Shown here in pieces: positions 1-61,117 of a stretch of 61,117 nt of DNA. The translations under genes were made by a program, and so were the position numbers. Source of the stretch: a virus; IMG/VR virus record IMGVR_UViG_3300023084_000018, positions 1 to 61,117 of that record; one strand, 5' to 3'. The notes beneath the pieces are model-generated. The model did not search any database and had not been told where the DNA came from. It saw nothing but the letters and a program-made list of their open reading frames with translations. The first letter of the stretch is position 1, and the number at the start of each line of letters is the position of its first letter.

Positions 1-902
1 ACAATTTCATTTTGTAACTTAGACACAGTCTTTTGCTGTTTGGCTGTGTCGTTGCTAACACTTTGAATCCATTTGTTGGCTTCATTAATCTTGTAGTTGC
101 CTTCTTGCCACAAATCACGTTTTTTGTGTTTTTCAATTTCTAAATTAATATCAATATTTTCAAGTTCTTTGATTGCAGTTTTAACACTATTAATTTTTTT
201 AGAATGTTCATCCTGCCATGCTGAACTTTTGATTTTAAAACGTCTGATAGTTTCTTCAATTTTTTCATTACTTGATTTAACTGCTTGTATACGTAATTCT
301 TCTTCTTTGATATCATTTTTTGATTTTGTAATTTGATCTTTCAACAACTGTGCTTTGGTTGATAACCTAGTTATACCTAGTAATTCTTCAATAACATCAC
401 GTTGTTCTGTTGCTTTCATACTCAAAAAAGGTTGATTGTAAGTGTTTAAAGCAACTATTTGCTTGAACAATGCTAACGACATACCAAACACTTTGTGAAT
501 TTCTTCTTGTGTTAATCTGTTTTCACCTTGTGCTTCGTCTGTGTCTTTTTCATTAACAATTTCATCATTGCAAAAAAATCTAAAGTAAGTTGGTTTTCTA
601 CCACGTTCAATTTTATAACTTTTACCATCGACTTCAAATTCACAAGAAACACTCATGTTTTTTTGATTGGTTTTGTTAATTAAATTGTCTCGTTTGATAT
701 TTGTTAGTGCATCTCCAAACAAACAAAAACTCAAAGCATTTAGTAATGTGGTTTTACCTGTACCATTTCTTGATCCTTCTCCGCCAAGATCCAAGTTGTT
801 ACCAAGTATCAGTGTTAAGCCTGCGTGATTTAAGTTAATTGCCTGTGTGGCATTACCAATACTTTGGAAGTTTTTGATTGTAAGGTTCTTTAAAACTATC
901 AT
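1..902 (-). CDS. gp46: Recombination nuclease subunit, gp46/SbcC-like, 3' part missing
   Basis: Minus-strand frame of 300 codons running off the left edge. It starts at the ATG at 902, which overlaps the gp47 stop (ATGA). The N-terminus reads as an SMC/Rad50-type ATPase head: MIVLKNLTIKNFQSIGN followed by a Walker A, GSRNGTGKTT, near residues 43-52. From about residue 190 it becomes Lys/Glu-rich, as in the coiled-coil arm of SbcC/Rad50. In T4, gp46 with gp47 resects DNA ends for recombination-dependent replication and host DNA degradation. The distal ATPase half (signature, Walker B) lies outside the window. Coupling to gp47 by overlap supports the assignment. Confidence 0.9.
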   Translation of the reverse strand, partial: MIVLKNLTIKNFQSIGNATQAINLNHAGLTLILGNNLDLGGEGSRNGTGKTTLLNALSFCLFGDALTNIKRDNLINKTNQKNMSVSCEFEVDGKSYKIERGRKPTYFRFFCNDEIVNEKDTDEAQGENRLTQEEIHKVFGMSLALFKQIVALNTYNQPFLSMKATEQRDVIEELLGITRLSTKAQLLKDQITKSKNDIKEEELRIQAVKSSNEKIEETIRRFKIKSSAWQDEHSKKINSVKTAIKELENIDINLEIEKHKKRDLWQEGNYKINEANKWIQSVSNDTAKQQKTVSKLQNEI

Positions 903-1903
903 AGTCTATTGTAGATTTCCATTAATATGTGATTGTCAAAACTGTCAGATTCAATTTTGCTCAATTGATCTAACACAATTTCATCAACACTTTGAAATTT
1001 AATTTCTCCTTGAAATTCTATTTCTTCTTCTGCTTGTTTGTGTGGTAACAAACTGATTTCTCGTAAACTGTACTGTTGTTGAAAACTTTCTTTGATAAAA
1101 TTGGCTTCTTCATATGTTACATCAACATCAATTTTAACTCGTACATGACATTCAGTATCTAAATATGTTTCTGGGTCTTTAAGCAAATCACTTAAATTCA
1201 TAACTCTGTATTTTGGACCATCTGCCCATATTTTGTACTGTGGTTCTTTGTCCCATTCCAAAAACATACAACCTCTGTCATTGTCCCATGCATCTGCATA
1301 GTTGTGAGCAAACGGATTTCCAATATAACTGATATTGCCTTTGTGCTGTCTTTTGTGAAAGTGTCCCGAAAACACTCTTTCAATGTGACTGAAATGATCT
1401 GCTTGTATTTCTCCGTGATCTGGCATTTCAACCATGGCATTCATTTTAAAATTTGGTAACTCAAAATGTCCAAACATGTATTTGCATTTGATATTTTTAA
1501 TCTGTTTCCATTCGTTTCCAACTAACCATGGAATAATAGCAACATCATCTTTGACTAGTATTTCGTTAACTATTTCAATGTTTGGGATTTCATTAGCAAA
1601 TATCACAGAAGAAATTTCTCTTTTATCTCTGTAAAACAAATCATGATTTCCAGTGATAAAATAAGTTTTTTCAAATGCTTTGCTTAATTTTTTTAAATTA
1701 GAAATAGAATAATTCAGTGTACTGATATTAATTGAACTTCTGTGATGATGCCAGTCGCCTAAAAATATACAAGTTTCTGCACCAAATTCTTTGGCTTCTT
1801 TGATAAACCATTCAACAAAATTTTCACAATCGTTGTTGTGTTGTCTTGAATTATTTTTTAAACCAAAGTGTATATCAGTAAAGCAGGCCGCTTTTTTAAA
1901 CAT
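899..1903 (-). CDS. gp47: Recombination nuclease subunit, gp47/SbcD-like (Mre11 family)
   Basis: 334 residues. Calcineurin-like phosphoesterase motifs are clear: TDIHFG (residues 8-13), LGDWHHH (about 48-54), TGNHD (about 83-87) and a late GHFHKRQ (about 182-188), giving the metal ligands of an Mre11/SbcD nuclease. It should pair with the adjacent gp46 ATPase to process DNA ends. It lies directly behind the late sigma gene but has its own promoter (TTGACT-N17-TATATT) just past that gene's stop, giving a leader of about 23 nt with only a weak GGAA ribosome site. Length matches T4 gp47 (about 339). Confidence 0.93.
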   Translation of the reverse strand: MFKKAACFTDIHFGLKNNSRQHNNDCENFVEWFIKEAKEFGAETCIFLGDWHHHRSSINISTLNYSISNLKKLSKAFEKTYFITGNHDLFYRDKREISSVIFANEIPNIEIVNEILVKDDVAIIPWLVGNEWKQIKNIKCKYMFGHFELPNFKMNAMVEMPDHGEIQADHFSHIERVFSGHFHKRQHKGNISYIGNPFAHNYADAWDNDRGCMFLEWDKEPQYKIWADGPKYRVMNLSDLLKDPETYLDTECHVRVKIDVDVTYEEANFIKESFQQQYSLREISLLPHKQAEEEIEFQGEIKFQSVDEIVLDQLSKIESDSFDNHILMEIYNRL

Positions 1904-1932
1904 AATTTTTTTCCAGTCAATTAACTAGTAAA

Positions 1933-1961
1933 AATATACATTAAAAGTTGTAAAAAGTCAA
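1933..1961 (-). promoter_or_regulatory. Early sigma70-type promoter for gp47-gp46
   Basis: On the minus strand, -35 TTGACT (1956-1961), 17-bp spacer, -10 TATATT (1933-1938). Predicted start is near 1926, about 23 nt ahead of the gp47 ATG. It begins 3 nt past the stop of the upstream gene, so gp47-gp46 can be expressed separately from gp55. Called from consensus match only. Confidence 0.72.
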
Positions 1962-1963
1962 CT

Positions 1964-2764
1964 TTATTTCTTGCCCTCTTTAGTGGACATTTCATTTTCC
2001 ATTTGTCTTGTGTAAGAAGGACTCATGCCGTGACTTTCTAGTATATCATCTCTTAAACTTTGATGTTTTTTCTCTACATTTAAAATTCTAGTAAAACTGT
2101 TGGTAATTGCCGCAGTATAATAAGCAAATGGATTTTGTGATTTGCTTTCGTCAAACTGTAAACCAATCTGTGACAGTTGAACCAACGCTTGTGCTCTCAT
2201 TTCGTCATTGTAGGTATAACCTCTCCAATTGGATCGAGAACCATATCTATCACATAATTTAAGAAACATCAACCCAAGTTTATTGGTCATTCTGCCATGA
2301 TCTTTACTAAATTGATTGTGTCCAATGTGATGACTTTTACCAACTTCTTCCCAATCATTATTGTCATTTAACTTATAATGTTTAAAAGGAATAAAATTTA
2401 GTTTGACTTTTGTATCTGCTATAGTTTTTGGATTGGTTTTTCTATCCGGATCATCTGGAATGTGATCCCATGTAACAACTCTAATAATCACATCAGTATC
2501 ATCCACGTGCCTTAATTTAATTTCATGCTCAGCAATTTCTTTTTTCTTTAATCCAAGTTCTTCAGCCTTCAATTGTGTGAGTCTAGCGGCACGATTTCTA
2601 CGTGCTTCAAGCACTTTTGTTTTGGTAATTTTTTCAATAGGCGTGGTAATTATCAGATCATAATCTGCATACTCTGGCTTTGTGTAGCAACAGAAACTGT
2701 TCTTGCTTTTGTGTATTTCTTTTAAGATGTCTTTGTTGTTTAAATAATTTATTCTTTTTGCCAT
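1964..2764 (-). CDS. gp55: Late-transcription sigma factor, gp55-like
   Basis: Taken from the ATG at 2764 (MAKRINYLNN, 266 residues). An upstream in-frame ATG at 2803 would lie inside the promoter. The C-terminal third (SRSNWRGYTYNDEMRAQA, LDFN-type 'FDESKSQNPFAYYTAAI', FTRILNVEKK) resembles the region-2-like core of T4-type gp55, which recognises late promoters and works with a sliding-clamp coactivator. It is longer than T4 gp55 (185), with a Lys/Arg-rich N-terminal extension. The plus-strand structural genes here carry AATAAATA boxes that such a factor would read. A strong early promoter abuts its start codon. Confidence 0.8.
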   Translation of the reverse strand: MAKRINYLNNKDILKEIHKSKNSFCCYTKPEYADYDLIITTPIEKITKTKVLEARRNRAARLTQLKAEELGLKKKEIAEHEIKLRHVDDTDVIIRVVTWDHIPDDPDRKTNPKTIADTKVKLNFIPFKHYKLNDNNDWEEVGKSHHIGHNQFSKDHGRMTNKLGLMFLKLCDRYGSRSNWRGYTYNDEMRAQALVQLSQIGLQFDESKSQNPFAYYTAAITNSFTRILNVEKKHQSLRDDILESHGMSPSYTRQMENEMSTKEGKK

Positions 2765-2770
2765 AATACA

Positions 2771-2799
2771 AATATACTCTCTAGATGTTAAAATGTCAA
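2771..2799 (-). promoter_or_regulatory. Consensus early promoter abutting the gp55 start codon
   Basis: Minus strand: -35 TTGACA (2794-2799), exactly 17 bp, -10 TATATT (2771-2776). Six bases separate the -10 from the ATG at 2764, so the expected +1 falls on the A of the start codon. That would give a leaderless gp55 mRNA. Consensus-based call; the start site is not measured. Confidence 0.78.
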
Positions 2800-2843
2800 C
2801 CATTTAACACAAATAAATGATTAAATACTGCTTTTATTTTATT

Positions 2844-2851
2844 ACTAAATA
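2844..2851 (+). promoter_or_regulatory. Possible late promoter box (ACTAAATA)
   Basis: ACTAAATA five bases before the gp48-like ATG, in the 92-bp gap divergent from gp55. It differs in two positions from the AATAAATA boxes seen elsewhere in the window. If used with T4-like spacing, transcription would begin at the start codon, and no Shine-Dalgarno is visible. Confidence 0.45.
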
Positions 2852-2856
2852 TTTAT

Positions 2857-3669
2857 ATGACTATCAATCACGACTTTAGAGCAAAATTACAAGCAAAGCC
2901 ATTAGCAAAGCAAGAAGTGTATGGCGGTGGAAGTAAAGATTATAGAAAAAATCTGTTGGCACCTATTGCATATACAAACGGTCTGGTGTTTCCCTACACA
3001 CCAGCAATACAAGTATCTCATGCACAGGTAGACTATTCTCAATATAATCTATTGCAAACAAATTTTGATTATTATGCATTTGTTAGAAGAGCATCTCCTA
3101 CATTTTCTGTAACAGCACCGTTTACAGCAAATAACCTAGAAGAAGCAAGGTATTTACTAGCTGTTTTTCATTTTTTGAGATCTGTAACAATGACATATTT
3201 TGGTAGTAAAAACTTGGCCAGAAGAGGAACTCCTCCCCCGGTGCTGTTGTTTAGTGCATATGGTCCGTATATGTTTGAGAGAGTTCCTGTTCTGATTAGA
3301 ACAGTGTCGTTTGGTTTAGAGCAAGACGTAGATTATATACCGTGTGGATATGGTCCAGAAAACTTGCCAATGAACAACGATGAAAAAAGATTACAGGAAC
3401 TAGCAGTTATTGATACCAGTATTGATAACGATTATGGTGTAGCAGAACTTGAAGAAAGAAAAAAATTAAAAGAAAAAGTAAAAGGCAATATTAAAAGTGT
3501 TGAACAAGGTGTTTCAAAAAGTTTTGTGCCTTCACTGTTAAACGTGTTTATAGAACTTGTTTATGCACCAACACCGTCAACTGTCAGAGATGGTTTCAAC
3601 TTAGACACTTTCAGAGATGGTAGTTGGTTAAAAGGTGGTAACAAAGATGGCAGTAAAGGATTTATTTAA
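2857..3669 (+). CDS. gp48: Baseplate tail-tube cap, gp48-like
   Basis: 270 residues, first gene of a late baseplate block. The middle holds the conserved stretch seen in marine T4-like gp48/tube-associated proteins: PYTPAIQVSH (about 46-55), FVRRASPTFSVTAPFTA (about 75-91), YLLAVFHFLRSVT (about 98-110) and GTPPPVLLFSAYG (about 122-134). In T4, gp48 caps the hub and nucleates the tail tube with gp54. The C-terminal third is charged and probably flexible. Its stop overlaps the next start by one base. gp54-type function cannot be excluded, since gp48 and gp54 are related. Confidence 0.65.
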   Translation: MTINHDFRAKLQAKPLAKQEVYGGGSKDYRKNLLAPIAYTNGLVFPYTPAIQVSHAQVDYSQYNLLQTNFDYYAFVRRASPTFSVTAPFTANNLEEARYLLAVFHFLRSVTMTYFGSKNLARRGTPPPVLLFSAYGPYMFERVPVLIRTVSFGLEQDVDYIPCGYGPENLPMNNDEKRLQELAVIDTSIDNDYGVAELEERKKLKEKVKGNIKSVEQGVSKSFVPSLLNVFIELVYAPTPSTVRDGFNLDTFRDGSWLKGGNKDGSKGFI

Positions 3670-3965
3670 TGGCTAGAGCAAGTAACGAAAACTCACAATA
3701 TTCATCAACTAAAATTATCAATGACTATTTGGATATTTTGTCTTTACCAAATATACCTCAAAGATCTGATGATGAATATTACACTATAGAAAGTAAATTT
3801 GATAAAAGACCAGATTTACTTGCACATTCATTGTATGGATCAACTAGATTATGGTGGGTGTTTATTGCAAGAAACATGGATCTGTTTGAAGATCCAATTA
3901 ACGATTTTACTACCGGAACTGTAATACGTTTACCAAATCCAAGTGCTATTGCCGGATCGAGGTAA
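3669..3965 (+). CDS. gp53: Baseplate wedge subunit, gp53-like
   Basis: 98 residues, starting in a TAATG overlap with the preceding gene. The core RRPDLLAHSLYGSTRLWWV-like segment (residues about 47-64) and the following 'RNMDLFEDPINDF' are the signature of gp53-family wedge proteins, where an aromatic cluster precedes a D-P-I-N/D-F turn. It is about half the length of T4 gp53 (196), as is usual for the short marine versions. It sits between tube cap and hub genes. Confidence 0.75.
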   Translation: MARASNENSQYSSTKIINDYLDILSLPNIPQRSDDEYYTIESKFDKRPDLLAHSLYGSTRLWWVFIARNMDLFEDPINDFTTGTVIRLPNPSAIAGSR

Positions 3966-3970
3966 TCAGC

Positions 3971-6886
3971 ATGTCATCACACGAATCCAAATTTAAAAAA
4001 TTTAATCCTAGAGCTGTAAAAAACAATAACAGTATCACAGTTGACCCAAATAAAAACGTTCATGTTCAAATGACGCCATGGCAAAAATCAAAATTAGCCA
4101 ACGAACGAGCTGAATTAATAAAAGACCTAGATGCAGGAATTAATAAGACTGTTAGCACCACTAGTTCTAGTTCAACAGTGCCAATTGGTACTGTTAACAG
4201 TGCAAGATTAAGTTTTGCTGATGACAGACTTAACTCACCAAACATTAATCCTGCTGATTCATTGAATGCGTTAGATGTGATATCAGAAGAAAACTATTTT
4301 CATAATAGAAATCAAACTCAAGAAAGACTTGAATTAGCGGAACAGGTACAGAATAATAAATTTAAAAACCTTGATGCTAGTGCTACAACATCAGTTAAAG
4401 ACAGCACTACAAAAACTGAAAATAAATTAAAAGAATCAAAAGTTGAAAAAAACAATGTGCAAGACAATCAACAACTAATTGATGAACTCAATGAAGGTAT
4501 TGAAGCAGGTAGTAACAAAACTAATTCAAACTCAACTATTAAAAAATCAAGTAAACCAGCAGAAACAGGTGAAAAAAGATTACAGGCCAGTTTAGACATT
4601 TTTAATGACACTAATTTCATGCAAAATGTTTTGCACAATTATGAATCAGTAACTTACGATATAACATGGGCAATGGCTGGTAAAAAATTTATGAATGAAT
4701 TTTTTGAAAGAGAAAATGCATTAAGATCAGGATACTCGACTAGCAATGAATTTTTTGATTATTCAACTGACAAAGATCCAAACATGTATCTTAAAGAAAC
4801 TAGCGAACCAATATCAATACTGTCACGTACTGGAGAAACTATTACTACCATCACAAATTTGGAAATGGAAAACACATTTGGGTTAACAAGAGCAGACAGA
4901 GTCAACACCGCGGCTGTTATGAGATTTAGCGTGACACAACCACAGTCAGCTAACTTGATTAAACAGATATGGTTAGCATCACAAGAACTAGGTATTGAAC
5001 GTTACCAACAACATCCTTTTTTAATTCAAGTTTATTTAAAAGGCAGAAAAAAAGATGGTACACTAGTTGGCGACTACAAACCGGTGAAAACTGAAGATGA
5101 AAGAAACTTAGGTATACACAATGCCTCCGGAATTGAAATACCAGGCACAAGAAGATTGTATGCTATTATGATAAGAAACATAACATACAGAGTCGAAGCC
5201 GGCGGTGCAGTTTATCAAATTGAAGCCATACGTTATGGTGATATTGGCAAAGCAGATGATCATCAATTGATTGCAGATATGAAAATATCTAACATTAAAA
5301 AATTCAAAGATTTCACAGATGGGTTTGCATCTGAATTAGCACAACAAGAACAGCACAATTTAGGAGTTACAAAGTATCTGTTAGACAAATATAGTTTTTC
5401 TATAAAAGGCTCAGATGAAGATATTACTGGAATAACAGAATCTCGTATAGTAACAGATGCTGAAAAAAACAAACATATTATATTTGGTAAAGATTTAGAT
5501 AACCCAACTGTAACAACAGAAATTGATTATGATTCAAGTATTACTGAAGTACTTGAAAGACATTTGGCTAGAACAACTTTTATGGTAGACAAAATCAAAG
5601 GCATTCAAGAACAGTTGGCTGACATTGACAAAGATGCTGTGGAAAAATGGGACGAAATTGCTATAACCAAAAAAGCATTTACAATCACAGCACATGCAAT
5701 ACCAATGGGTTTTGACAGTTTACGGCAAGACTATCAAAGACATTTTCATTATGTTATTACAGTCAGTGATTGGGCCACAGTGCAGTCAGGAATCATACAA
5801 GAATATCAAGCACCCGAAACAAGACACAAACAAAGAGTCAGTACCATGATGGAAAATGCATTGATTAATAAAAAATACAATTATTTGTTTACAGGCGATA
5901 ACATTGATGTTTTAGAATTTAATTTAGACTTCAATTATCAATATGTTTATCCTTATGATCAACTGCACGGTGTCTTTAAAAGATTACCTGAAGCAACTAT
6001 GATAAAATTTCAAGAAAATGCAACCGAAGAAGCAAATAAAAAAGAAAAAAGCAATGAAATGAAATTGACTTTTAGCAAAGCGGCAGAAGACGGTGTAATA
6101 TCAGGTGCTGAGCACAAACAAATATTACAAGCAAGAAAATTCTTTTTGGAAAACTACACAGAGCAATTACAAAATGGTGCAGTTGAACCCGATGCTGGCA
6201 CACTAACAGCCTATCAAAATTTGATTAATGAATACAACAAAGACATTCAACAGTATAACATCAAACAAGGAGATGCTGGTATAAAACTAAAAGAAGTTGA
6301 AAGATTTAATGATCTTGGAAAGACAGCAGATAATGAAGGACTTGAAATTAGAATTGGTGGAAAGTGGCGCTTGGCTGAGAAATTGGAAAATGATAATGTT
6401 AACTTGTCCGAAGATTCATTGACAAAATTAAATGTTCAATTTTATGGCAGAGCAGTTAATACACACGACGGTATGACAGATGCTGGTTCATCTGAAAATG
6501 CAGAAGCACAACGAGTTTTAGAAAATTCTTTTGCAGGTGGTCCTGGAATAGATTTAATGTCAGTGACCATGGATATCATAGGTGATCCATATTGGTTACC
6601 AAGACCTGAAATTGATACTTTAGATAAAATACTACAAAATTTAGGTGTATCTGCTGATCCAAAATATGAAAATATGATACTGTTTCAATCAATGTATCCA
6701 GAAGAAGTTGATCCTGGTTCTGGAATGATTCCACCAGTAAGCGAAAGGCGGGATGAAATCTTGACAGGCATATATAGAATCTATAAAATAGAACATAGAT
6801 TTGAAGGTGGACAATTTACACAAAGACTGCACCTACAAAGAGATGTATTAACTGATTTAAGTTTTGTTGTAAATCAACGAGGATAA
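3971..6886 (+). CDS. Large baseplate hub-like structural protein (gp27 position)
   Basis: 971 residues with a good GAGG ribosome site. Residues 1-200 are low-complexity, rich in Asn/Ser/Lys and probably disordered. Folded sequence starts near 215 (YDITWAMAGKKFMNEFFERE). Segments such as FLIQVYLKGRKKDG, RRLYAIMIRNITYRVEAGGA and, late, VTMDIIGDPYWLPRP resemble hub or tail proteins of marine myoviruses. A Lys/Glu/Ala helical insert lies near residues 675-770. Its place between gp53 and gp5 suggests the gp27-equivalent hub subunit that holds gp5. I recognise the context more than the family, so the exact T4 counterpart is uncertain. Confidence 0.55.
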   Translation: MSSHESKFKKFNPRAVKNNNSITVDPNKNVHVQMTPWQKSKLANERAELIKDLDAGINKTVSTTSSSSTVPIGTVNSARLSFADDRLNSPNINPADSLNALDVISEENYFHNRNQTQERLELAEQVQNNKFKNLDASATTSVKDSTTKTENKLKESKVEKNNVQDNQQLIDELNEGIEAGSNKTNSNSTIKKSSKPAETGEKRLQASLDIFNDTNFMQNVLHNYESVTYDITWAMAGKKFMNEFFERENALRSGYSTSNEFFDYSTDKDPNMYLKETSEPISILSRTGETITTITNLEMENTFGLTRADRVNTAAVMRFSVTQPQSANLIKQIWLASQELGIERYQQHPFLIQVYLKGRKKDGTLVGDYKPVKTEDERNLGIHNASGIEIPGTRRLYAIMIRNITYRVEAGGAVYQIEAIRYGDIGKADDHQLIADMKISNIKKFKDFTDGFASELAQQEQHNLGVTKYLLDKYSFSIKGSDEDITGITESRIVTDAEKNKHIIFGKDLDNPTVTTEIDYDSSITEVLERHLARTTFMVDKIKGIQEQLADIDKDAVEKWDEIAITKKAFTITAHAIPMGFDSLRQDYQRHFHYVITVSDWATVQSGIIQEYQAPETRHKQRVSTMMENALINKKYNYLFTGDNIDVLEFNLDFNYQYVYPYDQLHGVFKRLPEATMIKFQENATEEANKKEKSNEMKLTFSKAAEDGVISGAEHKQILQARKFFLENYTEQLQNGAVEPDAGTLTAYQNLINEYNKDIQQYNIKQGDAGIKLKEVERFNDLGKTADNEGLEIRIGGKWRLAEKLENDNVNLSEDSLTKLNVQFYGRAVNTHDGMTDAGSSENAEAQRVLENSFAGGPGIDLMSVTMDIIGDPYWLPRPEIDTLDKILQNLGVSADPKYENMILFQSMYPEEVDPGSGMIPPVSERRDEILTGIYRIYKIEHRFEGGQFTQRLHLQRDVLTDLSFVVNQRG

Positions 6887-6905
6887 AATAGGAAACCAAT
6901 AATAA

Positions 6906-8354
6906 ATGTCAAAAAAAACACAATCTTCATCAAGCAATTACAAATCTCGTAGAGATGGCAATAGTAAATCAATTGATTATGGTGTTATAAAAATAGCAGA
7001 AGTGATGAGTGTGACTGATTTAGCCAGAATGGGCAGAATGCAAGTACATATCATAGGTTCAAACACACCAAGAACTGACAAAACAAGTTGGAAAACAGTA
7101 ATTTGGACTTCTCCGTTTGCAGGTGCTACCAGTACTAGTGGTTTAAGAAAAGGAGAACTAGAAGACACATATGCAGGCACACAAACATCATATGGTATGT
7201 GGATGGTACCACCATCAATTGGTAATTTGGTTGCAGTTGCATTTGTCAATGGTAATAGTAACTATGGTGTATGTATTGGTTGTTTGTTTCAACCAGGCAT
7301 CAATCATATGGTACCAGGTATTGCTAAAGGTAAAACATTTGGTGAAAAATCACCTATTGTGCCGTTAGCAGAAGTAAACAGATTAGGTGATGAATCACAA
7401 CTAGCAAACATATTTGACATAGAAGCTCACACAGCCAGAGGCGAGCCCATTGATAAAGCCAAACGACCTGCCCATGGTCCTCATTATCAAGGTTTAATAA
7501 ATCAAGGTTTAGAAAATGATGAAATTAGAGGTCTTAGTGATTCATCTGCTAGAAGAGAATCACCAAGTCAAGTTTTTGGTATTTTAACACCTGGTGGGCA
7601 TCAGTTTGTAATGGACGATGCTAATCAAAAACACATTAGATTAAGAACATTAAATGGTTCACAGATATTATTGGATGACACAAACAACACAGTTTACGTG
7701 ACTAACAGCACAGCAACTGGTTGGGTTGAAATAACAAATCAAGGTAAAATTGAAATATGGGGTGCAGATTCAATATCAATGAGAACTGAAAAAGATATTA
7801 ATGTGAGAGCAGATAGAGATATTAACTTTGAAGCAGGTAGAAATATTAATATAAAAGCCAATTATACACTTGATACTGATTCAGCAGGCAATTACACTCA
7901 ACCTAAATCCACTAGAGATTTAGGAGATATAAAAGGTAATTTACATATTGATGTTGCTGGTGAAACTAAAATAAAGTCAGATGACGATATTAGTTTAACA
8001 ACAAACAACAACACAAACATATACTCAGGTTTAGATTTAAAACTAACACAACTTGGTACATCACATATCAATAGTGGTATTAGTCACAGAGAAACTGCGG
8101 CCGGTGGTGCAGGCAGAATTGATATGAATTCTGCAGGCTTTGATGCATTGTTATTAACGCCAATATCAGGAATTTCATTTTTAACAGATGCTGATGGCAA
8201 TCTGTTATACACAAACATTTTAGAAAACAGAACAGGTTCAGCAGTCAACTCACCAAGAGAAACAGAATCACAACGAGGTTCTATTACTACTAGATTCCCA
8301 ACTAGAGAACCTTATCCAGACCACGAAAGTAAAAGCACAACCAATCAGTCATAA
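6906..8354 (+). CDS. gp5: Baseplate hub spike, gp5-like, without lysozyme domain
   Basis: 482 residues. Residues about 20-140 form an OB-fold typical of gp5/VgrG N-termini (MGRMQVHIIG, YGMWMVPPSIGNLVAVAFVNGN). The second half is beta-helix-like with short repeats (MRTEKDINVRADRDINFEAG, RNINIKANY), as in the trimeric gp5 needle. T4 gp5 carries a muramidase between these parts. Here residues 140-230 show no lysozyme motif, as in other marine T4-likes, so wall digestion must come from other proteins. The stop codon runs into a terminator hairpin. Confidence 0.85.
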   Translation: MSKKTQSSSSNYKSRRDGNSKSIDYGVIKIAEVMSVTDLARMGRMQVHIIGSNTPRTDKTSWKTVIWTSPFAGATSTSGLRKGELEDTYAGTQTSYGMWMVPPSIGNLVAVAFVNGNSNYGVCIGCLFQPGINHMVPGIAKGKTFGEKSPIVPLAEVNRLGDESQLANIFDIEAHTARGEPIDKAKRPAHGPHYQGLINQGLENDEIRGLSDSSARRESPSQVFGILTPGGHQFVMDDANQKHIRLRTLNGSQILLDDTNNTVYVTNSTATGWVEITNQGKIEIWGADSISMRTEKDINVRADRDINFEAGRNINIKANYTLDTDSAGNYTQPKSTRDLGDIKGNLHIDVAGETKIKSDDDISLTTNNNTNIYSGLDLKLTQLGTSHINSGISHRETAAGGAGRIDMNSAGFDALLLTPISGISFLTDADGNLLYTNILENRTGSAVNSPRETESQRGSITTRFPTREPYPDHESKSTTNQS

Positions 8355-8384
8355 AAAAAGAGCGATATTCCTACCGCTCTTTTT
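8354..8384. terminator. Bidirectional rho-independent terminator
   Basis: AAAAAGAGCG and CGCTCTTTTT arms flank a loop of about 10 nt, with A- and T-runs on both sides. It lies between the convergent gp5 gene and the minus-strand membrane protein, so it can stop transcription both ways. The loop edge CGATATT-CCTACCG is shared with the other hairpins of this island. Confidence 0.85.
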
Positions 8385-8410
8385 ATTCAAAGATCTTTGA
8401 GGTCTAAGAT

Positions 8411-8644
8411 TTATTTAGACTTATATATGTGATATAAAATCCAAACAGCCACCAAGCCTAGTAATCCTTGATCACTAAATCCTGATATGATTGCCTGCAC
8501 ATTTCCAATTACAGAAATGTTTGGCCAAAACGGAATACCTTGGCCGCTGAATAACACTTCAAGAACAATCCCAAGTGCTATTAATGATACACCGACATCT
8601 GCTAATGCTGACGCCCATGATTTTACTTTGTTAATAATATCCAT
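8411..8644 (-). CDS. Small two-helix membrane protein, holin candidate
   Basis: 77 residues with two hydrophobic spans, about 17-33 (VGVSLIALGIVLEVLF) and 58-73 (GLLGLVAVWILYHIY), joined by a Pro/Gly loop (GIPFWPNISVIGN), and a basic C-terminus. A strong AGGAGG site precedes the ATG. Very similar small proteins are familiar from marine T4-like phages, mostly unassigned. Size and topology fit a class II holin, but it lies apart from both wall hydrolases, so the role is inferred. A weak promoter (TTGCTT-N17-TAGATT) may lie upstream. Confidence 0.6.
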   Translation of the reverse strand: MDIINKVKSWASALADVGVSLIALGIVLEVLFSGQGIPFWPNISVIGNVQAIISGFSDQGLLGLVAVWILYHIYKSK

Positions 8645-8803
8645 AATAAGGACCTCCTAACTGTTTTAAAGTTGTGCTTAATCTAACATGTTAATTGGAT
8701 AAAAGCAAGACTTTATTTGTTCAATTTTATTTAAATTGTGGATAATTCAATTAACACATCATTTAATTTAAATGCAGTTTTATTGATGTTGATAAAATTT
8801 TCA

Positions 8804-8830
8804 TAAAAAAAGGCGATGTTACCACCGCCT
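8804..8830 (-). terminator. Rho-independent terminator after the cold-shock gene
   Basis: On the minus strand, AGGCG and CGCCT arms with a 10-nt loop are followed by a run of seven T. It lies 16 nt past the cold-shock gene stop. Same loop-closing pattern (GGTGGTAACATCG) as the neighbouring terminators. Confidence 0.8.
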
Positions 8831-8845
8831 CTATCTTGTTTTTAA

Positions 8846-9046
8846 TTACGCTAATGATAAATTCACAGCACTTGGACCTTTGGGTCCATCTTGTGTGTCA
8901 AATGTAATTTCGTCGCCTTCATTCAACTGTCTTAAGCCTGCGGCCTCAACTGCTGAAATGTGTACGAAAACATCTTTATCTTCACACGCAATAAATCCAA
9001 AGCCTTTAGTGGCGTTGAACCATTTTACTTTTCCTTGTTGACTCAT
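8846..9046 (-). CDS. Cold-shock domain protein (CspA family)
   Basis: 66 residues, the full length of a single cold-shock domain. RNP1 is KGFGFIA (residues about 14-20) and RNP2 is VFVHIS (about 26-31), with the usual GKVKWFN start. These bind single-stranded nucleic acid and melt RNA structure. It stands alone with its own promoter and terminator, which suggests independently tuned, probably early, expression. A role as RNA chaperone or antiterminator during takeover is inference. No frameshift or missing motif. Confidence 0.95.
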   Translation of the reverse strand: MSQQGKVKWFNATKGFGFIACEDKDVFVHISAVEAAGLRQLNEGDEITFDTQDGPKGPSAVNLSLA

Positions 9047-9094
9047 GTTGTTCTTTCTTTAGTTTTAGTATTTGTTAATATTTGAGGAAGTTTG

Positions 9095-9123
9095 TATCTA
9101 AAATTAGGGCGGGAGTTTGTTAA
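9095..9123 (-). promoter_or_regulatory. Probable promoter of the cold-shock gene
   Basis: Minus strand: TTAACA (9118-9123), 17 bp, TAGATA (9095-9100). Predicted leader is about 42 nt. Weaker match than the other early promoters, but it is the best candidate in the 130-bp gap. Confidence 0.5.
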
Positions 9124-9176
9124 TTCTACTGCGTCTTGTCTTATTACTCTTAACTCGTCATTATTTACCAAATAAA

Positions 9177-9203
9177 AAAAGGGCGATATTTTACCGCCCT
9201 TTT
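9177..9203 (-). terminator. Rho-independent terminator
   Basis: Minus strand: AAAAGGGCG and CGCCCTTTT arms with a loop of about 9 nt, ending in a T-run. It closes the transcript of the 104-residue unknown gene. Its A-run on the other side would also allow plus-strand termination. Confidence 0.82.
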
Positions 9204-9228
9204 AAGTTTTATAATAATATTGTTATTA

Positions 9229-9543
9229 TTATGCGTTTGCGTTGATTACAGTTTTACCTGTATCAGCAAGTAACTCAATTACAGAGTTTTTGATTTGTTT
9301 AGCAACTTCGTAGTTACCAGAACCAATTACTCTTACATTGAAGTCATAACCTTTTGATACTAGTTCCGTTGTTGGAGTTTTTCTAGACATCTTTAGGTTT
9401 TTAAATTTAATAACACCACCGTTAATAGAACCAGTGTTATCAAGTGTGTTTTTTGCTTCATCCATAAACACACCAACTTTGTTTGAGACTCTGCCTTTAG
9501 CAAATTCTCTTGTGTATACTACATATTGTTTAGTTCTTGCCAT
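9229..9543 (-). CDS. Unknown basic protein, 104 residues
   Basis: Start chosen at the ATG at 9543 (MARTKQYVVY), because a perfect AGGAGGT lies 8 nt before it. An in-frame ATG at 9585 sits almost on the predicted transcription start and would translate the ribosome site. The protein is Lys/Arg-rich in its first two thirds (REFAKGRVSNKVGVF, KFKNLKMSRKTP) and predicted beta/alpha mixed; the C-terminus (GKTVINANA) is small and polar. No family recognised. A strong promoter, an ideal ribosome site and its own terminator indicate high early expression. That would fit a nucleic-acid-binding or host-modifying factor. Confidence 0.75.
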   Translation of the reverse strand: MARTKQYVVYTREFAKGRVSNKVGVFMDEAKNTLDNTGSINGGVIKFKNLKMSRKTPTTELVSKGYDFNVRVIGSGNYEVAKQIKNSVIELLADTGKTVINANA

Positions 9544-9593
9544 TTTCTTTTTACCTCCTAGTAGGTTTTTAAGTAAGTTAAACATATAATAAT

Positions 9594-9622
9594 ATATTAC
9601 TACAGGTTGTAAGAAAAGTCAA
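9594..9622 (-). promoter_or_regulatory. Early promoter of the 104-residue gene
   Basis: Minus strand: -35 TTGACT (9617-9622), 17 bp, -10 TAATAT (9594-9599). Expected start is near 9587, giving a leader of about 44 nt that contains the AGGAGGT site. Confidence 0.75.
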
Positions 9623-9640
9623 CCAATAAATCCAGGTTTT

Positions 9641-9889
9641 TTAGCCAATTTCAGAATCTTCCAACTTTATTCCAATATTTTTAAAAAATAATGGAGCAGT
9701 TTTCATAAGTTCCTGTTTGATTTCGGCTGTGTAAAGGCTTATATCTTCTGGTTCAAATAAGACATCCACATTTTTGGACAATTTGTCATTGTAATAGTCT
9801 GTGATTGCATCAAGTAGTTTGTCTGCGATGGCTTTTTCCATGTACCACCAGTTTTTGCCAGAAGCAAAGTTTTTTAAATTAGCACTCAT
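9641..9889 (-). CDS. Unknown small protein, 82 residues
   Basis: Follows the ClpP-like gene by 4 nt with no clear ribosome site, so translation is probably coupled. Acidic, helical-looking sequence with WWYMEKAIADKLLDAI near the start and an acidic tail (KLEDSEIG). No motif recognised. The tight pairing suggests it might act with the protease, for example as adaptor or regulator, but that is only inference from position. Confidence 0.65.
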   Translation of the reverse strand: MSANLKNFASGKNWWYMEKAIADKLLDAITDYYNDKLSKNVDVLFEPEDISLYTAEIKQELMKTAPLFFKNIGIKLEDSEIG

Positions 9890-9893
9890 ACAT

Positions 9894-10454
9894 TTATAGT
9901 ATATGATCTGCTAGTTTTAAGTCAACCATTTGTTTGGCTGTGAAATATTGGTCTGAAGGATTGTTAAATTTTTTACGTACTTCTGCTAATGGATATCCTG
10001 TAGCATCTCTTAGGATTTGCATTGATCTTTGCTCACAGTTTACATTTTCTTTCATTTGTGCTCTCATATCGTGCATTTTAGATTCCATTGCATCAGAATG
10101 TTGATGATTCATTATACCAGTGTTTTTACCAATGTATCTTTCACCTTGTTTGCCACTAGCAAAAATCAAAATACCAGCACTCATTACAGCACCAATGCCA
10201 ACAGTGGATATATGATGATAACTGTTTCTCATTACATCTACTAATGCAAATGTTTCATATAAGTCACCGCCAATTGTGTTGACATATAATTTTAGAGTTT
10301 TTTTTGGCTTTTTATTGATGTTACAAGCAAGAATCCATTTGATTGTTTTTGAAACATTTTCTTCACAGATTTCTCCATTGAGATAATGTATATCGTCATT
10401 TTGAAGTAGTATGTCTACTCGGTCTTCTGCTGAAAATGTATCAAGTTTTTTCAT
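9894..10454 (-). CDS. ClpP-like serine protease
   Basis: 186 residues. The ClpP/crotonase-type layout is present: YVNTIGGDLYETFALVDVMR (about 55-74), a nucleophile segment GIGAVMSAGILIFASG (about 85-100, Ser probably in VMSAG), and MNHQHSD (about 115-121) supplying the His. An acidic residue in the C-terminal LKLADHIL region may complete the triad. Marine T4-like phages carry such proteins; whether it joins host ClpX/ClpA or acts alone is unknown. It is too far from capsid genes to be an obvious prohead protease. First gene of a two-gene early operon. Confidence 0.82.
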   Translation of the reverse strand: MKKLDTFSAEDRVDILLQNDDIHYLNGEICEENVSKTIKWILACNINKKPKKTLKLYVNTIGGDLYETFALVDVMRNSYHHISTVGIGAVMSAGILIFASGKQGERYIGKNTGIMNHQHSDAMESKMHDMRAQMKENVNCEQRSMQILRDATGYPLAEVRKKFNNPSDQYFTAKQMVDLKLADHIL

Positions 10455-10479
10455 TGGTTAAATAGTATATGTTAATATG

Positions 10480-10508
10480 TTAATAACTTATTTATTTCAT
10501 CAAGTCAA
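10480..10508 (-). promoter_or_regulatory. Early promoter of the ClpP-like operon
   Basis: Minus strand: TTGACT (10503-10508), 17 bp, TATTAA (10480-10485); leader about 19 nt. It shares a 108-bp divergent gap with the gp25 late box. Confidence 0.65.
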
Positions 10509-10539
10509 GTAAATAGTTAAGTTAGCATATAAAGACAAC

Positions 10540-10547
10540 AATAAATA
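10540..10547 (+). promoter_or_regulatory. Late promoter box AATAAATA for gp25-gp6-giant
   Basis: AATAAATA 15 nt before the gp25 ATG. It is one base from the T4 late consensus TATAAATA and recurs before other structural genes here. Expected start is about 6 nt downstream, leaving a short leader with AAGGA. Confidence 0.65.
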
Positions 10548-10562
10548 TTTGCAAGGAAAAAC

Positions 10563-10988
10563 ATGGCATATTCTAGTTCAACATCGCAGATCACTTCAAC
10601 TGCAAACAGCAGTGAAAACACAGGTACAGCCCAAATATACAAGGGCTTTTCAACACTTTCTGGCAACAAGAGTAATATGCTGTATGATATTGACGTGGTC
10701 AAGCAAGATCTAATCAATCACTTTTACACAAGAAAAGGTGAAAGAGTAATGGAGCCAGAGTTTGGTTCAATTATTTGGGACTTGCTGTACGAACCACTTG
10801 ATGAAAGTGTTAAAGAAGATTTGATAGAAGATTGTTCAAGAATCATAAACACAGATCCAAGATGTGAATTATTAGATATTAATCTTGATTCATTTGGTAA
10901 CGGAATTAGAGTTGATATCAGCATTAATGTTTTACCATTTAACAAACAAGCAACAATGCAATTAGAATTTGAAAGAGAAACATTATAA
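10563..10988 (+). CDS. gp25: Baseplate wedge subunit gp25
   Basis: 141 residues. The gp25/lysozyme-like wedge fold is recognisable from MLYDIDVVKQDLINHFYTRKGERVMEPEFGSIIWDLLYEP, split over residues about 39-78, with the family's R-x-M-x-P-E-F-G core near 60-67. The wedge protein joins gp6 and gp53 around the hub. The first 30 residues are Ser/Thr-rich and look disordered. Its stop overlaps the gp6 start by one base, and it opens a late operon. Length is close to T4 gp25 (132). Confidence 0.93.
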   Translation: MAYSSSTSQITSTANSSENTGTAQIYKGFSTLSGNKSNMLYDIDVVKQDLINHFYTRKGERVMEPEFGSIIWDLLYEPLDESVKEDLIEDCSRIINTDPRCELLDINLDSFGNGIRVDISINVLPFNKQATMQLEFERETL

Positions 10989-13900
10989 TGAGTCAGATAG
11001 TAAGACAAAACAATTTATTTGCCGCAGAAGAATGGAGAACAGTTTATAGAAGTTTTTCACAAGCCAACTTTACAGCATATGATTATGATTCAATCAGATC
11101 AACTATGCTTAATTACATTTCAGTTAACTATCCTGAAGATTTTAATGACTATATTCAATCAAGTGAATTTATTGCTATCATAGATTTACTTGCATACCTA
11201 GGTCAAAGTATTGCATTCAGAACAGATTTAAACTCAAGAGAAAATTTCTTAGACACAGCAGAAAGAAGAGATTCAATTATAAGATTAGCAAAACTAATCA
11301 ACTACAGAATAAAAAGAAATGTACCTGCAAGAGGCATTTTAAAACTTACAAAAATTTCAACAACAGAACCAATTGAAGATTCAAACGGAAACAACTTGTC
11401 AAATTTAACAATCAATTGGAATGATCCAACTAATGCTGACTGGTACGACCAATGGTTAACTATAGCAAACTCTTTATTTGTTTCTACAAACCAATTTGGT
11501 AATCCGTCATCAAAAGGCATTGTTGGTGGCATCAACACAGAAATTTACAACGTTAATTCTCAAACTGATACCAGTGTGGTAAAACCTTTTTCAGCAAAAG
11601 TAGATGGTATCAACACAAAAATTGAAGTTGTTAAATCACAAATCAACACTGATGGTTACTTAGAAGAAAGATCCCCAGACCAAACAGATGCGTTCACTAT
11701 GATATACAGAAATGACAACCAAGGGTTTGGTTCAACAGACACTGGTTTCTTTGTATATTTCAAAGAAGGTGAAATGGAATATGAAGATCAATTCTTTTCA
11801 ACACCATTGCCTAACAGAACAGTTTCTATTAACAAATCAAATGTCAACGATTTAGATGTTTGGGTACAAAAAGTTAATGCATCAGGTGTACCATTAGAAA
11901 AATGGAAAAAAATTCCTTCATTATTTGGTCAAAATGCAATTTACAATTCATTGGCTCTAGCAGAAAGAAATGTTTTTAACGTGCAATCAGAAAACAATGA
12001 CAAAGTTAAAATTTTATTTGCTGATGGTAATTTTGGTACAGCACCCAAAGGCAACTTTAGAGTTTGGTACAGAAGAAGCTCAGGCAAAGGTCAAATACTA
12101 AGAGCAAACAGAATTCAAAATCAAGAAATTAATGTGACTTATTTGAATAAAGCAGGTCAAGAATATGTGGCAACATTAAGTTTAACACTAACTTACACAG
12201 TCAACAATTCTTCTGACACTGAAACTAATACAAACATTAAGAACAATGCATCAGTGGCGTTCTATACACAAGACAGAATGGTTAATGCAGAAGATTATGC
12301 TATTTTTCCTTTAACACAATCGCAAACTATTCAAAAGATTAAAACAATCAATAGAACGCACATTGGTCATTCAAGATATTTAGACACAAACGATCCAACA
12401 GGCACAGTGAAAAGTTTAAATGTGTTTGGCGAAGATGGCATCTTGTATAAAAATCCAAACTTTAATTTAGACACAGAAGATATTACAGGAATAGTTTCTG
12501 ATAGTTCTAGTTACACTTACATTGTTGACAATGTGTTAGAGCCTTTGTTAAAAAAATCACAATTGAAAAACTTTTATTTTGACACTTACAAAACAGCAGT
12601 CGAAACCAATTACACAAATTTAAGTAACTCTGATAAACAATTTGAAATGGATTTAATATCAGTTAACCAAGTTGCTTGGCAACCATATCCGGTTACTGGA
12701 GCATCAAATAACGGATTCTTTTACATTGGTAATGCACCAATACTAGCAACAGGCAGACCAAACACAGCTCAGTTGATTACTGTGTTTAACAATCCATACA
12801 CCGGCAATGACAAATTAGCATTTATTAGACCAGGTGCAAAATTAGAATTTGTTGACAGTTATACAAATCCTACTGTTATTAAATGGTCTACAGTTGTTAG
12901 TATAACAAACGATGGTTCTATTCTTAACAGTGAAACATCAGGTTCTATCACACTTGATGAGTCAATCACTGCTGGTTTAAAAGTAAGAACAATATTACCA
13001 GCATTTAGGACAGCATTGTCATTGAATGAAAAAGCATCAATACAAGCACAAATGGAATCAGGTCTAGACTTTGGCATTGGTTATCATTTCAGAGACCCTT
13101 CGTTAAATGAAAATAACTGGTATGTTATAAACGAAGACTTTATTGATACATCGTCTGATTTTTCAGTACAATACCATGACACATTTGGTGGCTATAATTC
13201 GTTAGGTCAAGATGCATCATGGTTACTAAGAGCATCTTATGTACCTGCATCAAGTACAGGTGCAAGTGCAAAATATGTTTTCACAATTAGAGGCTTAGAA
13301 TATGTTTTTGAAAGTGCCGAAGAAGTGAGATTTTATTATGTTGACAAATACAAAAATATTAGTACACAAACAGGTCAAGCAATTAAAGATACAATTAAAA
13401 TACTGGACATAAACAAAGACAACACAATACTGTCTAATCCGTCAAGTACTACACAGTTAACAAATCCTGTAACATTTGAACTGGTAGAAGAATTTGTTGA
13501 ACAAGATGGATACATTGATACTAAAAAAGTTAAAATTGCTAATTTAGATTCTGACAATGATGGTATGCCTGATAACCCACTAGGTCATGAACGATTGCTT
13601 GATGATTCATATTATGTATTTTTTAACAGTTACACTGATTATGACAATTACACTTATTACAAAATCAATCATGATGTATCAGTTGTGAGTGTATTAACAG
13701 GCACAGGATTAGAATTTTTAACAACTGATGAACAGTTTTATTTTAACAATACAAAACTAACAAATGGTACTGCAAATTCTTATACAAAACGATATGGAGT
13801 AAATGGTGATACTATTTACAAAGCATACATTGGAAGAACAGCAAATACAAACGAACCTTTTTATTTTCAGCACAAACATTCAGCACCAAGATCACAACGT

Positions 13901-14497
13901 GTTGATCCAAGTGTATCAAACATAATTGAAATGATTATTTTACAAACAGCATATTATACTGATGTACAAAACTGGTTTAAAGCAGGTAAAACATTATCTG
14001 AATTACCTTTACAACCAACATCAACTGAATTAAAATCTTCATTATTAGAATTAGAAAAATATAAAACTATTGGTGATCAAATAGTTTATTCTCCAGCTAA
14101 ATTTAAGTTGTTGTTTGGTTCAACTGCAAATGTGGCTAATCAAGCATCATTTAGAATTGTAAAAATTCCTGGTGCAACATTTACAGATAATCAAATTAAG
14201 ACAAGTGTTATAAATGCTATCAATAATTATTTTACAATTGGTAATTGGGATTTTGGTGATACATTTTTCTTTACTGAACTAGCAACGTATATACACAACC
14301 AGCTGTCTTCACAAATTTCGTCAGTGGTTATTGTGCCAAGAGATAGCGAATCAAAATTTGGTAACTTATTTCAAGTAAGAGCAGAACCAAATGAATTATT
14401 CTTTTCGACTGCTTCTGTTAATGATGTTGAAATAATTACCGGATTAACCGGCAACAGCTTAAATCCATCTTACACCGGTGTAGGTAGCGGGAGTTAA
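10988..14497 (+). CDS. gp6: Baseplate wedge subunit gp6
   Basis: 1169 residues against 660 in T4. The N-terminal region (RSTMLNYISVNYPEDFNDY, SEFIAIIDLLAYLGQSIAFRTDLNSRENFLDTA, about 36-83) is the conserved gp6/baseplate J-like core that dimerises to form the wedge ring. The C-terminus (IKTSVINAINNYFTIGNWDFGDTFFFTELATYIH, about 1074-1107) is the matching J-type end domain. The extra length sits in the middle, including a D-x-D-x-D segment LDSDNDGMPDNP near 851-862 that resembles a calcium-binding loop. Same operon as gp25 and the giant gene. Confidence 0.9.
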   Translation: MSQIVRQNNLFAAEEWRTVYRSFSQANFTAYDYDSIRSTMLNYISVNYPEDFNDYIQSSEFIAIIDLLAYLGQSIAFRTDLNSRENFLDTAERRDSIIRLAKLINYRIKRNVPARGILKLTKISTTEPIEDSNGNNLSNLTINWNDPTNADWYDQWLTIANSLFVSTNQFGNPSSKGIVGGINTEIYNVNSQTDTSVVKPFSAKVDGINTKIEVVKSQINTDGYLEERSPDQTDAFTMIYRNDNQGFGSTDTGFFVYFKEGEMEYEDQFFSTPLPNRTVSINKSNVNDLDVWVQKVNASGVPLEKWKKIPSLFGQNAIYNSLALAERNVFNVQSENNDKVKILFADGNFGTAPKGNFRVWYRRSSGKGQILRANRIQNQEINVTYLNKAGQEYVATLSLTLTYTVNNSSDTETNTNIKNNASVAFYTQDRMVNAEDYAIFPLTQSQTIQKIKTINRTHIGHSRYLDTNDPTGTVKSLNVFGEDGILYKNPNFNLDTEDITGIVSDSSSYTYIVDNVLEPLLKKSQLKNFYFDTYKTAVETNYTNLSNSDKQFEMDLISVNQVAWQPYPVTGASNNGFFYIGNAPILATGRPNTAQLITVFNNPYTGNDKLAFIRPGAKLEFVDSYTNPTVIKWSTVVSITNDGSILNSETSGSITLDESITAGLKVRTILPAFRTALSLNEKASIQAQMESGLDFGIGYHFRDPSLNENNWYVINEDFIDTSSDFSVQYHDTFGGYNSLGQDASWLLRASYVPASSTGASAKYVFTIRGLEYVFESAEEVRFYYVDKYKNISTQTGQAIKDTIKILDINKDNTILSNPSSTTQLTNPVTFELVEEFVEQDGYIDTKKVKIANLDSDNDGMPDNPLGHERLLDDSYYVFFNSYTDYDNYTYYKINHDVSVVSVLTGTGLEFLTTDEQFYFNNTKLTNGTANSYTKRYGVNGDTIYKAYIGRTANTNEPFYFQHKHSAPRSQRVDPSVSNIIEMIILQTAYYTDVQNWFKAGKTLSELPLQPTSTELKSSLLELEKYKTIGDQIVYSPAKFKLLFGSTANVANQASFRIVKIPGATFTDNQIKTSVINAINNYFTIGNWDFGDTFFFTELATYIHNQLSSQISSVVIVPRDSESKFGNLFQVRAEPNELFFSTASVNDVEIITGLTGNSLNPSYTGVGSGS

Positions 14498-14502
14498 TTT
14501 TA

Positions 14503-17500
14503 ATGGCTGATAAAGTAAGCACAAAATTACCTGAGTTTTTACAAACTGCAAAATTAAAAAACTTTTTTGATGGCACAGTAGAACAAGTATTTTCTAAAGC
14601 TCAAAATGAAAAAGTCACTGAGTGGATTGGTAGAAAATATGGTACATATTATAACCCATTCAAAGACAATTACAAAATAGAAAAAAACAATTCTAGACAA
14701 AATTATCAATTAGAAACTACAGCAGTATTAAAAGATCCTGCAAACTTACAAACAATTGACACAGTTTTCTTTACTGAAGCTCTTGACTATATAACTCATG
14801 AAAATGGTAAAACTAATAATCAAAATAGATTATTTGGTCAAAACTATTATTCATACGGTCCGCCAATTGATTATGATAAATTTTTAAACTATGAAAACTA
14901 CTATTGGTATCCAAGTCTTGATTCAGGTGTACCAACTGTTGTTGTTGCAGGTAAAACTGAACAATTTATAGTTGCCGCAAATCAAACAACTTTTACTTTA
15001 TCATATCCAATTGGTGCCCATGATACGGTTCAAGTTAACGGTGTTGCTACAGTTGATTATCAAACAACAGGGTTAACTTTAGATTTTTCTTCTAGCAGTA
15101 TTGTTTTAAATGCTGGTGATAATATTTCAGTTACTTATAAAATAGATCCAGATGATATTGTTGGTTTAAAAAATTATACATCACCAAATGGTATAGCATT
15201 TACGTCTGGATTATTAATTGAATTTTCATCTGCATCATTAACAAATTCAAATTATCAAGACAAAAAATATTTTATAGAAGGGATCAAAAGCAAAAATGGA
15301 ATATTTTTTGTTGAAACCAGTAGTGAAACAGAATTATTTTTAGATGAAAAATTTCTGCCATGGGATCCGTCAAATACACAAGGTACATCATCAACTACAG
15401 AAGGTTGGGACTCTACAAGGTATGACACAGTACCTGCAATTGAAAATCCAGACTATATCACAATAGCAAGAGGATCAAAAGATAAAAACCCTTGGTCTCG
15501 AACTAACGGATGGGTACACAAAGATGTAATTACAGCATACAAAGACTTTCAAGAAGAAGTTACTGTATTTCATCCGTGGGACAGTGTTACATCAGTAATT
15601 AGTGGCTGGGACGATGGTTATTGGGATAGTACAACAGAGTTTCAAGCAGGAGTATTTCAATTAGATGTTAACAGAAAAGGAAAACGTCCTATTCTTGAAT
15701 TTGAAAAAGATATAAGATTATTTGATTATGGTGAAGATCATGTTTACACAGTGGATGTGTTGGCAGTGTCAGACACAGTTGACAGTATAAATGGTCAAGC
15801 AAATTATAGAGTTGACGATATTGATTTGCGTGATGGCATGAAAATACTATTTGTTAATACAAATTTTCAAACAACATTAACTGAATGGTCTGGTGATAGT
15901 TACCCATGGGATCATGATATTGATCTTGACGGAACTAGTGATGTTGGATGGGATATCACTGGAGCAGACTTTGATGTATCAAGTTCAATCTGGGAAGTAT
16001 CAGGTGTTGGTTCATCAATATCATTAACAAAAGTTTCTGGTATTACAGTTCAAGACTACAGTAAAGTGACTGTAAAATTAGGTTTAGCAAATGCTGGTAA
16101 AGAATACTATTGGACTGGTTATGCTTGGGATCTAGCACAGCAAAAACAAGGATTAAATCAGGCTCCGTTGTTTGCATTATATGATAGCAGTGGTAAAGCA
16201 CTTGACGATTTGGTTCAATATCCTAATAGTAGTTTTGCTGGAAACAAAATATTTGGTTACAAGGTTGGCACTGGTGCTGTTGATGATGTTTTAGGTTTTT
16301 CACCACATTATTCTTTATACAATTCAATAAGCAATTATGAATTTGAAAACTTTTTAAATTCTGAAACAGCATTAACTGGTTTTAAATATTACAAGCAATA
16401 CGATTATAAAAATATTTTAAATGATACTATGGAATTAGATGTTGCTGTTAATCCTGCATTTACAGTTTCTGGTAATAGATTTTACATTAACAATGTAAAA
16501 CAACAGACAGTTATTTTTCAAAAAAATAACACTTACAGATTTATACTTGATGATTCATCATTTTCTAATAATGGGTATACTCAAACATATCATCCATTTT
16601 TGTTTAGTTCTGTAAATGATGGAACACACAATTCTGGATCAACATATAGCACTGGCATAAAATATTATCTTGATGACGTAGAAGTTACTGAACTTGTGTT
16701 TAAATCAAATTCATTTAATTCAGCTAAAACAAGATATTTAGAAATCACACCTACAGCATCAACTCCAGACACGTTGTATTACTACTGTCATAATCATGCT
16801 GGCATGGGTGGTAAAATTAATATAATTGATAATCAATATACAACTATTGCTGACAAAACTGAAACAAATTATTATAACGAATGGAGAGCTGTTGAAGATA
16901 AATCCAATCAAAAACTAATTCAAGAATTTGAAACTGATGAATATTCAATTAAAAATAATTTTGATTTAGATGTTGTAATAGCAAACGACAACAGTGTAGA
17001 AGTATATGTTGACAACCAATTAAAAATATTAAACACAGATTATGAAATTCGTTTAGGAAAATATATTAAATTCACAAATGATCTTGAAAATCACAAACAC
17101 TTATTGATTAAATTTCATACTAACGATGTTGACACAGTGTTATCAAGAGCATACTACGAAATACCAAAAAACTTGTCTAATAATGCATCAAACAACGATG
17201 TTACTAGTTACAGTTACAGCAATTTACTTAATCATTTTTCATCTGGTATACAAAATCAAAATGACATAGTAGGACTTGCATTAGGTAATAACTCATACAG
17301 AGATACTGAAAAAAATGTATCATTGTGTGAACATATTTTACAACACAATGCTCCATTATTAAAGTTTATGACTCATGTCAATAATGATGATTTAGACATT
17401 GCAAAAGCAATTAAATTTTCACAATCTGAATATGTTAGATTTAAAAATAAATTTTTAAAAACATTAGAAAAAGTAAACAGAGACAATGACATTAATTCAT

Positions 17501-20500
17501 GGTCTGGTAAACAAATAGTTGATGAGGCTTTAAAAATAATAAATGTAAATAAAAAATCAACTGATAACTGGGCATACAGTATGATGCTTTCATATGGTGA
17601 AACAGGTTCTAGAACAACATATCCAATTACAGCATCAAATAAAACATGGACACAAAGTTTTGGTTCAACATTATCATTTGTACAAAACGCAACATTGTCA
17701 CAACAGTTAGTTGGTGCACCTGGTCTTGAAATTGATATCACTTATAACCCAATAACAGACAAAGATACAAAATCATTATATGTTTATAAAAATGATGTTT
17801 TACTTTTAATGAATGTTGATTATGTTATAGACAATGCGGACGGCACAAAAATTGTTTTTATAGGCCCTGGCAAACCAATCATTGGAGATACTGTTTATGT
17901 TGATTACTTTGAAACAAAACAACCAGTTTGGATTCCGGCTACACCGGCCAAATTAGGAATTGCACAGTCATATGTACCACAAACAATTATTGATTCAAAT
18001 TACAGCAGTGGCACACAAAGATTCACACAAGGACATGATGGTTCGCTAACTTTAAAATATAATGATTATAGAGATACAGCATTAATAGAACTTGAAAAAA
18101 GAATTTATAATGGTATTGAAACTAAATTTATTGACCCAGATTATGTGCCTTCAATGGCATACCAAACTGTAATTGGCAATTACTTTAACAAAAAAGATTA
18201 CAGTTATGAAGAATATGTACAAGCGATAAGAAACAGAGCATATGATTGGGGAATACAAAATCTAGTTGAAATGCGAGTAAACAGCACTTATGATTCAAGT
18301 GATTGGAAAACTTGGAACTACAGTTCTGTTACTAACATATCAGATGATCCAACACCAGGTCACTGGAGAGGCATATACAAAAAGTTTTACGGAACACATA
18401 GACCTGATTCACACCCATGGGAGATGTTAGGATTTTCAATCAAACCAATATGGTGGGATTCAACATATTCATGGGTAAATGTAGACAAAAGAAAAACACT
18501 GTTAAATGATATTGAAAAAGGAATTATTAGATTAGGCGAAAGAGCAAATTTTGTTGACAACACTTACACTGATAAAAATAATCCTTATAGACATGATAAT
18601 TTTTCAAACTATGTGCCAGTTGATTTACAAGGTAATATAAAATCCCCTAAAGATATTGGATTGATATCTACAGACCCAACATCAATTGAAGCCAAAAAAG
18701 ATTGGAAGTTAGGAGATATATCACCTGCAGAGTTGGCTTTTATGATTAACAGTTCATACAATTTTGCATTTACAAAAACACTGTTAGTTTTAAAACCAGC
18801 AGAATTTTGTGAAGCAATGTTTGATACTTTAAATGTTTCAACAGCAGAAGCAAATCCAAAACAAATATATTCAAGCAACAGCAGTAAACGTACAAACAAC
18901 AATGTTTATGTTCATCGCGAATTAACCAATACAAACGAAGTAGTTATTGGCTACGGTTACAATCATTATGTTTCAGAAAGACTACTAAACGAAACCAAAG
19001 ACATAAGCACACTATACGGCGGTAGAATTAGAAATGTACAACCACAACTAGGTATCAAACAAGCATCGTATATTGACTTTGATTCTTTAAAAGTACAATC
19101 TGAAGCATACTCGCCTGATTCACTAACATCAAGTATCTTTTTACCAGAAACCAATGTTGTTTCGTTTGTTCACCAAGGACAAGGCTTAGGTAAAAAAGCA
19201 TATTCAGGAGTTATTGTTGAAAAAACGTTAACTGGTTATAAAGTGCATGGTTACGATGCTGGTGCAAATTATTTTACTACAACAGTCAGTGACAAAAATG
19301 GATCGTCAGCACCTGTTTCAGTTGGGGGTAAGCCAGTTGATACACCACCATTCTCCACAGGTACAATTTTAAGTGTTGGTCAGTATATCAAATTTGAAGG
19401 GCAAGTTTATAAAACCACAAAAGCACACACTACTGGCAGTAATTTTGATCCTAATAATTTTCAATCAGTTGCACAGATACCAATGGAAGGCGGTGCGGCT
19501 GTAACTTATTATAGAAATGTTGTAAGAAATAAATTACAAAATTTTGAATACGGTACTGAATTTGATTCAATTCAAGATCTATTTGATTTCTTAATCAACT
19601 GGGGTAGGTATCTTGAAGACCAAGGTTGGATATTTGACACACAAAATAACAGAATTAGAGAAACATATAATTGGTTATATTCAGCAAAAGAATTTTTATT
19701 CTGGAGTTTAGGAGATTGGGAAGCAGGTTCAATCATAACCCTGTCTCCTTTAGCAAATGAAGTATCATTTGAACCCACTAGCGGTATTGTAGCAAATGTT
19801 GAAGATCAAATTGGAGACAGTTATGCTATTTTAGATAGAGGCGGATTCCCAATTGAAACAGCAAATACAACTGTAATTAGAGACGGAAGAAAAATTTCAA
19901 TCACTGTTGATGACAACACTCCAATTTATTTTGTAAAATTATTCACAAGAGAAATTGAACATGTGACTATATTTGACAATGTGACATCATTTGGTGATGT
20001 CATATACGATCCAATACTTGCATTAAGACAACCAAGACTAAAACAAACAGTGTTAAGAACAACTGACTGGCTTGGTAAGTTAGAAGCAAATGGTCATTTG
20101 ATTACTAACACAGGTATTGTCAGTAACTTTGATACTTCTGCTAAAGATATACAAACGTATCTTGATGTGGACACTACAACCAACAACGAAGATCTCAACA
20201 AAGCAGGCTTACACACAATAGGATATCAGTCAAGAGATCATTTAGACAATTTAGAAATTATTGATGAAAACCAAGTTAGATTCTATCAAGGCTTTATCAA
20301 ACAAAAAGGTTCACAAAATGCAATTGATAGATTGTTACGTAGTGACAAAGTTTTAGATAATCAAGATATATCTATCTACGAATACTATGCAATCAAATTA
20401 GCAGACTTTGGTGGTAGTGCAATTAATCAATCAATTGAAGTTAATTTAGGCAATGAAGAGATTAAAACCAATCCACAAATTATACAATTTTTACCTAAAA

Positions 20501-23500
20501 AAGACAATGTAGTTACAACTGATATTGATACTGATAATATTATTACAATTGATGTTGATGACAACACAAGATGGGTTAAAAAGCCACACGGTGATCAAAC
20601 AAAAGAAAATCTGTTTGCATCAAGATCTGAACAGTTTGAAATGCCAACAGCAGGATATGTGCATTACAATGATGTAAATGGTCAAGCATTTACAAAAACA
20701 GATTTACAAAATTATTACTCAAACAATTATAGTTCAATTACAATAAACAATGGACATTTGGTTTGGGTGGCCAAAGATACTAATAACGATTGGAATGTTT
20801 ACAGATATACACCAATTGCACAACAAATTGAAAATGTTACATCAACCGAACCATTCACAGTTACACTTTCAGAAGCAACTAAACTATTAACTGATCATGG
20901 TGATTCAGTTGAATTGGTTTTACCAAAACCAGCATCAGCCACATCAAGTATAACAACTACATATGGTAACAAAATTTTAACTTTAAATTTAGCAGATCAA
21001 TCAGTGAGTAAAACATTTGATTTTGCAAATATTGGTGGCTCAGGTGCCGACATTGTTGTTGACGAAGTGTTTGACAAAGTGGCAGAGATGGTAATCTTAG
21101 TTGGTGGCTCTGGTTATTCAGTAGGCGACACTGTTACAGTGAGTGGTGCAGGTGGAAGTTCTGCTATAGGTAATGTAACAACAATTGATTCTAACGGTGC
21201 AATAACTAATATTGATGTTGTATCGGGTGGTAGTAATTTTTATGCTGAACCAGGTGACATTAGAATATTAACAGGTGACAATGATTCAGCCGGATTAAAT
21301 GCAGTTGTTAGACTGAGAGGCACAGTTACAAATAAAAACATAGAACCATCATTTGGTACAGGACACACTTTATCAAATCTTACATTAGGCAGTCAATTAA
21401 CAGCCAACACAATCACAACAACACCAACTATTGTCAACACAGGTCAAAATTATCAAGTTGGTGATACGATTCAACTAGCATCACCAAATGGCAATCTCAC
21501 AATAACATTGGGTTCTGTTGCTTCTACATTTAACGAAGTTAATTCAATTAGTGCTACTGGTGGTGTAGATCATCTAGTAGGCGAAAATATTGTTATAGGT
21601 AGTTGGTCTCCAGCAAACACACTTGGAGTAGATTATCATTTAATTGGTATTATCTCCAGTGTAGGTGTAAGCGGTGACATTGTAACATTTACAGATGCTT
21701 CAACAAATCCTGCTATCAGTGCCAATATTAAAAACACATTAACCACTGATACTATCTCTGTTGTTTCATCTGATTATCAATCATTATCAACCGGTAACGG
21801 AACAGCCACAATCAGTATTGCTACATCAAAGAGTGGACAAATTGGTAGTGTCAACATAACTGCTACAAAAATTGGTAATCAGTCTGTAAGCACACTTAAT
21901 AACTTATTCCCAGACACAGTAGGCGGAACTGTTATTGATAGTACAGCAGGTACAGATGCTGTGTTAACATTCACCGAAAGTGTTCAGGCAAAATTTGAAA
22001 TAAACGGAATTGATAGTGCTAACAACAAAATTAGTATTGTAGACTTAAACAGCACTACATCAACTGTAAATGATTGTTATTCAATCAGCGGTGTTGATTT
22101 GATTGTAAACACAATTACTGTAACAAATCCAGCAACATATGGTGATGCAACATTTGGCGGTATAAAGAATTTAAAAATCAACAGTGGAGGCAGTGGTTAT
22201 CAGTCTCCTTCGTTTATAGTTTCAGGCGATAACCCTGCTCAAGCAAATTTAATTGTATCAGGTGGCGTGATTACTGGAGCATACGTAACTGCTACAGGAT
22301 CAGGTTACAGAAAACAGTTTAGAGGAGAAACTGATATTGAAATTACAATCAAAGATACAGTAAATGCAAATGTTGATTTTTCTGATTTATTATTAAAAAC
22401 AGATTCAGTGTCAAATGTAGTTGTTACAATTAATGAAGAGTTTGATGGCACAGCACCAGCAATTAGTTTAGGCAGTACTGCTAATACATCATTATTATTC
22501 ACAGCACAGAGTTTATCAGCAAATTCTACAGTAACAACATTTAATTCAAATATTACAGATAGATCAAACGTGGCGTTAAGAACAAACTTTACAGTAACAA
22601 ACGGAACAACAGGTAATGCAACTGTGACAGTTAATTACAAAAAAGCATTGTATAATATTTCTGAACTTGATGGCAGTGCTACCACTGTGACAGCAAATGA
22701 TTTATCAGGCAGTAACTACAGTTTATATACTTGGAAAGATGTAAGACTTGCATCAAGAAATAACGGAGTTGATCAAAGCAATGTGGGTGCGAATCTATCA
22801 GCCACAGTAAATGATTTTGTATCAAATGTTTGTTCAGACATAACATTTGTTGAAGGTGATAAAATTTTCTTAGACAACGGCGGTGACAATTCTTGGTACA
22901 CAATGACTATGACTGCAAATGCTACTGTGAGAACAGCATATGATACATTGGCAAGTAATTCAAATGTTTCAGCAAATATCACAATAGGCAGTGACTATTG
23001 GATTATTAATTCCGATGTTGATTATGATGCACCAACACCAGATCAAACACTGTTCAATAGCACTTTGAGAAAACAAAGCACTCAAATTAATTCTAAATTA
23101 GTAGACAGATCAAGAATTTACAATGACTATGACGGCATAAACGAAATTGACTTAGATGTGTTTGATCCTGTCAAAAACATATACCCAGGTGTTGCAATAC
23201 AAGAAATTTCATATATCAGAAACACAGATCCTGCTATTGTAACAAACACATCATCCACAGCCAACACAGCAAATGATTTATATGTGTGGGGTAACAACCA
23301 AGTTGGTCAACTATGGTGGGACACATCAACTATAAGATATATTGAATACGAAAATTTTGATACAGAATACAGATTAAAAAACTGGGGATCATTATTCCCA
23401 GGTTCAACTGTTGATTTATACGAATGGGTAAAAAGTACATCAACACCAGACAATTGGGAACTCGATGGCACTGTTAAAAGCACAACCGAATATGTGACAG

Positions 23501-26379
23501 AAACTGTAACTGACAAACAAGGTATTGCAACTACTGTATATTATTTCTGGGTCAAAAACAGAACTGTTACTCCTGAAAAAGAATTTAGATTGTTACCTGC
23601 ACTGTCAGTTGGACGTTTGTTAAAAAATCCTACATCACAAGGTTTAAGTTGGTTTGCACCTGTGTCAGCATCAAGTATACTGGTTTCAAATGTCGCAAGA
23701 TTTATATCAACTGACAACAGTGTTTTAAGATTAAATTACAAAATCAAAGACAACGACAATCCTATACACAAACAATGGATTTTATTAAAAGAAAATGATC
23801 CAAATGAATTAGTACCTGACACCGTTTGGAATAAATTCACTGATTCACTGTCAGGTATTGATGCAATAGGTAACGCAGTGCCTGATACTAATTTACATGA
23901 AAATATAAGATACGGTAACAGTATTAGACCTAGACAATCATGGTTCAAAAACAATAGTGAAGCAAGACGAGTATTTAGATATAAAACAAATGAAATTTTA
24001 GCAAATATCAATCTTGATATTGAATATCCAAACTGGGATTCAACTGTAACTACTTCAAACTTGTATGACAAAATTGATTATTTCATTCCTGGTTATGACA
24101 ACACAATAATTATTAACAGAGTAGTTGATACTGCTAGTGATATTGATACAAGTGTTCTTAAAAAGAACGAAGTGATCAAAGTTAACATTGATAATAATTC
24201 TAAATGGGCTATTTACATTTATGGTGACAGAGAAAGTATCCTGGCAGGAAACATTGCAGTTGCATCAACAACTGATCTTGACACAGCAGGAACTGGAACC
24301 ACAGATTATAACTCGCCAAGTACAGGAACAACAATTGGTTACACTAGTGCAGGAACACAATCGTATCATTCAGCAAATGCAACAATTCAACTAGACGACC
24401 AAGGCATTGACCCTGCAACTTATGAATTAGTTAGAATTGCAAATCAAACCAGCACAGTAGCATTAAACACAGACTTTTATAACAGCACCACAGGTGCAAC
24501 AGAAATTAGACAACTGATGAATGTTTTATACAACACAGTGTTAGCTGGATCATACAAACAGAGTTTAAGTGAATTGTTATTTGAATGTATAAACTATATT
24601 TTCACAGAGCAAACCAACATTGATTGGATTATTAAAACCAGTTACTTTGATGTGTTACAAAATGATAACAGTTTACAACAAAGAGTTTCTTACAGACCAG
24701 ACACATTCCAGTTTGTTGAAAGTTATGTAAATGAAGTTAAACCATATCACGGCAAATTGTTAAACTTCTTGTCTAAAAAATCAACTGCAATTGAAGAAGC
24801 AAATGTTGATATGGACGAGCAATCAATAACTTTAAAAACTGATTTAGTGTTTGACAGAATAACTAAAAGTATTGAAATATTATCAAGTGGTACTCAAGCA
24901 GAACAACTTGAAGCATTAAAAACTAGAACATCGTTGACAACAGTTCCAGATTCATCAGCAATTGAAAGAGTTGCAAAATATTATTTTGGTGAACAACTAA
25001 CATCTTTGATAACTTCAAATGCAGATTCTGTTGATGCATATTTGAAACAGGTTAATAACATAATTGCTCCATTTAAAGATTTAGAATTAAACGGTACACC
25101 GTTTACAATTGACGAATTAGGCAACACTGTTGGTATTGACAAACACAGATATGATAACGATATTGGTTGGGATTCAGATGTTGTACAAACAATTTATCGT
25201 TCATTGTTCCAATCAAAAAACGGCTGGGTAGCAGGCACAAATTATACAACAACAGTTACAACAAATGCATCAGGACAAATTACATCAAACAGTTATGTGA
25301 GATACAATGACTTATCACATTTCTCTGCATGGAACGTGGCAAACACGTATGCTGTAGGTGACCTTGTATTACACAACAGTCAACTTTATAGATGTAATGT
25401 TAATCATAAAAATTTATCTTCAGAAACTGTTTTACAAAACAGCAGATGGGATTTAGTTGAAGACTATGTTTACTTTGCACAAAATGATCACGTGGCTTCA
25501 TCAAGTTTTGCTACTGATTATGACGCAGGTAATTGGAGTTTAGTCACTGTACAATTTGACGGTGCTGGTTTTGTAAGACCACAACACGAAGATTATCCAG
25601 AAGAAATGGTTCCTGCTAAAGTCAAAGAAACATTATCGTTAACTGTGATCACATATGAAGAAACATCACCAGACTATGCTGATATTGATCAAGACGGTAA
25701 CACAACAGAAACACACGGTTACGGTGATCAATATGCTTTCAATATTTTTTATGGACAAGATGGTAGAACCACATATATGAGATTGCCTAAAGCGACTGAA
25801 ACAACTCTATCTGCTGAAATTAATTCTAATTCAAACACAATCACAGTTGCTAATGCATCTGTACTTTGGGATGATATTGATATCACAGACCCAGATGATT
25901 CATCTATTGTGATTGGAACAGTTAATAAAATTGCAGGCGGCACTGTAAATGTTAATAATCCAAGTAGAATTTGGGTTGGATCAGAACTAATAGAATTTAC
26001 TGGTATTTCCGGTAACACACTAACAGGAATCAGAAGAGGTGTGCTTGGTACACCAATACAAGACCATGCAAACAGCACTGTGGTTAGATCTGCAAGTTCA
26101 CAACACATTATACCAGATGCATCAACATCAGCAAGATGGTCAGCATATGATCCTGCTGGAACTGAATTAATTGATAAAACTGTACAAGCAACCTGGGATG
26201 CTACAGCATGGGACAGTGTTGGATCGTTCTGGGATGTAGCAACGTTAGATCCAACAGATCAAGCAATCTTTATCAGAGCAGGTGGAATCAGTAACTTTAA
26301 CTTATACAACACAACTTATGTTGAGCCTGGGTACACAACACCACAATCAGGATTAACTGGTTACTTTAGTGAGGAATAA
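14503..26379 (+). CDS. Giant baseplate wedge protein in the gp7/gp8 position
   Basis: 3958 residues in one uninterrupted frame, starting after a GGGAG site. In T4 the genes after gp6 are gp7 and gp8; here one protein fills the place and is far larger than either. Seen inside: a cupredoxin-like domain (about 645-780, with H697, C762, H765 and M768 as copper-type ligands), a W/Y-rich carbohydrate-binding-like motif near 1620-1656 and another near 3606-3660, and Gly-rich repeats of GGSGYxxGD type near 2199 and 2563-2600. Near the end there is a segment like gp8 family members (SELIEFTGISGN...TGIRRG). Probably the wedge organiser with host-surface binding modules. The fused domain order is inferred. 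Confidence 0.7.
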   Translation: MADKVSTKLPEFLQTAKLKNFFDGTVEQVFSKAQNEKVTEWIGRKYGTYYNPFKDNYKIEKNNSRQNYQLETTAVLKDPANLQTIDTVFFTEALDYITHENGKTNNQNRLFGQNYYSYGPPIDYDKFLNYENYYWYPSLDSGVPTVVVAGKTEQFIVAANQTTFTLSYPIGAHDTVQVNGVATVDYQTTGLTLDFSSSSIVLNAGDNISVTYKIDPDDIVGLKNYTSPNGIAFTSGLLIEFSSASLTNSNYQDKKYFIEGIKSKNGIFFVETSSETELFLDEKFLPWDPSNTQGTSSTTEGWDSTRYDTVPAIENPDYITIARGSKDKNPWSRTNGWVHKDVITAYKDFQEEVTVFHPWDSVTSVISGWDDGYWDSTTEFQAGVFQLDVNRKGKRPILEFEKDIRLFDYGEDHVYTVDVLAVSDTVDSINGQANYRVDDIDLRDGMKILFVNTNFQTTLTEWSGDSYPWDHDIDLDGTSDVGWDITGADFDVSSSIWEVSGVGSSISLTKVSGITVQDYSKVTVKLGLANAGKEYYWTGYAWDLAQQKQGLNQAPLFALYDSSGKALDDLVQYPNSSFAGNKIFGYKVGTGAVDDVLGFSPHYSLYNSISNYEFENFLNSETALTGFKYYKQYDYKNILNDTMELDVAVNPAFTVSGNRFYINNVKQQTVIFQKNNTYRFILDDSSFSNNGYTQTYHPFLFSSVNDGTHNSGSTYSTGIKYYLDDVEVTELVFKSNSFNSAKTRYLEITPTASTPDTLYYYCHNHAGMGGKINIIDNQYTTIADKTETNYYNEWRAVEDKSNQKLIQEFETDEYSIKNNFDLDVVIANDNSVEVYVDNQLKILNTDYEIRLGKYIKFTNDLENHKHLLIKFHTNDVDTVLSRAYYEIPKNLSNNASNNDVTSYSYSNLLNHFSSGIQNQNDIVGLALGNNSYRDTEKNVSLCEHILQHNAPLLKFMTHVNNDDLDIAKAIKFSQSEYVRFKNKFLKTLEKVNRDNDINSWSGKQIVDEALKIINVNKKSTDNWAYSMMLSYGETGSRTTYPITASNKTWTQSFGSTLSFVQNATLSQQLVGAPGLEIDITYNPITDKDTKSLYVYKNDVLLLMNVDYVIDNADGTKIVFIGPGKPIIGDTVYVDYFETKQPVWIPATPAKLGIAQSYVPQTIIDSNYSSGTQRFTQGHDGSLTLKYNDYRDTALIELEKRIYNGIETKFIDPDYVPSMAYQTVIGNYFNKKDYSYEEYVQAIRNRAYDWGIQNLVEMRVNSTYDSSDWKTWNYSSVTNISDDPTPGHWRGIYKKFYGTHRPDSHPWEMLGFSIKPIWWDSTYSWVNVDKRKTLLNDIEKGIIRLGERANFVDNTYTDKNNPYRHDNFSNYVPVDLQGNIKSPKDIGLISTDPTSIEAKKDWKLGDISPAELAFMINSSYNFAFTKTLLVLKPAEFCEAMFDTLNVSTAEANPKQIYSSNSSKRTNNNVYVHRELTNTNEVVIGYGYNHYVSERLLNETKDISTLYGGRIRNVQPQLGIKQASYIDFDSLKVQSEAYSPDSLTSSIFLPETNVVSFVHQGQGLGKKAYSGVIVEKTLTGYKVHGYDAGANYFTTTVSDKNGSSAPVSVGGKPVDTPPFSTGTILSVGQYIKFEGQVYKTTKAHTTGSNFDPNNFQSVAQIPMEGGAAVTYYRNVVRNKLQNFEYGTEFDSIQDLFDFLINWGRYLEDQGWIFDTQNNRIRETYNWLYSAKEFLFWSLGDWEAGSIITLSPLANEVSFEPTSGIVANVEDQIGDSYAILDRGGFPIETANTTVIRDGRKISITVDDNTPIYFVKLFTREIEHVTIFDNVTSFGDVIYDPILALRQPRLKQTVLRTTDWLGKLEANGHLITNTGIVSNFDTSAKDIQTYLDVDTTTNNEDLNKAGLHTIGYQSRDHLDNLEIIDENQVRFYQGFIKQKGSQNAIDRLLRSDKVLDNQDISIYEYYAIKLADFGGSAINQSIEVNLGNEEIKTNPQIIQFLPKKDNVVTTDIDTDNIITIDVDDNTRWVKKPHGDQTKENLFASRSEQFEMPTAGYVHYNDVNGQAFTKTDLQNYYSNNYSSITINNGHLVWVAKDTNNDWNVYRYTPIAQQIENVTSTEPFTVTLSEATKLLTDHGDSVELVLPKPASATSSITTTYGNKILTLNLADQSVSKTFDFANIGGSGADIVVDEVFDKVAEMVILVGGSGYSVGDTVTVSGAGGSSAIGNVTTIDSNGAITNIDVVSGGSNFYAEPGDIRILTGDNDSAGLNAVVRLRGTVTNKNIEPSFGTGHTLSNLTLGSQLTANTITTTPTIVNTGQNYQVGDTIQLASPNGNLTITLGSVASTFNEVNSISATGGVDHLVGENIVIGSWSPANTLGVDYHLIGIISSVGVSGDIVTFTDASTNPAISANIKNTLTTDTISVVSSDYQSLSTGNGTATISIATSKSGQIGSVNITATKIGNQSVSTLNNLFPDTVGGTVIDSTAGTDAVLTFTESVQAKFEINGIDSANNKISIVDLNSTTSTVNDCYSISGVDLIVNTITVTNPATYGDATFGGIKNLKINSGGSGYQSPSFIVSGDNPAQANLIVSGGVITGAYVTATGSGYRKQFRGETDIEITIKDTVNANVDFSDLLLKTDSVSNVVVTINEEFDGTAPAISLGSTANTSLLFTAQSLSANSTVTTFNSNITDRSNVALRTNFTVTNGTTGNATVTVNYKKALYNISELDGSATTVTANDLSGSNYSLYTWKDVRLASRNNGVDQSNVGANLSATVNDFVSNVCSDITFVEGDKIFLDNGGDNSWYTMTMTANATVRTAYDTLASNSNVSANITIGSDYWIINSDVDYDAPTPDQTLFNSTLRKQSTQINSKLVDRSRIYNDYDGINEIDLDVFDPVKNIYPGVAIQEISYIRNTDPAIVTNTSSTANTANDLYVWGNNQVGQLWWDTSTIRYIEYENFDTEYRLKNWGSLFPGSTVDLYEWVKSTSTPDNWELDGTVKSTTEYVTETVTDKQGIATTVYYFWVKNRTVTPEKEFRLLPALSVGRLLKNPTSQGLSWFAPVSASSILVSNVARFISTDNSVLRLNYKIKDNDNPIHKQWILLKENDPNELVPDTVWNKFTDSLSGIDAIGNAVPDTNLHENIRYGNSIRPRQSWFKNNSEARRVFRYKTNEILANINLDIEYPNWDSTVTTSNLYDKIDYFIPGYDNTIIINRVVDTASDIDTSVLKKNEVIKVNIDNNSKWAIYIYGDRESILAGNIAVASTTDLDTAGTGTTDYNSPSTGTTIGYTSAGTQSYHSANATIQLDDQGIDPATYELVRIANQTSTVALNTDFYNSTTGATEIRQLMNVLYNTVLAGSYKQSLSELLFECINYIFTEQTNIDWIIKTSYFDVLQNDNSLQQRVSYRPDTFQFVESYVNEVKPYHGKLLNFLSKKSTAIEEANVDMDEQSITLKTDLVFDRITKSIEILSSGTQAEQLEALKTRTSLTTVPDSSAIERVAKYYFGEQLTSLITSNADSVDAYLKQVNNIIAPFKDLELNGTPFTIDELGNTVGIDKHRYDNDIGWDSDVVQTIYRSLFQSKNGWVAGTNYTTTVTTNASGQITSNSYVRYNDLSHFSAWNVANTYAVGDLVLHNSQLYRCNVNHKNLSSETVLQNSRWDLVEDYVYFAQNDHVASSSFATDYDAGNWSLVTVQFDGAGFVRPQHEDYPEEMVPAKVKETLSLTVITYEETSPDYADIDQDGNTTETHGYGDQYAFNIFYGQDGRTTYMRLPKATETTLSAEINSNSNTITVANASVLWDDIDITDPDDSSIVIGTVNKIAGGTVNVNNPSRIWVGSELIEFTGISGNTLTGIRRGVLGTPIQDHANSTVVRSASSQHIIPDASTSARWSAYDPAGTELIDKTVQATWDATAWDSVGSFWDVATLDPTDQAIFIRAGGISNFNLYNTTYVEPGYTTPQSGLTGYFSEE

Positions 26380-26382
26380 ATA
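26375..26382 (+). promoter_or_regulatory. Late promoter box AATAAATA for the fibre gene
   Basis: AATAAATA overlaps the stop of the giant gene and ends 5 nt before the next ATG. Transcripts starting at T4-like spacing would be leaderless. Read-through mRNA instead carries GAGG upstream. Confidence 0.6.
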
Positions 26383-26387
26383 ACAAT

Positions 26388-27752
26388 ATGGCACTAGCAA
26401 ATATAAAACTTCGAGCAACATCGGCAAATGTAACAACGCAAATTAATGGTATTACTGCTATTACATCAGGTCAAATAACAGGTGCTCCTTTAACACACGA
26501 GCAATTAGATTTAAACTTTTTAGAATTAGCAAATTCAATTGTAAATTTATCCTCTACAGAAGGAGTAACTCTTGTAAATCAAACAACTACAAATCTAGTT
26601 GAAGGCACAAATTTATATTATACTGATGCTAGAGTTGATACAAGAGTGGCAAACATCGCAGTATCAAACATTGCCATAAATGCTGTAAACGATACACACA
26701 TAGATTTTGGTACAGGTACTAATCAAGTATCAACAGCAGACATACCAGAACAAACAAATTTATATTACACAGATACTAGAGCCGATGACAGAATTGCTCA
26801 AGCATCAATAAACGATTTAGCAGATGTTGTTGCAACATCTCCATCTAACGGAGACATATTAAAATATGTAACAGCAAATTCAAGATTTGAACTTCAAGCA
26901 GATATCAACACAACTGATATCAGTGCTAACACTATTAATCAATTGTCAGATGTTGATACAACTGGTGTTACAACAAATTCTATTTTAAAATACAACGGTA
27001 GCAGTTGGATTGTGTCAACTGACGTTGATACCACAGATTTATCTGCCAACACTACAACAGATTTAAATGAAGGTACAAATTTATATTACACAGATGCTAG
27101 AGCCAGAACTAGTATATCAGTAGGTGCAGAAGGCACAGCATCAGGTGATGGTAGTGTTGCTTACAATAATTCAACAGGTGTGTTTACATATACTCCAGCA
27201 GATTTAAGTTTATATGTACAAAACACAGCAACAAGTGATATTGATTTAAACAGCAACAGTTTACTAAATGTTTCATCAGCAAACATATCAGCAATAACCA
27301 CAGCAAGAATTACGTCAACTACTAACACAGTGAATCCATTTGAAACACCACAGTTCACTAGAGAGTTTAATGACACACAACCATACAATGCATTGGCTAT
27401 ACAAGGTAAAAATGCTTCGGACATGAGTGACGGATTTGGTGGTGCTATTGTTTTCAGAATTCAAGATGATACATCAAACAACGAAACAATTGGTTTGATC
27501 AGTACTGTTAGAGATGGTGCTGACAACACAGGTAAATTTGTTTTAGGGTTGGTTAATGCAGGTACTTACAGTGATGTATTTTCTGTAAAAGCTGACGGTT
27601 TAGCAACTTTTACTAATGCAATACAAGTGGCAAGCATGACCACAACACAACGTGATGCAATCAGCAGTCCTACAGCAGGAATGATGGTTTATAATACCAC
27701 AGTCAACAAACACCAAGGATACAATGGTACTACTTGGAATGATTTCTACTAA
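26388..27752 (+). CDS. Tail-fibre-like structural protein with LYYTDAR repeats
   Basis: 454 residues. Three copies of a T-N-L-Y-Y-T-D-A/T-R unit (about 76-84, 124-132, 228-236) separated by Asp/Thr/Asn-rich linkers, a pattern common in phage fibre shafts. Residues about 300-430 look like a globular beta domain (AIQGKNASDMSDGFGGAIVFRIQDD). The end, MMVYNTTVNKHQGYNGTTWNDFY, is a typical fibre C-terminus. Probably a short fibre or fibre adaptor following the wedge gene; no specific receptor can be read from sequence. Confidence 0.7.
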   Translation: MALANIKLRATSANVTTQINGITAITSGQITGAPLTHEQLDLNFLELANSIVNLSSTEGVTLVNQTTTNLVEGTNLYYTDARVDTRVANIAVSNIAINAVNDTHIDFGTGTNQVSTADIPEQTNLYYTDTRADDRIAQASINDLADVVATSPSNGDILKYVTANSRFELQADINTTDISANTINQLSDVDTTGVTTNSILKYNGSSWIVSTDVDTTDLSANTTTDLNEGTNLYYTDARARTSISVGAEGTASGDGSVAYNNSTGVFTYTPADLSLYVQNTATSDIDLNSNSLLNVSSANISAITTARITSTTNTVNPFETPQFTREFNDTQPYNALAIQGKNASDMSDGFGGAIVFRIQDDTSNNETIGLISTVRDGADNTGKFVLGLVNAGTYSDVFSVKADGLATFTNAIQVASMTTTQRDAISSPTAGMMVYNTTVNKHQGYNGTTWNDFY

Positions 27753-27782
27753 AATGATGTTAAATACTATTTTAATCTTGAC

Positions 27783-27790
27783 AATAAATA
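27783..27790 (+). promoter_or_regulatory. Late promoter box AATAAATA, overlapping a TTGACA
   Basis: AATAAATA 23 nt before the ATG at 27814. The same bases overlap a sigma70-like pair, TTGACA (27778-27783), 18 bp, TAATAT, so this start could be read by either holoenzyme. AGGAT lies before the ATG. Confidence 0.55.
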
Positions 27791-27813
27791 ACACTATAGG
27801 ATAATATAACAAA

Positions 27814-28467
27814 ATGTCAGAAACACAAGATAACAAAAAACCAAATGAAACCGGCACTGTTAAGGTTGAAGGTCATATACTGATCACAGACAAAACCACA
27901 GGCGAAGTGCTAGTGGACAAGAAAAACGCTATTCATCACGGAAACATGGCGTTTGTGATTGCTTCAGCACTGTCACATCACACACTTAACGATTCTGGTA
28001 TATACCATATGGGTTTTGGTAATGGTGGTTCTGACGTATTATCAACGGGTGCTATCAAGTACAAAAGTACTAATACAAGTACTTCAAAAGATACTTCTGC
28101 AGATTTATACAACAGAACGTATTCTAAAGTTGTTGCTAAACCATCGTCTACAACAACTGTACAAAGTGGTGACCCAAACAACAATATTGAAGTAATAGCA
28201 TCAACAGGTGCTTATACTGATTTAAAAGTTAAATGTTTACTTGACTTTGGTGAGCCCACAGGTCAAGATGCTACTGACAATGCAACAAATGACTCAAGTT
28301 ATGTATTTGATGAACTTGGTTTATTTGCGTACTATCAAAATACTAGCACTGGAACTATTGACATCGAGCAGAGTTTAATGCTTTCTCATGTGATTTTTCA
28401 CCCAGTGCAAAAGAGTACAAACCGTCAAATTGAAATAATTTACACAATTCGGGTGCAAATGCAGTAG
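27814..28467 (+). CDS. Unknown virion-type protein, 217 residues
   Basis: Sequence begins hydrophilic (MSETQDNKKPNETG), then a beta-rich domain with GEVLVDKKNAIHHGNMAFVIASAL (about 30-53) and GIYHMGFGNGG (about 63-73). Similar proteins sit between fibre genes in marine T4-like phages, usually annotated only as structural. It has its own late box. Context suggests a fibre-attachment or fibre-assembly part. No enzyme motif seen. Confidence 0.65.
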   Translation: MSETQDNKKPNETGTVKVEGHILITDKTTGEVLVDKKNAIHHGNMAFVIASALSHHTLNDSGIYHMGFGNGGSDVLSTGAIKYKSTNTSTSKDTSADLYNRTYSKVVAKPSSTTTVQSGDPNNNIEVIASTGAYTDLKVKCLLDFGEPTGQDATDNATNDSSYVFDELGLFAYYQNTSTGTIDIEQSLMLSHVIFHPVQKSTNRQIEIIYTIRVQMQ

Positions 28468-28482
28468 TAATATGCTAATATT

Positions 28483-28490
28483 AATAAATA
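28483..28490 (+). promoter_or_regulatory. Late promoter box AATAAATA
   Basis: AATAAATA 22 nt before the ATG at 28513, followed by AGGAG at 28496-28500 as ribosome site. The clearest late box and leader combination in the window. Confidence 0.65.
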
Positions 28491-28512
28491 AAGTTAGGAG
28501 TAAAGAAGTATA

Positions 28513-29811
28513 ATGTCATACACAATTAATAACAGTAGAGGATCTGTGGTAACAACAGTTACACCGGGTACAACTCAGGTCGTAGGTGGCATTACTCTAA
28601 TTGGTAAAAATTACACAGGTTATGGTGAATTAATTGCTGAAGACTTGGTTAAAATGTTGGAAAATCAAGCCAACACATCTAATCCAACTTCCCCTCTTGA
28701 AGGCCAATTATGGTATGACACTACAGAAAATATTTTAAAAGTTTACGATACAACATGGAACAGAATACAGGTAACTGTAGACAGTTCTGCGCCATCGTCA
28801 CCAACAGCAGGTACTATGTGGTTAGACACCGCAAGTGATACATTCAAAATTTACAATGGTACTGCGTTTGTTTCAACTGCAATGGCTTCATCAAAAACAA
28901 GAAGCACAGCAGTAACACTAAAAATTGGAAACAATTCTTGGGCAACAACGGCAAGACAAAATGGATTTACATCAAACTCAAATGCAGAAGTTGATGTGAC
29001 AGCAGTTGTATCAACAGATGGAGCAGGCAATGAAGAAGTTGTTGCACTGTTTTCTCCAGCATCATTTGATATCAGTGCTCAAACTGCCAACATTGCAGAT
29101 TCATCAAAATTAGAATACGATATCTATAATAACTTCTCTGTAACAACAGCAGGCGCAGGATCAAATTCAATCCAAGCAGGTTTAAATATCAGAGACGGTT
29201 TCTTAGATCCGGCGGCAACAGCACCATTGGCTGATGAGGCACTTGGCATACAAGATGCATCAAACTCATCAGTATCATATGACAGTGATGCAATTTTAAT
29301 TTTAACAAAATCAACAGCACAAGATCATGTTGGTGATATTAGACCATCATCAAATGCATCAGTTAATTTAGGTTCAAACACACAAAGATACGCAACCATA
29401 TATGGTGTATCTACATCAGCACAATACGGTGATATAGCAGAAAGATATCATGCAGATATCTCCATGGAGCCTGGTATGGTAGTTGCATTAGGCGGTGCTG
29501 AAGAAATTACAAAAACTGCCGAAAGAGCAGATGAAAACGTATTTGGTGTTATCTCAACTGCGCCAGCATTTAGAATGAATGACGTAGAACAAGATGACGA
29601 AAAATTTCCTTTTGTTGCGTTTTCCGGAAGGGTTCCATGTCTAGTACAAGGACCAGTAGCAAAAGGTGACAGGTTGGTCAGCAGTGATATTCCAGGAGTT
29701 GCTGTTCGTGCCGACTCAACGGATAGTTGGAAAACTATAATTGGTAGGGCTCTAACTAATAAAACTTCTCAAGAAGTCGAAAAAATAACTATTGCAATAG
29801 GAGTAAAATAA
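28513..29811 (+). CDS. Tail-fibre protein with C-terminal peptidase_G2-like (IMC) domain
   Basis: 432 residues. The N-terminus (SYTINNSRGSVVTTVTPG, ITLIGKNYTGYGELIAEDLVKMLENQ) and the TSPLEGQLWYDTTENILKVY repeat-like segments (about 57-76, then SSPTAGTMWLDTASDTFKIY) are a known marine phage fibre pattern. From about 305 (STSAQYGDIAERYHADISMEPGMVVALGG) it matches the peptidase_G2/intramolecular-chaperone type end domain, which helps trimerise fibres and may self-cleave. It is followed after one base by the next structural gene. Confidence 0.75.
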   Translation: MSYTINNSRGSVVTTVTPGTTQVVGGITLIGKNYTGYGELIAEDLVKMLENQANTSNPTSPLEGQLWYDTTENILKVYDTTWNRIQVTVDSSAPSSPTAGTMWLDTASDTFKIYNGTAFVSTAMASSKTRSTAVTLKIGNNSWATTARQNGFTSNSNAEVDVTAVVSTDGAGNEEVVALFSPASFDISAQTANIADSSKLEYDIYNNFSVTTAGAGSNSIQAGLNIRDGFLDPAATAPLADEALGIQDASNSSVSYDSDAILILTKSTAQDHVGDIRPSSNASVNLGSNTQRYATIYGVSTSAQYGDIAERYHADISMEPGMVVALGGAEEITKTAERADENVFGVISTAPAFRMNDVEQDDEKFPFVAFSGRVPCLVQGPVAKGDRLVSSDIPGVAVRADSTDSWKTIIGRALTNKTSQEVEKITIAIGVK

Positions 29812-29812
29812 A

Positions 29813-30730
29813 ATGGCTTATCAACAAGGTGATACAATTACCGCGAGTGACTATAACTCATTCATCGGTGATATCAACACAGTGATTGGTACAGGTTCAG
29901 GCGACAGTGGTTATGGCTTAACAGAGATTTCTACAGTGGCGGCAGGAGCAACAATCACAGCGGCACAATGGAATTCTTTGCTATCTGGTTTACAGACAGC
30001 GGCCAACCATCAAGGTTCAACTATTACCAATGCTTCAAACACAGTTTCAACAGGTGGTAACATATTACCATTATCAAATTTGGGAACTGATATTACAACA
30101 ATCAACACAAACAGATTAACTGCCGCAGGTGGTAACTTATCAACAGGCGTAGCAGGTGTTACTTCAACAAGAACAACTGCATGGACTGGCACAGTTACAC
30201 ACGCATTCACAGTTGCTTTTGCATCAGCAAACGCGGCTAGATACTTCTTCAACTCAGGTGGAAGAATTACAATGGCATTTTCAAGATCAGGTGGATCAAC
30301 AAACGATCAAAACACATCATGGACTAACCTACTTTCAGGTATTGGTTCTGTGAGCTTTGGTCCAAGTGATACTACAGCAACAGCTGGTGGTACTTCAATT
30401 GGTTTCTATGACTTAACAGGTTCAGCTCAAACGTTCCTTACAAGTGATGTAGGATCAGGTGTATATTCACTTAACGATCTAACAGGTACAGCAAGTTATG
30501 ACAGTGCAGGCACAATCACATTTACACTTAACTTTAATGATGACCATGCCGCTCAAACTGGTACATACACTGGTGGCGGTTTAGGTACTGCTCCAAATGA
30601 AGGCGGTGCTTGGACAGGTGCTGATTCAGTAGATGGTACTTTAACTTCAACTATTACATTTACAAAGGCAGATAATGCCTCTTATGTACAAGTTGCAAAC
30701 CCAACATTTACTACAACAACTGGTTTATAA
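29813..30730 (+). CDS. Fibre-associated structural protein, 305 residues
   Basis: Starts 1 nt after the preceding stop, so co-translated. Very rich in Gly, Ser, Thr and Ala with no charged core. Two related segments, 'GDTITASDYNSFIGDINTVIG' (6-26) and 'GATITAAQWNSLLSGLQTA' (44-62), suggest an internal duplication. The rest is beta-sheet-like (TAWTGTVTHAFTVAFASAN, AGTITFTLNFNDDHAAQTG). Similar proteins close the fibre block in marine T4-likes. Probably virion surface; function unknown. Last gene before a terminator. Confidence 0.65.
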   Translation: MAYQQGDTITASDYNSFIGDINTVIGTGSGDSGYGLTEISTVAAGATITAAQWNSLLSGLQTAANHQGSTITNASNTVSTGGNILPLSNLGTDITTINTNRLTAAGGNLSTGVAGVTSTRTTAWTGTVTHAFTVAFASANAARYFFNSGGRITMAFSRSGGSTNDQNTSWTNLLSGIGSVSFGPSDTTATAGGTSIGFYDLTGSAQTFLTSDVGSGVYSLNDLTGTASYDSAGTITFTLNFNDDHAAQTGTYTGGGLGTAPNEGGAWTGADSVDGTLTSTITFTKADNASYVQVANPTFTTTTGL

Positions 30731-30745
30731 TTTATAAATTAAGTA

Positions 30746-30774
30746 TTGACATTATAAAGCCCTTCAGTTATAAT
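30746..30774 (+). promoter_or_regulatory. Perfect sigma70 promoter for the accessory run
   Basis: TTGACA (30746-30751), exactly 17 bp, TATAAT (30769-30774). The -10 lies inside the stem-loop of the terminator, so the expected start (about 30781) is within the 3' arm. It is the only consensus sigma70 promoter I saw on the plus strand and should drive the accessory genes from 30800. Confidence 0.85.
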
Positions 30775-30799
30775 TAAATATAACAGAAGGGCTTTTTTT
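30757..30799 (+). terminator. Terminator overlapping a promoter and a ribosome site
   Basis: AAGCCCTTC, an unpaired A, GTTATA, a 6-nt loop, TATAAC, an unpaired A, GAAGGGCTT and seven T. It stops late transcripts from the fibre genes. The 3' arm GAAGGG also serves as the Shine-Dalgarno of the gene that starts right after the T-run. Confidence 0.88.
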
Positions 30800-31147
30800 A
30801 TGAGTAATGAAAAACTAGAAAATGCACTGTCTTTTGCAAACTATAGACAAACACTGTCAAATCAAAAAGCAAAACTGCAAGACCAGTGTGAAGCACAATT
30901 AAACTTTGCCTACAATGGTGGGTTATTTTACATTAACGAATCGTTAATTTCATTTGTGAATTCATTTATTACTGATGGTAAAGAATCAATGTGTGTACTT
31001 GATTCAAACAAAACACCTATTGAAATCACAGATTTAAAAGATTTTCAAACAAAACTGCACTCAAGATATTTTGAATCAGTAAATGAATATTTTAGAAGTT
31101 ATCAAGAACTTGCACAAAAAAGAAAAGTAAAAGCATTGGTTGAATAA
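30800..31147 (+). CDS. Conserved small phage protein, 115 residues
   Basis: Mostly helical, charged sequence (QTLSNQKAKLQDQCEAQLNF, about 18-37; YFRSYQELAQKRKVKALVE at the end). Its GAAGGG ribosome site is free only in mRNA started at the nested promoter. Similar proteins follow fibre genes in marine T4-like phages, with no assigned role. The end is two bases short of the next ATG. Confidence 0.65.
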   Translation: MSNEKLENALSFANYRQTLSNQKAKLQDQCEAQLNFAYNGGLFYINESLISFVNSFITDGKESMCVLDSNKTPIEITDLKDFQTKLHSRYFESVNEYFRSYQELAQKRKVKALVE

Positions 31148-31148
31148 C

Positions 31149-32036
31149 ATGTCACGTGGAATATTACTATTCGCACACAACAACAGACACATAGACTATG
31201 GCAAAATTGCTTTGGCAAATGCTTGTTTGATTAAAAGTAATATGAAAAACAATCATATCACATTAATCACAGACACAGGCACAAAAGAATGGTTGTACAA
31301 AAGTTATCCAGAAGAAACAGTTTCTAAAATTATTGATAACATTGTAGTTGTCAAAAGAAGATTGGTTAAAAATAACAAAAGATATTCAGACACAAGATAC
31401 AGCAATGTCATTGAAACGTTTTACAATATCAATCGTCATGAATGTTATCACTTGACACCCTACGATGAAACACTAGTAATTGACGTTGACTATTTAATTT
31501 GTAATAATTTGTTAGATCAATGTTGGGATTTAAATTACGATTTACAAATCAATTCAACGTCTAAAGATATTTTATCAACTAGATCATATGATGAATTCAA
31601 ATATATTTCTGACCAAGGACCAATTTTTCATTGGGCTACTGCTTTCTTTTTTAGAAAAAGTAAAGAAACTGAATTGTTTTTTGATATAGTAACAGATGTA
31701 AAACTCAACTGGGACTACTATAGATTGGTTTACAATATTGAGTATCCTACGTTTAGAAATGACTTTGCTTTTTCAATAGCAGTACATTTGTTCAATGGTA
31801 AAACAGCAAATAAATTTATATCAAAATTACCAATACCATTTTTACAACATTCACACAGTATAGATGATTTGATTGATATACCAGAGAAAAACAGTTTTAA
31901 ATTATTATTAGATAAACCAGATCAACCTGGTACATATTTGGCTTGTAAAATGAAAAACACTAATGTACATATAATGAATAAATTTGCTCTCAATAGATTA
32001 GCAGATAAAATAATAGAGGTAAACAATGTCATCTAA
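31149..32036 (+). CDS. GT-A-fold glycosyltransferase-like protein 1
   Basis: Start set at the ATG at 31149 (MSRGILLFAHNN), not the TTG at 31140. 295 residues. Opens with a Rossmann-like strand (GILLFAHN), has LVIDVDYLI with a D-x-D pair (D112, D114) for metal/nucleotide-sugar binding, and a late HSHSIDDLI. The layout resembles GT8-like or nucleotide-diphospho-sugar transferases found in cyanophages. The acceptor is unknown. It overlaps the next, related gene by 11 nt. Confidence 0.65.
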   Translation: MSRGILLFAHNNRHIDYGKIALANACLIKSNMKNNHITLITDTGTKEWLYKSYPEETVSKIIDNIVVVKRRLVKNNKRYSDTRYSNVIETFYNINRHECYHLTPYDETLVIDVDYLICNNLLDQCWDLNYDLQINSTSKDILSTRSYDEFKYISDQGPIFHWATAFFFRKSKETELFFDIVTDVKLNWDYYRLVYNIEYPTFRNDFAFSIAVHLFNGKTANKFISKLPIPFLQHSHSIDDLIDIPEKNSFKLLLDKPDQPGTYLACKMKNTNVHIMNKFALNRLADKIIEVNNVI

Positions 32037-32880
32037 AGGATACCTAGCAATAGTACAAAACGGTAATCATGACTATGTGCGAATGGCATACGCACTGGCT
32101 ATGAGTATTGCACAAAGTCAAAAAACTGTGAGAAAGTTATCTATTGCTGTTGACAAAGACACTGTAATACCAGAAAAATATAAAATTGTTTTTGATAACA
32201 TTATAGATATCCCATGGGAAGATGATGCCAAATTAGAAACTTGGAAAGTACATAACAAATGGAAGTATTATTATTTTACACCATATGATGACACTGTGAT
32301 TTTAGATGCTGACATGTTGTTTACTAAAGATGTTGGACACTGGTGGGACAAAATTTGTCAAAACGATTTAACTGCACCAGGTGGTGTTTACACTTATAGA
32401 GGTGAACTAATACAAGATTTACATTATCGTAGAACTTTTTTAGCAAATCAATTACCAAATATATACACAGCATTTTTTCATTTTAAACGAGGAAGTTCAT
32501 TAACTGAAGAATTTTTCAAACTGGTAGAATACATTTTTAGAAATTACAACATGTTCAAAGAAGATTTTTTAAACCCACCAAGACAGAACTGGGTCAGTGC
32601 TGATGTTATATATGCACTGGCTATTAAAATTTTAGGAATTGAAAATGAAGTTATCAATAAAAATTTACAGTACCCAACTTTTGTACACATGAAAACCAAA
32701 TTACAAAACTGGAATAAAAGTTACTCAGAAGAGTGGAACAAACACATAGGTTGTTTTTTTAGCAAAGACTGTGAACTTACTATTGGTAATTACACACAAA
32801 CTTTACCATTTCATTATCACACAAAAAGTTTTTTAACTGACGAAATGATTGTAAAATTGGAGAAGAAACTTGGAATATAG
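32026..32880 (+). CDS. GT-A-fold glycosyltransferase-like protein 2
   Basis: 284 residues, same design as the preceding protein: GYLAIVQNGNHDYVRMAYALAMS near the start and VILDADMLFTKD carrying the D-A-D pair (D94, D96). KLSIAVDKDTVIPEKYK fits the second strand/helix of GT8-like folds. Likely transfers a sugar from a nucleotide-sugar donor. The two may be an old tandem duplication. It ends inside the following gene. Confidence 0.68.
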   Translation: MSSKGYLAIVQNGNHDYVRMAYALAMSIAQSQKTVRKLSIAVDKDTVIPEKYKIVFDNIIDIPWEDDAKLETWKVHNKWKYYYFTPYDDTVILDADMLFTKDVGHWWDKICQNDLTAPGGVYTYRGELIQDLHYRRTFLANQLPNIYTAFFHFKRGSSLTEEFFKLVEYIFRNYNMFKEDFLNPPRQNWVSADVIYALAIKILGIENEVINKNLQYPTFVHMKTKLQNWNKSYSEEWNKHIGCFFSKDCELTIGNYTQTLPFHYHTKSFLTDEMIVKLEKKLGI

Positions 32881-33457
32881 ATACATAGTTTTTGATTTTG
32901 AATCTAGAGATATCAAAGGTATTATGAGAAACAAACCTGATATATCTGAACATTATATTGAAATTGAATATGAAAAAATAGTAGATTTCATTGAAGGAAA
33001 ATTAAGCACAGCAGATTTTTACATTGATAGAACTGAAAGTGGTACATTTCATTTGGCAAGGAAAAGAATTAATATGCTGGTTAATTCAATTGACGAACGA
33101 TTGTATAAAATTCCAAAAAATGTACAAAATCCAGACTTGCTAGTTGAAAATAACAAAAAACAAAGTCAACTCACTATTAAATTAAACAGTGCATTTCGTT
33201 CTTATTTGTTAGAAAAACACGGAATCAAAGATGACACACAATTTGCGAACTTAAATATACAAGGTACTGCACATTTAGATTTTTTGTTGTGTTATGACAA
33301 TGATCCTCACAATAGAATATTATTTGTAGCATTACCAATAGTAGAACTGTTGAAAAATAAAGAAATGATTATAAATTACTCAACAAACAACAAAGAAAAT
33401 CATTGTGTTTTAACTAGAAGAGTATATAATGATTACTGCTACAAAGAAATAGAATAA
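32870..33457 (+). CDS. Unknown protein, 195 residues, TTG start
   Basis: Read from TTG at 32870, 10 nt after GGAG and overlapping the upstream stop by 11 nt; the first ATG in frame is about 17 codons later. Charged, mixed alpha/beta (YIVFDFESRD, AHLDFLLCYDNDPHNRILFVALPIVELLKN). No family recognised. Coupled to the glycosyltransferases upstream and a small protein downstream. Confidence 0.6.
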   Translation: MEYRYIVFDFESRDIKGIMRNKPDISEHYIEIEYEKIVDFIEGKLSTADFYIDRTESGTFHLARKRINMLVNSIDERLYKIPKNVQNPDLLVENNKKQSQLTIKLNSAFRSYLLEKHGIKDDTQFANLNIQGTAHLDFLLCYDNDPHNRILFVALPIVELLKNKEMIINYSTNNKENHCVLTRRVYNDYCYKEIE

Positions 33458-33657
33458 TGTTAAAAGAAAAAATTAACGATAGAATGAATGCATTACAGCA
33501 CTGGATGGAAACAAATTATCATTTGAAAAATCCAGATGAAGTGTATAATTTAACAACACAGATCAGCAAGTTTTGGTCAGTGTTGTCTGAAGAAGATAAA
33601 GACTATGTTCAAGCGGCACAATATGCCATTGAAGAAAAACATGAGTGGAAAATATGA
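33457..33657 (+). CDS. Small helical protein, 66 residues
   Basis: TAATG overlap with the preceding gene and ATGA overlap with the next. Sequence is amphipathic-helical (LKEKINDRMNALQHWMETNY, LSEEDKDYVQAAQYAIEEK) with no motif known to me. Small proteins of this kind are frequent in marine T4-like genomes. Confidence 0.65.
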   Translation: MLKEKINDRMNALQHWMETNYHLKNPDEVYNLTTQISKFWSVLSEEDKDYVQAAQYAIEEKHEWKI

Positions 33658-34649
33658 GTAACAAAATAATAGACGTAACAGATATAGACATTTTTTATAT
33701 TAGTTTTGACGAACCTAACATGGAAGAAAATTGGGCCAATTTGAAAAATATATGTCCATGGGCCAAACGAACACACGGAGTATTTGGTTCTGATGCGGCA
33801 CACAAAGCCTGTGCTTCTGCTTCTGAAACAGAAAGATTTATCAGTGTTGATGGTGACAATATTGTTAATCCTAAATTTTTTGAAACTGTGATTGATTTTT
33901 CTCAAGCAGATGTTGATTTAGAAACATCGGTAATCAGTTGGAGTGGTATCAACAGTATTAATGGTTTGATATATGGCAACGGTGGAATCAAATGCTGGCC
34001 TGTGCAATATGTGTTAGATATGAAAACACATGAAATTGCAGAAGACGAAGGATCGCAAGTTGACTTTTGTTGGGATTTAAATTACATACAATTCAATGAA
34101 GCATTCAGTCATGTTATGAACAATGCAACACCTTATCAGGCTTACAGAGCAGGATTTAGAGAAGGTGTTAAAATGAGTTTAGACAGAGGCTACAAAGTTG
34201 ATCCAGATAACTTTGAACACAGTTTACACGATAAAAATTTTCATAGATTGCTAGTGTGGAGTAACATTGGTAGAGATGTTGAAAATGGTTTATGGGCCAT
34301 GTATGGTACTAGACTTGGTTGTTATCTAACAAATTTAGATCCAAATTTTAATCATGTTAATGTTAGAGATTTTAATTGGCACACTGAATACTTTGAAAAT
34401 GAAGTGATGCCAAAGTTTGTTGGTGATACCAATTACTGTGTTAAATCAAATTATAAATGGGACGAAAATAAATTACTTGATGCAACAATTGATTTAGGAA
34501 ATACCTTAAGAAAAAAACTTAACATACCTATAACAGAACTTGATGAGACCGGTAGTAGGTTCTTTAAAAAAGTTTATCATAATCCACCAAGAAGCAATTT
34601 AGTTACTGAGCATGATGCAGAAGGTAGAATAATATACAAAACAATATGA
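33654..34649 (+). CDS. Glycosyltransferase-like phage protein, 331 residues
   Basis: Start at the ATG at 33654, which forms ATGA with the previous stop; a GTG nine bases earlier is less likely. The first 70 residues look like a GT-A N-terminus (IDIFYISFDEPNMEENWANL, then SETERFISVDGDNI with D66/D68). ISWSGINSINGLIYGNGGIK (about 103-122) is a stretch I associate with conserved cyanophage proteins without experimental function. Sugar or nucleotide-sugar binding is inferred from the D-x-D and neighbours. Its stop overlaps the isomerase gene. Confidence 0.6.
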   Translation: MSNKIIDVTDIDIFYISFDEPNMEENWANLKNICPWAKRTHGVFGSDAAHKACASASETERFISVDGDNIVNPKFFETVIDFSQADVDLETSVISWSGINSINGLIYGNGGIKCWPVQYVLDMKTHEIAEDEGSQVDFCWDLNYIQFNEAFSHVMNNATPYQAYRAGFREGVKMSLDRGYKVDPDNFEHSLHDKNFHRLLVWSNIGRDVENGLWAMYGTRLGCYLTNLDPNFNHVNVRDFNWHTEYFENEVMPKFVGDTNYCVKSNYKWDENKLLDATIDLGNTLRKKLNIPITELDETGSRFFKKVYHNPPRSNLVTEHDAEGRIIYKTI

Positions 34650-35122
34650 CAAAAAACAAAACAATAGATTTGCTGTTAGGGTCTGATCACAGAGGTTTAG
34701 AAATGAAACATAAACTGTTAGATTGGGTTTGTCCTGACAACGCAGATACAACTAAATTTGACATAGCAGTGATACAAAATTTAAAACCTCATGAATCTGG
34801 ACAATCAGTTGACTATCCAGATGTGGTAAAAGAGTTTGGTAAAAGTTTTGATATACATGATTATGGTATATTGGTTTGTGGCTCTGGCTACGGTGTTAGT
34901 ATTGCGGCAAATCGTTTTAAAAATATCAGAGCTGTGGTTTGTAGAACAGCCAAAGAAGCAGAAATGTCTCGTAAGCATAATGATGCAAATGTGTTATGTT
35001 TAGGAGCAGACTTTACGACAATGAGTCAAGCAAAAAAAATTGTGAAAGCATTTTTTACAACAGAATTTGAAGGCGGTAGACACAAACGTAGAGTTAAAAA
35101 ATTAGAAAGAGTAGGAGAATAA
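34646..35122 (+). CDS. rpiB: Ribose-5-phosphate isomerase B (RpiB/LacAB family)
   Basis: 158 residues, normal for RpiB. Motifs: GSDHRG (residues 12-17; Asp and His that open the sugar ring and bind phosphate), VCGSGYGVSIAANR (about 77-90; catalytic Cys and the GTG-like loop), and SRKHNDANVLCLGA (about 109-122). RpiB interconverts ribose-5-phosphate and ribulose-5-phosphate. In a phage this could feed ribose-5-phosphate to nucleotide synthesis; an alternative is a hexose-phosphate isomerase role in sugar supply for the adjacent glycosyltransferases. ATGA overlap with the gene before. Confidence 0.9.
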   Translation: MTKNKTIDLLLGSDHRGLEMKHKLLDWVCPDNADTTKFDIAVIQNLKPHESGQSVDYPDVVKEFGKSFDIHDYGILVCGSGYGVSIAANRFKNIRAVVCRTAKEAEMSRKHNDANVLCLGADFTTMSQAKKIVKAFFTTEFEGGRHKRRVKKLERVGE

Positions 35123-35124
35123 AC

Positions 35125-35637
35125 ATGGCAGATAATTTTAAAAAATGTTTAGAAATCATTTTACATCATGAAGGTGGTTATGTAAATCATCCCAAAGACC
35201 CAGGTGGCGAAACTAATTTAGGTGTTACCAAAAGAGTGTACGAAGAATTTGGTGGTAAAAAAGATATGAAAGATTTAACAGTTGAAGATGTTGCACCAAT
35301 ATACAAAAAAGGTTATTGGGATAAACTAAAAGGTGATGATTTACCTGGAGGTTTGGATTTATGTATATTTGATTTTGGTGTAAATGCAGGACCTGGAAGA
35401 GCGGCAAAATATTTGCAAACAATGATTGGTACTACACCAGATGGTGGTATTGGTCCCATGACTTTACAAGCACTTGCAAACTATGTAGAAGAGCAAGGTG
35501 GTGTTGATGAAGCAATTAAAGACTATCAAAAAGAAAGACAAAAGTATTACGAAAGTTTAAGTACATTTTCTACATTTGGAAAAGGGTGGACTCGCAGAGT
35601 TAACGAAACTACAGAAACTGCTCTTAAAATGATTTAA
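35125..35637 (+). CDS. Endolysin, GH108 muramidase
   Basis: 170 residues. HHEGGYVNHPKDPGGETNLG (about 13-32) is the GH108 signature with the catalytic Glu in the E-G-G-Y motif. GYWDKLKGDDLPGGLDLCIFDFGVNAG (split, about 53-79) and 'DGGIGPMTLQAL' follow as in the family, and the C-terminus is the peptidoglycan-binding-like helix pair. It cuts the glycan backbone of the host wall. No signal peptide, so it needs a holin. It lies under the sigma70 promoter and amid accessory genes, unusual for a late lysis gene. Confidence 0.92.
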   Translation: MADNFKKCLEIILHHEGGYVNHPKDPGGETNLGVTKRVYEEFGGKKDMKDLTVEDVAPIYKKGYWDKLKGDDLPGGLDLCIFDFGVNAGPGRAAKYLQTMIGTTPDGGIGPMTLQALANYVEEQGGVDEAIKDYQKERQKYYESLSTFSTFGKGWTRRVNETTETALKMI

Positions 35638-37031
35638 TGACAGATGAAGTTGAAAAAATTAAAAAAACTAGAGATCAGTTAAACGCTGTATCTCCTTCTT
35701 TTTGTTTGGCCAAATGGTATCAGTCAACATTACATTTACAGTACGGACATACACACAGTTGTCATCACCCAAGAACACACAACGTACCACTTGAAGAATT
35801 AAAAACAAATCCCAGTGCATTACACAATACAGAATTTAAAAAATCACAACGTAAGTTAATGTTGCAAGGTACAAGACCCAAAGAATGTCAGTATTGCTGG
35901 AATGTTGAAGACTTAGGAGATCAACATTACAGTGATCGTAGCAGTAAGTCACATGAGCCATGGGCATTACCACATTTAGAATCTACTGCAAAAATGTCAG
36001 GAGATGAAAATGTAAATCCTACATATCTTGAAGTGAGTTTTTCTAATGTGTGTAATTTTAAATGTTCGTATTGTTCACCAGCATATAGCAGTGCTTGGAT
36101 GACTGAAATAGAAATGCAAGGTGCATATCCAACTAGCGATCAATTTAATAATTTAAGTTGGTTAAAAATGGAAAACAAAATTCCTATACCACACAGAGAA
36201 CATAATCCTTATGTGGAAGCATTTTGGAAATGGTGGCCAGACTTATATAAAAGTTTAAAAGTTTTTAGAATTACAGGTGGCGAACCTTTAATGAGCAAAG
36301 ACACTTTCAAGGTTTTAGATTATATCAATGACAATCCAAATCCCAATTTAGAACTAGCAATTAATTCTAACGGTTGTGTAACTGACAAACTATTTGATCA
36401 ATACATTGAAAAAATGAAACGTATTACACAAGATGGAAAGATTGGATTGACTAGATTGTATACCAGTGTTGATACTTATGGAGAACAAGCAGAATATATC
36501 AGAGACGGATTAAATTTTAATCAATGGTATGATAATATTTGTAGAGTCTTGGAAGAACTACCATTAACTAAAGTCACTGTTATGTGTACTACAGGATTAT
36601 TGAGTTTACCAAAATTATACAAACTGTTAGAACTAATAGCGCCATTAAAAACACAATTTTACAGCAACGAAAGACGTGTACCAATTACAATTGACACTGC
36701 TATTCTAAGACACCCTAGTTATTTGAGTGGTGTTGTGGGGTCAAGCAACAATGCTCGTATGCTTGATAAAGCATTAGATGTAATGAATGCAAATGCAGAA
36801 ACTCATACAAATGCATATAAAGGCTTTTTTGACTTTGAAATTGCCAAACTGAAAAGATTTCAAGACTATGTTGTTGCAGGTCCAAATCCAGGAGAAAGGT
36901 TAAATATACAACAAGTAAGAAAAGATTTTGTTAGATTTATTGACGAATATGATCGTAGACGCAATAAAAACTTTAGTAAAACTTTTCCTGAATTTGAAGA
37001 GTTTTACAAAGAACAAAAATTTTTAATTTAA
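35637..37031 (+). CDS. Radical SAM protein 1 with N-terminal twitch-like cysteine domain
   Basis: 464 residues, TAATG overlap with the endolysin gene. An N-terminal cysteine set (C23, C42, C84, C87, the last in CQYCW) comes before the radical SAM C-N-F-K-C-S-Y-C (C139, C143, C146). ITGGEPL (about 218-224) is the GGE motif that contacts the SAM methionine. This is the design of N-twitch radical SAM proteins: a second Fe-S cluster domain ahead of the core. Very similar to protein 2 (40620), including SCHHP and KECxYCW. Substrate unknown; the next gene is a subtilase. Confidence 0.88.
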   Translation: MTDEVEKIKKTRDQLNAVSPSFCLAKWYQSTLHLQYGHTHSCHHPRTHNVPLEELKTNPSALHNTEFKKSQRKLMLQGTRPKECQYCWNVEDLGDQHYSDRSSKSHEPWALPHLESTAKMSGDENVNPTYLEVSFSNVCNFKCSYCSPAYSSAWMTEIEMQGAYPTSDQFNNLSWLKMENKIPIPHREHNPYVEAFWKWWPDLYKSLKVFRITGGEPLMSKDTFKVLDYINDNPNPNLELAINSNGCVTDKLFDQYIEKMKRITQDGKIGLTRLYTSVDTYGEQAEYIRDGLNFNQWYDNICRVLEELPLTKVTVMCTTGLLSLPKLYKLLELIAPLKTQFYSNERRVPITIDTAILRHPSYLSGVVGSSNNARMLDKALDVMNANAETHTNAYKGFFDFEIAKLKRFQDYVVAGPNPGERLNIQQVRKDFVRFIDEYDRRRNKNFSKTFPEFEEFYKEQKFLI

Positions 37032-37042
37032 AGGTTTAACAA

Positions 37043-38890
37043 ATGAGAGCACTGCTGATACCAAACACAAAAGTAATATCAAAAGAACAGTTGATTGCTG
37101 AACTAATTGCAGACGGTGTCACTATCATTGATGACACAATCCCAGAAGTAATCAGAGTTGAAATGACAGGAAGACCACAGTTTGACACATGGTTAACTTC
37201 AGGAAAACTTGCAGGTGCTAACAGTGAAGATTATGAAAATAAATTGAGATTTCAAACAGATGCTTCAACTACAATAAATCCAGACACAACATCAACTGTA
37301 AGTACTGCACATCACAATTGGGGACTTGCGGCTATGACACAAGACAGTACAACGCTGTCAACAACATTTACATACAATCAAACAGGTGCAAATGTTGATG
37401 TGGTAATTATGGACACAGGTATTGTAGTTGGTCACCCAGAATTTAATGACTTGTCATCAAACACAACATCAAGAATAAATCAAATTTCATGGGGTGGAAC
37501 ACAAGGCGTAAGTTTTTACACAGATCCAGATGGTCACGGAACTCACTGTGCAGGTATCTCTGCAGGTAGAACACAGGGCTGGGCCAGAGATGCACAGATA
37601 TATTCATTTACAACAAACTTAGGTGGGTTGTCACATGGATATAATGCATCATCAATGGGTTATATAACTGCATGGCACAATTCAAAAGGCACAGGCAGAC
37701 CCACAGTGGTAAACATGAGTTGGGCAATAGCAACATACTTTCCACCTAATCATCCAGATCACTTTTTCTCAACAGTGGCATGGGATCCCAACAATGCTGA
37801 ATGGCATATGACAAGATCAAGTTCATATGACACGCTGGTTCAAAACATGGTCAATGCAGGTATAGTTGTTGTGTGTTCAGCGGGCAATGACAATGACAGA
37901 ATTTATGACACAACAGAAGCTGGCTGGAATTCAGGATACTGGTATTTCTTTGATGCAAACAATGACATGGGATACGGTATCAATGAAAAAATTTACAAAG
38001 AAGATGCATCAGCACATGATCCTGCTATACATGGAACAAACCCAAGAGCAGGAACACCAGGTGCTCCTCCAGGAGGCAGTTACGGAAACACAGTTTATTT
38101 TCAAGCAACTAATAATGGACAATCTCCAGGTAATGCTTGGTTAGATCCAACAACTGCAACAAGGTATGATATCAGTGTTCAGGCTTGTGATAATTTAAAA
38201 AACAAAGCAAGTTATTCAAACTACGGAACACCAAACATAACTTGGGCTCCGGGTAATTACATTATGAGTTCTTATATCAACAAAGGTTCAGCACAGCAGT
38301 TGGCTTCAACTGGTTATTATTATAATAAATTAAATGGAACATCAATGGCATCACCACAAATTGCTGGATTGATTGCTTGTTATCTAGATACAGATTCATC
38401 AACATTTGGTGCTGTAACAACATCAGCAAATCAGCAGTCTGCACAAAACTTTATTCAAACCAATGACAGAGACAACGACATAGTTGATTGGGGAGATGGT
38501 TTAACAAATTTACACAGAGCATATCAGCCATATCAAGATTACACAAAAACTTGGACAACAAGTGCAGGATCAATAGGCAGTGTAAATGAAAGCACTCCTG
38601 CTAGTTTTGATCTTTCATCAGCATTTACAAATGCGGCCAATGAATCACTACACACAGTAACACATTCAATACAGAGTGGATCAATACCAGCAAGTTTCAC
38701 ATTAGATAGTAATGGTACATTGTCTGGCACACCATCATCTTCAGAAGGTGGACAAACTTACAACTTTACAGTGAGAGCTGACAATGGATTTGATAATGAA
38801 GATCGTGCTTTTAGTTTAACTATCAATGACACATCATCACAAGTGAAAATGTCTGGTGGTGTTAAAATGAGAGGGTTAAGGTTTAGATAA
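37043..38890 (+). CDS. Subtilisin-like serine protease with C-terminal Ig-like domain
   Basis: 615 residues. S8 family triad is complete: D124 in VIMDTGI, H165 in DGHGTHCAG, S434 in NGTSMASP. Residues 1-90 lack a signal peptide and could be a propeptide-like or attachment domain. After the protease, residues about 505-600 form a putative Ig-like (He_PIG type) domain (IPASFTLDSNGTLSGTPSS). The last residues, KMSGGVKMRGLRFR, are basic. No secretion signal and a neighbouring lectin-like gene favour a virion-borne protease acting on host surface proteins, but a cytoplasmic role is possible. Confidence 0.88.
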   Translation: MRALLIPNTKVISKEQLIAELIADGVTIIDDTIPEVIRVEMTGRPQFDTWLTSGKLAGANSEDYENKLRFQTDASTTINPDTTSTVSTAHHNWGLAAMTQDSTTLSTTFTYNQTGANVDVVIMDTGIVVGHPEFNDLSSNTTSRINQISWGGTQGVSFYTDPDGHGTHCAGISAGRTQGWARDAQIYSFTTNLGGLSHGYNASSMGYITAWHNSKGTGRPTVVNMSWAIATYFPPNHPDHFFSTVAWDPNNAEWHMTRSSSYDTLVQNMVNAGIVVVCSAGNDNDRIYDTTEAGWNSGYWYFFDANNDMGYGINEKIYKEDASAHDPAIHGTNPRAGTPGAPPGGSYGNTVYFQATNNGQSPGNAWLDPTTATRYDISVQACDNLKNKASYSNYGTPNITWAPGNYIMSSYINKGSAQQLASTGYYYNKLNGTSMASPQIAGLIACYLDTDSSTFGAVTTSANQQSAQNFIQTNDRDNDIVDWGDGLTNLHRAYQPYQDYTKTWTTSAGSIGSVNESTPASFDLSSAFTNAANESLHTVTHSIQSGSIPASFTLDSNGTLSGTPSSSEGGQTYNFTVRADNGFDNEDRAFSLTINDTSSQVKMSGGVKMRGLRFR

Positions 38891-40068
38891 TGGTAAATCT
38901 TACAGCAAAAGGAGTAATTGTAAGCGGTGGTGCTAAATTGATCAACACTACAGATTCCAGTGCACCAACATACGCAATCACAGAAGATTCATCCACAGTA
39001 ACAGAAGGCAATTCAGTTTCATTCACAGTGGCCACAACCAATGTGGCTGACTCTACCACACTGTATTGGACAGTGGCAAACTATCCACCAAGAGAAGATG
39101 CAGACTTTACAGCAACTAGTGGCAGTTTCACAGTCAACAGCAACAGTGGCAGTTTCAGTGTTGCTATTGCAACAGATGGTGACACAGAAGGCAATGAAAC
39201 ATTTAGAGTTTATGTGAGAACAGGATCAATCACAGGACCAGTGATGGCAACAAGTGCCACAGTTACTATCAATGATGGCGCTAGTTGGGATCCAAGCACA
39301 TCCATAACAGCAGTTGCTTGGATAGATGCCAGTGACAGTGCTAACTATACCACAAGTGGTTCAACATTAACGGCTGTTACCGACAAAGCAGGCACTTACA
39401 CAATGTCAGTGGGTGGAACACCAACTGTGGGCAGTACCCAGAACGGGTTGAATGTGTTTGACTTTAACGGCAGTGCTGAATACCTGCAAAGCACAAGTTA
39501 TCTAGCACAAGCCAGCGGTGGCAATCACTGGGCAATTGGTGTGTTTAGATTTGAAGGCACAAACAGTACGCAAGATAGTTTGTGGAGTTATGAAACAAAC
39601 CAATCACCAAAAAGAGATTATGCTATAAGTTCTGGAGCCAGCAACAACACCTGGCCTGGAGAACTAGACCTAGATGGGTTGAGTTCTAACAGAATTAGTA
39701 CTACAATTGGTAACCTAGAGATATGGAATTCAAAAAGTTTAACACAAAACACGTATCATATAGTTGCTTGTTTCTTTAACAAGACAGGCAATCAGATTGG
39801 TGTTAGGGTAGATGGGTCAAATGCATTTACGCCAGTAAATGATTATACTAACTCAATATCAACAAACCAAGAGTTACGTTTAATGAGAAACAGATCATCA
39901 CAGGAACTGGATGGCAAACTGGCAGAGTTCTTTGCTGTGGCAAACATTCCAGGCACAGGCGGCACTGACATATCAGAGTTAGAAAAAGCAGAAGGCTACC
40001 TAGCCCACAAGTGGGGGCTGACCGGCGGTTTACCTGTAAGTCACCCATACAAGAATTCAGCACCATAA
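38890..40068 (+). CDS. Calx-beta and lectin-like (LamG/ConA fold) protein
   Basis: 392 residues, TAATG overlap with the protease gene. Residues about 28-128 match a Calx-beta domain (DSSTVTEGNSVSFTVATTN, DTEGNETFRVYV). Residues about 145-385 look like a concanavalin-type jelly roll (WIDASDSANYT, AEYLQSTSYL, GKLAEFFAVANI, EGYLAHKWGL near the end, as in LamG_3-like proteins). Expected to bind glycans or surface proteins. The short start 'KGVIVSGGAKLI' echoes the end of the subtilase, so the pair may form one appendage. Confidence 0.72.
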   Translation: MVNLTAKGVIVSGGAKLINTTDSSAPTYAITEDSSTVTEGNSVSFTVATTNVADSTTLYWTVANYPPREDADFTATSGSFTVNSNSGSFSVAIATDGDTEGNETFRVYVRTGSITGPVMATSATVTINDGASWDPSTSITAVAWIDASDSANYTTSGSTLTAVTDKAGTYTMSVGGTPTVGSTQNGLNVFDFNGSAEYLQSTSYLAQASGGNHWAIGVFRFEGTNSTQDSLWSYETNQSPKRDYAISSGASNNTWPGELDLDGLSSNRISTTIGNLEIWNSKSLTQNTYHIVACFFNKTGNQIGVRVDGSNAFTPVNDYTNSISTNQELRLMRNRSSQELDGKLAEFFAVANIPGTGGTDISELEKAEGYLAHKWGLTGGLPVSHPYKNSAP

Positions 40069-40076
40069 GGAGGCAA

Positions 40077-40301
40077 ATGAAAAACTACAAAGTAACTATC
40101 AGCGTTGGAGACAAGATAGCAGTTGGCAAATTCCGGAACAGTATAAAAACCATTAAGGAAATCACCATGGAAGATGGCCAACCAGTTGTTGTAACCAGTG
40201 CTGGCAAAAGAAAATTATTGAACTTTAAGCTGGTTTCAAAAACTAAAAAGAAAAAAGATAAAGAAGAAAATTATAACGGACCTTGGAATGGAATCGTCTA
40301 A
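40077..40301 (+). CDS. Small basic protein, 74 residues
   Basis: Start chosen at the ATG at 40077, with AAGGAGG right before it. First half looks like a small beta barrel (YKVTISVGDKIAVGKFRNSIKTI, QPVVVTSAGKRKLLNF); the second is a Lys-rich tail. Possible nucleic-acid binding, by charge only. The end overlaps the next gene by 14 nt. Confidence 0.6.
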   Translation: MKNYKVTISVGDKIAVGKFRNSIKTIKEITMEDGQPVVVTSAGKRKLLNFKLVSKTKKKKDKEENYNGPWNGIV

Positions 40302-40503
40302 AAGAAAAAACCCACGTGGAATATTTGCAGGAATGGACGAAGAGTCTTTTACAAAACTTAAAGAACTATTAGGTAATTCAAAAGAAAATAAACTTAATAA
40401 AAAAAATAAAAAAAGAAGAAAAAGAAGTAGGAAACCAAAAACTAAAGACAATTTTTTAAATGATTTAGCATCAAATACACCTAATGCTGATCAATTTAAA
40501 TAG
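40288..40503 (+). CDS. Small, highly basic protein, 71 residues
   Basis: Overlaps the previous gene. An N-terminal helix (MDEESFTKLKELLGNSK) precedes a Lys/Arg run (about 38-53) and an Asn/Asp tail. Probably disordered and nucleic-acid binding; no family recognised. Confidence 0.5.
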   Translation: MESSKRKNPRGIFAGMDEESFTKLKELLGNSKENKLNKKNKKRRKRSRKPKTKDNFLNDLASNTPNADQFK

Positions 40504-40512
40504 GATAAAAAA

Positions 40513-40620
40513 ATGAAAAATGTTGAACTTAAGACTCGTATTCTGTTGATTTTTTGTATAATATTTTTATTTTGTACATATATTGGAATAATATTTTTTG
40601 ATTTATTAGAGAAGTTATAA
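40513..40620 (+). CDS. Single-span membrane peptide, 35 residues
   Basis: ATG at 40513, ending TAA at 40620, whose last A is the first base of the next start codon. One hydrophobic helix (about 10-31: ILLIFCIIFLFCTYIGIIFF) between MKNVELKTR and DLLEKL. The exact junction with the radical SAM gene supports it being real. Confidence 0.55.
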   Translation: MKNVELKTRILLIFCIIFLFCTYIGIIFFDLLEKL

Positions 40621-42140
40621 TGGGAATAAGCAAAAACAAAAACGAATCATATCAACAGTGGCGTGATAGAACAATAGATAAAATATCACCCAGTTTCTGT
40701 GGAGCCAAATGGTACAATTCTACTATATGGTTAAACTCAGGATCCACTGCAAGTTGTCATCACCCGCCTGCACACAAAATACCTTTAGAAGAAGTATTGG
40801 CTAATCCTAAAGCCATACACAACACCAGTTATAAAAAAATGGTACGTAAACAGATGTTAGATGGTGAAAGACCCAAAGAGTGTGAGTATTGTTGGAAAGT
40901 TGAAGACCTAGGAAAAGAATATGTTTCGGATAGAACTTACAAAAGTGTTATATACAAAGAAGAAGATTTAGATCTCTGTAAAACCAAATACAGTTATACA
41001 GATGATGTTCCATTAAAAACATTAGAAATAGCCTTTGATGCCAACTGTAACTTTGCTTGTAGTTATTGTAACGCAAGTTTCTCTACGCAATGGCAGAACG
41101 ATATTAAGAAAAATGGTGCTTATCAAAATTTAGTTTCAGATGGTGCAAGAGCATTTCAACAAGATGGCTCATGGGCAATGAAGTATGGGAAAAAGAATGA
41201 AGGCAATCCATACATAGATGCATTTTTTAAATGGTGGGATATGGAACTTAAAGATACATTAGAAGAATTAAGAGTCACAGGCGGTGAAGCAACTATGAGC
41301 CAAGACTTTTGGAGATTAATTGATTGGTGGAAAAACAATCCAGAATGTGATGTGAGATTCAGTGTAAATTCTAACTTGGGTGCTAAACCAGAACTAATGA
41401 AACGACTAGTTGATGCTACACACAGTTTTAAAAATTTTGATCTATATACATCAAATGAAAGTTATGGTGCTCAGGCAGAATACATAAGAGATGGATTAGA
41501 ATGGGAAACATGGTTAAAGAATATTCATATGTTTTTACAAGAAGGCAATGTGCGAGAGTTTCACATGATGATGACTATCAATGCACTGTGCTTGTTTAGT
41601 CTTCCTGAGTTTATGGACGAAATGGTCAAACTCAAACAACAATATGGAAAACACTTTCCTACAATGAGTTTTAATATTTTAAGATTTCCAAGTTTTCAAA
41701 GCATAGTAACACTACCAATTGAAATAAGAAATGAACGTGCTAATGCATTAGAAAAATGGATAGAAGACAATCATACGAATCCATTAGTGCATGACATGGA
41801 AATAGATGGTATAAAACGATTAATTGAATATACCAGAGTTATCAAAACAGGTCATGCTTACACATCAAGTGAGATCACTAGACACAGAGACTTTAAAACT
41901 TTTTACACACAATACGATCAAAGAAGAAACAAAAATTTTTTAGAAACTTTTAAACATGCTGAACTACAAAAATGGTTTGTGAATATACCAGAAACTGAAA
42001 TAAATCCTGTAGGCTTGTTTGATGGTGATGCTACCAAAGGTTCGTTGCACAAACAAGAACTTGAACAACGTGCTAAAAAAGAGGGATGGGTAATAAAACC
42101 ACAAGGAGCCAACCCAGGTAGTAAGGAATATGTTGAATAA
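40620..42140 (+). CDS. Radical SAM protein 2 with N-terminal twitch-like cysteine domain
   Basis: 506 residues. N-terminal cysteines C27, C46, C88 and C91 (SCHHP, KECEYCW) are followed by the radical SAM triad C143, C147, C150 (CNFACSYC) and a VTGGEA motif near 219-224. Same architecture as protein 1, with an added C-terminal stretch of about 40 residues. Opens the block in which radical SAM, SGNH-like and T-E-K-motif proteins alternate. Substrate unknown; the family modifies peptides or small molecules by radical chemistry. Confidence 0.88.
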   Translation: MGISKNKNESYQQWRDRTIDKISPSFCGAKWYNSTIWLNSGSTASCHHPPAHKIPLEEVLANPKAIHNTSYKKMVRKQMLDGERPKECEYCWKVEDLGKEYVSDRTYKSVIYKEEDLDLCKTKYSYTDDVPLKTLEIAFDANCNFACSYCNASFSTQWQNDIKKNGAYQNLVSDGARAFQQDGSWAMKYGKKNEGNPYIDAFFKWWDMELKDTLEELRVTGGEATMSQDFWRLIDWWKNNPECDVRFSVNSNLGAKPELMKRLVDATHSFKNFDLYTSNESYGAQAEYIRDGLEWETWLKNIHMFLQEGNVREFHMMMTINALCLFSLPEFMDEMVKLKQQYGKHFPTMSFNILRFPSFQSIVTLPIEIRNERANALEKWIEDNHTNPLVHDMEIDGIKRLIEYTRVIKTGHAYTSSEITRHRDFKTFYTQYDQRRNKNFLETFKHAELQKWFVNIPETEINPVGLFDGDATKGSLHKQELEQRAKKEGWVIKPQGANPGSKEYVE

Positions 42141-42864
42141 AATAATTGCTGGCGGTTGTTCTTTTACATACAACAATGACATGACATGGGCAGGTGAAGT
42201 TGCCAAACATCATCATTTGATTAATGTAGGATCATGTGCATCTGGTAATGATTACATAGCCAGATCTGTTATACATGAAATGGATCAACACAATGATCAA
42301 ATATTATTGGTATGTCAATGGAGTGGTATTCATCGTAAAAGTTATTATATTGATTCACAACATATATTGTACAAAGAGCTAACACAAAGCGATTGGCCAG
42401 ATTGGGCAGGTGATTATACACAATTAGACAAAGATGCTGTTAAACAGCAGGAATTCTGGGTTAAAACCGGTGGAAATAACATAGACAAGCCAGGCTCTAG
42501 TAATTTAATACATGACAAGTTTGTGAAACCATATGCCAAATATTTCTATTCAGAGGAGCAATCTCTTGTAGAATCTCTTGAAAATATCCTCAGAGTACAG
42601 TATTATTGTAATAGTAAAAAAATAAAAAACATAATGTTTTGGTGGAAAACTGAATTGGAAAATTATAAGATGTCAACGTATAGTAAAGAATTATACAACA
42701 AAGTTTTAAAACAAGATACTGTTTGGTTAGAACCATTAGGTGATTGGTGTGTCAAACATACTGATTTAACACAGCATGATCTTGATCAAGGTGAGCATCC
42801 AACTGTCACACAACATAAAAATTATGCAGAGCAAGTTGTTTTACCTGCATTAAAAACAATTTAA
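42130..42864 (+). CDS. SGNH-hydrolase-like protein 1
   Basis: 244 residues, overlapping the radical SAM gene by 11 nt. Block I is GGCSFTY (residues 8-14; Ser11 in place of the GDS serine), a Gly/Asn turn follows in GSCASGNDYI (about 36-45), and the C-terminal HPTVTQHKNYAEQ (about 226-238) fits the D-x-x-H block. SGNH proteins remove or add acyl groups on sugars. One of four copies in 10 kb, paired here with the next gene. Confidence 0.68.
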   Translation: MLNKIIAGGCSFTYNNDMTWAGEVAKHHHLINVGSCASGNDYIARSVIHEMDQHNDQILLVCQWSGIHRKSYYIDSQHILYKELTQSDWPDWAGDYTQLDKDAVKQQEFWVKTGGNNIDKPGSSNLIHDKFVKPYAKYFYSEEQSLVESLENILRVQYYCNSKKIKNIMFWWKTELENYKMSTYSKELYNKVLKQDTVWLEPLGDWCVKHTDLTQHDLDQGEHPTVTQHKNYAEQVVLPALKTI

Positions 42865-42866
42865 CT

Positions 42867-44033
42867 ATGATAATCAAAAAACTTAATCCATGTCAGTATG
42901 AAGAACTTGAGTCTGTGTCAAGACTGATACAATATCCAAGTAACAATATTGATTACGACAGTGATCCGGGTGACGATCCTTTTTGGTTTGAAGTTGCCTG
43001 TTATGGATCAGGTATAGATGATTTGTGGCAAACAGATGCAATGCAACAAGCATTGCCTTATCTAAAAAGTGGTCAAGCCAAACTGGCAATATGTTACTTG
43101 CGTGAGATACCTTTTGGGCATGATGATCATGTTGTCATGCAAAGTCGTATAGCCTGTGACGGTGTTGATAGATATGGTATTGATCCAAAACAATTTTATT
43201 ATTTTTATAACAGCGATCCAAGTCATTTAGAATATCTTAACAAATATTCTTTAAACATCATACAAGTACCTTACTTTGAATATGATTTTGTTTTTAGACA
43301 TTTAGTTAACAATATTGATGTTTGTTATCCTGCAGATGCATTAACAAAAAAAGCACAGCGTACTTTTTTAGATATGAACGGTAAACCAAACAAGTACATG
43401 AGATTGCGTCATGTGGTTCATTTATGGAATAAAAGATTAATTGATAATGGTGTTATTAACTTGTTGCGTACTGATGAAGACACAAAACACTATCCTGATA
43501 AAAACGATTACTATCATTTAGTCAAAGATATTATTAACGAAAAAGATTGGAAAAAGTTTTGTGAGTGGTGGCCACAAAGTCATGACAATGCAGATACTCA
43601 ACAAAACTATGGAAAACACTTTAGCGGGTATCCGTACAACAAACAACTGTATATGGATACACACATGAGTTTAATTAGTGAAACACACAGCGGACATGAT
43701 AGTTGTAATCCAGAATTTTTTATAACTGAAAAATTAGTAAAAGCAATTGGTAACTGTCATCCTTTTGTTGTGTTGAGTACACCAAAATACTTAGAACAAT
43801 TAAAACTGTTTGGTTATAAAACCTTTGAACCATACATAGATGAATCATATGATCAAGAACTTGATACAGAATTAAGAATGGTAAAAGCAATTGACAGTGT
43901 AGAAAAACTTTGTAAAAAAGGTATACCTGTTGATTGTTTTGCTACTGCAATATATAATCAAACCAATTTATTCAATAGATTTCATAAAACAAATGAACAA
44001 TTAAAAGGTATATTTTTTAATGATAATATTTGA
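42867..44033 (+). CDS. GT10/exostosin-like T-E-K-motif protein 1
   Basis: 388 residues. C-terminal half carries SLISETHSGHD, then EFFITEKLVKAIGNCHPFVV (about 283-302) and a GYKTF-PYIDESYD stretch. The F-x-T-E-K...P-F-V-V pattern is the nucleotide-sugar-binding part of fucosyltransferase (GT10) or exostosin (GT47) C-terminal domains. The N-terminal half is unlike any family I know. First of five relatives in this block. Confidence 0.6.
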   Translation: MIIKKLNPCQYEELESVSRLIQYPSNNIDYDSDPGDDPFWFEVACYGSGIDDLWQTDAMQQALPYLKSGQAKLAICYLREIPFGHDDHVVMQSRIACDGVDRYGIDPKQFYYFYNSDPSHLEYLNKYSLNIIQVPYFEYDFVFRHLVNNIDVCYPADALTKKAQRTFLDMNGKPNKYMRLRHVVHLWNKRLIDNGVINLLRTDEDTKHYPDKNDYYHLVKDIINEKDWKKFCEWWPQSHDNADTQQNYGKHFSGYPYNKQLYMDTHMSLISETHSGHDSCNPEFFITEKLVKAIGNCHPFVVLSTPKYLEQLKLFGYKTFEPYIDESYDQELDTELRMVKAIDSVEKLCKKGIPVDCFATAIYNQTNLFNRFHKTNEQLKGIFFNDNI

Positions 44034-44940
44034 TTATCCTTTTTATAGACACACAATATCAAACAACAAACCAAATTTGGTATCTGGTAAGGCTATTGAT
44101 ATGCATTTTTTGAAAAAATATGAACCTGGTACCAGAATTAAAATAATAGAATTAGCAGAAGGAGATGTGCCTGGTCCATCGTCTACGGAAGATATTACTG
44201 TGTTTGATTATATACACAAAGCACTTGAAAAATATAATGTTGACTCAAACGATGTTGAAATGATACACGGTTCATTTAATTTTGATAATTTATATAAAAA
44301 CTGGGCAGGAGATAACATACGTATTGGACATAGAAACAGTTATGGTTTTTATTTCTTACAGGAACAAAAAAAACATGATAGTGTTAATTACAATGCATCT
44401 AGATCAAAACATTTTATTAGTTTAAATGGTGCTATTAAACCCAAACGCATAGAGTTTATAAACTTTTGTAAACAGCACAATCTCATGCACAATTATATCA
44501 GTTTGGTTGGTAACTATAACACAACTGATCAAAACATAGAACCTATACTGCTTGATAAAAATCAAGAAACATTAGGCTTTTCAGATAAAGTTGTACCAGA
44601 CTTTATGAATGATGCATATTTGAATATTATAAATGAAACACACGAAGATGACACAGTGTTTATGACTGAAAAAACATGGAAGCCTATATTGAATTATCAA
44701 CTGTTTTTATACTGGGGAGTAGGTAACGCACAAGACTACTATAACACATTATTAGACAATGGATTCAAATTGTACAACGAAATATTTGATTATAATAATA
44801 GTGTCAAAGATGAAATATTAAAATTTTGTAATACACCAATAAATCAAGTAAATGAAAAATTTGCAAGTGTTAAACACAAACTAGAATACAACAAAAAAAG
44901 AGCATTAGAAATAGAAGAATTTAAATATGACCACAATTGA
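44020..44940 (+). CDS. GT10/exostosin-like T-E-K-motif protein 2
   Basis: 306 residues, start overlapping the previous gene by 14 nt. Core: LNIINETHEDD, VFMTEKTWKPILNYQLFLYWG (about 210-230), then DNGFKLYNEIFDYN. Same order of motifs as its neighbours, with the P-F-V stretch replaced by Q-L-F-L-Y-W. Probably a sugar transferase; acceptor unknown. Confidence 0.58.
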   Translation: MIIFDYPFYRHTISNNKPNLVSGKAIDMHFLKKYEPGTRIKIIELAEGDVPGPSSTEDITVFDYIHKALEKYNVDSNDVEMIHGSFNFDNLYKNWAGDNIRIGHRNSYGFYFLQEQKKHDSVNYNASRSKHFISLNGAIKPKRIEFINFCKQHNLMHNYISLVGNYNTTDQNIEPILLDKNQETLGFSDKVVPDFMNDAYLNIINETHEDDTVFMTEKTWKPILNYQLFLYWGVGNAQDYYNTLLDNGFKLYNEIFDYNNSVKDEILKFCNTPINQVNEKFASVKHKLEYNKKRALEIEEFKYDHN

Positions 44941-45694
44941 TTTTAATGATGAAAATGTTTTATTAGCAGGTGGTGACAGTTTTACTGCTCACTTAATGGA
45001 ATCAAATGTTGCATGGCCTAATCATATAAAAAAATGGATTGCTGACACTAAAGTAGTTGCAGAAATGGCCAGTGACAATGAACTGATAGCAAGAAATTTA
45101 ATTAAAGGTATTGAGAAATATAAACCAACACATGTAGCAGTTGGCTGGAGTGATCCCAACAGATTCAGTTTGTATGTCAATCAAGAACATCCATTATACT
45201 TAGAAATATATGATAAAATGAAAACACATGCTGGATTCACAAATCAAATACTCACAGGCGAATGGCACTGCGACACTAGAGGTAGTTTTATAAAACCAGG
45301 TGGCGGATATGACACGTGGGAAACTGACAGTGATATCGTTAACAAAATGGTCAAAGATTATATTAAGACATACCACACTAGAGAAAATCAAATGATGAAA
45401 ACACTAGAATCAATATTGTTAATACAAGAACTATGTGCGAATCGTGATATTGAATTACTAAACTTTAAAGCATGGGATCATGATTTATTTCACACAGCAT
45501 ATCCTATGACAAAACATTTAGAAAAGTTAATTGATAAAGATTGTTGGTGGATGTACAACGGAAAAAGTGGTCTTAAAGAATGGTGCAAGGATCGTGGTGA
45601 TAATGAAATGCCTGGCGGACATCCTGCATCAGAATACCAATATTTGTTTGCTATATCTGTTATAGAACCATGGATACAAAGTGAAAATATATAA
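44927..45694 (+). CDS. SGNH-hydrolase-like protein 2
   Basis: 255 residues, 14-nt overlap upstream. Block I is the classical G-D-S: AGGDSFTAH (residues 14-22). ASDNELIARN (about 46-55) fits block II/III, and GGHPASEYQYLFA (about 228-240) supplies the terminal His. Best conserved of the four SGNH copies, with Asp rather than Cys before the serine. Confidence 0.7.
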   Translation: MTTIDFNDENVLLAGGDSFTAHLMESNVAWPNHIKKWIADTKVVAEMASDNELIARNLIKGIEKYKPTHVAVGWSDPNRFSLYVNQEHPLYLEIYDKMKTHAGFTNQILTGEWHCDTRGSFIKPGGGYDTWETDSDIVNKMVKDYIKTYHTRENQMMKTLESILLIQELCANRDIELLNFKAWDHDLFHTAYPMTKHLEKLIDKDCWWMYNGKSGLKEWCKDRGDNEMPGGHPASEYQYLFAISVIEPWIQSENI

Positions 45695-46613
45695 ACATCC
45701 AAAGTATTACTATGATTTAGAATCTGTAACTAGATTTATCAATGTTGAATATGTGACTGATATTAACAGTGCAGATTATGTTGCTATAGCAACTAGCGAA
45801 CCAGTACCAGTATTTGAAGGAATAACAAAACCAATATTGTATTCTTATATAAGAGAACATCCTTATCCGCATGATGAGTATTTAAAAATACAATTTGAAA
45901 GTTTAAAGTCTACACAAGATATTACTATTTTTAGTTTGAGCAGTTTTGATCATTTTGCGTCAGGAAGAAAAAATATTATTATTGATCAATTTGAACTTGA
46001 TGCTTATCATAGATTGTTTATAGAAAAACAATGTGAAGTTGTTGATACACACATAGGATCAAATTTAAGATATCTATTTTTAGGAGGCAAAGCCAATAAA
46101 GGAAATAGAAAACCATTATATGAAGAATTGAAAAGACTTGGCGTTGCAGATGAAGGTGTTTGTAGTTTGTTTGGTGTAGTTGAAAGCCCAGACGATATTG
46201 AAATTAAAAACAATCACTACATTGGATATCCTTACGATTTAAGACTGTATAAAATTACCAATTTAAGTTTAGTTGCTGAAACACACTTTGAACACAATCA
46301 AGAATTTCATCCAACTGAAAAAATATACAGAGCAATAGCAAACAAACATGGTTTTATTGTTGCAAGTACTCCATTTTTTTTAAATAACTTAAGAAAAAAA
46401 GGATATGAAACATTCAGTAATCATTGGAGTGAAAATTATGATTTTGCTAAAGATCACAAGGATAGATTAAAACAAGCGGCATTGTCTTTGCTACAGGCTA
46501 CCAAAACATCTGAATATGGTTTAATAAAACCAATCTGTGAACACAACTTAAATACATTAAAAAACAATGCACAACAAACAATTCAAAATATACTTAACGG
46601 ACTAGTAAAATGA
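45681..46613 (+). CDS. GT10/exostosin-like T-E-K-motif protein 3
   Basis: 310 residues from GTG at 45681, overlapping the SGNH gene by 14 nt; no ATG is suitably placed. Core: LSLVAETHFEHN, FHPTEKIYRAIANKHGFIVAS (about 212-232), GYETFSNHWSENYD. The N-terminal part has ILYSYIREHPYPHDEYL, similar to the CYLREIPFGHDDHV of T-E-K protein 1, so these two share both halves. Confidence 0.6.
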   Translation: MKIYKHPKYYYDLESVTRFINVEYVTDINSADYVAIATSEPVPVFEGITKPILYSYIREHPYPHDEYLKIQFESLKSTQDITIFSLSSFDHFASGRKNIIIDQFELDAYHRLFIEKQCEVVDTHIGSNLRYLFLGGKANKGNRKPLYEELKRLGVADEGVCSLFGVVESPDDIEIKNNHYIGYPYDLRLYKITNLSLVAETHFEHNQEFHPTEKIYRAIANKHGFIVASTPFFLNNLRKKGYETFSNHWSENYDFAKDHKDRLKQAALSLLQATKTSEYGLIKPICEHNLNTLKNNAQQTIQNILNGLVK

Positions 46614-47350
46614 AAATAGTAACATCAGGTTGTAGTTTTACACATGCACCAGACAGTTGGGCTAACTATCTCAAAGATCAATATAATTTAATTAATGTTG
46701 CTGAAGGTGGTGGTGGCAACGAAATGAACACTAGAAATATCATACGTGCTATATACGAACATGATCCAGATTATGCAATACTTCAAATTTCTGGAATAGA
46801 CAGATATGAATTAATCAGTGACGACCTTATAGATTTTGAATCAGATGCTGTTGTTAAAACAAAAAATTATACATGGTTAAAAAGCACTGGCGATATTGAA
46901 TGGGCTAAAAATATTGATCCAAGAGTTGCAAAACCCATTGAAAGTTACATGAAATATTGCTATAATGAAACACATCAAATAATTAGAACATTAAGCAGTA
47001 TTAAAAACTTTCAAACAGTGTGTCAGCAACAAAATATTAAATATAGAATCTTTTTCTGGATGAAAGAGCTTGGTAATAGAAGAAAACAAATAATTAATAA
47101 TGATACTGAACTTACTTTTTGGTATAACAGTATTGATTGGTCACAGTTTTGGTTTCATGATCAAAACAAAGGCTTATCCGAATGGGGTATTGATTATGGA
47201 TTTACTGGAGCAATACACGAGGATCATATTAATACCCCACCACAGGGTTGGGCTATGATAGAAGGAAAGAAAACAATGGTAGGTCATCCGTCAACAGAAT
47301 GCCATCGGGCCTTTGCCGAACAAGTGGTCAAACAATGGTTAGTACAATAA
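46610..47350 (+). CDS. SGNH-hydrolase-like protein 3
   Basis: 246 residues, ATGA overlap upstream. TSGCSFTHA (residues 5-13) is block I with Ser9; NVAEGGGGNEMNTRN (about 32-46) is the Gly/Asn block; GHPSTECHRAFAEQVV near the end gives the His. Sequence closest to SGNH protein 1 (both Cys-Ser, both ending AEQVV). Confidence 0.68.
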   Translation: MKIVTSGCSFTHAPDSWANYLKDQYNLINVAEGGGGNEMNTRNIIRAIYEHDPDYAILQISGIDRYELISDDLIDFESDAVVKTKNYTWLKSTGDIEWAKNIDPRVAKPIESYMKYCYNETHQIIRTLSSIKNFQTVCQQQNIKYRIFFWMKELGNRRKQIINNDTELTFWYNSIDWSQFWFHDQNKGLSEWGIDYGFTGAIHEDHINTPPQGWAMIEGKKTMVGHPSTECHRAFAEQVVKQWLVQ

Positions 47351-48684
47351 TGCATATTAATTTACTTTATCAAACACATGACGAGCAAAAAGGTTATCTA
47401 CCTAATTGTATTCCTTTTTGGAAAAGAACCCCAGAACATTTTAAAAATTATGGCAACGTCAAATACGAATATCTTGAAGAACTATTAGAACACGGTAATG
47501 TAACAATTAACAAATGCAATTTAGATCATGCACAAAAAAGCACTGAAACATTCTGGTTTCATATACAACCTGAATGGATTGACTTGAGTTTCTTTTATGA
47601 AAATGTTTTTCATTACATAGATGAAGATTATATGAGAGCAATACGTATGGAGCCAAATGTCAAAATATTGTTATGGTTTCCAAGTGAAGGATTTCATTTG
47701 AGTATGCCTAGATTTATTGACGATATTCTTTACACTCTAAATGATAAAGGTATACCAGAAGAAAAAGTTTACATGGTTTTTGGAGATCTAAGAATACAAG
47801 AAAATTTTAAATATTATTGCAAAAAGAAAAAAATAGATTCTAAACTAAAAACATTTGGCATGAACATATTTGAATTGAACTATTGGGTTGAAACTAACAG
47901 AATGTATTTCAGTAAAAACAGAATGAAAGAAATTAATCCCAACAATGAAATAGTGCATCCATCAGAAGTTAACTTTGAAGAACATAGATCAAAACGTATT
48001 GTTTGTAGAAATGCTAATCCTAGACCACACAGAATATTTGTTGTCAGCCAACTTTATAAAAAAGGATATGATAAACAAGGTTACATCAGTTTTTTAAATA
48101 GATACTTCACACCTGGTGTTCCAACAAATATAACAGATTTTACCAAAGACGAAAATGTACTTGCTACTGCTGAGCAAGACATGAAAGAGTTTTTAGCACA
48201 AACACCAATTGTGCTTGATGAAACAGCAGAAACTATAGGCACAGATTTAAATCAAAGACGTATGCAAAAACAACATTACCTTGACAGTTATTGCAGTATA
48301 ATTAATGAAACTGTTTGTGATAGTTTTCCAGGAGATCCATTGTTTATAACTGAGAAAGTTTATCAACCAATCCTACAACTGCACCCGTTTATTGTGTTTG
48401 GGTCTAAAGGAACTATGGAATATTTGCAAGACACTGGCTACAAAACATTTAATGGTTTTTGTTTGGTAGATGAAAAATATGATTGGGCTTCAAACTCTGC
48501 AGACAGAATGGATCAAGCCATGGAATGTGTACGAAAACTGTTTGCTTTTGATATAGAAACATTACATAAAGAATACATTAAAATATTTGATAATTTAGTA
48601 TATAACCAAGAACACTTTTTAAAATTAGAAAAAGATAGATATTTTGACAAATTAATGTTATGGTTAAATACAAGTAAGGATTAA
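47350..48684 (+). CDS. GT10/exostosin-like T-E-K-motif protein 4
   Basis: Start set at the ATG at 47350, in a TAATG overlap (444 residues). Core: YCSIINETVCD, PLFITEKVYQPILQLHPFIVFG (about 334-355), TMEYLQDTGYKTFNG. The N-terminal half (LLYQTHDEQKGYLPN, HIQPEWIDLSFFYENVF) is its own. Larger than its relatives, possibly with a second lobe as in GT-B folds. Confidence 0.6.
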   Translation: MHINLLYQTHDEQKGYLPNCIPFWKRTPEHFKNYGNVKYEYLEELLEHGNVTINKCNLDHAQKSTETFWFHIQPEWIDLSFFYENVFHYIDEDYMRAIRMEPNVKILLWFPSEGFHLSMPRFIDDILYTLNDKGIPEEKVYMVFGDLRIQENFKYYCKKKKIDSKLKTFGMNIFELNYWVETNRMYFSKNRMKEINPNNEIVHPSEVNFEEHRSKRIVCRNANPRPHRIFVVSQLYKKGYDKQGYISFLNRYFTPGVPTNITDFTKDENVLATAEQDMKEFLAQTPIVLDETAETIGTDLNQRRMQKQHYLDSYCSIINETVCDSFPGDPLFITEKVYQPILQLHPFIVFGSKGTMEYLQDTGYKTFNGFCLVDEKYDWASNSADRMDQAMECVRKLFAFDIETLHKEYIKIFDNLVYNQEHFLKLEKDRYFDKLMLWLNTSKD

Positions 48685-48688
48685 TACT

Positions 48689-49720
48689 ATGAAAGAATTA
48701 AAAACATTTGATTTAAACTCTTTTGATCACAACAACTCAACTATTGACGGTCATGTTAGATCAGCGGGTAAATGGTTAAAAGAAAATCAAAAATTCAAAG
48801 ATCAATACAATGTTGTTTTGTTGTACACTTACGAAGGTGAAGTGCATTTTAATCAGAAAGATTATTTTTTAACTGCACTTAATGAAGAACTTAACACAGA
48901 ATGGTCCAAAGACAGTATTTTTCTAGTCATGGCAGATGCAAATTTAAAAGATAATATTGATCGTTGGTTTGCTGGTACAAGTCGTAGGAGTTCCCCGTTA
49001 ACACCTATTGCATGGCCTTTAGGATTGTTAAAAAGAACACAACAATATTATTCTAATAAATCTATTAAACAACCAAAAGCACACTCAACTATTACTAAAA
49101 AATTTATTTGCATGAACGCCGCGGCAAAACAACATAGAGCAAAAATGGTAGACTTTTTAATTGGCACAGGGCAACAAGGGAGCATTAGCTGGTTAAATCG
49201 TTATGGTAAATTAAATCACAAACAATATGAATATCAGAACTGGGACGGCAGTGAAATAAAAATGGACTATGATGCAAGTTCAATTGACCAAGGACACAAC
49301 CAAGATGTACTTCCTCCAACTTATTATTATTCAGGTTTTGAAATTGTAAATGAAAGTATCATCAGTGATACAAGTTTATTTGTAACTGAAAAAACATGGA
49401 AACCTTTAATGTATGAAAGAGTTTTTGTACCACATGGATCAAAAGGCACAGTTACTTTTTTGAAAGAGTTAGGTTTTGATTTGTTTGAAGAAGAACTAAA
49501 CATCAATTATGATTGGGATAATTTACCTTACACAGAAAGATGGCCAGCACTAACTGATACTATAAACAAACTACTTGAAATATCAGTTGATGAATGGAAC
49601 ACGTTTTATCAGAGAGATGACATAAAGAAAAAACTTAATAAAAATAGTACACTTGCTAGAACGTTAAACATACCAGGATGGATGAACCAAATTATTGCTC
49701 ACAATGAAAAAAATAGATAA
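48689..49720 (+). CDS. GT10/exostosin-like T-E-K-motif protein 5
   Basis: 343 residues. Core: FEIVNESIISD, LFVTEKTWKPLMYERVFVPHG (about 231-251), FLKELGFDLFEEEL, NINYDW. FICMNAAAKQHRAKMVDFL (about 139-157) resembles the ISLNGAIKPKRIEFI of T-E-K protein 2, so those two are closer kin. Ends inside the next radical SAM gene. Confidence 0.6.
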   Translation: MKELKTFDLNSFDHNNSTIDGHVRSAGKWLKENQKFKDQYNVVLLYTYEGEVHFNQKDYFLTALNEELNTEWSKDSIFLVMADANLKDNIDRWFAGTSRRSSPLTPIAWPLGLLKRTQQYYSNKSIKQPKAHSTITKKFICMNAAAKQHRAKMVDFLIGTGQQGSISWLNRYGKLNHKQYEYQNWDGSEIKMDYDASSIDQGHNQDVLPPTYYYSGFEIVNESIISDTSLFVTEKTWKPLMYERVFVPHGSKGTVTFLKELGFDLFEEELNINYDWDNLPYTERWPALTDTINKLLEISVDEWNTFYQRDDIKKKLNKNSTLARTLNIPGWMNQIIAHNEKNR

Positions 49721-50933
49721 AGACAAATTAATAAATTCCAAAACATTTTGCATGATACCATGGACGCATTTGCACACATGGCCAGATGGTAGAATATTGA
49801 CTTGCTGTATGAGTCCTAGCAACATGCCTATGGGCAATTTAAAAGACATGACACTAGAACAAGCATGGAACAGTGATCATCAAAAGCAATTGCGTAAAGA
49901 TCTACTAGCAGGAAAAACTAGTAAAGTGTGTACTAGATGTATGGAAATGGAAAGAAACAATATATCTACTACTAGACAATGGTCTAACAAACATTTAGCA
50001 AATCACTGGGACGTGGTTGAATCAACTAAAGAAGATGGCACAGTTGACAAAGTTAATTTGCCTTATATTGATTTTAGATTCAGTAATTTATGCAACTTTA
50101 AATGCAGGACTTGTGGTCCTGATCTAAGTTCTAGTTGGTATGAAGATCATTCTAAAATTTGGAGTAAACCAGATCAACCTAAAATTATAAGACCGTACAA
50201 AGACGAAAAGACTTTTTGGGAAAAAGTTGAACCATATATGGACGGCTTAGAAGAAATATATTTTGCAGGTGGTGAACCACTTATTATGGACGAGCATTAC
50301 AGAATACTAAAACGTCTTGTGGAAAAGAAAATGTTTCATGTCAAACTAAAGTACAATACAAACTTCAGTCAAATGACTTACAAAGATATTGATGTGATGC
50401 GTGAGTGGGACAAATTTGAATTTGTTGAAATAGGTGCTAGTTTAGATGCCAGTCATGAACGTGGAGAATATTTACGTAAAGGACAAAGTTGGGAACAAGT
50501 TGAAGCAAACAGAAAACGAATGTTTGAAATATGTCCTAGAGCTTATTTCTTTTTAGCCACTTGTTTGGATGTGTTTAATAGTTTTCATGTGCCAGACTTT
50601 CATATTGATTGGTACAAACGTGGCTGGATCAAAAACGAAGGCAGTTTGATTAACCCATTACTAACACCAGGATATTTAAGAATACAGATGTTGCCTGCAC
50701 ACATGAAAGACCAGCTCAGAGAAAAATATCGTCAAGCACAAGAGTGGATGGACACAAATACCAAAGACAAAAGTAAAAGATACGATGCATTGATTCAATT
50801 TTTAGATGAAGCAGACTACTCACACAAGATCAAAGAGTGGTTTGAGACTACTGAAAAGTTGGATAAACTGAGAAACGAAAATTGGCGTGACGTATTTCCA
50901 GAATTGCAAGATTTACAAAATTACGTCAAATAG
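49704..50933 (+). CDS. Radical SAM protein 3 with N-terminal twitch domain
   Basis: 409 residues from the ATG at 49704, overlapping the previous gene by 17 nt. Textbook N-twitch start: TFCMIPWTHLHTWPDG (14-29), LTCCMS (C34, C35), GNLKDMTLEQAWNS (44-57), CTRCMEME (C76, C79). Radical SAM triad C130, C134, C137 (CNFKCRTC), and FAGGEPLI near 185-192. It differs from proteins 1 and 2, which have CHHP instead of the CC pair. Last plus-strand gene before the inverted segment. Confidence 0.9.
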   Translation: MKKIDKDKLINSKTFCMIPWTHLHTWPDGRILTCCMSPSNMPMGNLKDMTLEQAWNSDHQKQLRKDLLAGKTSKVCTRCMEMERNNISTTRQWSNKHLANHWDVVESTKEDGTVDKVNLPYIDFRFSNLCNFKCRTCGPDLSSSWYEDHSKIWSKPDQPKIIRPYKDEKTFWEKVEPYMDGLEEIYFAGGEPLIMDEHYRILKRLVEKKMFHVKLKYNTNFSQMTYKDIDVMREWDKFEFVEIGASLDASHERGEYLRKGQSWEQVEANRKRMFEICPRAYFFLATCLDVFNSFHVPDFHIDWYKRGWIKNEGSLINPLLTPGYLRIQMLPAHMKDQLREKYRQAQEWMDTNTKDKSKRYDALIQFLDEADYSHKIKEWFETTEKLDKLRNENWRDVFPELQDLQNYVK

Positions 50934-50946
50934 TTCAAAAAAAGAT

Positions 50947-51003
50947 TCATTTTAAGGGTCGTACAGTGGGGTCAAAGCCACCACCTGGGGTGTTAGTACC
51001 CAT
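50947..51003 (-). CDS. Possible 18-residue Gly/Pro peptide
   Basis: ATG at 51003, stop TGA at 50947: MGTNTPGGGFDPTVRPLK. It is 17 nt past the stop of the minus-strand gene upstream, in the same direction. The reading frame is about half GC, well above its surroundings. No ribosome site beyond an AT-rich stretch. It sits between radical SAM genes, so a modified-peptide precursor is conceivable, but length and lack of a leader argue for caution. The same DNA could instead be an RNA element. Confidence 0.35.
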   Translation of the reverse strand: MGTNTPGGGFDPTVRPLK

Positions 51004-51020
51004 AAAAAATAACGATTATT

Positions 51021-51707
51021 TTAAATTTTTAATTTATATGTTATTGCTAAATGACCATGTCTTTCACTGTTAATTTTATGTACTAGTATATCATTAACTG
51101 TAATTGAATCACTGTTAGATAAACACCAATCAAGATTTATGAACTTGTTGCTTTTTGTTTTAAATGTAATTTCTGATTCAAGATAATTTTTTATAAAACC
51201 ATACTGCTTAGATATTTTTTTATATTCCCCAGAGCTAGAAAGATGTATATCACCAACTAACAGACATGTTGATGACTGAGATTGACAATATTCAAAAACT
51301 GTTCTAACATCTGTTTCTGCGTCTACTGATGTTATGTTATCTTCAGGAAAACACGGTAATACTGAACATAATAGAATGTCATTAAGTTTAACGTAGAGTG
51401 CTTTACATCCTTGATATTCATTTTCTGAATTCATTACTTTAGAATAACTAGGGAGAGTTTGTACATGCGACCATTCGCTTAATTCTTCTGGACCGGCTAT
51501 AACTAAATTCAGTGTTTTTCCATTTGATCTTTCGCGTGAATGATTTGTGTAATATACTTTTGAAAATTGTTCTTTTAAAGATGCTATTTTATATTCTGGA
51601 ACACGCTGTAATAATGCAATATCGCAATTACTAATATGTTGATTAAAATAATCTTCACCAAAATGAAATTGATCTGCGTTATGCTGTGTGACTCTATATT
51701 GTTTCAT
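51021..51707 (-). CDS. Endonuclease/exonuclease/phosphatase-fold protein, degenerate
   Basis: 228 residues. Segment order matches the EEP fold: IALLQRVPEYK (about 31-41, normally L-Q-E), LLVGDIHLSSSGEY (about 149-162, normally G-D-F-N), INLDWCLSNSD (about 190-200) and RHGHLAITY near the end (normally S-D-H). Several catalytic positions differ, so it may bind rather than cut its substrate, or act on an unusual phosphodiester. Overlaps the SGNH gene upstream by 14 nt. Confidence 0.5.
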   Translation of the reverse strand: MKQYRVTQHNADQFHFGEDYFNQHISNCDIALLQRVPEYKIASLKEQFSKVYYTNHSRERSNGKTLNLVIAGPEELSEWSHVQTLPSYSKVMNSENEYQGCKALYVKLNDILLCSVLPCFPEDNITSVDAETDVRTVFEYCQSQSSTCLLVGDIHLSSSGEYKKISKQYGFIKNYLESEITFKTKSNKFINLDWCLSNSDSITVNDILVHKINSERHGHLAITYKLKI

Positions 51708-52533
51708 TTTTAAAATACTTGTTAATTAACAAGTTGGCTAATTTAGTATTACCTTTTTTGTCAAAATGATATCCGTTATCAACAACAAGTTTGTCAAAGT
51801 CTTTTAGTTGACGTTGCACGATCACTTGATTGGTAGGAACATCTGTTACAAAACTGTTGTCAAGCCAAAACATATGAATAACTTTTGCACCTATATGTTT
51901 TACATACATGTCGCAGTACTCAACAGTTTCTTGATACTTTTCAAAAGTCAACGGATGTAATCTTTCATGTTCATACCAGTACTTGACTCTTTCAATTATG
52001 TTACCTTTTAGTAATCCGCTTTTTCTTTGAATTTCATTAAACATATGATCAGTAAGCTCTGGTTGTGTTCCGTTTATGATTGCTTCTGCCATGCCTTGAG
52101 TGAGATGATAGTAACACTGTGAGTTGTCCCACAATTGAATATAGTTGTCATACACATCATGATCTCGTGTGATCACACTGTATTTCTTTTTGTCAGAACA
52201 CCATAACAACATGCCTCTGTCTGGAGTGGTGTGTTGTATCACATAAACATTTGGATTGTATTTTTTATGAATGTATTTTATTGTTTGTGGATAGTTAACC
52301 CAACTGGCTCCACTTCTACCAGCATTGATCACTTGTACTTTTTCTTTGAATTTTGGTATGTCAACATCTAGTTCGGTTATTCTTTTGTACAAACTGTATG
52401 TTTGTTTAATATCATCTGTTAAAAGTTCTTTACTTTTGTTCAACTTCTCGTGTAAAATATAAGGATAAGTATGTGTATAAGGTATGTTGTGCCCTTGGGT
52501 CCAACTGCAACCTATAAATGAGATAGTAAACAT
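51694..52533 (-). CDS. SGNH-hydrolase-like protein 4
   Basis: 279 residues from the ATG at 52533 (MFTISFIGCSWTQ). Block I is GCSWTQG (8-14), a middle block VINAGRSGASW, and the C-terminal NGYHFDKKGNTKLANLLI is a good D/H block. The longer upstream frame would run into the opposite radical SAM gene and lacks a start signal. Its start codon shares CATG with the start of that gene. More like a general SGNH lipase/esterase than copies 1-3. Confidence 0.7.
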   Translation of the reverse strand: MFTISFIGCSWTQGHNIPYTHTYPYILHEKLNKSKELLTDDIKQTYSLYKRITELDVDIPKFKEKVQVINAGRSGASWVNYPQTIKYIHKKYNPNVYVIQHTTPDRGMLLWCSDKKKYSVITRDHDVYDNYIQLWDNSQCYYHLTQGMAEAIINGTQPELTDHMFNEIQRKSGLLKGNIIERVKYWYEHERLHPLTFEKYQETVEYCDMYVKHIGAKVIHMFWLDNSFVTDVPTNQVIVQRQLKDFDKLVVDNGYHFDKKGNTKLANLLINKYFKNETI

Positions 52534-53710
52534 GAACAATAAATTTCCTAATAATTTTTGTATTCTACCATGGACTGCTCTAGAGGTACAACCCAATGGA
52601 ACTGTTAAACCATGTTGTATGTACAAAGATACACTAAAAAAGACAAATGGTCAAGAGTATTTAATACAAAAAGACACCATGGCTGATATATGGAAAAGTG
52701 ATGAATTACAAGATATTAGAACTAGATTTTTATCAGGTACACAGCCAAGAGGATGCCACAGATGTTGGATGGAAGAGTTGTCTGGTAAAGAATCTAAAAG
52801 AGTTAGAGACAACAAAAAATACAAGCAACACATCAACGACGATGTAATTTTTAACCAAGACAATCAACCAAAGTATCTTGATTTAAAATTAGGAAATATT
52901 TGTAATCTCAAATGCAGAATTTGTTCTCCACAGTACAGTTCAAGATGGATCAGTGAAAAGAAAAAATATGATCTAATAGATGGTATTCATCAAGAGTATG
53001 AAAGATTGGATTGGCCAGAAAAGTCTAAATTGTTTTGGGATAATATTGAATCAATACTGCCACACATTGAACATTTAGATTTCACAGGTGGTGAACCATT
53101 TATGATTAAAGAACATTTTGATTTGTTAGAAAGAATAAAAGAAAAAAAACTAGCTCATAGAATTTCAATACACTACAACACAAACGGTACACAGTTACCA
53201 ATGAATGCTTTAAAAAATATATGGCCTCATTTTAAATCAGTTGATATTCATTTTAGTATTGACGGACTTAAAAAGCATTTTGAATATCAAAGACATCCTG
53301 CCAAATGGGACGCAGTTACTGAAAATTTATATATTTTCAAAGAACACGAATCAAAGCAATTGACATTAAGTATCTGTCATACAGTTAATGTGTTTAATGT
53401 TTTATACTTGCCTGAGTTTTTAAAATGGGCTGATGAAATAAAATACAGTGTTTACTTAAACAGTTTACACGAACCAATGCATTACAATATAACATGTTTA
53501 CCATACACACAAAAAATTGAAATCAAAAACAAATTGGAAAAATCAGATATTGATTTTTCACAAGTGATTAATTTTATGATGCAACCAGCAAAGCCAAAAC
53601 ATTATAATAGATTGTTGAAAGAAATCAAAAGAACAGACATTGTGCGTCATGAAAAATTTGAATCAGTGTTTCCAGAAATGCAAAAACTATTTGAGGAGGT
53701 ATTGATATAA
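52532..53710 (+). CDS. Radical SAM protein 4 with N-terminal twitch domain
   Basis: 392 residues from the ATG at 52532 (MNNKFPNNFCILPW), overlapping the opposite start codon. N-twitch cysteines C10, C28, C29, C75, C78 (PNGTVKPCCMY, CHRCWMEE); radical SAM triad C124, C128, C131 (CNLKCRIC); FTGGEPFM near 184-191. Closest in style to protein 3. A TATAAATG sequence 12 nt upstream could be a late-type box inside the divergent gene. Followed by the nitroreductase. Confidence 0.9.
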   Translation: MNNKFPNNFCILPWTALEVQPNGTVKPCCMYKDTLKKTNGQEYLIQKDTMADIWKSDELQDIRTRFLSGTQPRGCHRCWMEELSGKESKRVRDNKKYKQHINDDVIFNQDNQPKYLDLKLGNICNLKCRICSPQYSSRWISEKKKYDLIDGIHQEYERLDWPEKSKLFWDNIESILPHIEHLDFTGGEPFMIKEHFDLLERIKEKKLAHRISIHYNTNGTQLPMNALKNIWPHFKSVDIHFSIDGLKKHFEYQRHPAKWDAVTENLYIFKEHESKQLTLSICHTVNVFNVLYLPEFLKWADEIKYSVYLNSLHEPMHYNITCLPYTQKIEIKNKLEKSDIDFSQVINFMMQPAKPKHYNRLLKEIKRTDIVRHEKFESVFPEMQKLFEEVLI

Positions 53711-53737
53711 AACTAAATATATCAAAAGGAGAAAGTT

Positions 53738-54448
53738 ATGGAATGGAAAGATGTAATAGAAAAAAGACACACTACTTTTGCCTGGTCTGATGAAGTGCCA
53801 GACAAAGAACTTATTGTAGATGCACTGCAAGAAGTATATGCTCATATACCAAGTAAAAATCTAATATTTCCATATCAAGTAAGATTATTACGTAACGATG
53901 ATCCTGCAATACGTAAAGAAATTATAACTATTTGTCAGCGAAATATGGAGTTTGATTATGAAAAAGACCCTGGCAATCCACAAGTACTTGCTCCATGGTT
54001 GTTGGGCTTCAATGCAAGATGGGTTTGTGATTTAGAAACACGCTATGAAAAATCCAGTATAAGAGGAAAGTATGACGGACTTGGCAAGGGTGAAAAGCGT
54101 ACTAATGATTCTAGAAATGGTGACCAAGCACAGACTGAAAATATTGAAATAGGAATTTTTAGTGCTTACATTATGTTGGCTTTAGCTAATCGAGGAATAC
54201 AGTCAGGTATGTGTCAGAACATCTGTAACAACTATAAAAGAGCAGAAGAAATTTTTAAAATTGCAGATGATGAAAAGGCTTTAGACTTTAGATTTTTAAT
54301 GGGTGTGGGTTATGGCAAAGATAGATCAGTGAGACACAATTTTTATGATCTTAGAATTAACAAAGATAAACCAATTCCTTTTGCACCAGTTGATGTAGAA
54401 ATAGCATATCCAAGACCAAAATTTGAAGATATTATAAAAGTAGATTAA
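53738..54448 (+). CDS. Nitroreductase-family flavoprotein
   Basis: 236 residues after a strong AAGGAG site. IEKRHTTFAWSDEVPDKELI (8-27) is the family N-terminus that binds FMN phosphate through Arg. Residues about 140-165 (NIEIGIFSAYIMLALANRG) match the central dimer helix, and VGYGKD precedes the C-terminus. Such enzymes reduce nitro groups, quinones or flavins, or oxidise peptides. With radical SAM and oxygenase neighbours a tailoring role is possible; a redox housekeeping role is equally possible. Confidence 0.78.
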   Translation: MEWKDVIEKRHTTFAWSDEVPDKELIVDALQEVYAHIPSKNLIFPYQVRLLRNDDPAIRKEIITICQRNMEFDYEKDPGNPQVLAPWLLGFNARWVCDLETRYEKSSIRGKYDGLGKGEKRTNDSRNGDQAQTENIEIGIFSAYIMLALANRGIQSGMCQNICNNYKRAEEIFKIADDEKALDFRFLMGVGYGKDRSVRHNFYDLRINKDKPIPFAPVDVEIAYPRPKFEDIIKVD

Positions 54449-54463
54449 GGAAATAATAACAAC

Positions 54464-55213
54464 ATGGATCTCAAAAAAACAGACAAGGATGGTAATCCTT
54501 TAAACTTGACACCAAAGGCCAGTCGTTCACAAGCAGACTATTACAGTCATTGGAAAAGTGACCCACAGAGTTTAGAACCAACTGAAGAAGATATCAAATG
54601 TGAATTACAGTTACAAGCTCTAGGAGATTTTGAACAATTAGAAATTCCATATGATCATAATTTGTTTCACGAGCAAATTAAAGAACAAAAGTTTGTTCCG
54701 TATCTTAGACGTGAAGGTATAAGCAACGACAGAGAAGGTTTGTTGCTAGTTGGGTTAGAAGGCGACAAGCCAACAGACAGTTTAAGCAGGCCTGAAGCAA
54801 TTAAACGAGCAGGTCGTATGTTATATGAAAGTGATTTCAAATATCCTACTCAAGCCTATCATGAATTAACCAGCATACGTCCTCTTTTGGATTATTGGGG
54901 TACTTTAGGACGTACAATGATTATTAGAGCCAACGCAGGTGGATGGTTTCCTCCACATAGAGATAGTCCTTATCTTGCAAGAGATTGTTTTAGAGTAATT
55001 ACATTTTTAGGAAATGCATCTGGTATGGACAGTTATGAATGGTGGTTAAATGATGTTAGACAAACAGTCATTGCAAATAGAACATATTTTGTAGATACTA
55101 GAAAAGTTCACAGAACACACAGCTGGTCCGACAACAGTTTACATCTCATATTAAACGTACCTAAGACTTGGGAAAACGTTATGAAGTTAATGAGCTGTTG
55201 CAAATATTATTAA
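54464..55213 (+). CDS. Fe(II)/2-oxoglutarate oxygenase-like protein 1 (AspH/cupin type)
   Basis: 249 residues. NAGGWFPPHRDSPYLARDCFRVITFL, split around H165 and D167, gives the metal H-x-D. A distal His comes in DTRKVHRTHSWSDNS (H216 or H219), followed by LHLILNVP. This matches aspartyl/asparaginyl-hydroxylase-like oxygenases, which hydroxylate peptide side chains or small molecules. N-terminal 100 residues are family-specific and unknown. Stop overlaps the next start (TAATG). Confidence 0.65.
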   Translation: MDLKKTDKDGNPLNLTPKASRSQADYYSHWKSDPQSLEPTEEDIKCELQLQALGDFEQLEIPYDHNLFHEQIKEQKFVPYLRREGISNDREGLLLVGLEGDKPTDSLSRPEAIKRAGRMLYESDFKYPTQAYHELTSIRPLLDYWGTLGRTMIIRANAGGWFPPHRDSPYLARDCFRVITFLGNASGMDSYEWWLNDVRQTVIANRTYFVDTRKVHRTHSWSDNSLHLILNVPKTWENVMKLMSCCKYY

Positions 55214-55905
55214 TGCGAACACAACAACAAATTGAAAAAATTAAAAAAGGTCAAGGCGATCCTTATTCAATTAACAATGTTGTTGATGTTGAATCACTTT
55301 ATAACTATTATGTTTCTAACGAAGGCAATGTTGTTCAAAAAAATACAGGGCCAAAAATATTAAAAGTAGATCCTACAGAAGATTTGTTTGATTCTTTGAT
55401 AAAGTCTTTAAAAGAACAAGTAGGAGAATTTGATGTAAGATATATGCATTACTTTGATGTTACTGATCCTCACATCATACACAATGATGATGAGTTTGAA
55501 TATCCAGATTGTTACAAAGCATTTACTATTCCTTTGCGAATTTATGGAAGCAGTGATGATGTCAAGTTAATTGTTTTTGATCAATACTATTACGGAGGTC
55601 CTGCAAAATTTGTCAACGGTAGTGATATGTCAGATTATCCTGTGCATTATAATAAATTCTTAACTGACTATAATGATATTGAACAACAATCAAATGTTGA
55701 ACTAAATGACGCCGAGCTTGAGCATTTGACTCATTTGCAACCTAGTTGGTTAAAAGGATTAAGTATTAATAAAATACTGCCATGGACTATAGGAAAAGCA
55801 TTGTGCTTTGATAGTTTGGCACTACATTGCTCATCTGATTTTAAAAGTAAAGGAATAACAAGAAAAATTGGGTTAAGTATATTTACAACCAGGAGTAACG
55901 TATGA
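55213..55905 (+). CDS. Fe(II)/2-oxoglutarate oxygenase-like protein 2
   Basis: 230 residues from the ATG at 55213 (TAATG overlap); a TTG further upstream is unlikely. Double-stranded-beta-helix ligands are visible: HIIHNDDEF (H90, D92), then LALHCSSDFKSKGITRKIGLSIF with H205 and R217 in the spacing expected for the distal His and the 2-oxoglutarate-binding Arg. Unlike protein 1 in sequence, so not a recent duplicate. Substrate unknown. Confidence 0.6.
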   Translation: MRTQQQIEKIKKGQGDPYSINNVVDVESLYNYYVSNEGNVVQKNTGPKILKVDPTEDLFDSLIKSLKEQVGEFDVRYMHYFDVTDPHIIHNDDEFEYPDCYKAFTIPLRIYGSSDDVKLIVFDQYYYGGPAKFVNGSDMSDYPVHYNKFLTDYNDIEQQSNVELNDAELEHLTHLQPSWLKGLSINKILPWTIGKALCFDSLALHCSSDFKSKGITRKIGLSIFTTRSNV

Positions 55906-56090
55906 AACTAAATATGGAAGAAGTGAAAAAAGAATTAGATTTATTATTTCCAGAATCATACTGTGCCAATTGTGGTAGAGTGGGTCCACATGAAGATCCA
56001 TTATATGAAGAATTTTTAGATGGAGATAACAAGCCAGTGATAATTGAAGTGTGCAAACACTATGTTAAACAAAAAATAAAAAAGGATTAA
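55902..56090 (+). CDS. Small protein with C-x2-C motif, 62 residues
   Basis: ATGA overlap with the oxygenase gene. SYCANCGRVGPHEDP (about 19-33) could hold a metal together with the later C-K-H (about 51-53). Lys-rich ends. Unknown function. Confidence 0.6.
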   Translation: MKLNMEEVKKELDLLFPESYCANCGRVGPHEDPLYEEFLDGDNKPVIIEVCKHYVKQKIKKD

Positions 56091-56092
56091 AC

Positions 56093-56197
56093 ATGATAAA
56101 ATGGTTGAAAAATATTTGGTATGAGTTTAAAATACATTTAGCATATAAGAAAAAAATAAAAGAATTAAAAAAGAAAGATCCTTTTATTTACAAATAG
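56093..56197 (+). CDS. Small basic protein, 34 residues
   Basis: ATG at 56093 after AAGGA, stop TAG at 56197, 9 nt before the deformylase gene. MIKWLKNIWYEFKIHLAYKK then a Lys-rich helix ending KKDPFIYK. Strongly amphipathic. I associate this shape (W-L-K...D-P-F-I-Y) with small conserved proteins of marine T4-like phages; no known role. Confidence 0.6.
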   Translation: MIKWLKNIWYEFKIHLAYKKKIKELKKKDPFIYK

Positions 56198-56206
56198 GAA
56201 TATAAT

Positions 56207-56722
56207 ATGAAATTAGTTTTTTATCCAGATGCGTGGCTCACAAAAAAAGTAGAGCCGTTTGATTTTGAAAAGTTAGATGCTGAACAGATTGAAAAACAAA
56301 TGATAACCTTGATGAAGATTTCAAAAGGTGTTGGCTTGGCCGCTAACCAAGTGGGCCTTGATGCACAAATATTTGTTATGACAAACAAATATGGAGAAAA
56401 CTTTTCAATTATCAATCCAACAATAGTTGCCGCAAGTCAAGAAACAGTCATGGGTGAAGAAGGTTGTTTGAGTTTTCCAGGATTGTTTTTAAAAGTTAAA
56501 AGAGCTCAATCACTTGCTGTTGAGTTTTACGATCCTAAAGGCAACAAGCAAAACATAGAATTCACAGACTGGGACGCAAGAGTTTTTCAACACGAGTTTG
56601 ATCACTTGTATGGAATAAACTTTATCAATAGAGTTAGTAAACTTAAACTAGATATGGCTAAGAAAAAGCAGGAAAAATTAGTTAAAAAGATTATGAACGA
56701 TATTGAGCAAAATAAAAAATAA
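56207..56722 (+). CDS. def: Peptide deformylase
   Basis: 171 residues, usual size. All three motifs present: GVGLAANQ (41-48), EEGCLSFPG with the metal Cys (about 84-92) and QHEFDHLYG (about 127-135). It removes the formyl group from nascent proteins. Phage deformylases are known from cyanophages, where they favour rapid turnover and processing of certain host or phage proteins. The gene ends one base from the convergent membrane-protein gene, with no terminator between. Confidence 0.95.
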   Translation: MKLVFYPDAWLTKKVEPFDFEKLDAEQIEKQMITLMKISKGVGLAANQVGLDAQIFVMTNKYGENFSIINPTIVAASQETVMGEEGCLSFPGLFLKVKRAQSLAVEFYDPKGNKQNIEFTDWDARVFQHEFDHLYGINFINRVSKLKLDMAKKKQEKLVKKIMNDIEQNKK

Positions 56723-56723
56723 T

Positions 56724-57041
56724 TTAGATACTCCAATAATAATTCATTAGACCACCCACTAACAACGTCACAAGTATTGCATTTAAAAATAGCAGTGCTC
56801 GGTCGTGCCATAAGTAACCAACCCATGCCCAACCAATTGTACCAAACAATCCAAACCACATATCCACATGTGGAATGGTTCCTACACTTCTAGAAGCAGT
56901 TGCTATTAAAATAAAAAATACTGATACCCATTTAACGTACCATGACAGATCACCTTTGGGTGTGACTTTCTTTATTACTCTAGATGAATTTAATTTCTTT
57001 ATCTTGTCGTCAAGTTTTTCTTTTATAGGTTCAATTGTCAT
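56724..57041 (-). CDS. Membrane protein, 105 residues, about three spans
   Basis: A charged N-terminal 30 residues (IKEKLDDKIKKLNSSRVIKK) precedes SWYVKWVSVFFILIATASRS (about 33-52), WFGLFGTIGWAWVGYLWH (about 62-79) and LLFLNAILVTLLVGGLM. Conserved look and Trp-rich spans resemble a family common in marine T4-like phages with no assigned function. Overlaps the NAD synthetase gene by 11 nt; last gene of the early operon. Confidence 0.65.
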   Translation of the reverse strand: MTIEPIKEKLDDKIKKLNSSRVIKKVTPKGDLSWYVKWVSVFFILIATASRSVGTIPHVDMWFGLFGTIGWAWVGYLWHDRALLFLNAILVTLLVGGLMNYYWSI

Positions 57042-57759
57042 TTTTAAATACCGGTATTGGATTCATTTTGTGTAAATTAACTTTTCTTATTTTTTGATAT
57101 GTGTCATAGTATTCACTGTTTGATCCATGTGTCATGGCATGTTCCATTTGTTCATATGTTAAGCCACCTAATTGATCTAGATCAGTTCTGCCATCTTCCC
57201 ACAAACCATCTGTAGGAGGTGCATCTATAATTTCTTGTAACACATTTAAATCTTTACCCAACTGCCATACTTGTGATTTCATTAGATCTGCAATTGGTGA
57301 TATGTCCACTCCACCATCTCCGTATTTGGTATAAAAGCCAACTCCAAAGTCTTCCACTTTGTTTCCTGTGCCAACAACTAAACCTTGTGTGGCACCTGCA
57401 ATGTGATGTAGTGTGATCATTCGTATTCTTGATTTGGTATTTGCAAAAGCATGTTGATTATTAAAGTCAATCTGCATTTCAAATTTAAATGCATTGTACA
57501 CTGTGTCTAAATCAACTGTGATGTGTTCAACATTTGAAAACTTGTCTGTTAACCATTCACCGTGTTTGATACTAAGGTCATGCTGTGATTGAATTTGTTT
57601 GATTGGCATTGACACTGCATACACAGGTAACTCTGTCATTGCACACAAAGTACTAACCACCGATGAATCAATACCACCCGATACTCCTACAACCAGTGTT
57701 TTACGATTGTGTTCCGTTGCATAATTTTTTATCCAGTTAGATATTTTGTTTTGTAACAT
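57031..57759 (-). CDS. nadE: NAD synthetase, ammonia-dependent (NadE)
   Basis: 242 residues. The ATP-pyrophosphatase loop VSGGIDSS (26-33), TKSRIRMITLHHIAG (about 108-122), VVGTGNKVEDFGVGFYTKYG (split, about 127-146), GGVDISPIADLMKSQVW and DAPPTDGLWEDG match NadE. No glutaminase domain, so it uses ammonia, and it is somewhat shorter than bacterial enzymes (about 275). It converts nicotinate adenine dinucleotide to NAD. Sits in an early operon one base from the gene upstream, suggesting NAD supply early in infection. Confidence 0.92.
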   Translation of the reverse strand: MLQNKISNWIKNYATEHNRKTLVVGVSGGIDSSVVSTLCAMTELPVYAVSMPIKQIQSQHDLSIKHGEWLTDKFSNVEHITVDLDTVYNAFKFEMQIDFNNQHAFANTKSRIRMITLHHIAGATQGLVVGTGNKVEDFGVGFYTKYGDGGVDISPIADLMKSQVWQLGKDLNVLQEIIDAPPTDGLWEDGRTDLDQLGGLTYEQMEHAMTHGSNSEYYDTYQKIRKVNLHKMNPIPVFKNDN

Positions 57760-57760
57760 C

Positions 57761-57943
57761 TTATACTAATTCATTTTCATATTGTTGTTTACTAATCATT
57801 TCACATTCCACAGCATCTACTTTTGCAACATCATACAGCAATTGAATTGATTGTTCAAAACTGCTGTAATCTTTTTCCCACCAAAGCACAGTGGCTTCTT
57901 GTGTTCCTTTAGTTACATTCACTTTGTAATAACAGTTTGACAT
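57761..57943 (-). CDS. Small protein, 60 residues
   Basis: MSNCYYKVNVTKGTQEATVLWWEKD... is a compact alpha/beta sequence: two strands, then a helix (FEQSIQLLYDVAKV). 1 nt before the NAD synthetase start. No family recognised. Confidence 0.6.
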   Translation of the reverse strand: MSNCYYKVNVTKGTQEATVLWWEKDYSSFEQSIQLLYDVAKVDAVECEMISKQQYENELV

Positions 57944-57952
57944 AATATTTTT

Positions 57953-58162
57953 TTACTGCTTTAATGGATCATACACAAACTCATATCCACTCATGTTTGC
58001 TATGTACATGTTTTTGTTTGGCATTTTTACAAACCTTAATCTTATTGATCCGTTTTCCAAAGTCATTACTATGCCGTGTTGATTACTTGAAATAACCAAT
58101 GCGTCCAGATATTGATCTTTGTCTGTGCAATGGATTTTAACTGTTTCATTTTCGTAATGCAT
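57953..58162 (-). CDS. Small beta-rich protein, 69 residues
   Basis: Sequence looks like an all-beta barrel (ETVKIHCTDKDQYLDALVIS, GIVMTLENGSIRLRFVKM). Its own promoter (TTGACA-N16-TATTAT) sits in the end of the radical SAM gene, with the predicted start 1 nt before the ATG. Unknown function. Confidence 0.6.
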   Translation of the reverse strand: MHYENETVKIHCTDKDQYLDALVISSNQHGIVMTLENGSIRLRFVKMPNKNMYIANMSGYEFVYDPLKQ

Positions 58163-58165
58163 ATT

Positions 58166-59200
58166 TTATATAATACTATGTTTTACAATTTTGTCAACCT
58201 GAGAAAGGCTTTTGTTAAACATTCCATCCATTGACTTTGTTTGTTCTATCAACTGTTTATTAAGTTCCGGGCTGTGTACTGCTTGTTCTAAAAACTTTTC
58301 ATTGGTTACGTTTTTAACTGTTTCTATATATGCAGGTGGCAGTGCATTCAAAGAAAGATATGGAGGCCAACTTAACACAGCAGGTATCCAAAATATGTTT
58401 CGCTGTTCAACATATTCTTTGATGTTTTGTGTGTCATGCACATTGTAAGCCTGTATCACAGTGTGGGCTGATATTGTTATGTTGCTATTGTTGTTCCTAA
58501 AATCTAGCCATTGGTTAATGACTTCTTCTTTAGTTTTCCAATCTGTTCCTTGTCTCACATATTCATCTACTTTGTTAATTCCATCAATGCTTAACATGAG
58601 ATACAGCATTTTGAATTTTTTCAATTTGTCAATGTACTTGCTGGGAAAAAAAGTAGCATTGGTATTGACTTGAAGACTTATATTTTCAGCAACATTCTGC
58701 TGTTCTAGTATCTCTATCAATGATGTAAATTCAGGTGTGATAAAAGGTTCTCCACCTAGATATTTGATTCTAGTGACATGATTCAAATCTATTGAATCAA
58801 GTATTTTTGTTAAATCTTGTTTTTCAACAGTTACATTTTTTATTTCAGCCCACTTGCTACTGTACTGTGGACTACACATTCTACAAGTGATGTTGCATTG
58901 ATTACTAACACTGATTTCTAAAAATTGTATTTTGTTACCAGATAACTCTGCATTTAAATTCTGCCTCATGCTTTTTCGCACACCTGCTTGTTCTTCTTTT
59001 TTGCATTTCAAACAGCCATCGTCCCAGTTGTCATCTTGCATGTTGTTTACCAAAGACTTGTAAAATTCAGAATTACGAAATTCAGAAAAAGAATGCTCGT
59101 TGATATTGTATCCAGACTGTTTGCTGTATCTACAACAGGGCTTGAAATTTCCTGCTACATCAATACAGACATGATTGTGAAAAGCATTGCAATTTGGCAT
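58166..59200 (-). CDS. Radical SAM protein 5 with N-terminal twitch-like domain
   Basis: 344 residues, the shortest of the five. N-terminal cysteines: C4, C12, the pair C22-C23 (NFKPCCRY), then C63 and C66 (CLKCKKEE). Radical SAM triad C102, C106, C109 (CNITCRMC); YLGGEPFI near 144-151. Starts at a near-leaderless early promoter and lies in the NAD operon, away from the SGNH block, so its use may differ from proteins 1-4. Confidence 0.88.
   Translation of the reverse strand: MPNCNAFHNHVCIDVAGNFKPCCRYSKQSGYNINEHSFSEFRNSEFYKSLVNNMQDDNWDDGCLKCKKEEQAGVRKSMRQNLNAELSGNKIQFLEISVSNQCNITCRMCSPQYSSKWAEIKNVTVEKQDLTKILDSIDLNHVTRIKYLGGEPFITPEFTSLIEILEQQNVAENISLQVNTNATFFPSKYIDKLKKFKMLYLMLSIDGINKVDEYVRQGTDWKTKEEVINQWLDFRNNNSNITISAHTVIQAYNVHDTQNIKEYVEQRNIFWIPAVLSWPPYLSLNALPPAYIETVKNVTNEKFLEQAVHSPELNKQLIEQTKSMDGMFNKSLSQVDKIVKHSII
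58170..58197 (-). promoter_or_regulatory. Internal early promoter within the NadE operon
   Basis: Minus strand: TTGACA (58192-58197), 16 bp, TATTAT (58170-58175). Expected start about 58163, one base before the ATG of the 69-residue gene. Lets the NAD genes be transcribed without the radical SAM gene. Confidence 0.55.
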
Positions 59201-59206
59201 TCCTGT

Positions 59207-59235
59207 ATATTAACAGAGAATACATAAATTGTCAA
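59207..59235 (-). promoter_or_regulatory. Consensus early promoter of the radical SAM 5-NadE operon
   Basis: Minus strand: TTGACA (59230-59235), 17 bp, TAATAT (59207-59212). Only ACAGGA separates the -10 from the ATG at 59200, so the mRNA should start at or just before the start codon. Confidence 0.78.
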
Positions 59236-59300
59236 TTGATAAAAAGATCTTTTATGTGTTGGTATTTTGTTTTAACAGTCTCGGCAAGAATTCAATTGCA

Positions 59301-59532
59301 TTTGCATGTGTATTAGCAAATTTTGTATGTGCAATTACATAATTTGTATGTGTTTGTAAAATTTGTATGTGTTACACAGTTTGTATGTGCATTTCGTAAA
59401 TTTTGTATGTGCTATTACATAATTTGTATGTGTATGTCGCATTTTTTACAAAACGTGTATGTGTTGTATTGTTTGTATGTGTATTAGAAGTTTTTTTAAA
59501 AAGGCGGGGGTTTTTAAACAAAATAGTATGTG
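59301..59532 (+). repeat. Array of about ten TTTGTATGTG repeats, iteron-like
   Basis: Exact TTTGTATGTG at 59322, 59343, 59362, 59380, 59402, 59423 and 59472. Variants at 59301 (TTTGCATGTG), 59454 (CGTGTATGTG) and 59524 (partial, TAGTATGTG). Spacing is mostly 18-22 bp, about two helical turns, so sites lie on one DNA face. A 36-bp unit (59318-59353) recurs at 59398-59433 with one mismatch, showing growth by an 80-bp duplication. Between units DNA is AT-rich. Fits a protein-binding array such as an origin, partition or control site. No CRISPR-like constant repeat and spacer lengths. Confidence 0.8.
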
Positions 59533-60361
59533 CAACGATTTTTACGGTGTTAGAATCCACATCAAAGGATGCACGGTTATGCCTGTTCGCACAGCTCACA
59601 GGTACTGTTTCCACTGTGTCAAACAGTGCAGTAAAGTTCACACCCAAACACCAGGGTAAACACCGGTTTAAACAGCTTTACAGCGTCTTACAGTGGGGTG
59701 TTTGACTGTTTGAGTACAAGTGTGTGCCAAAGCTGAAACCCTGGCTAAAAACAGCAAAAATCTGGTACTACAAGTACACTACAAGCACACAATTGGAACA
59801 CATTTAGTCATTGGCTGTGTCATGATCACATAGTGCGTACAATAGCAATTGGCTAGCCCTATAACCCTTGTTAAACTAGTACCATAGTGGATCACTGTTC
59901 GCTTTGCTCACCTCTGTTGACAGCCCGGCGAGTTCTGTTAAAAACACACCAAAGCAGTGTCAAGCATACACCACAGTGTGTGCGAGTGCATAACCCTGAT
60001 CGCACAGTCTGTTGCTGTGTCTGAGGTTGCTAGACCACATATTACATACAAAATCCATACATAACCGCAAGTTGTATATACGCCGCCTATATGTACACCA
60101 CATTTTTTTACTGCGTAATTTTTTTAAAACTCCAGAACATCAACCCCATCAAGTTTTAAAACCACTGTGTTTGTCCACATCATGCTCTAAACCAAGTTGC
60201 GTTTCCGCAACTCGTAGTAAATGCTTCGCATTAGCTGTTGCCCTTTCTTACCTCGCCGCCGCCTATGTTATAGCCCATTTTTTTTGCTGTGCAACTAGCG
60301 CCAGGATCCAGGTTTCCAAGCCCAGGCTAAATCACATGGTCGGTGGGGTGATTTGAAAAAA
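59533..60361. other. GC-richer stretch without a convincing gene
   Basis: About 830 bp. Frames on either strand give Cys/His/Ser-rich or low-quality sequences without ribosome sites, so I reject them. Seen: CCAGGGT at 59652 with its inverse ACCCTGG at 59739, an AAATCAC/GTGATTT hairpin at 60329-60354, and many CACAGT/CACACA words. Could hold a structured RNA, be part of the origin that the iteron array would mark, or be decayed acquired DNA. No tRNA fold found by eye. Confidence 0.5.
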
Positions 60362-61069
60362 TTATTTCATGAAGGTGTGATTGCCCAACACACCAATATA
60401 CTGCTTACTGTCTGCCCAGTGTGGGTACACTAGATTGTGTGCATAGTAGAACACAGCACCATGGGTGTTATCACTGATGGTTAACCCTGTACTGCCTGCT
60501 ATCATTATAGCAATCTCTACTGATTCTTTCCAAGCTCTGGCATTACCTTTGATAGTCTCGCCTGTCTTCTCATAGTTGGCCCATATAACGTCTTTGTGTC
60601 CATCACAGTACCAACTAAATTTACATCTATGTTTAACAGGATAATACACTCTGTCTGCATCTGCTAACTTGGGATCTTGTTTAGTCTTCCATGATTCTCT
60701 CACAGGACCTTGTTGCACCACTTCACAATATGTTGCAGGCCATCTTGAATCTAATACTCTGTTACGAGTAACATTACCTACCGCGGCTTTGCCCGAATAT
60801 GATTCTGCTCTGGCTTCAAAGTATATGTTCTCTGCTAGACACACAACCTCATTGTGTTGGCTTTTGGCCACATCGTTTGCATCCAACTCTGTCCACAATA
60901 TGTGCTTGGCCTGTGTGGTCAATTCTGCTACAGGTTCTGCCGAACGAGCTACGCCTGTTAAAGCGGCACCTGTGATTATGGCTGTGACTATGATCACACA
61001 CAAGGTTCTATACCAGATCCATGCTGTGTGGTACCAAGTGGTTGTTTGTCTTTGTGTATCGTTTTGCAT
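60362..61069 (-). CDS. SleB/CwlJ-type cell-wall hydrolase with N-terminal membrane anchor
   Basis: 235 residues after AGAGGT. A hydrophobic segment at about 22-44 (LCVIIVTAIITGAALTGVA) could be a signal anchor for export. From about 78, CLAENIYFEARAESYSGKAA, then VGNVTRNRVLDSRWP, is the Hydrolase_2 (SleB) signature with the catalytic Glu in F-E-A-R. CKFSWYCDGH near 150-159 and GNHTFMK at the end complete it. It would cleave peptidoglycan, either in lysis with the GH108 enzyme or from the virion. Base composition looks richer in GC than the rest of the window. Confidence 0.9.
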   Translation of the reverse strand: MQNDTQRQTTTWYHTAWIWYRTLCVIIVTAIITGAALTGVARSAEPVAELTTQAKHILWTELDANDVAKSQHNEVVCLAENIYFEARAESYSGKAAVGNVTRNRVLDSRWPATYCEVVQQGPVRESWKTKQDPKLADADRVYYPVKHRCKFSWYCDGHKDVIWANYEKTGETIKGNARAWKESVEIAIMIAGSTGLTISDNTHGAVFYYAHNLVYPHWADSKQYIGVLGNHTFMK

Positions 61070-61091
61070 ATTACCTCTCTGTTATATAAAC

Positions 61092-61117
61092 ATATTAGCA
61101 TATTAGGGGATCTTGTC
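61092..61117 (-). promoter_or_regulatory. Probable early promoter of the SleB-type hydrolase, cut by the window end
   Basis: Minus strand: (TT)GACA with only GACA visible (61114-61117), 16 bp, TAATAT (61092-61097). Expected start near 61085, leaving a short leader with AGAGG. The first two bases of the -35 are outside the window. Confidence 0.5.

Follow-up and report, generated by a model that had tools for sequence, protein, structure and literature searches.

The gene island at positions 40620-53710 of the IMG/VR record IMGVR_UViG_3300023084_000018 (61,117 nucleotides, analyzed over its whole length and called the window below) likely encodes a soluble, cytoplasmic pathway of a T4-like phage for the assembly and tailoring of a glycan. 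Both a joint function of the island genes and a sugar-based product find good support in the recurrence of the gene combination, the modelled GT-B fold of a T-E-K protein, the neighboring sugar genes and the location of bacterial relatives in polysaccharide clusters, and we consider it quite likely that the product is indeed a glycan.

Gene content and organization of the island

As originally predicted, the island contains three genes for radical SAM proteins, four for SGNH proteins and five for T-E-K proteins, in addition to a thirteenth gene, K (Table 1). The gene order is A (radical SAM), B (SGNH), C and D (T-E-K), E (SGNH), F (T-E-K), G (SGNH), H and I (T-E-K) and J (radical SAM), followed by K and L (SGNH) on the minus strand and M (radical SAM). 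The predicted start/stop overlaps of 1 to 17 nt were confirmed by measurement from A/B to K/L: they amount to 17 nt (I/J), 14 nt (C/D, D/E, E/F, K/L), 11 nt (A/B), 4 nt (F/G) and 1 nt (G/H), while gaps of 2 and 4 nt separate B/C and H/I. Comparison with relatives places the most likely start of H at ATG 47350 and that of L at position 52533; L and M are oriented head to head, and their start codons overlap in the sequence CATG (52531-52534). The assumption that the whole block is translated together therefore holds for A to J, which form one plus-strand translational unit, but not for the remaining block with the minus-strand genes K and L. No core T4 gene was found in the block, in agreement with the original prediction, since the only PHROG matches are radical SAM families. 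All 13 block proteins are soluble according to their hydropathy. The late-promoter motif TATAAATA was matched once, with eight matches expected; promoter and terminator scans stayed at chance level, and an Rfam search gave no match.

Baseplate and tail genes are present in the window, and the island is located downstream of the tail and structural genes, as in many relatives, in which the tail-fibre clusters c15/c9 lie upstream of it. K has no match in Pfam, PHROG or NCBIfam, and no homologue of it is encoded in relatives at the first 52 loci; a likeness to endonuclease/exonuclease/phosphatase proteins, seen by eye only, was dropped. The window also encodes an RpiB/LacAB-type isomerase, whose counterpart sits between H and I in four relatives, and three putative glycosyltransferases without a Pfam match, for which the GT8-like and GT-A-like assignments accordingly come from reading the sequence. 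The cluster of the GT8-like pair was found in 36 loci, upstream of the island in many relatives, and that of the GT-A-like gene is conserved in 71 loci.

Table 1. Island genes and further sugar-related and radical SAM genes of the window.
Feature	Coordinates	Strand	Length (aa)	Basis and remarks
Putative GT8-like glycosyltransferase	31149-32036	+		sequence reading; cluster GTc6
Putative GT8-like glycosyltransferase, adjoining	32026-32880	+		sequence reading; cluster GTc6
Putative GT-A-like glycosyltransferase	33645-34649	+		sequence reading; cluster GTc3
RpiB/LacAB-type sugar-phosphate isomerase	34646-35122	+		PF02502, E 7e-43
N_Twi_rSAM outside the block	35637-37031	+		NF033640, 334.0 bits; close paralogue of A
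A, N-terminal-twitch radical SAM	40620-42140	+	506	NF033640, 307.8 bits; CNFACSYC motif
B, SGNH	42130-42864	+	244	GCSFT block I; weak DUF6071 match; family of E and G
C, T-E-K, putative GT-B-like glycosyltransferase	42867-44033	+	388	TEK family profile
D, T-E-K	44020-44940	+	306	TEK family profile
E, SGNH	44927-45694	+	255	SGNH family profile
F, T-E-K	45681-46613	+	310	GTG start; AlphaFold2 model; Foldseek
G, SGNH	46610-47350	+	246	AlphaFold2 model; TesA and PatB matches
H, T-E-K	47350-48684	+	444	TEK family profile; start from alignment of relatives
I, T-E-K	48689-49720	+	343	TEK family profile
J, radical SAM	49704-50933	+	409	NF033640, 403.2 bits; Pfam SPASM and Radical_SAM
K	51021-51707	-	228	absent from earlier list; no family match
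L, SGNH	51694-52533	-		SGNH profile, E 3e-41; divergent from M, beside it in five relatives
M, radical SAM	52532-53710	+	392	NF033640, 375.3 bits
N_Twi_rSAM outside the block	58166-59200	-		NF033640, 216.2 bits

The T-E-K proteins

The five T-E-K proteins are related to one another as true paralogues, with E-values of about 1e-5 to 1e-21 among the closer pairs, and their iterated profile closes at 97 members, the weakest of which scores 3e-40; the shared motif is therefore not due to chance. None of the five matches a Pfam family at an E-value of 0.1, PF00852 (GT10) included. The AlphaFold2 model of F (pLDDT 91) displays a GT-B fold over the whole protein and resembles many GT-B enzymes with Z-scores of 11 to 12.7 over 247 to 278 residues. 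Its top Foldseek match is the H. pylori GT10 fucosyltransferase 2nzw (E 1.7e-6), and exostosins are also among its top structural matches. In hhalign comparisons of the TEK and GT10 profiles, the residues R...E...TEK...P were colinear, although with p-values of 0.0004 to 0.04 and probabilities of 1-16% the similarity is not significant. The earlier description of these proteins as GT10/exostosin-like thus holds with respect to the fold modelled for F, while membership in GT10 was not supported by the Pfam and profile comparisons. Based on the model, the five T-E-K proteins would be putative GT-B glycosyltransferases. One viral protein (788 aa), which carries the annotation UDP-glucose/GDP-mannose dehydrogenase, shows similarity to the TEK fold (E 9e-12), and a T-E-K gene adjoins an NDP-sugar dehydrogenase gene at loci L098, L250 and L251.

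The family was detected in at least 482 viral stretches. A single-protein scan with D returned no match, and no match to the three members tested was found in 50,697 phage records. We found no account of the family in the literature searched, and we name it here as a putative new glycosyltransferase family without a Pfam model.

The SGNH and radical SAM proteins

The model of G (pLDDT 93) shows an SGNH fold and matches TesA (Z-score of 14.0, rmsd of 3.2 over 158 residues) and the O-acetyltransferase PatB (Foldseek E 2.3e-5). The G-x-S nucleophile of block I and the C-terminal His are present, S9 being invariant and G7 and H226 conserved in at least 90%, but the usual G-x-N-D of block III was not seen and an invariant arginine (R65) stands in its place, a divergence that counts against the proposed role.

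All five N_Twi_rSAM proteins of the window, three within the block and two outside, exceed the curated NCBIfam cut-off of 170 bits for NF033640. Among 283 family members, each of the three cysteines of the CxxxCxxC radical SAM motif is conserved at 100%, and four N-terminal cysteines, the set for a predicted auxiliary Fe-S cluster, at 99-100%. Most of the characterized SPASM radical SAM enzymes have peptide substrates, which counts against a sugar-editing role of the island enzymes. No account of the role of N_Twi_rSAM was found in the literature searched. Many copies are present in uncultured phages, the family also occurs in Bdellovibrionia and Bacteroidota, and a testable role can now be proposed. 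Tentatively, N_Twi_rSAM may represent a large uncharacterized class of sugar-editing radical enzymes, tandem sets of which uncultured phages might combine with the new GT-B family; the surface glycans made in this way would be radical-tailored and aminocyclitol-like and beyond the host's own capacity.

Conservation and genomic context

Co-occurrence was assessed at 79 viral loci found through T-E-K genes alone, with 21 loci around a baseplate gene as control; the genome scan was anchored on N_Twi_rSAM. N_Twi_rSAM genes were found within 10 kb at 61 of the 79 T-E-K loci versus 2 of the 21 control loci, and SGNH genes at 42 versus none (Fisher p-values of 1.7e-8 and 2e-6, respectively, uncorrected for the relatedness of the loci). 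The gene combination thus recurs in relatives, contrary to the refuting condition set at the outset, which lends good support to the joint function proposed there.

The named neighbors are sugar enzymes in nearly every case: a NodU-type carbamoyltransferase (64 loci), a StrB1-like amidinotransferase (39 loci; PDB 1bwd, E 1e-20), an epimerase (30 loci), an NDP-sugar dehydrogenase (24 loci), a DegT/PseC-like aminotransferase (23 loci) and an HldE-II-like nucleotidyltransferase (8 loci). Carbamoyltransferase, amidinotransferase and DegT genes are absent from the present 61-kb fragment, which counts against the pathway proposed below. In Vibrio phage K566, four N_Twi_rSAM genes are interleaved with GT8 and GT4-like genes, with LpxC (PF03331, E 1e-40) and an annotated PagP at a distance of 3-9 kb. 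N_Twi_rSAM genes are also present in Vibrio phage QD01, a phage of the laboratory strain V. natriegens Vmax. Only 3 of 2598 island proteins are polytopic membrane proteins, and no flippase, polymerase or ligase was found among them; this also counts against the pathway and suggests that export depends on the host or that the acceptor is cytoplasmic.

The bacterial relatives are located in envelope polysaccharide clusters. In Bacteroidetes, N_Twi_rSAM is accompanied by a carbamoyltransferase, SGNH, an epimerase, an NDP-sugar dehydrogenase, GT4 and a Wzt-like ABC protein, and in Bdellovibrionia the genes in the vicinity of T-E-K include a GT9 heptosyltransferase at L250 and a GmhA-like SIS isomerase at L252. 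Four loci labelled bacterial (L059-L061, L109) resemble T4-like phage contigs in MAGs and, like L098, which also looks viral, were left out of the cellular evidence.

Proposed pathway and alternative explanations

From this gene content we infer a pathway in which the stepwise addition of sugars would fall to the five T-E-K proteins and the attachment or removal of acyl groups to the SGNH proteins, while the N-terminal-twitch radical SAM proteins would dehydrogenate or epimerize sugar carbons or edit them in some other way, comparable to the action of the twitch enzyme BtrN on an aminocyclitol. Donors might be supplied by RpiB and, in relatives, also by sugar-nucleotide enzymes. The likeliest acceptor would be a lipid-anchored, LPS-core-like envelope glycan of the infected host, and the altered cell surface could protect against competing phages. 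Given a glycan product, the host envelope has about an even chance of being the acceptor, the virion a smaller though appreciable one, and any other acceptor is unlikely. If confirmed, phages would run multi-step radical sugar chemistry to remake the cell surface or the virion.

As the main alternative, which we regard as possible but rather doubtful, the same enzymes could assemble the glycan in the cytoplasm on a structural protein of the virion itself, such as a tail fibre. The position of the island behind tail and structural genes, the solubility of all block proteins and the rarity of island membrane proteins are consistent with it; LPS-core enzymes are soluble as well, however, and solubility therefore cannot discriminate between envelope and virion. 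Virion glycosylation is known in mycobacteriophages (Freeman 2023, as cited in PMC12619734). The envelope polysaccharide context of the bacterial relatives and the proximity of LpxC and PagP in K566 argue against a virion acceptor.

The original prediction had allowed for a sugar- or a peptide-based product. The sugar part is supported by the GT-B fold, the sugar neighbors and the polysaccharide clusters, whereas a RiPP-like pathway, in which a ribosomal peptide is the substrate of the radical SAM enzymes and is glycosylated and acylated by the other proteins, is very unlikely. In its favor, NF033640 is part of the SPASM/twitch group, in which peptide modification is common, and weak secondary family matches accord with this. 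However, overlaps were found in 506 of 567 adjacent gene pairs, and gaps of at least 100 nt number only nine, none of them in A to J, leaving no room for precursor genes; no precursor peptide gene was found beside a maturase and no conserved short ORF inside the block, and the neighbors are sugar enzymes.

Glycosylation of modified DNA bases, as by T4 AGT and BGT, appears scarcely plausible: both enzymes are structural neighbors of F (Z-scores of about 12) and some phages have glycan-hypermodified DNA (Pyle 2024, as cited in PMC12619734), but similarity at the level of the GT-B fold is generic, a recurrent base-hydroxymethylating gene was not found with the island (no more than 5 loci have a thymidylate synthase), and the SGNH, carbamoyltransferase and DegT context better suits surface sugars. 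Equally remote is a diffusible aminocyclitol-like signal or inhibitor, since the amidinotransferase, carbamoyltransferase, DegT aminotransferase and twitch radical SAM genes do recall aminoglycoside pathways but the several glycosyltransferases, the lack of an exporter and the polysaccharide export genes beside the bacterial relatives speak against a small molecule.

Comparison with known systems

At the level of single enzymes, T-E-K proteins resemble the GT10 alpha-1,3-fucosyltransferase 2nzw in the GT-B fold modelled for F, and the R...E...TEK...P residues are colinear in the alignment, but the family and profile comparisons described above do not support membership in GT10. BtrN, the butirosin 2-deoxy-scyllo-inosamine dehydrogenase (PMC9012708), combines a radical SAM motif, an auxiliary Cys-ligated cluster and a sugar-like substrate; N_Twi_rSAM resembles it at the superfamily level, although its twitch-like domain is N-terminal, unlike that of BtrN. 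The Wzm/Wzt ABC-transporter polysaccharide clusters of Bacteroidetes (L110, L117) share N_Twi_rSAM, carbamoyltransferase and SGNH genes with the phage islands, and L117 also an epimerase and an NDP-sugar dehydrogenase; unlike the exporter-free phage island, these clusters carry export genes and PhyH dioxygenases.

Among viruses, the T4-like TARA_ERS488813_N000010 with its 12 radical SAM genes, interpreted as Fe-S metabolism, shares the radical SAM expansion of a marine T4-like virus, which the available part of that report (PMC5332604) does not link to glycan genes. In pelagimyophages, glycosyltransferase-rich regions and radical SAM cassettes lie beside tail-fibre genes, and host O-chain modification was proposed (PMC7029224). 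The designation of the system as undescribed is thus only partly right: such regions and the 12-gene genome had already been reported, while for the T-E-K family, its combination with SGNH and N_Twi_rSAM, and the N_Twi_rSAM role no account was found in the literature searched. Like the host-recognition hypervariable region of pelagimyophages and cyanomyophages, the present island belongs to a T4-like phage and constitutes a variable region with putative glycosyltransferase and radical SAM genes next to tail-fibre genes. That region, as far as the available part of PMC7029224 describes it, contains mainly GT8-type enzymes, whereas the T-E-K family, the SGNH genes and the fixed three-way operon are features of the island described here.

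Organization of the gene block

The original prediction of three radical SAM, four SGNH-hydrolase-like and five T-E-K genes, the latter encoding proteins with a shared F-x-T-E-K motif, was confirmed, with one unassigned gene (K) besides. Genes A to J form a series of ten in which seven junctions overlap by 1–17 nt and two are gaps of 2 and 4 nt. They are followed by K and L on the minus strand and M on the plus strand, the start codons of L and M overlapping. For gene K, none of the family libraries gave a match, and the first 52 loci contain no homologue. Since the window is a single virus record with T4-like baseplate genes, of which it covers all 61,117 bases, absences from it may only mirror a fragment. 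The T4 late-promoter motif TATAAATA looks as if it were avoided, with one occurrence in the whole window versus about eight expected.

Coordinates of features in the window and in related viral loci
Feature	Locus	Position	Strand	Remark
S8 (subtilisin-family) protease gene	window	37043-38890		C-terminal Ig-like region; PF00082, E 5e-24; flanked by two radical SAM genes, adjoins tail/structural genes
Genes A-J	window	40620-50933	+	
Gene K	window	51021-51707	-	inserted singly between J and L, which are conserved
Peptide deformylase and NAD synthetase genes	window	56207-57759		downstream of the island; NAD synthetase also near M in L010-L012
Conserved protein of about 370-400 aa	L025	12469-13572		example
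Annotated PagP and LpxC homologue, adjacent genes	L006 (Vibrio phage K566)	23978-25244		LpxC by PF03331, E 1e-40

Co-occurrence and gene neighborhood in viral relatives

A search with the radical SAM protein M returned 50 viral loci, and the block is common to five of these (L008-L012). Their internal order is C-E-D-F-G-H-I-J, D and E being swapped in the window. Four of the five have a gene for an RpiB-type sugar-phosphate isomerase separating H from I, and K is missing from all five. In L009 and L012, the entire block has the opposite orientation with respect to L-M. A second search by T-E-K alone, which involves no selection for radical SAM, gave 79 loci. Genes of the radical SAM family NF033640 (N_Twi_rSAM) were found at most 10 kb away in 61 of them and SGNH genes in 42, compared to 2 and 0 of 21 control loci drawn from the window's close relatives, around its baseplate gene (Fisher p = 1.7e-8 and 2e-6, respectively; some contigs are near-duplicates and the true significance is weaker). 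The predicted recurrence of these gene types together in viral relatives was thus borne out. Adjacent same-strand pairs of these families overlap in 506 of 567 cases, an upper bound as the longest possible starts were used, and nine are separated by at least 100 nt.

In many relatives, tail-fibre genes are followed by two GT8-like genes and a GT-A-like gene (labels from sequences read by eye; Pfam gave nothing for either), a radical SAM run with T-E-K and SGNH genes, a conserved protein, and a NodU-type carbamoyltransferase (64 loci). Tandem arrays of four to seven radical SAM genes are common. The conserved protein is single-copy in 64 viral loci, in many of which it occupies this position; it had no Pfam or NCBIfam match and is absent from the window. 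Other recurrent neighbors are a StrB1-like amidinotransferase (39 loci; PDB 1bwd, E 1e-20), epimerase/dehydratase (30), NDP-sugar dehydrogenase (24), DegT/PseC-like aminotransferase (23), APS-kinase-like protein (13), RpiB (9), and HldE-II-like nucleotidyltransferase (8). GT8 (PF01501) and weak GT4 matches are interspersed among the four N_Twi_rSAM genes of the sequenced Vibrio phage K566, which also encodes LpxC and an annotated PagP 3–9 kb from these genes.

Bacterial relatives

One scan of 84,980 species yielded 77 loci. L059-L061 and L109 are evidently phage contigs, and their presence in bacterial MAGs is probably binning contamination; the four MAGs are unrelated, and the same T4-like phage island is filed in each. 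L098 looks viral as well. On this contig (NZHE01000012.1, filed under a Rickettsiales MAG), a 21-kb stretch holds fourteen radical SAM genes, which are of mixed types, together with a T-E-K gene and an NDP-sugar dehydrogenase gene.

In Bacteroidetes, N_Twi_rSAM occurs with carbamoyltransferase, SGNH, epimerase, NDP-sugar dehydrogenase, GT4, and ABC ATPase genes (L117), and L110 holds genes for carbamoyltransferase, SGNH, and an ABC protein that weakly matches Wzt_C. The T-E-K genes of Bdellovibrionia and a related MAG occur with radical SAM runs (L075, L251, L252) and NDP-sugar dehydrogenase (L250, L251), and near heptosyltransferase (L250), a GmhA-like isomerase (L252), and SGNH (L075, L252). 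L251 adjoins ribosomal-protein genes and is therefore chromosomal. With sugar genes in the loci of both groups, the association with sugar chemistry holds beyond phages.

Protein families of the block

No Pfam or PHROG model matched the T-E-K proteins, and three T-E-K queries found no match in 50,697 phage records. The proteins are mutually homologous, their iterated profile closing at 97 members from 41 of 53 loci, with E59, F131, R143, E200, E213, K214, G241, and N289 near-invariant (numbering of T-E-K protein F). The AlphaFold2 model of protein F (pLDDT 91, pTM 0.89) retrieved with Foldseek first the H. pylori alpha-1,3-fucosyltransferase (E 1.7e-6) and then exostosins, and VIA-align placed GT-B enzymes at Z 11–12.7 over the entire chain. 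Some twenty uncharacterised proteins of Caudovirales are the closest viral models; a viral match of 788 aa carries the annotation UDP-glucose/GDP-mannose dehydrogenase, suggesting a fusion. When ten GT10 sequences were compared by hidden Markov models, R, E, and TEK aligned colinearly, but the match was not significant. We therefore name the family GT-B and GT10-like in motif rather than a member of GT10.

The model of SGNH protein G (pLDDT 93) resembles TesA (Z 14.0) and the peptidoglycan O-acetyltransferase PatB, and the SGNH profile matches TesA by sequence (E 1e-4). Since block III is divergent in protein G, the reaction may be either acyl transfer or hydrolysis.

Proposed pathway and comparison with known systems

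We infer a pathway in which nucleotide sugars would be prepared first, by RpiB in the window and more enzymes in relatives; T-E-K enzymes would then add sugar residues, SGNH enzymes would set acyl groups, and radical SAM enzymes would oxidise or epimerise carbons of the sugars. No block protein has a membrane segment, and polytopic proteins number 3 of 2598 in the islands versus 55 of 1077 in bacterial loci. This scarcity is consistent with a product assembled in the LPS-core manner and flipped by the host, or with a protein acceptor in the cytoplasm, and argues against a phage-encoded Wzx/Wzy pathway. The bacterial relatives and K566 incline us toward the host envelope as the acceptor, with the virion second.

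The system had been put forward as a candidate undescribed one. In the open-access literature, no paper was found that joins N_Twi_rSAM, SGNH, and the T-E-K glycosyltransferase family. Earlier papers describe glycosyltransferase and radical SAM genes in a tail-fibre-side variable region of pelagimyophages (PMC7029224) and 12 radical SAM genes in one T4-like genome (PMC5332604).

All five radical SAM proteins of the window, two of them encoded beyond the block, score above the curated threshold for NF033640 ("twitch domain-containing radical SAM protein"). Across 283 relatives, the cysteines of the CxxxCxxC motif do not vary, and conservation reaches 99–100% at four further cysteines in the N-terminal part. 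Precedents for radical SAM enzymes acting on sugar-like substrates are the neomycin epimerase NeoN (PMC10991966) and BtrN, whose auxiliary cluster is ligated by four cysteines (PMC9012708), the same number as in the conserved N-terminal set of the window family.
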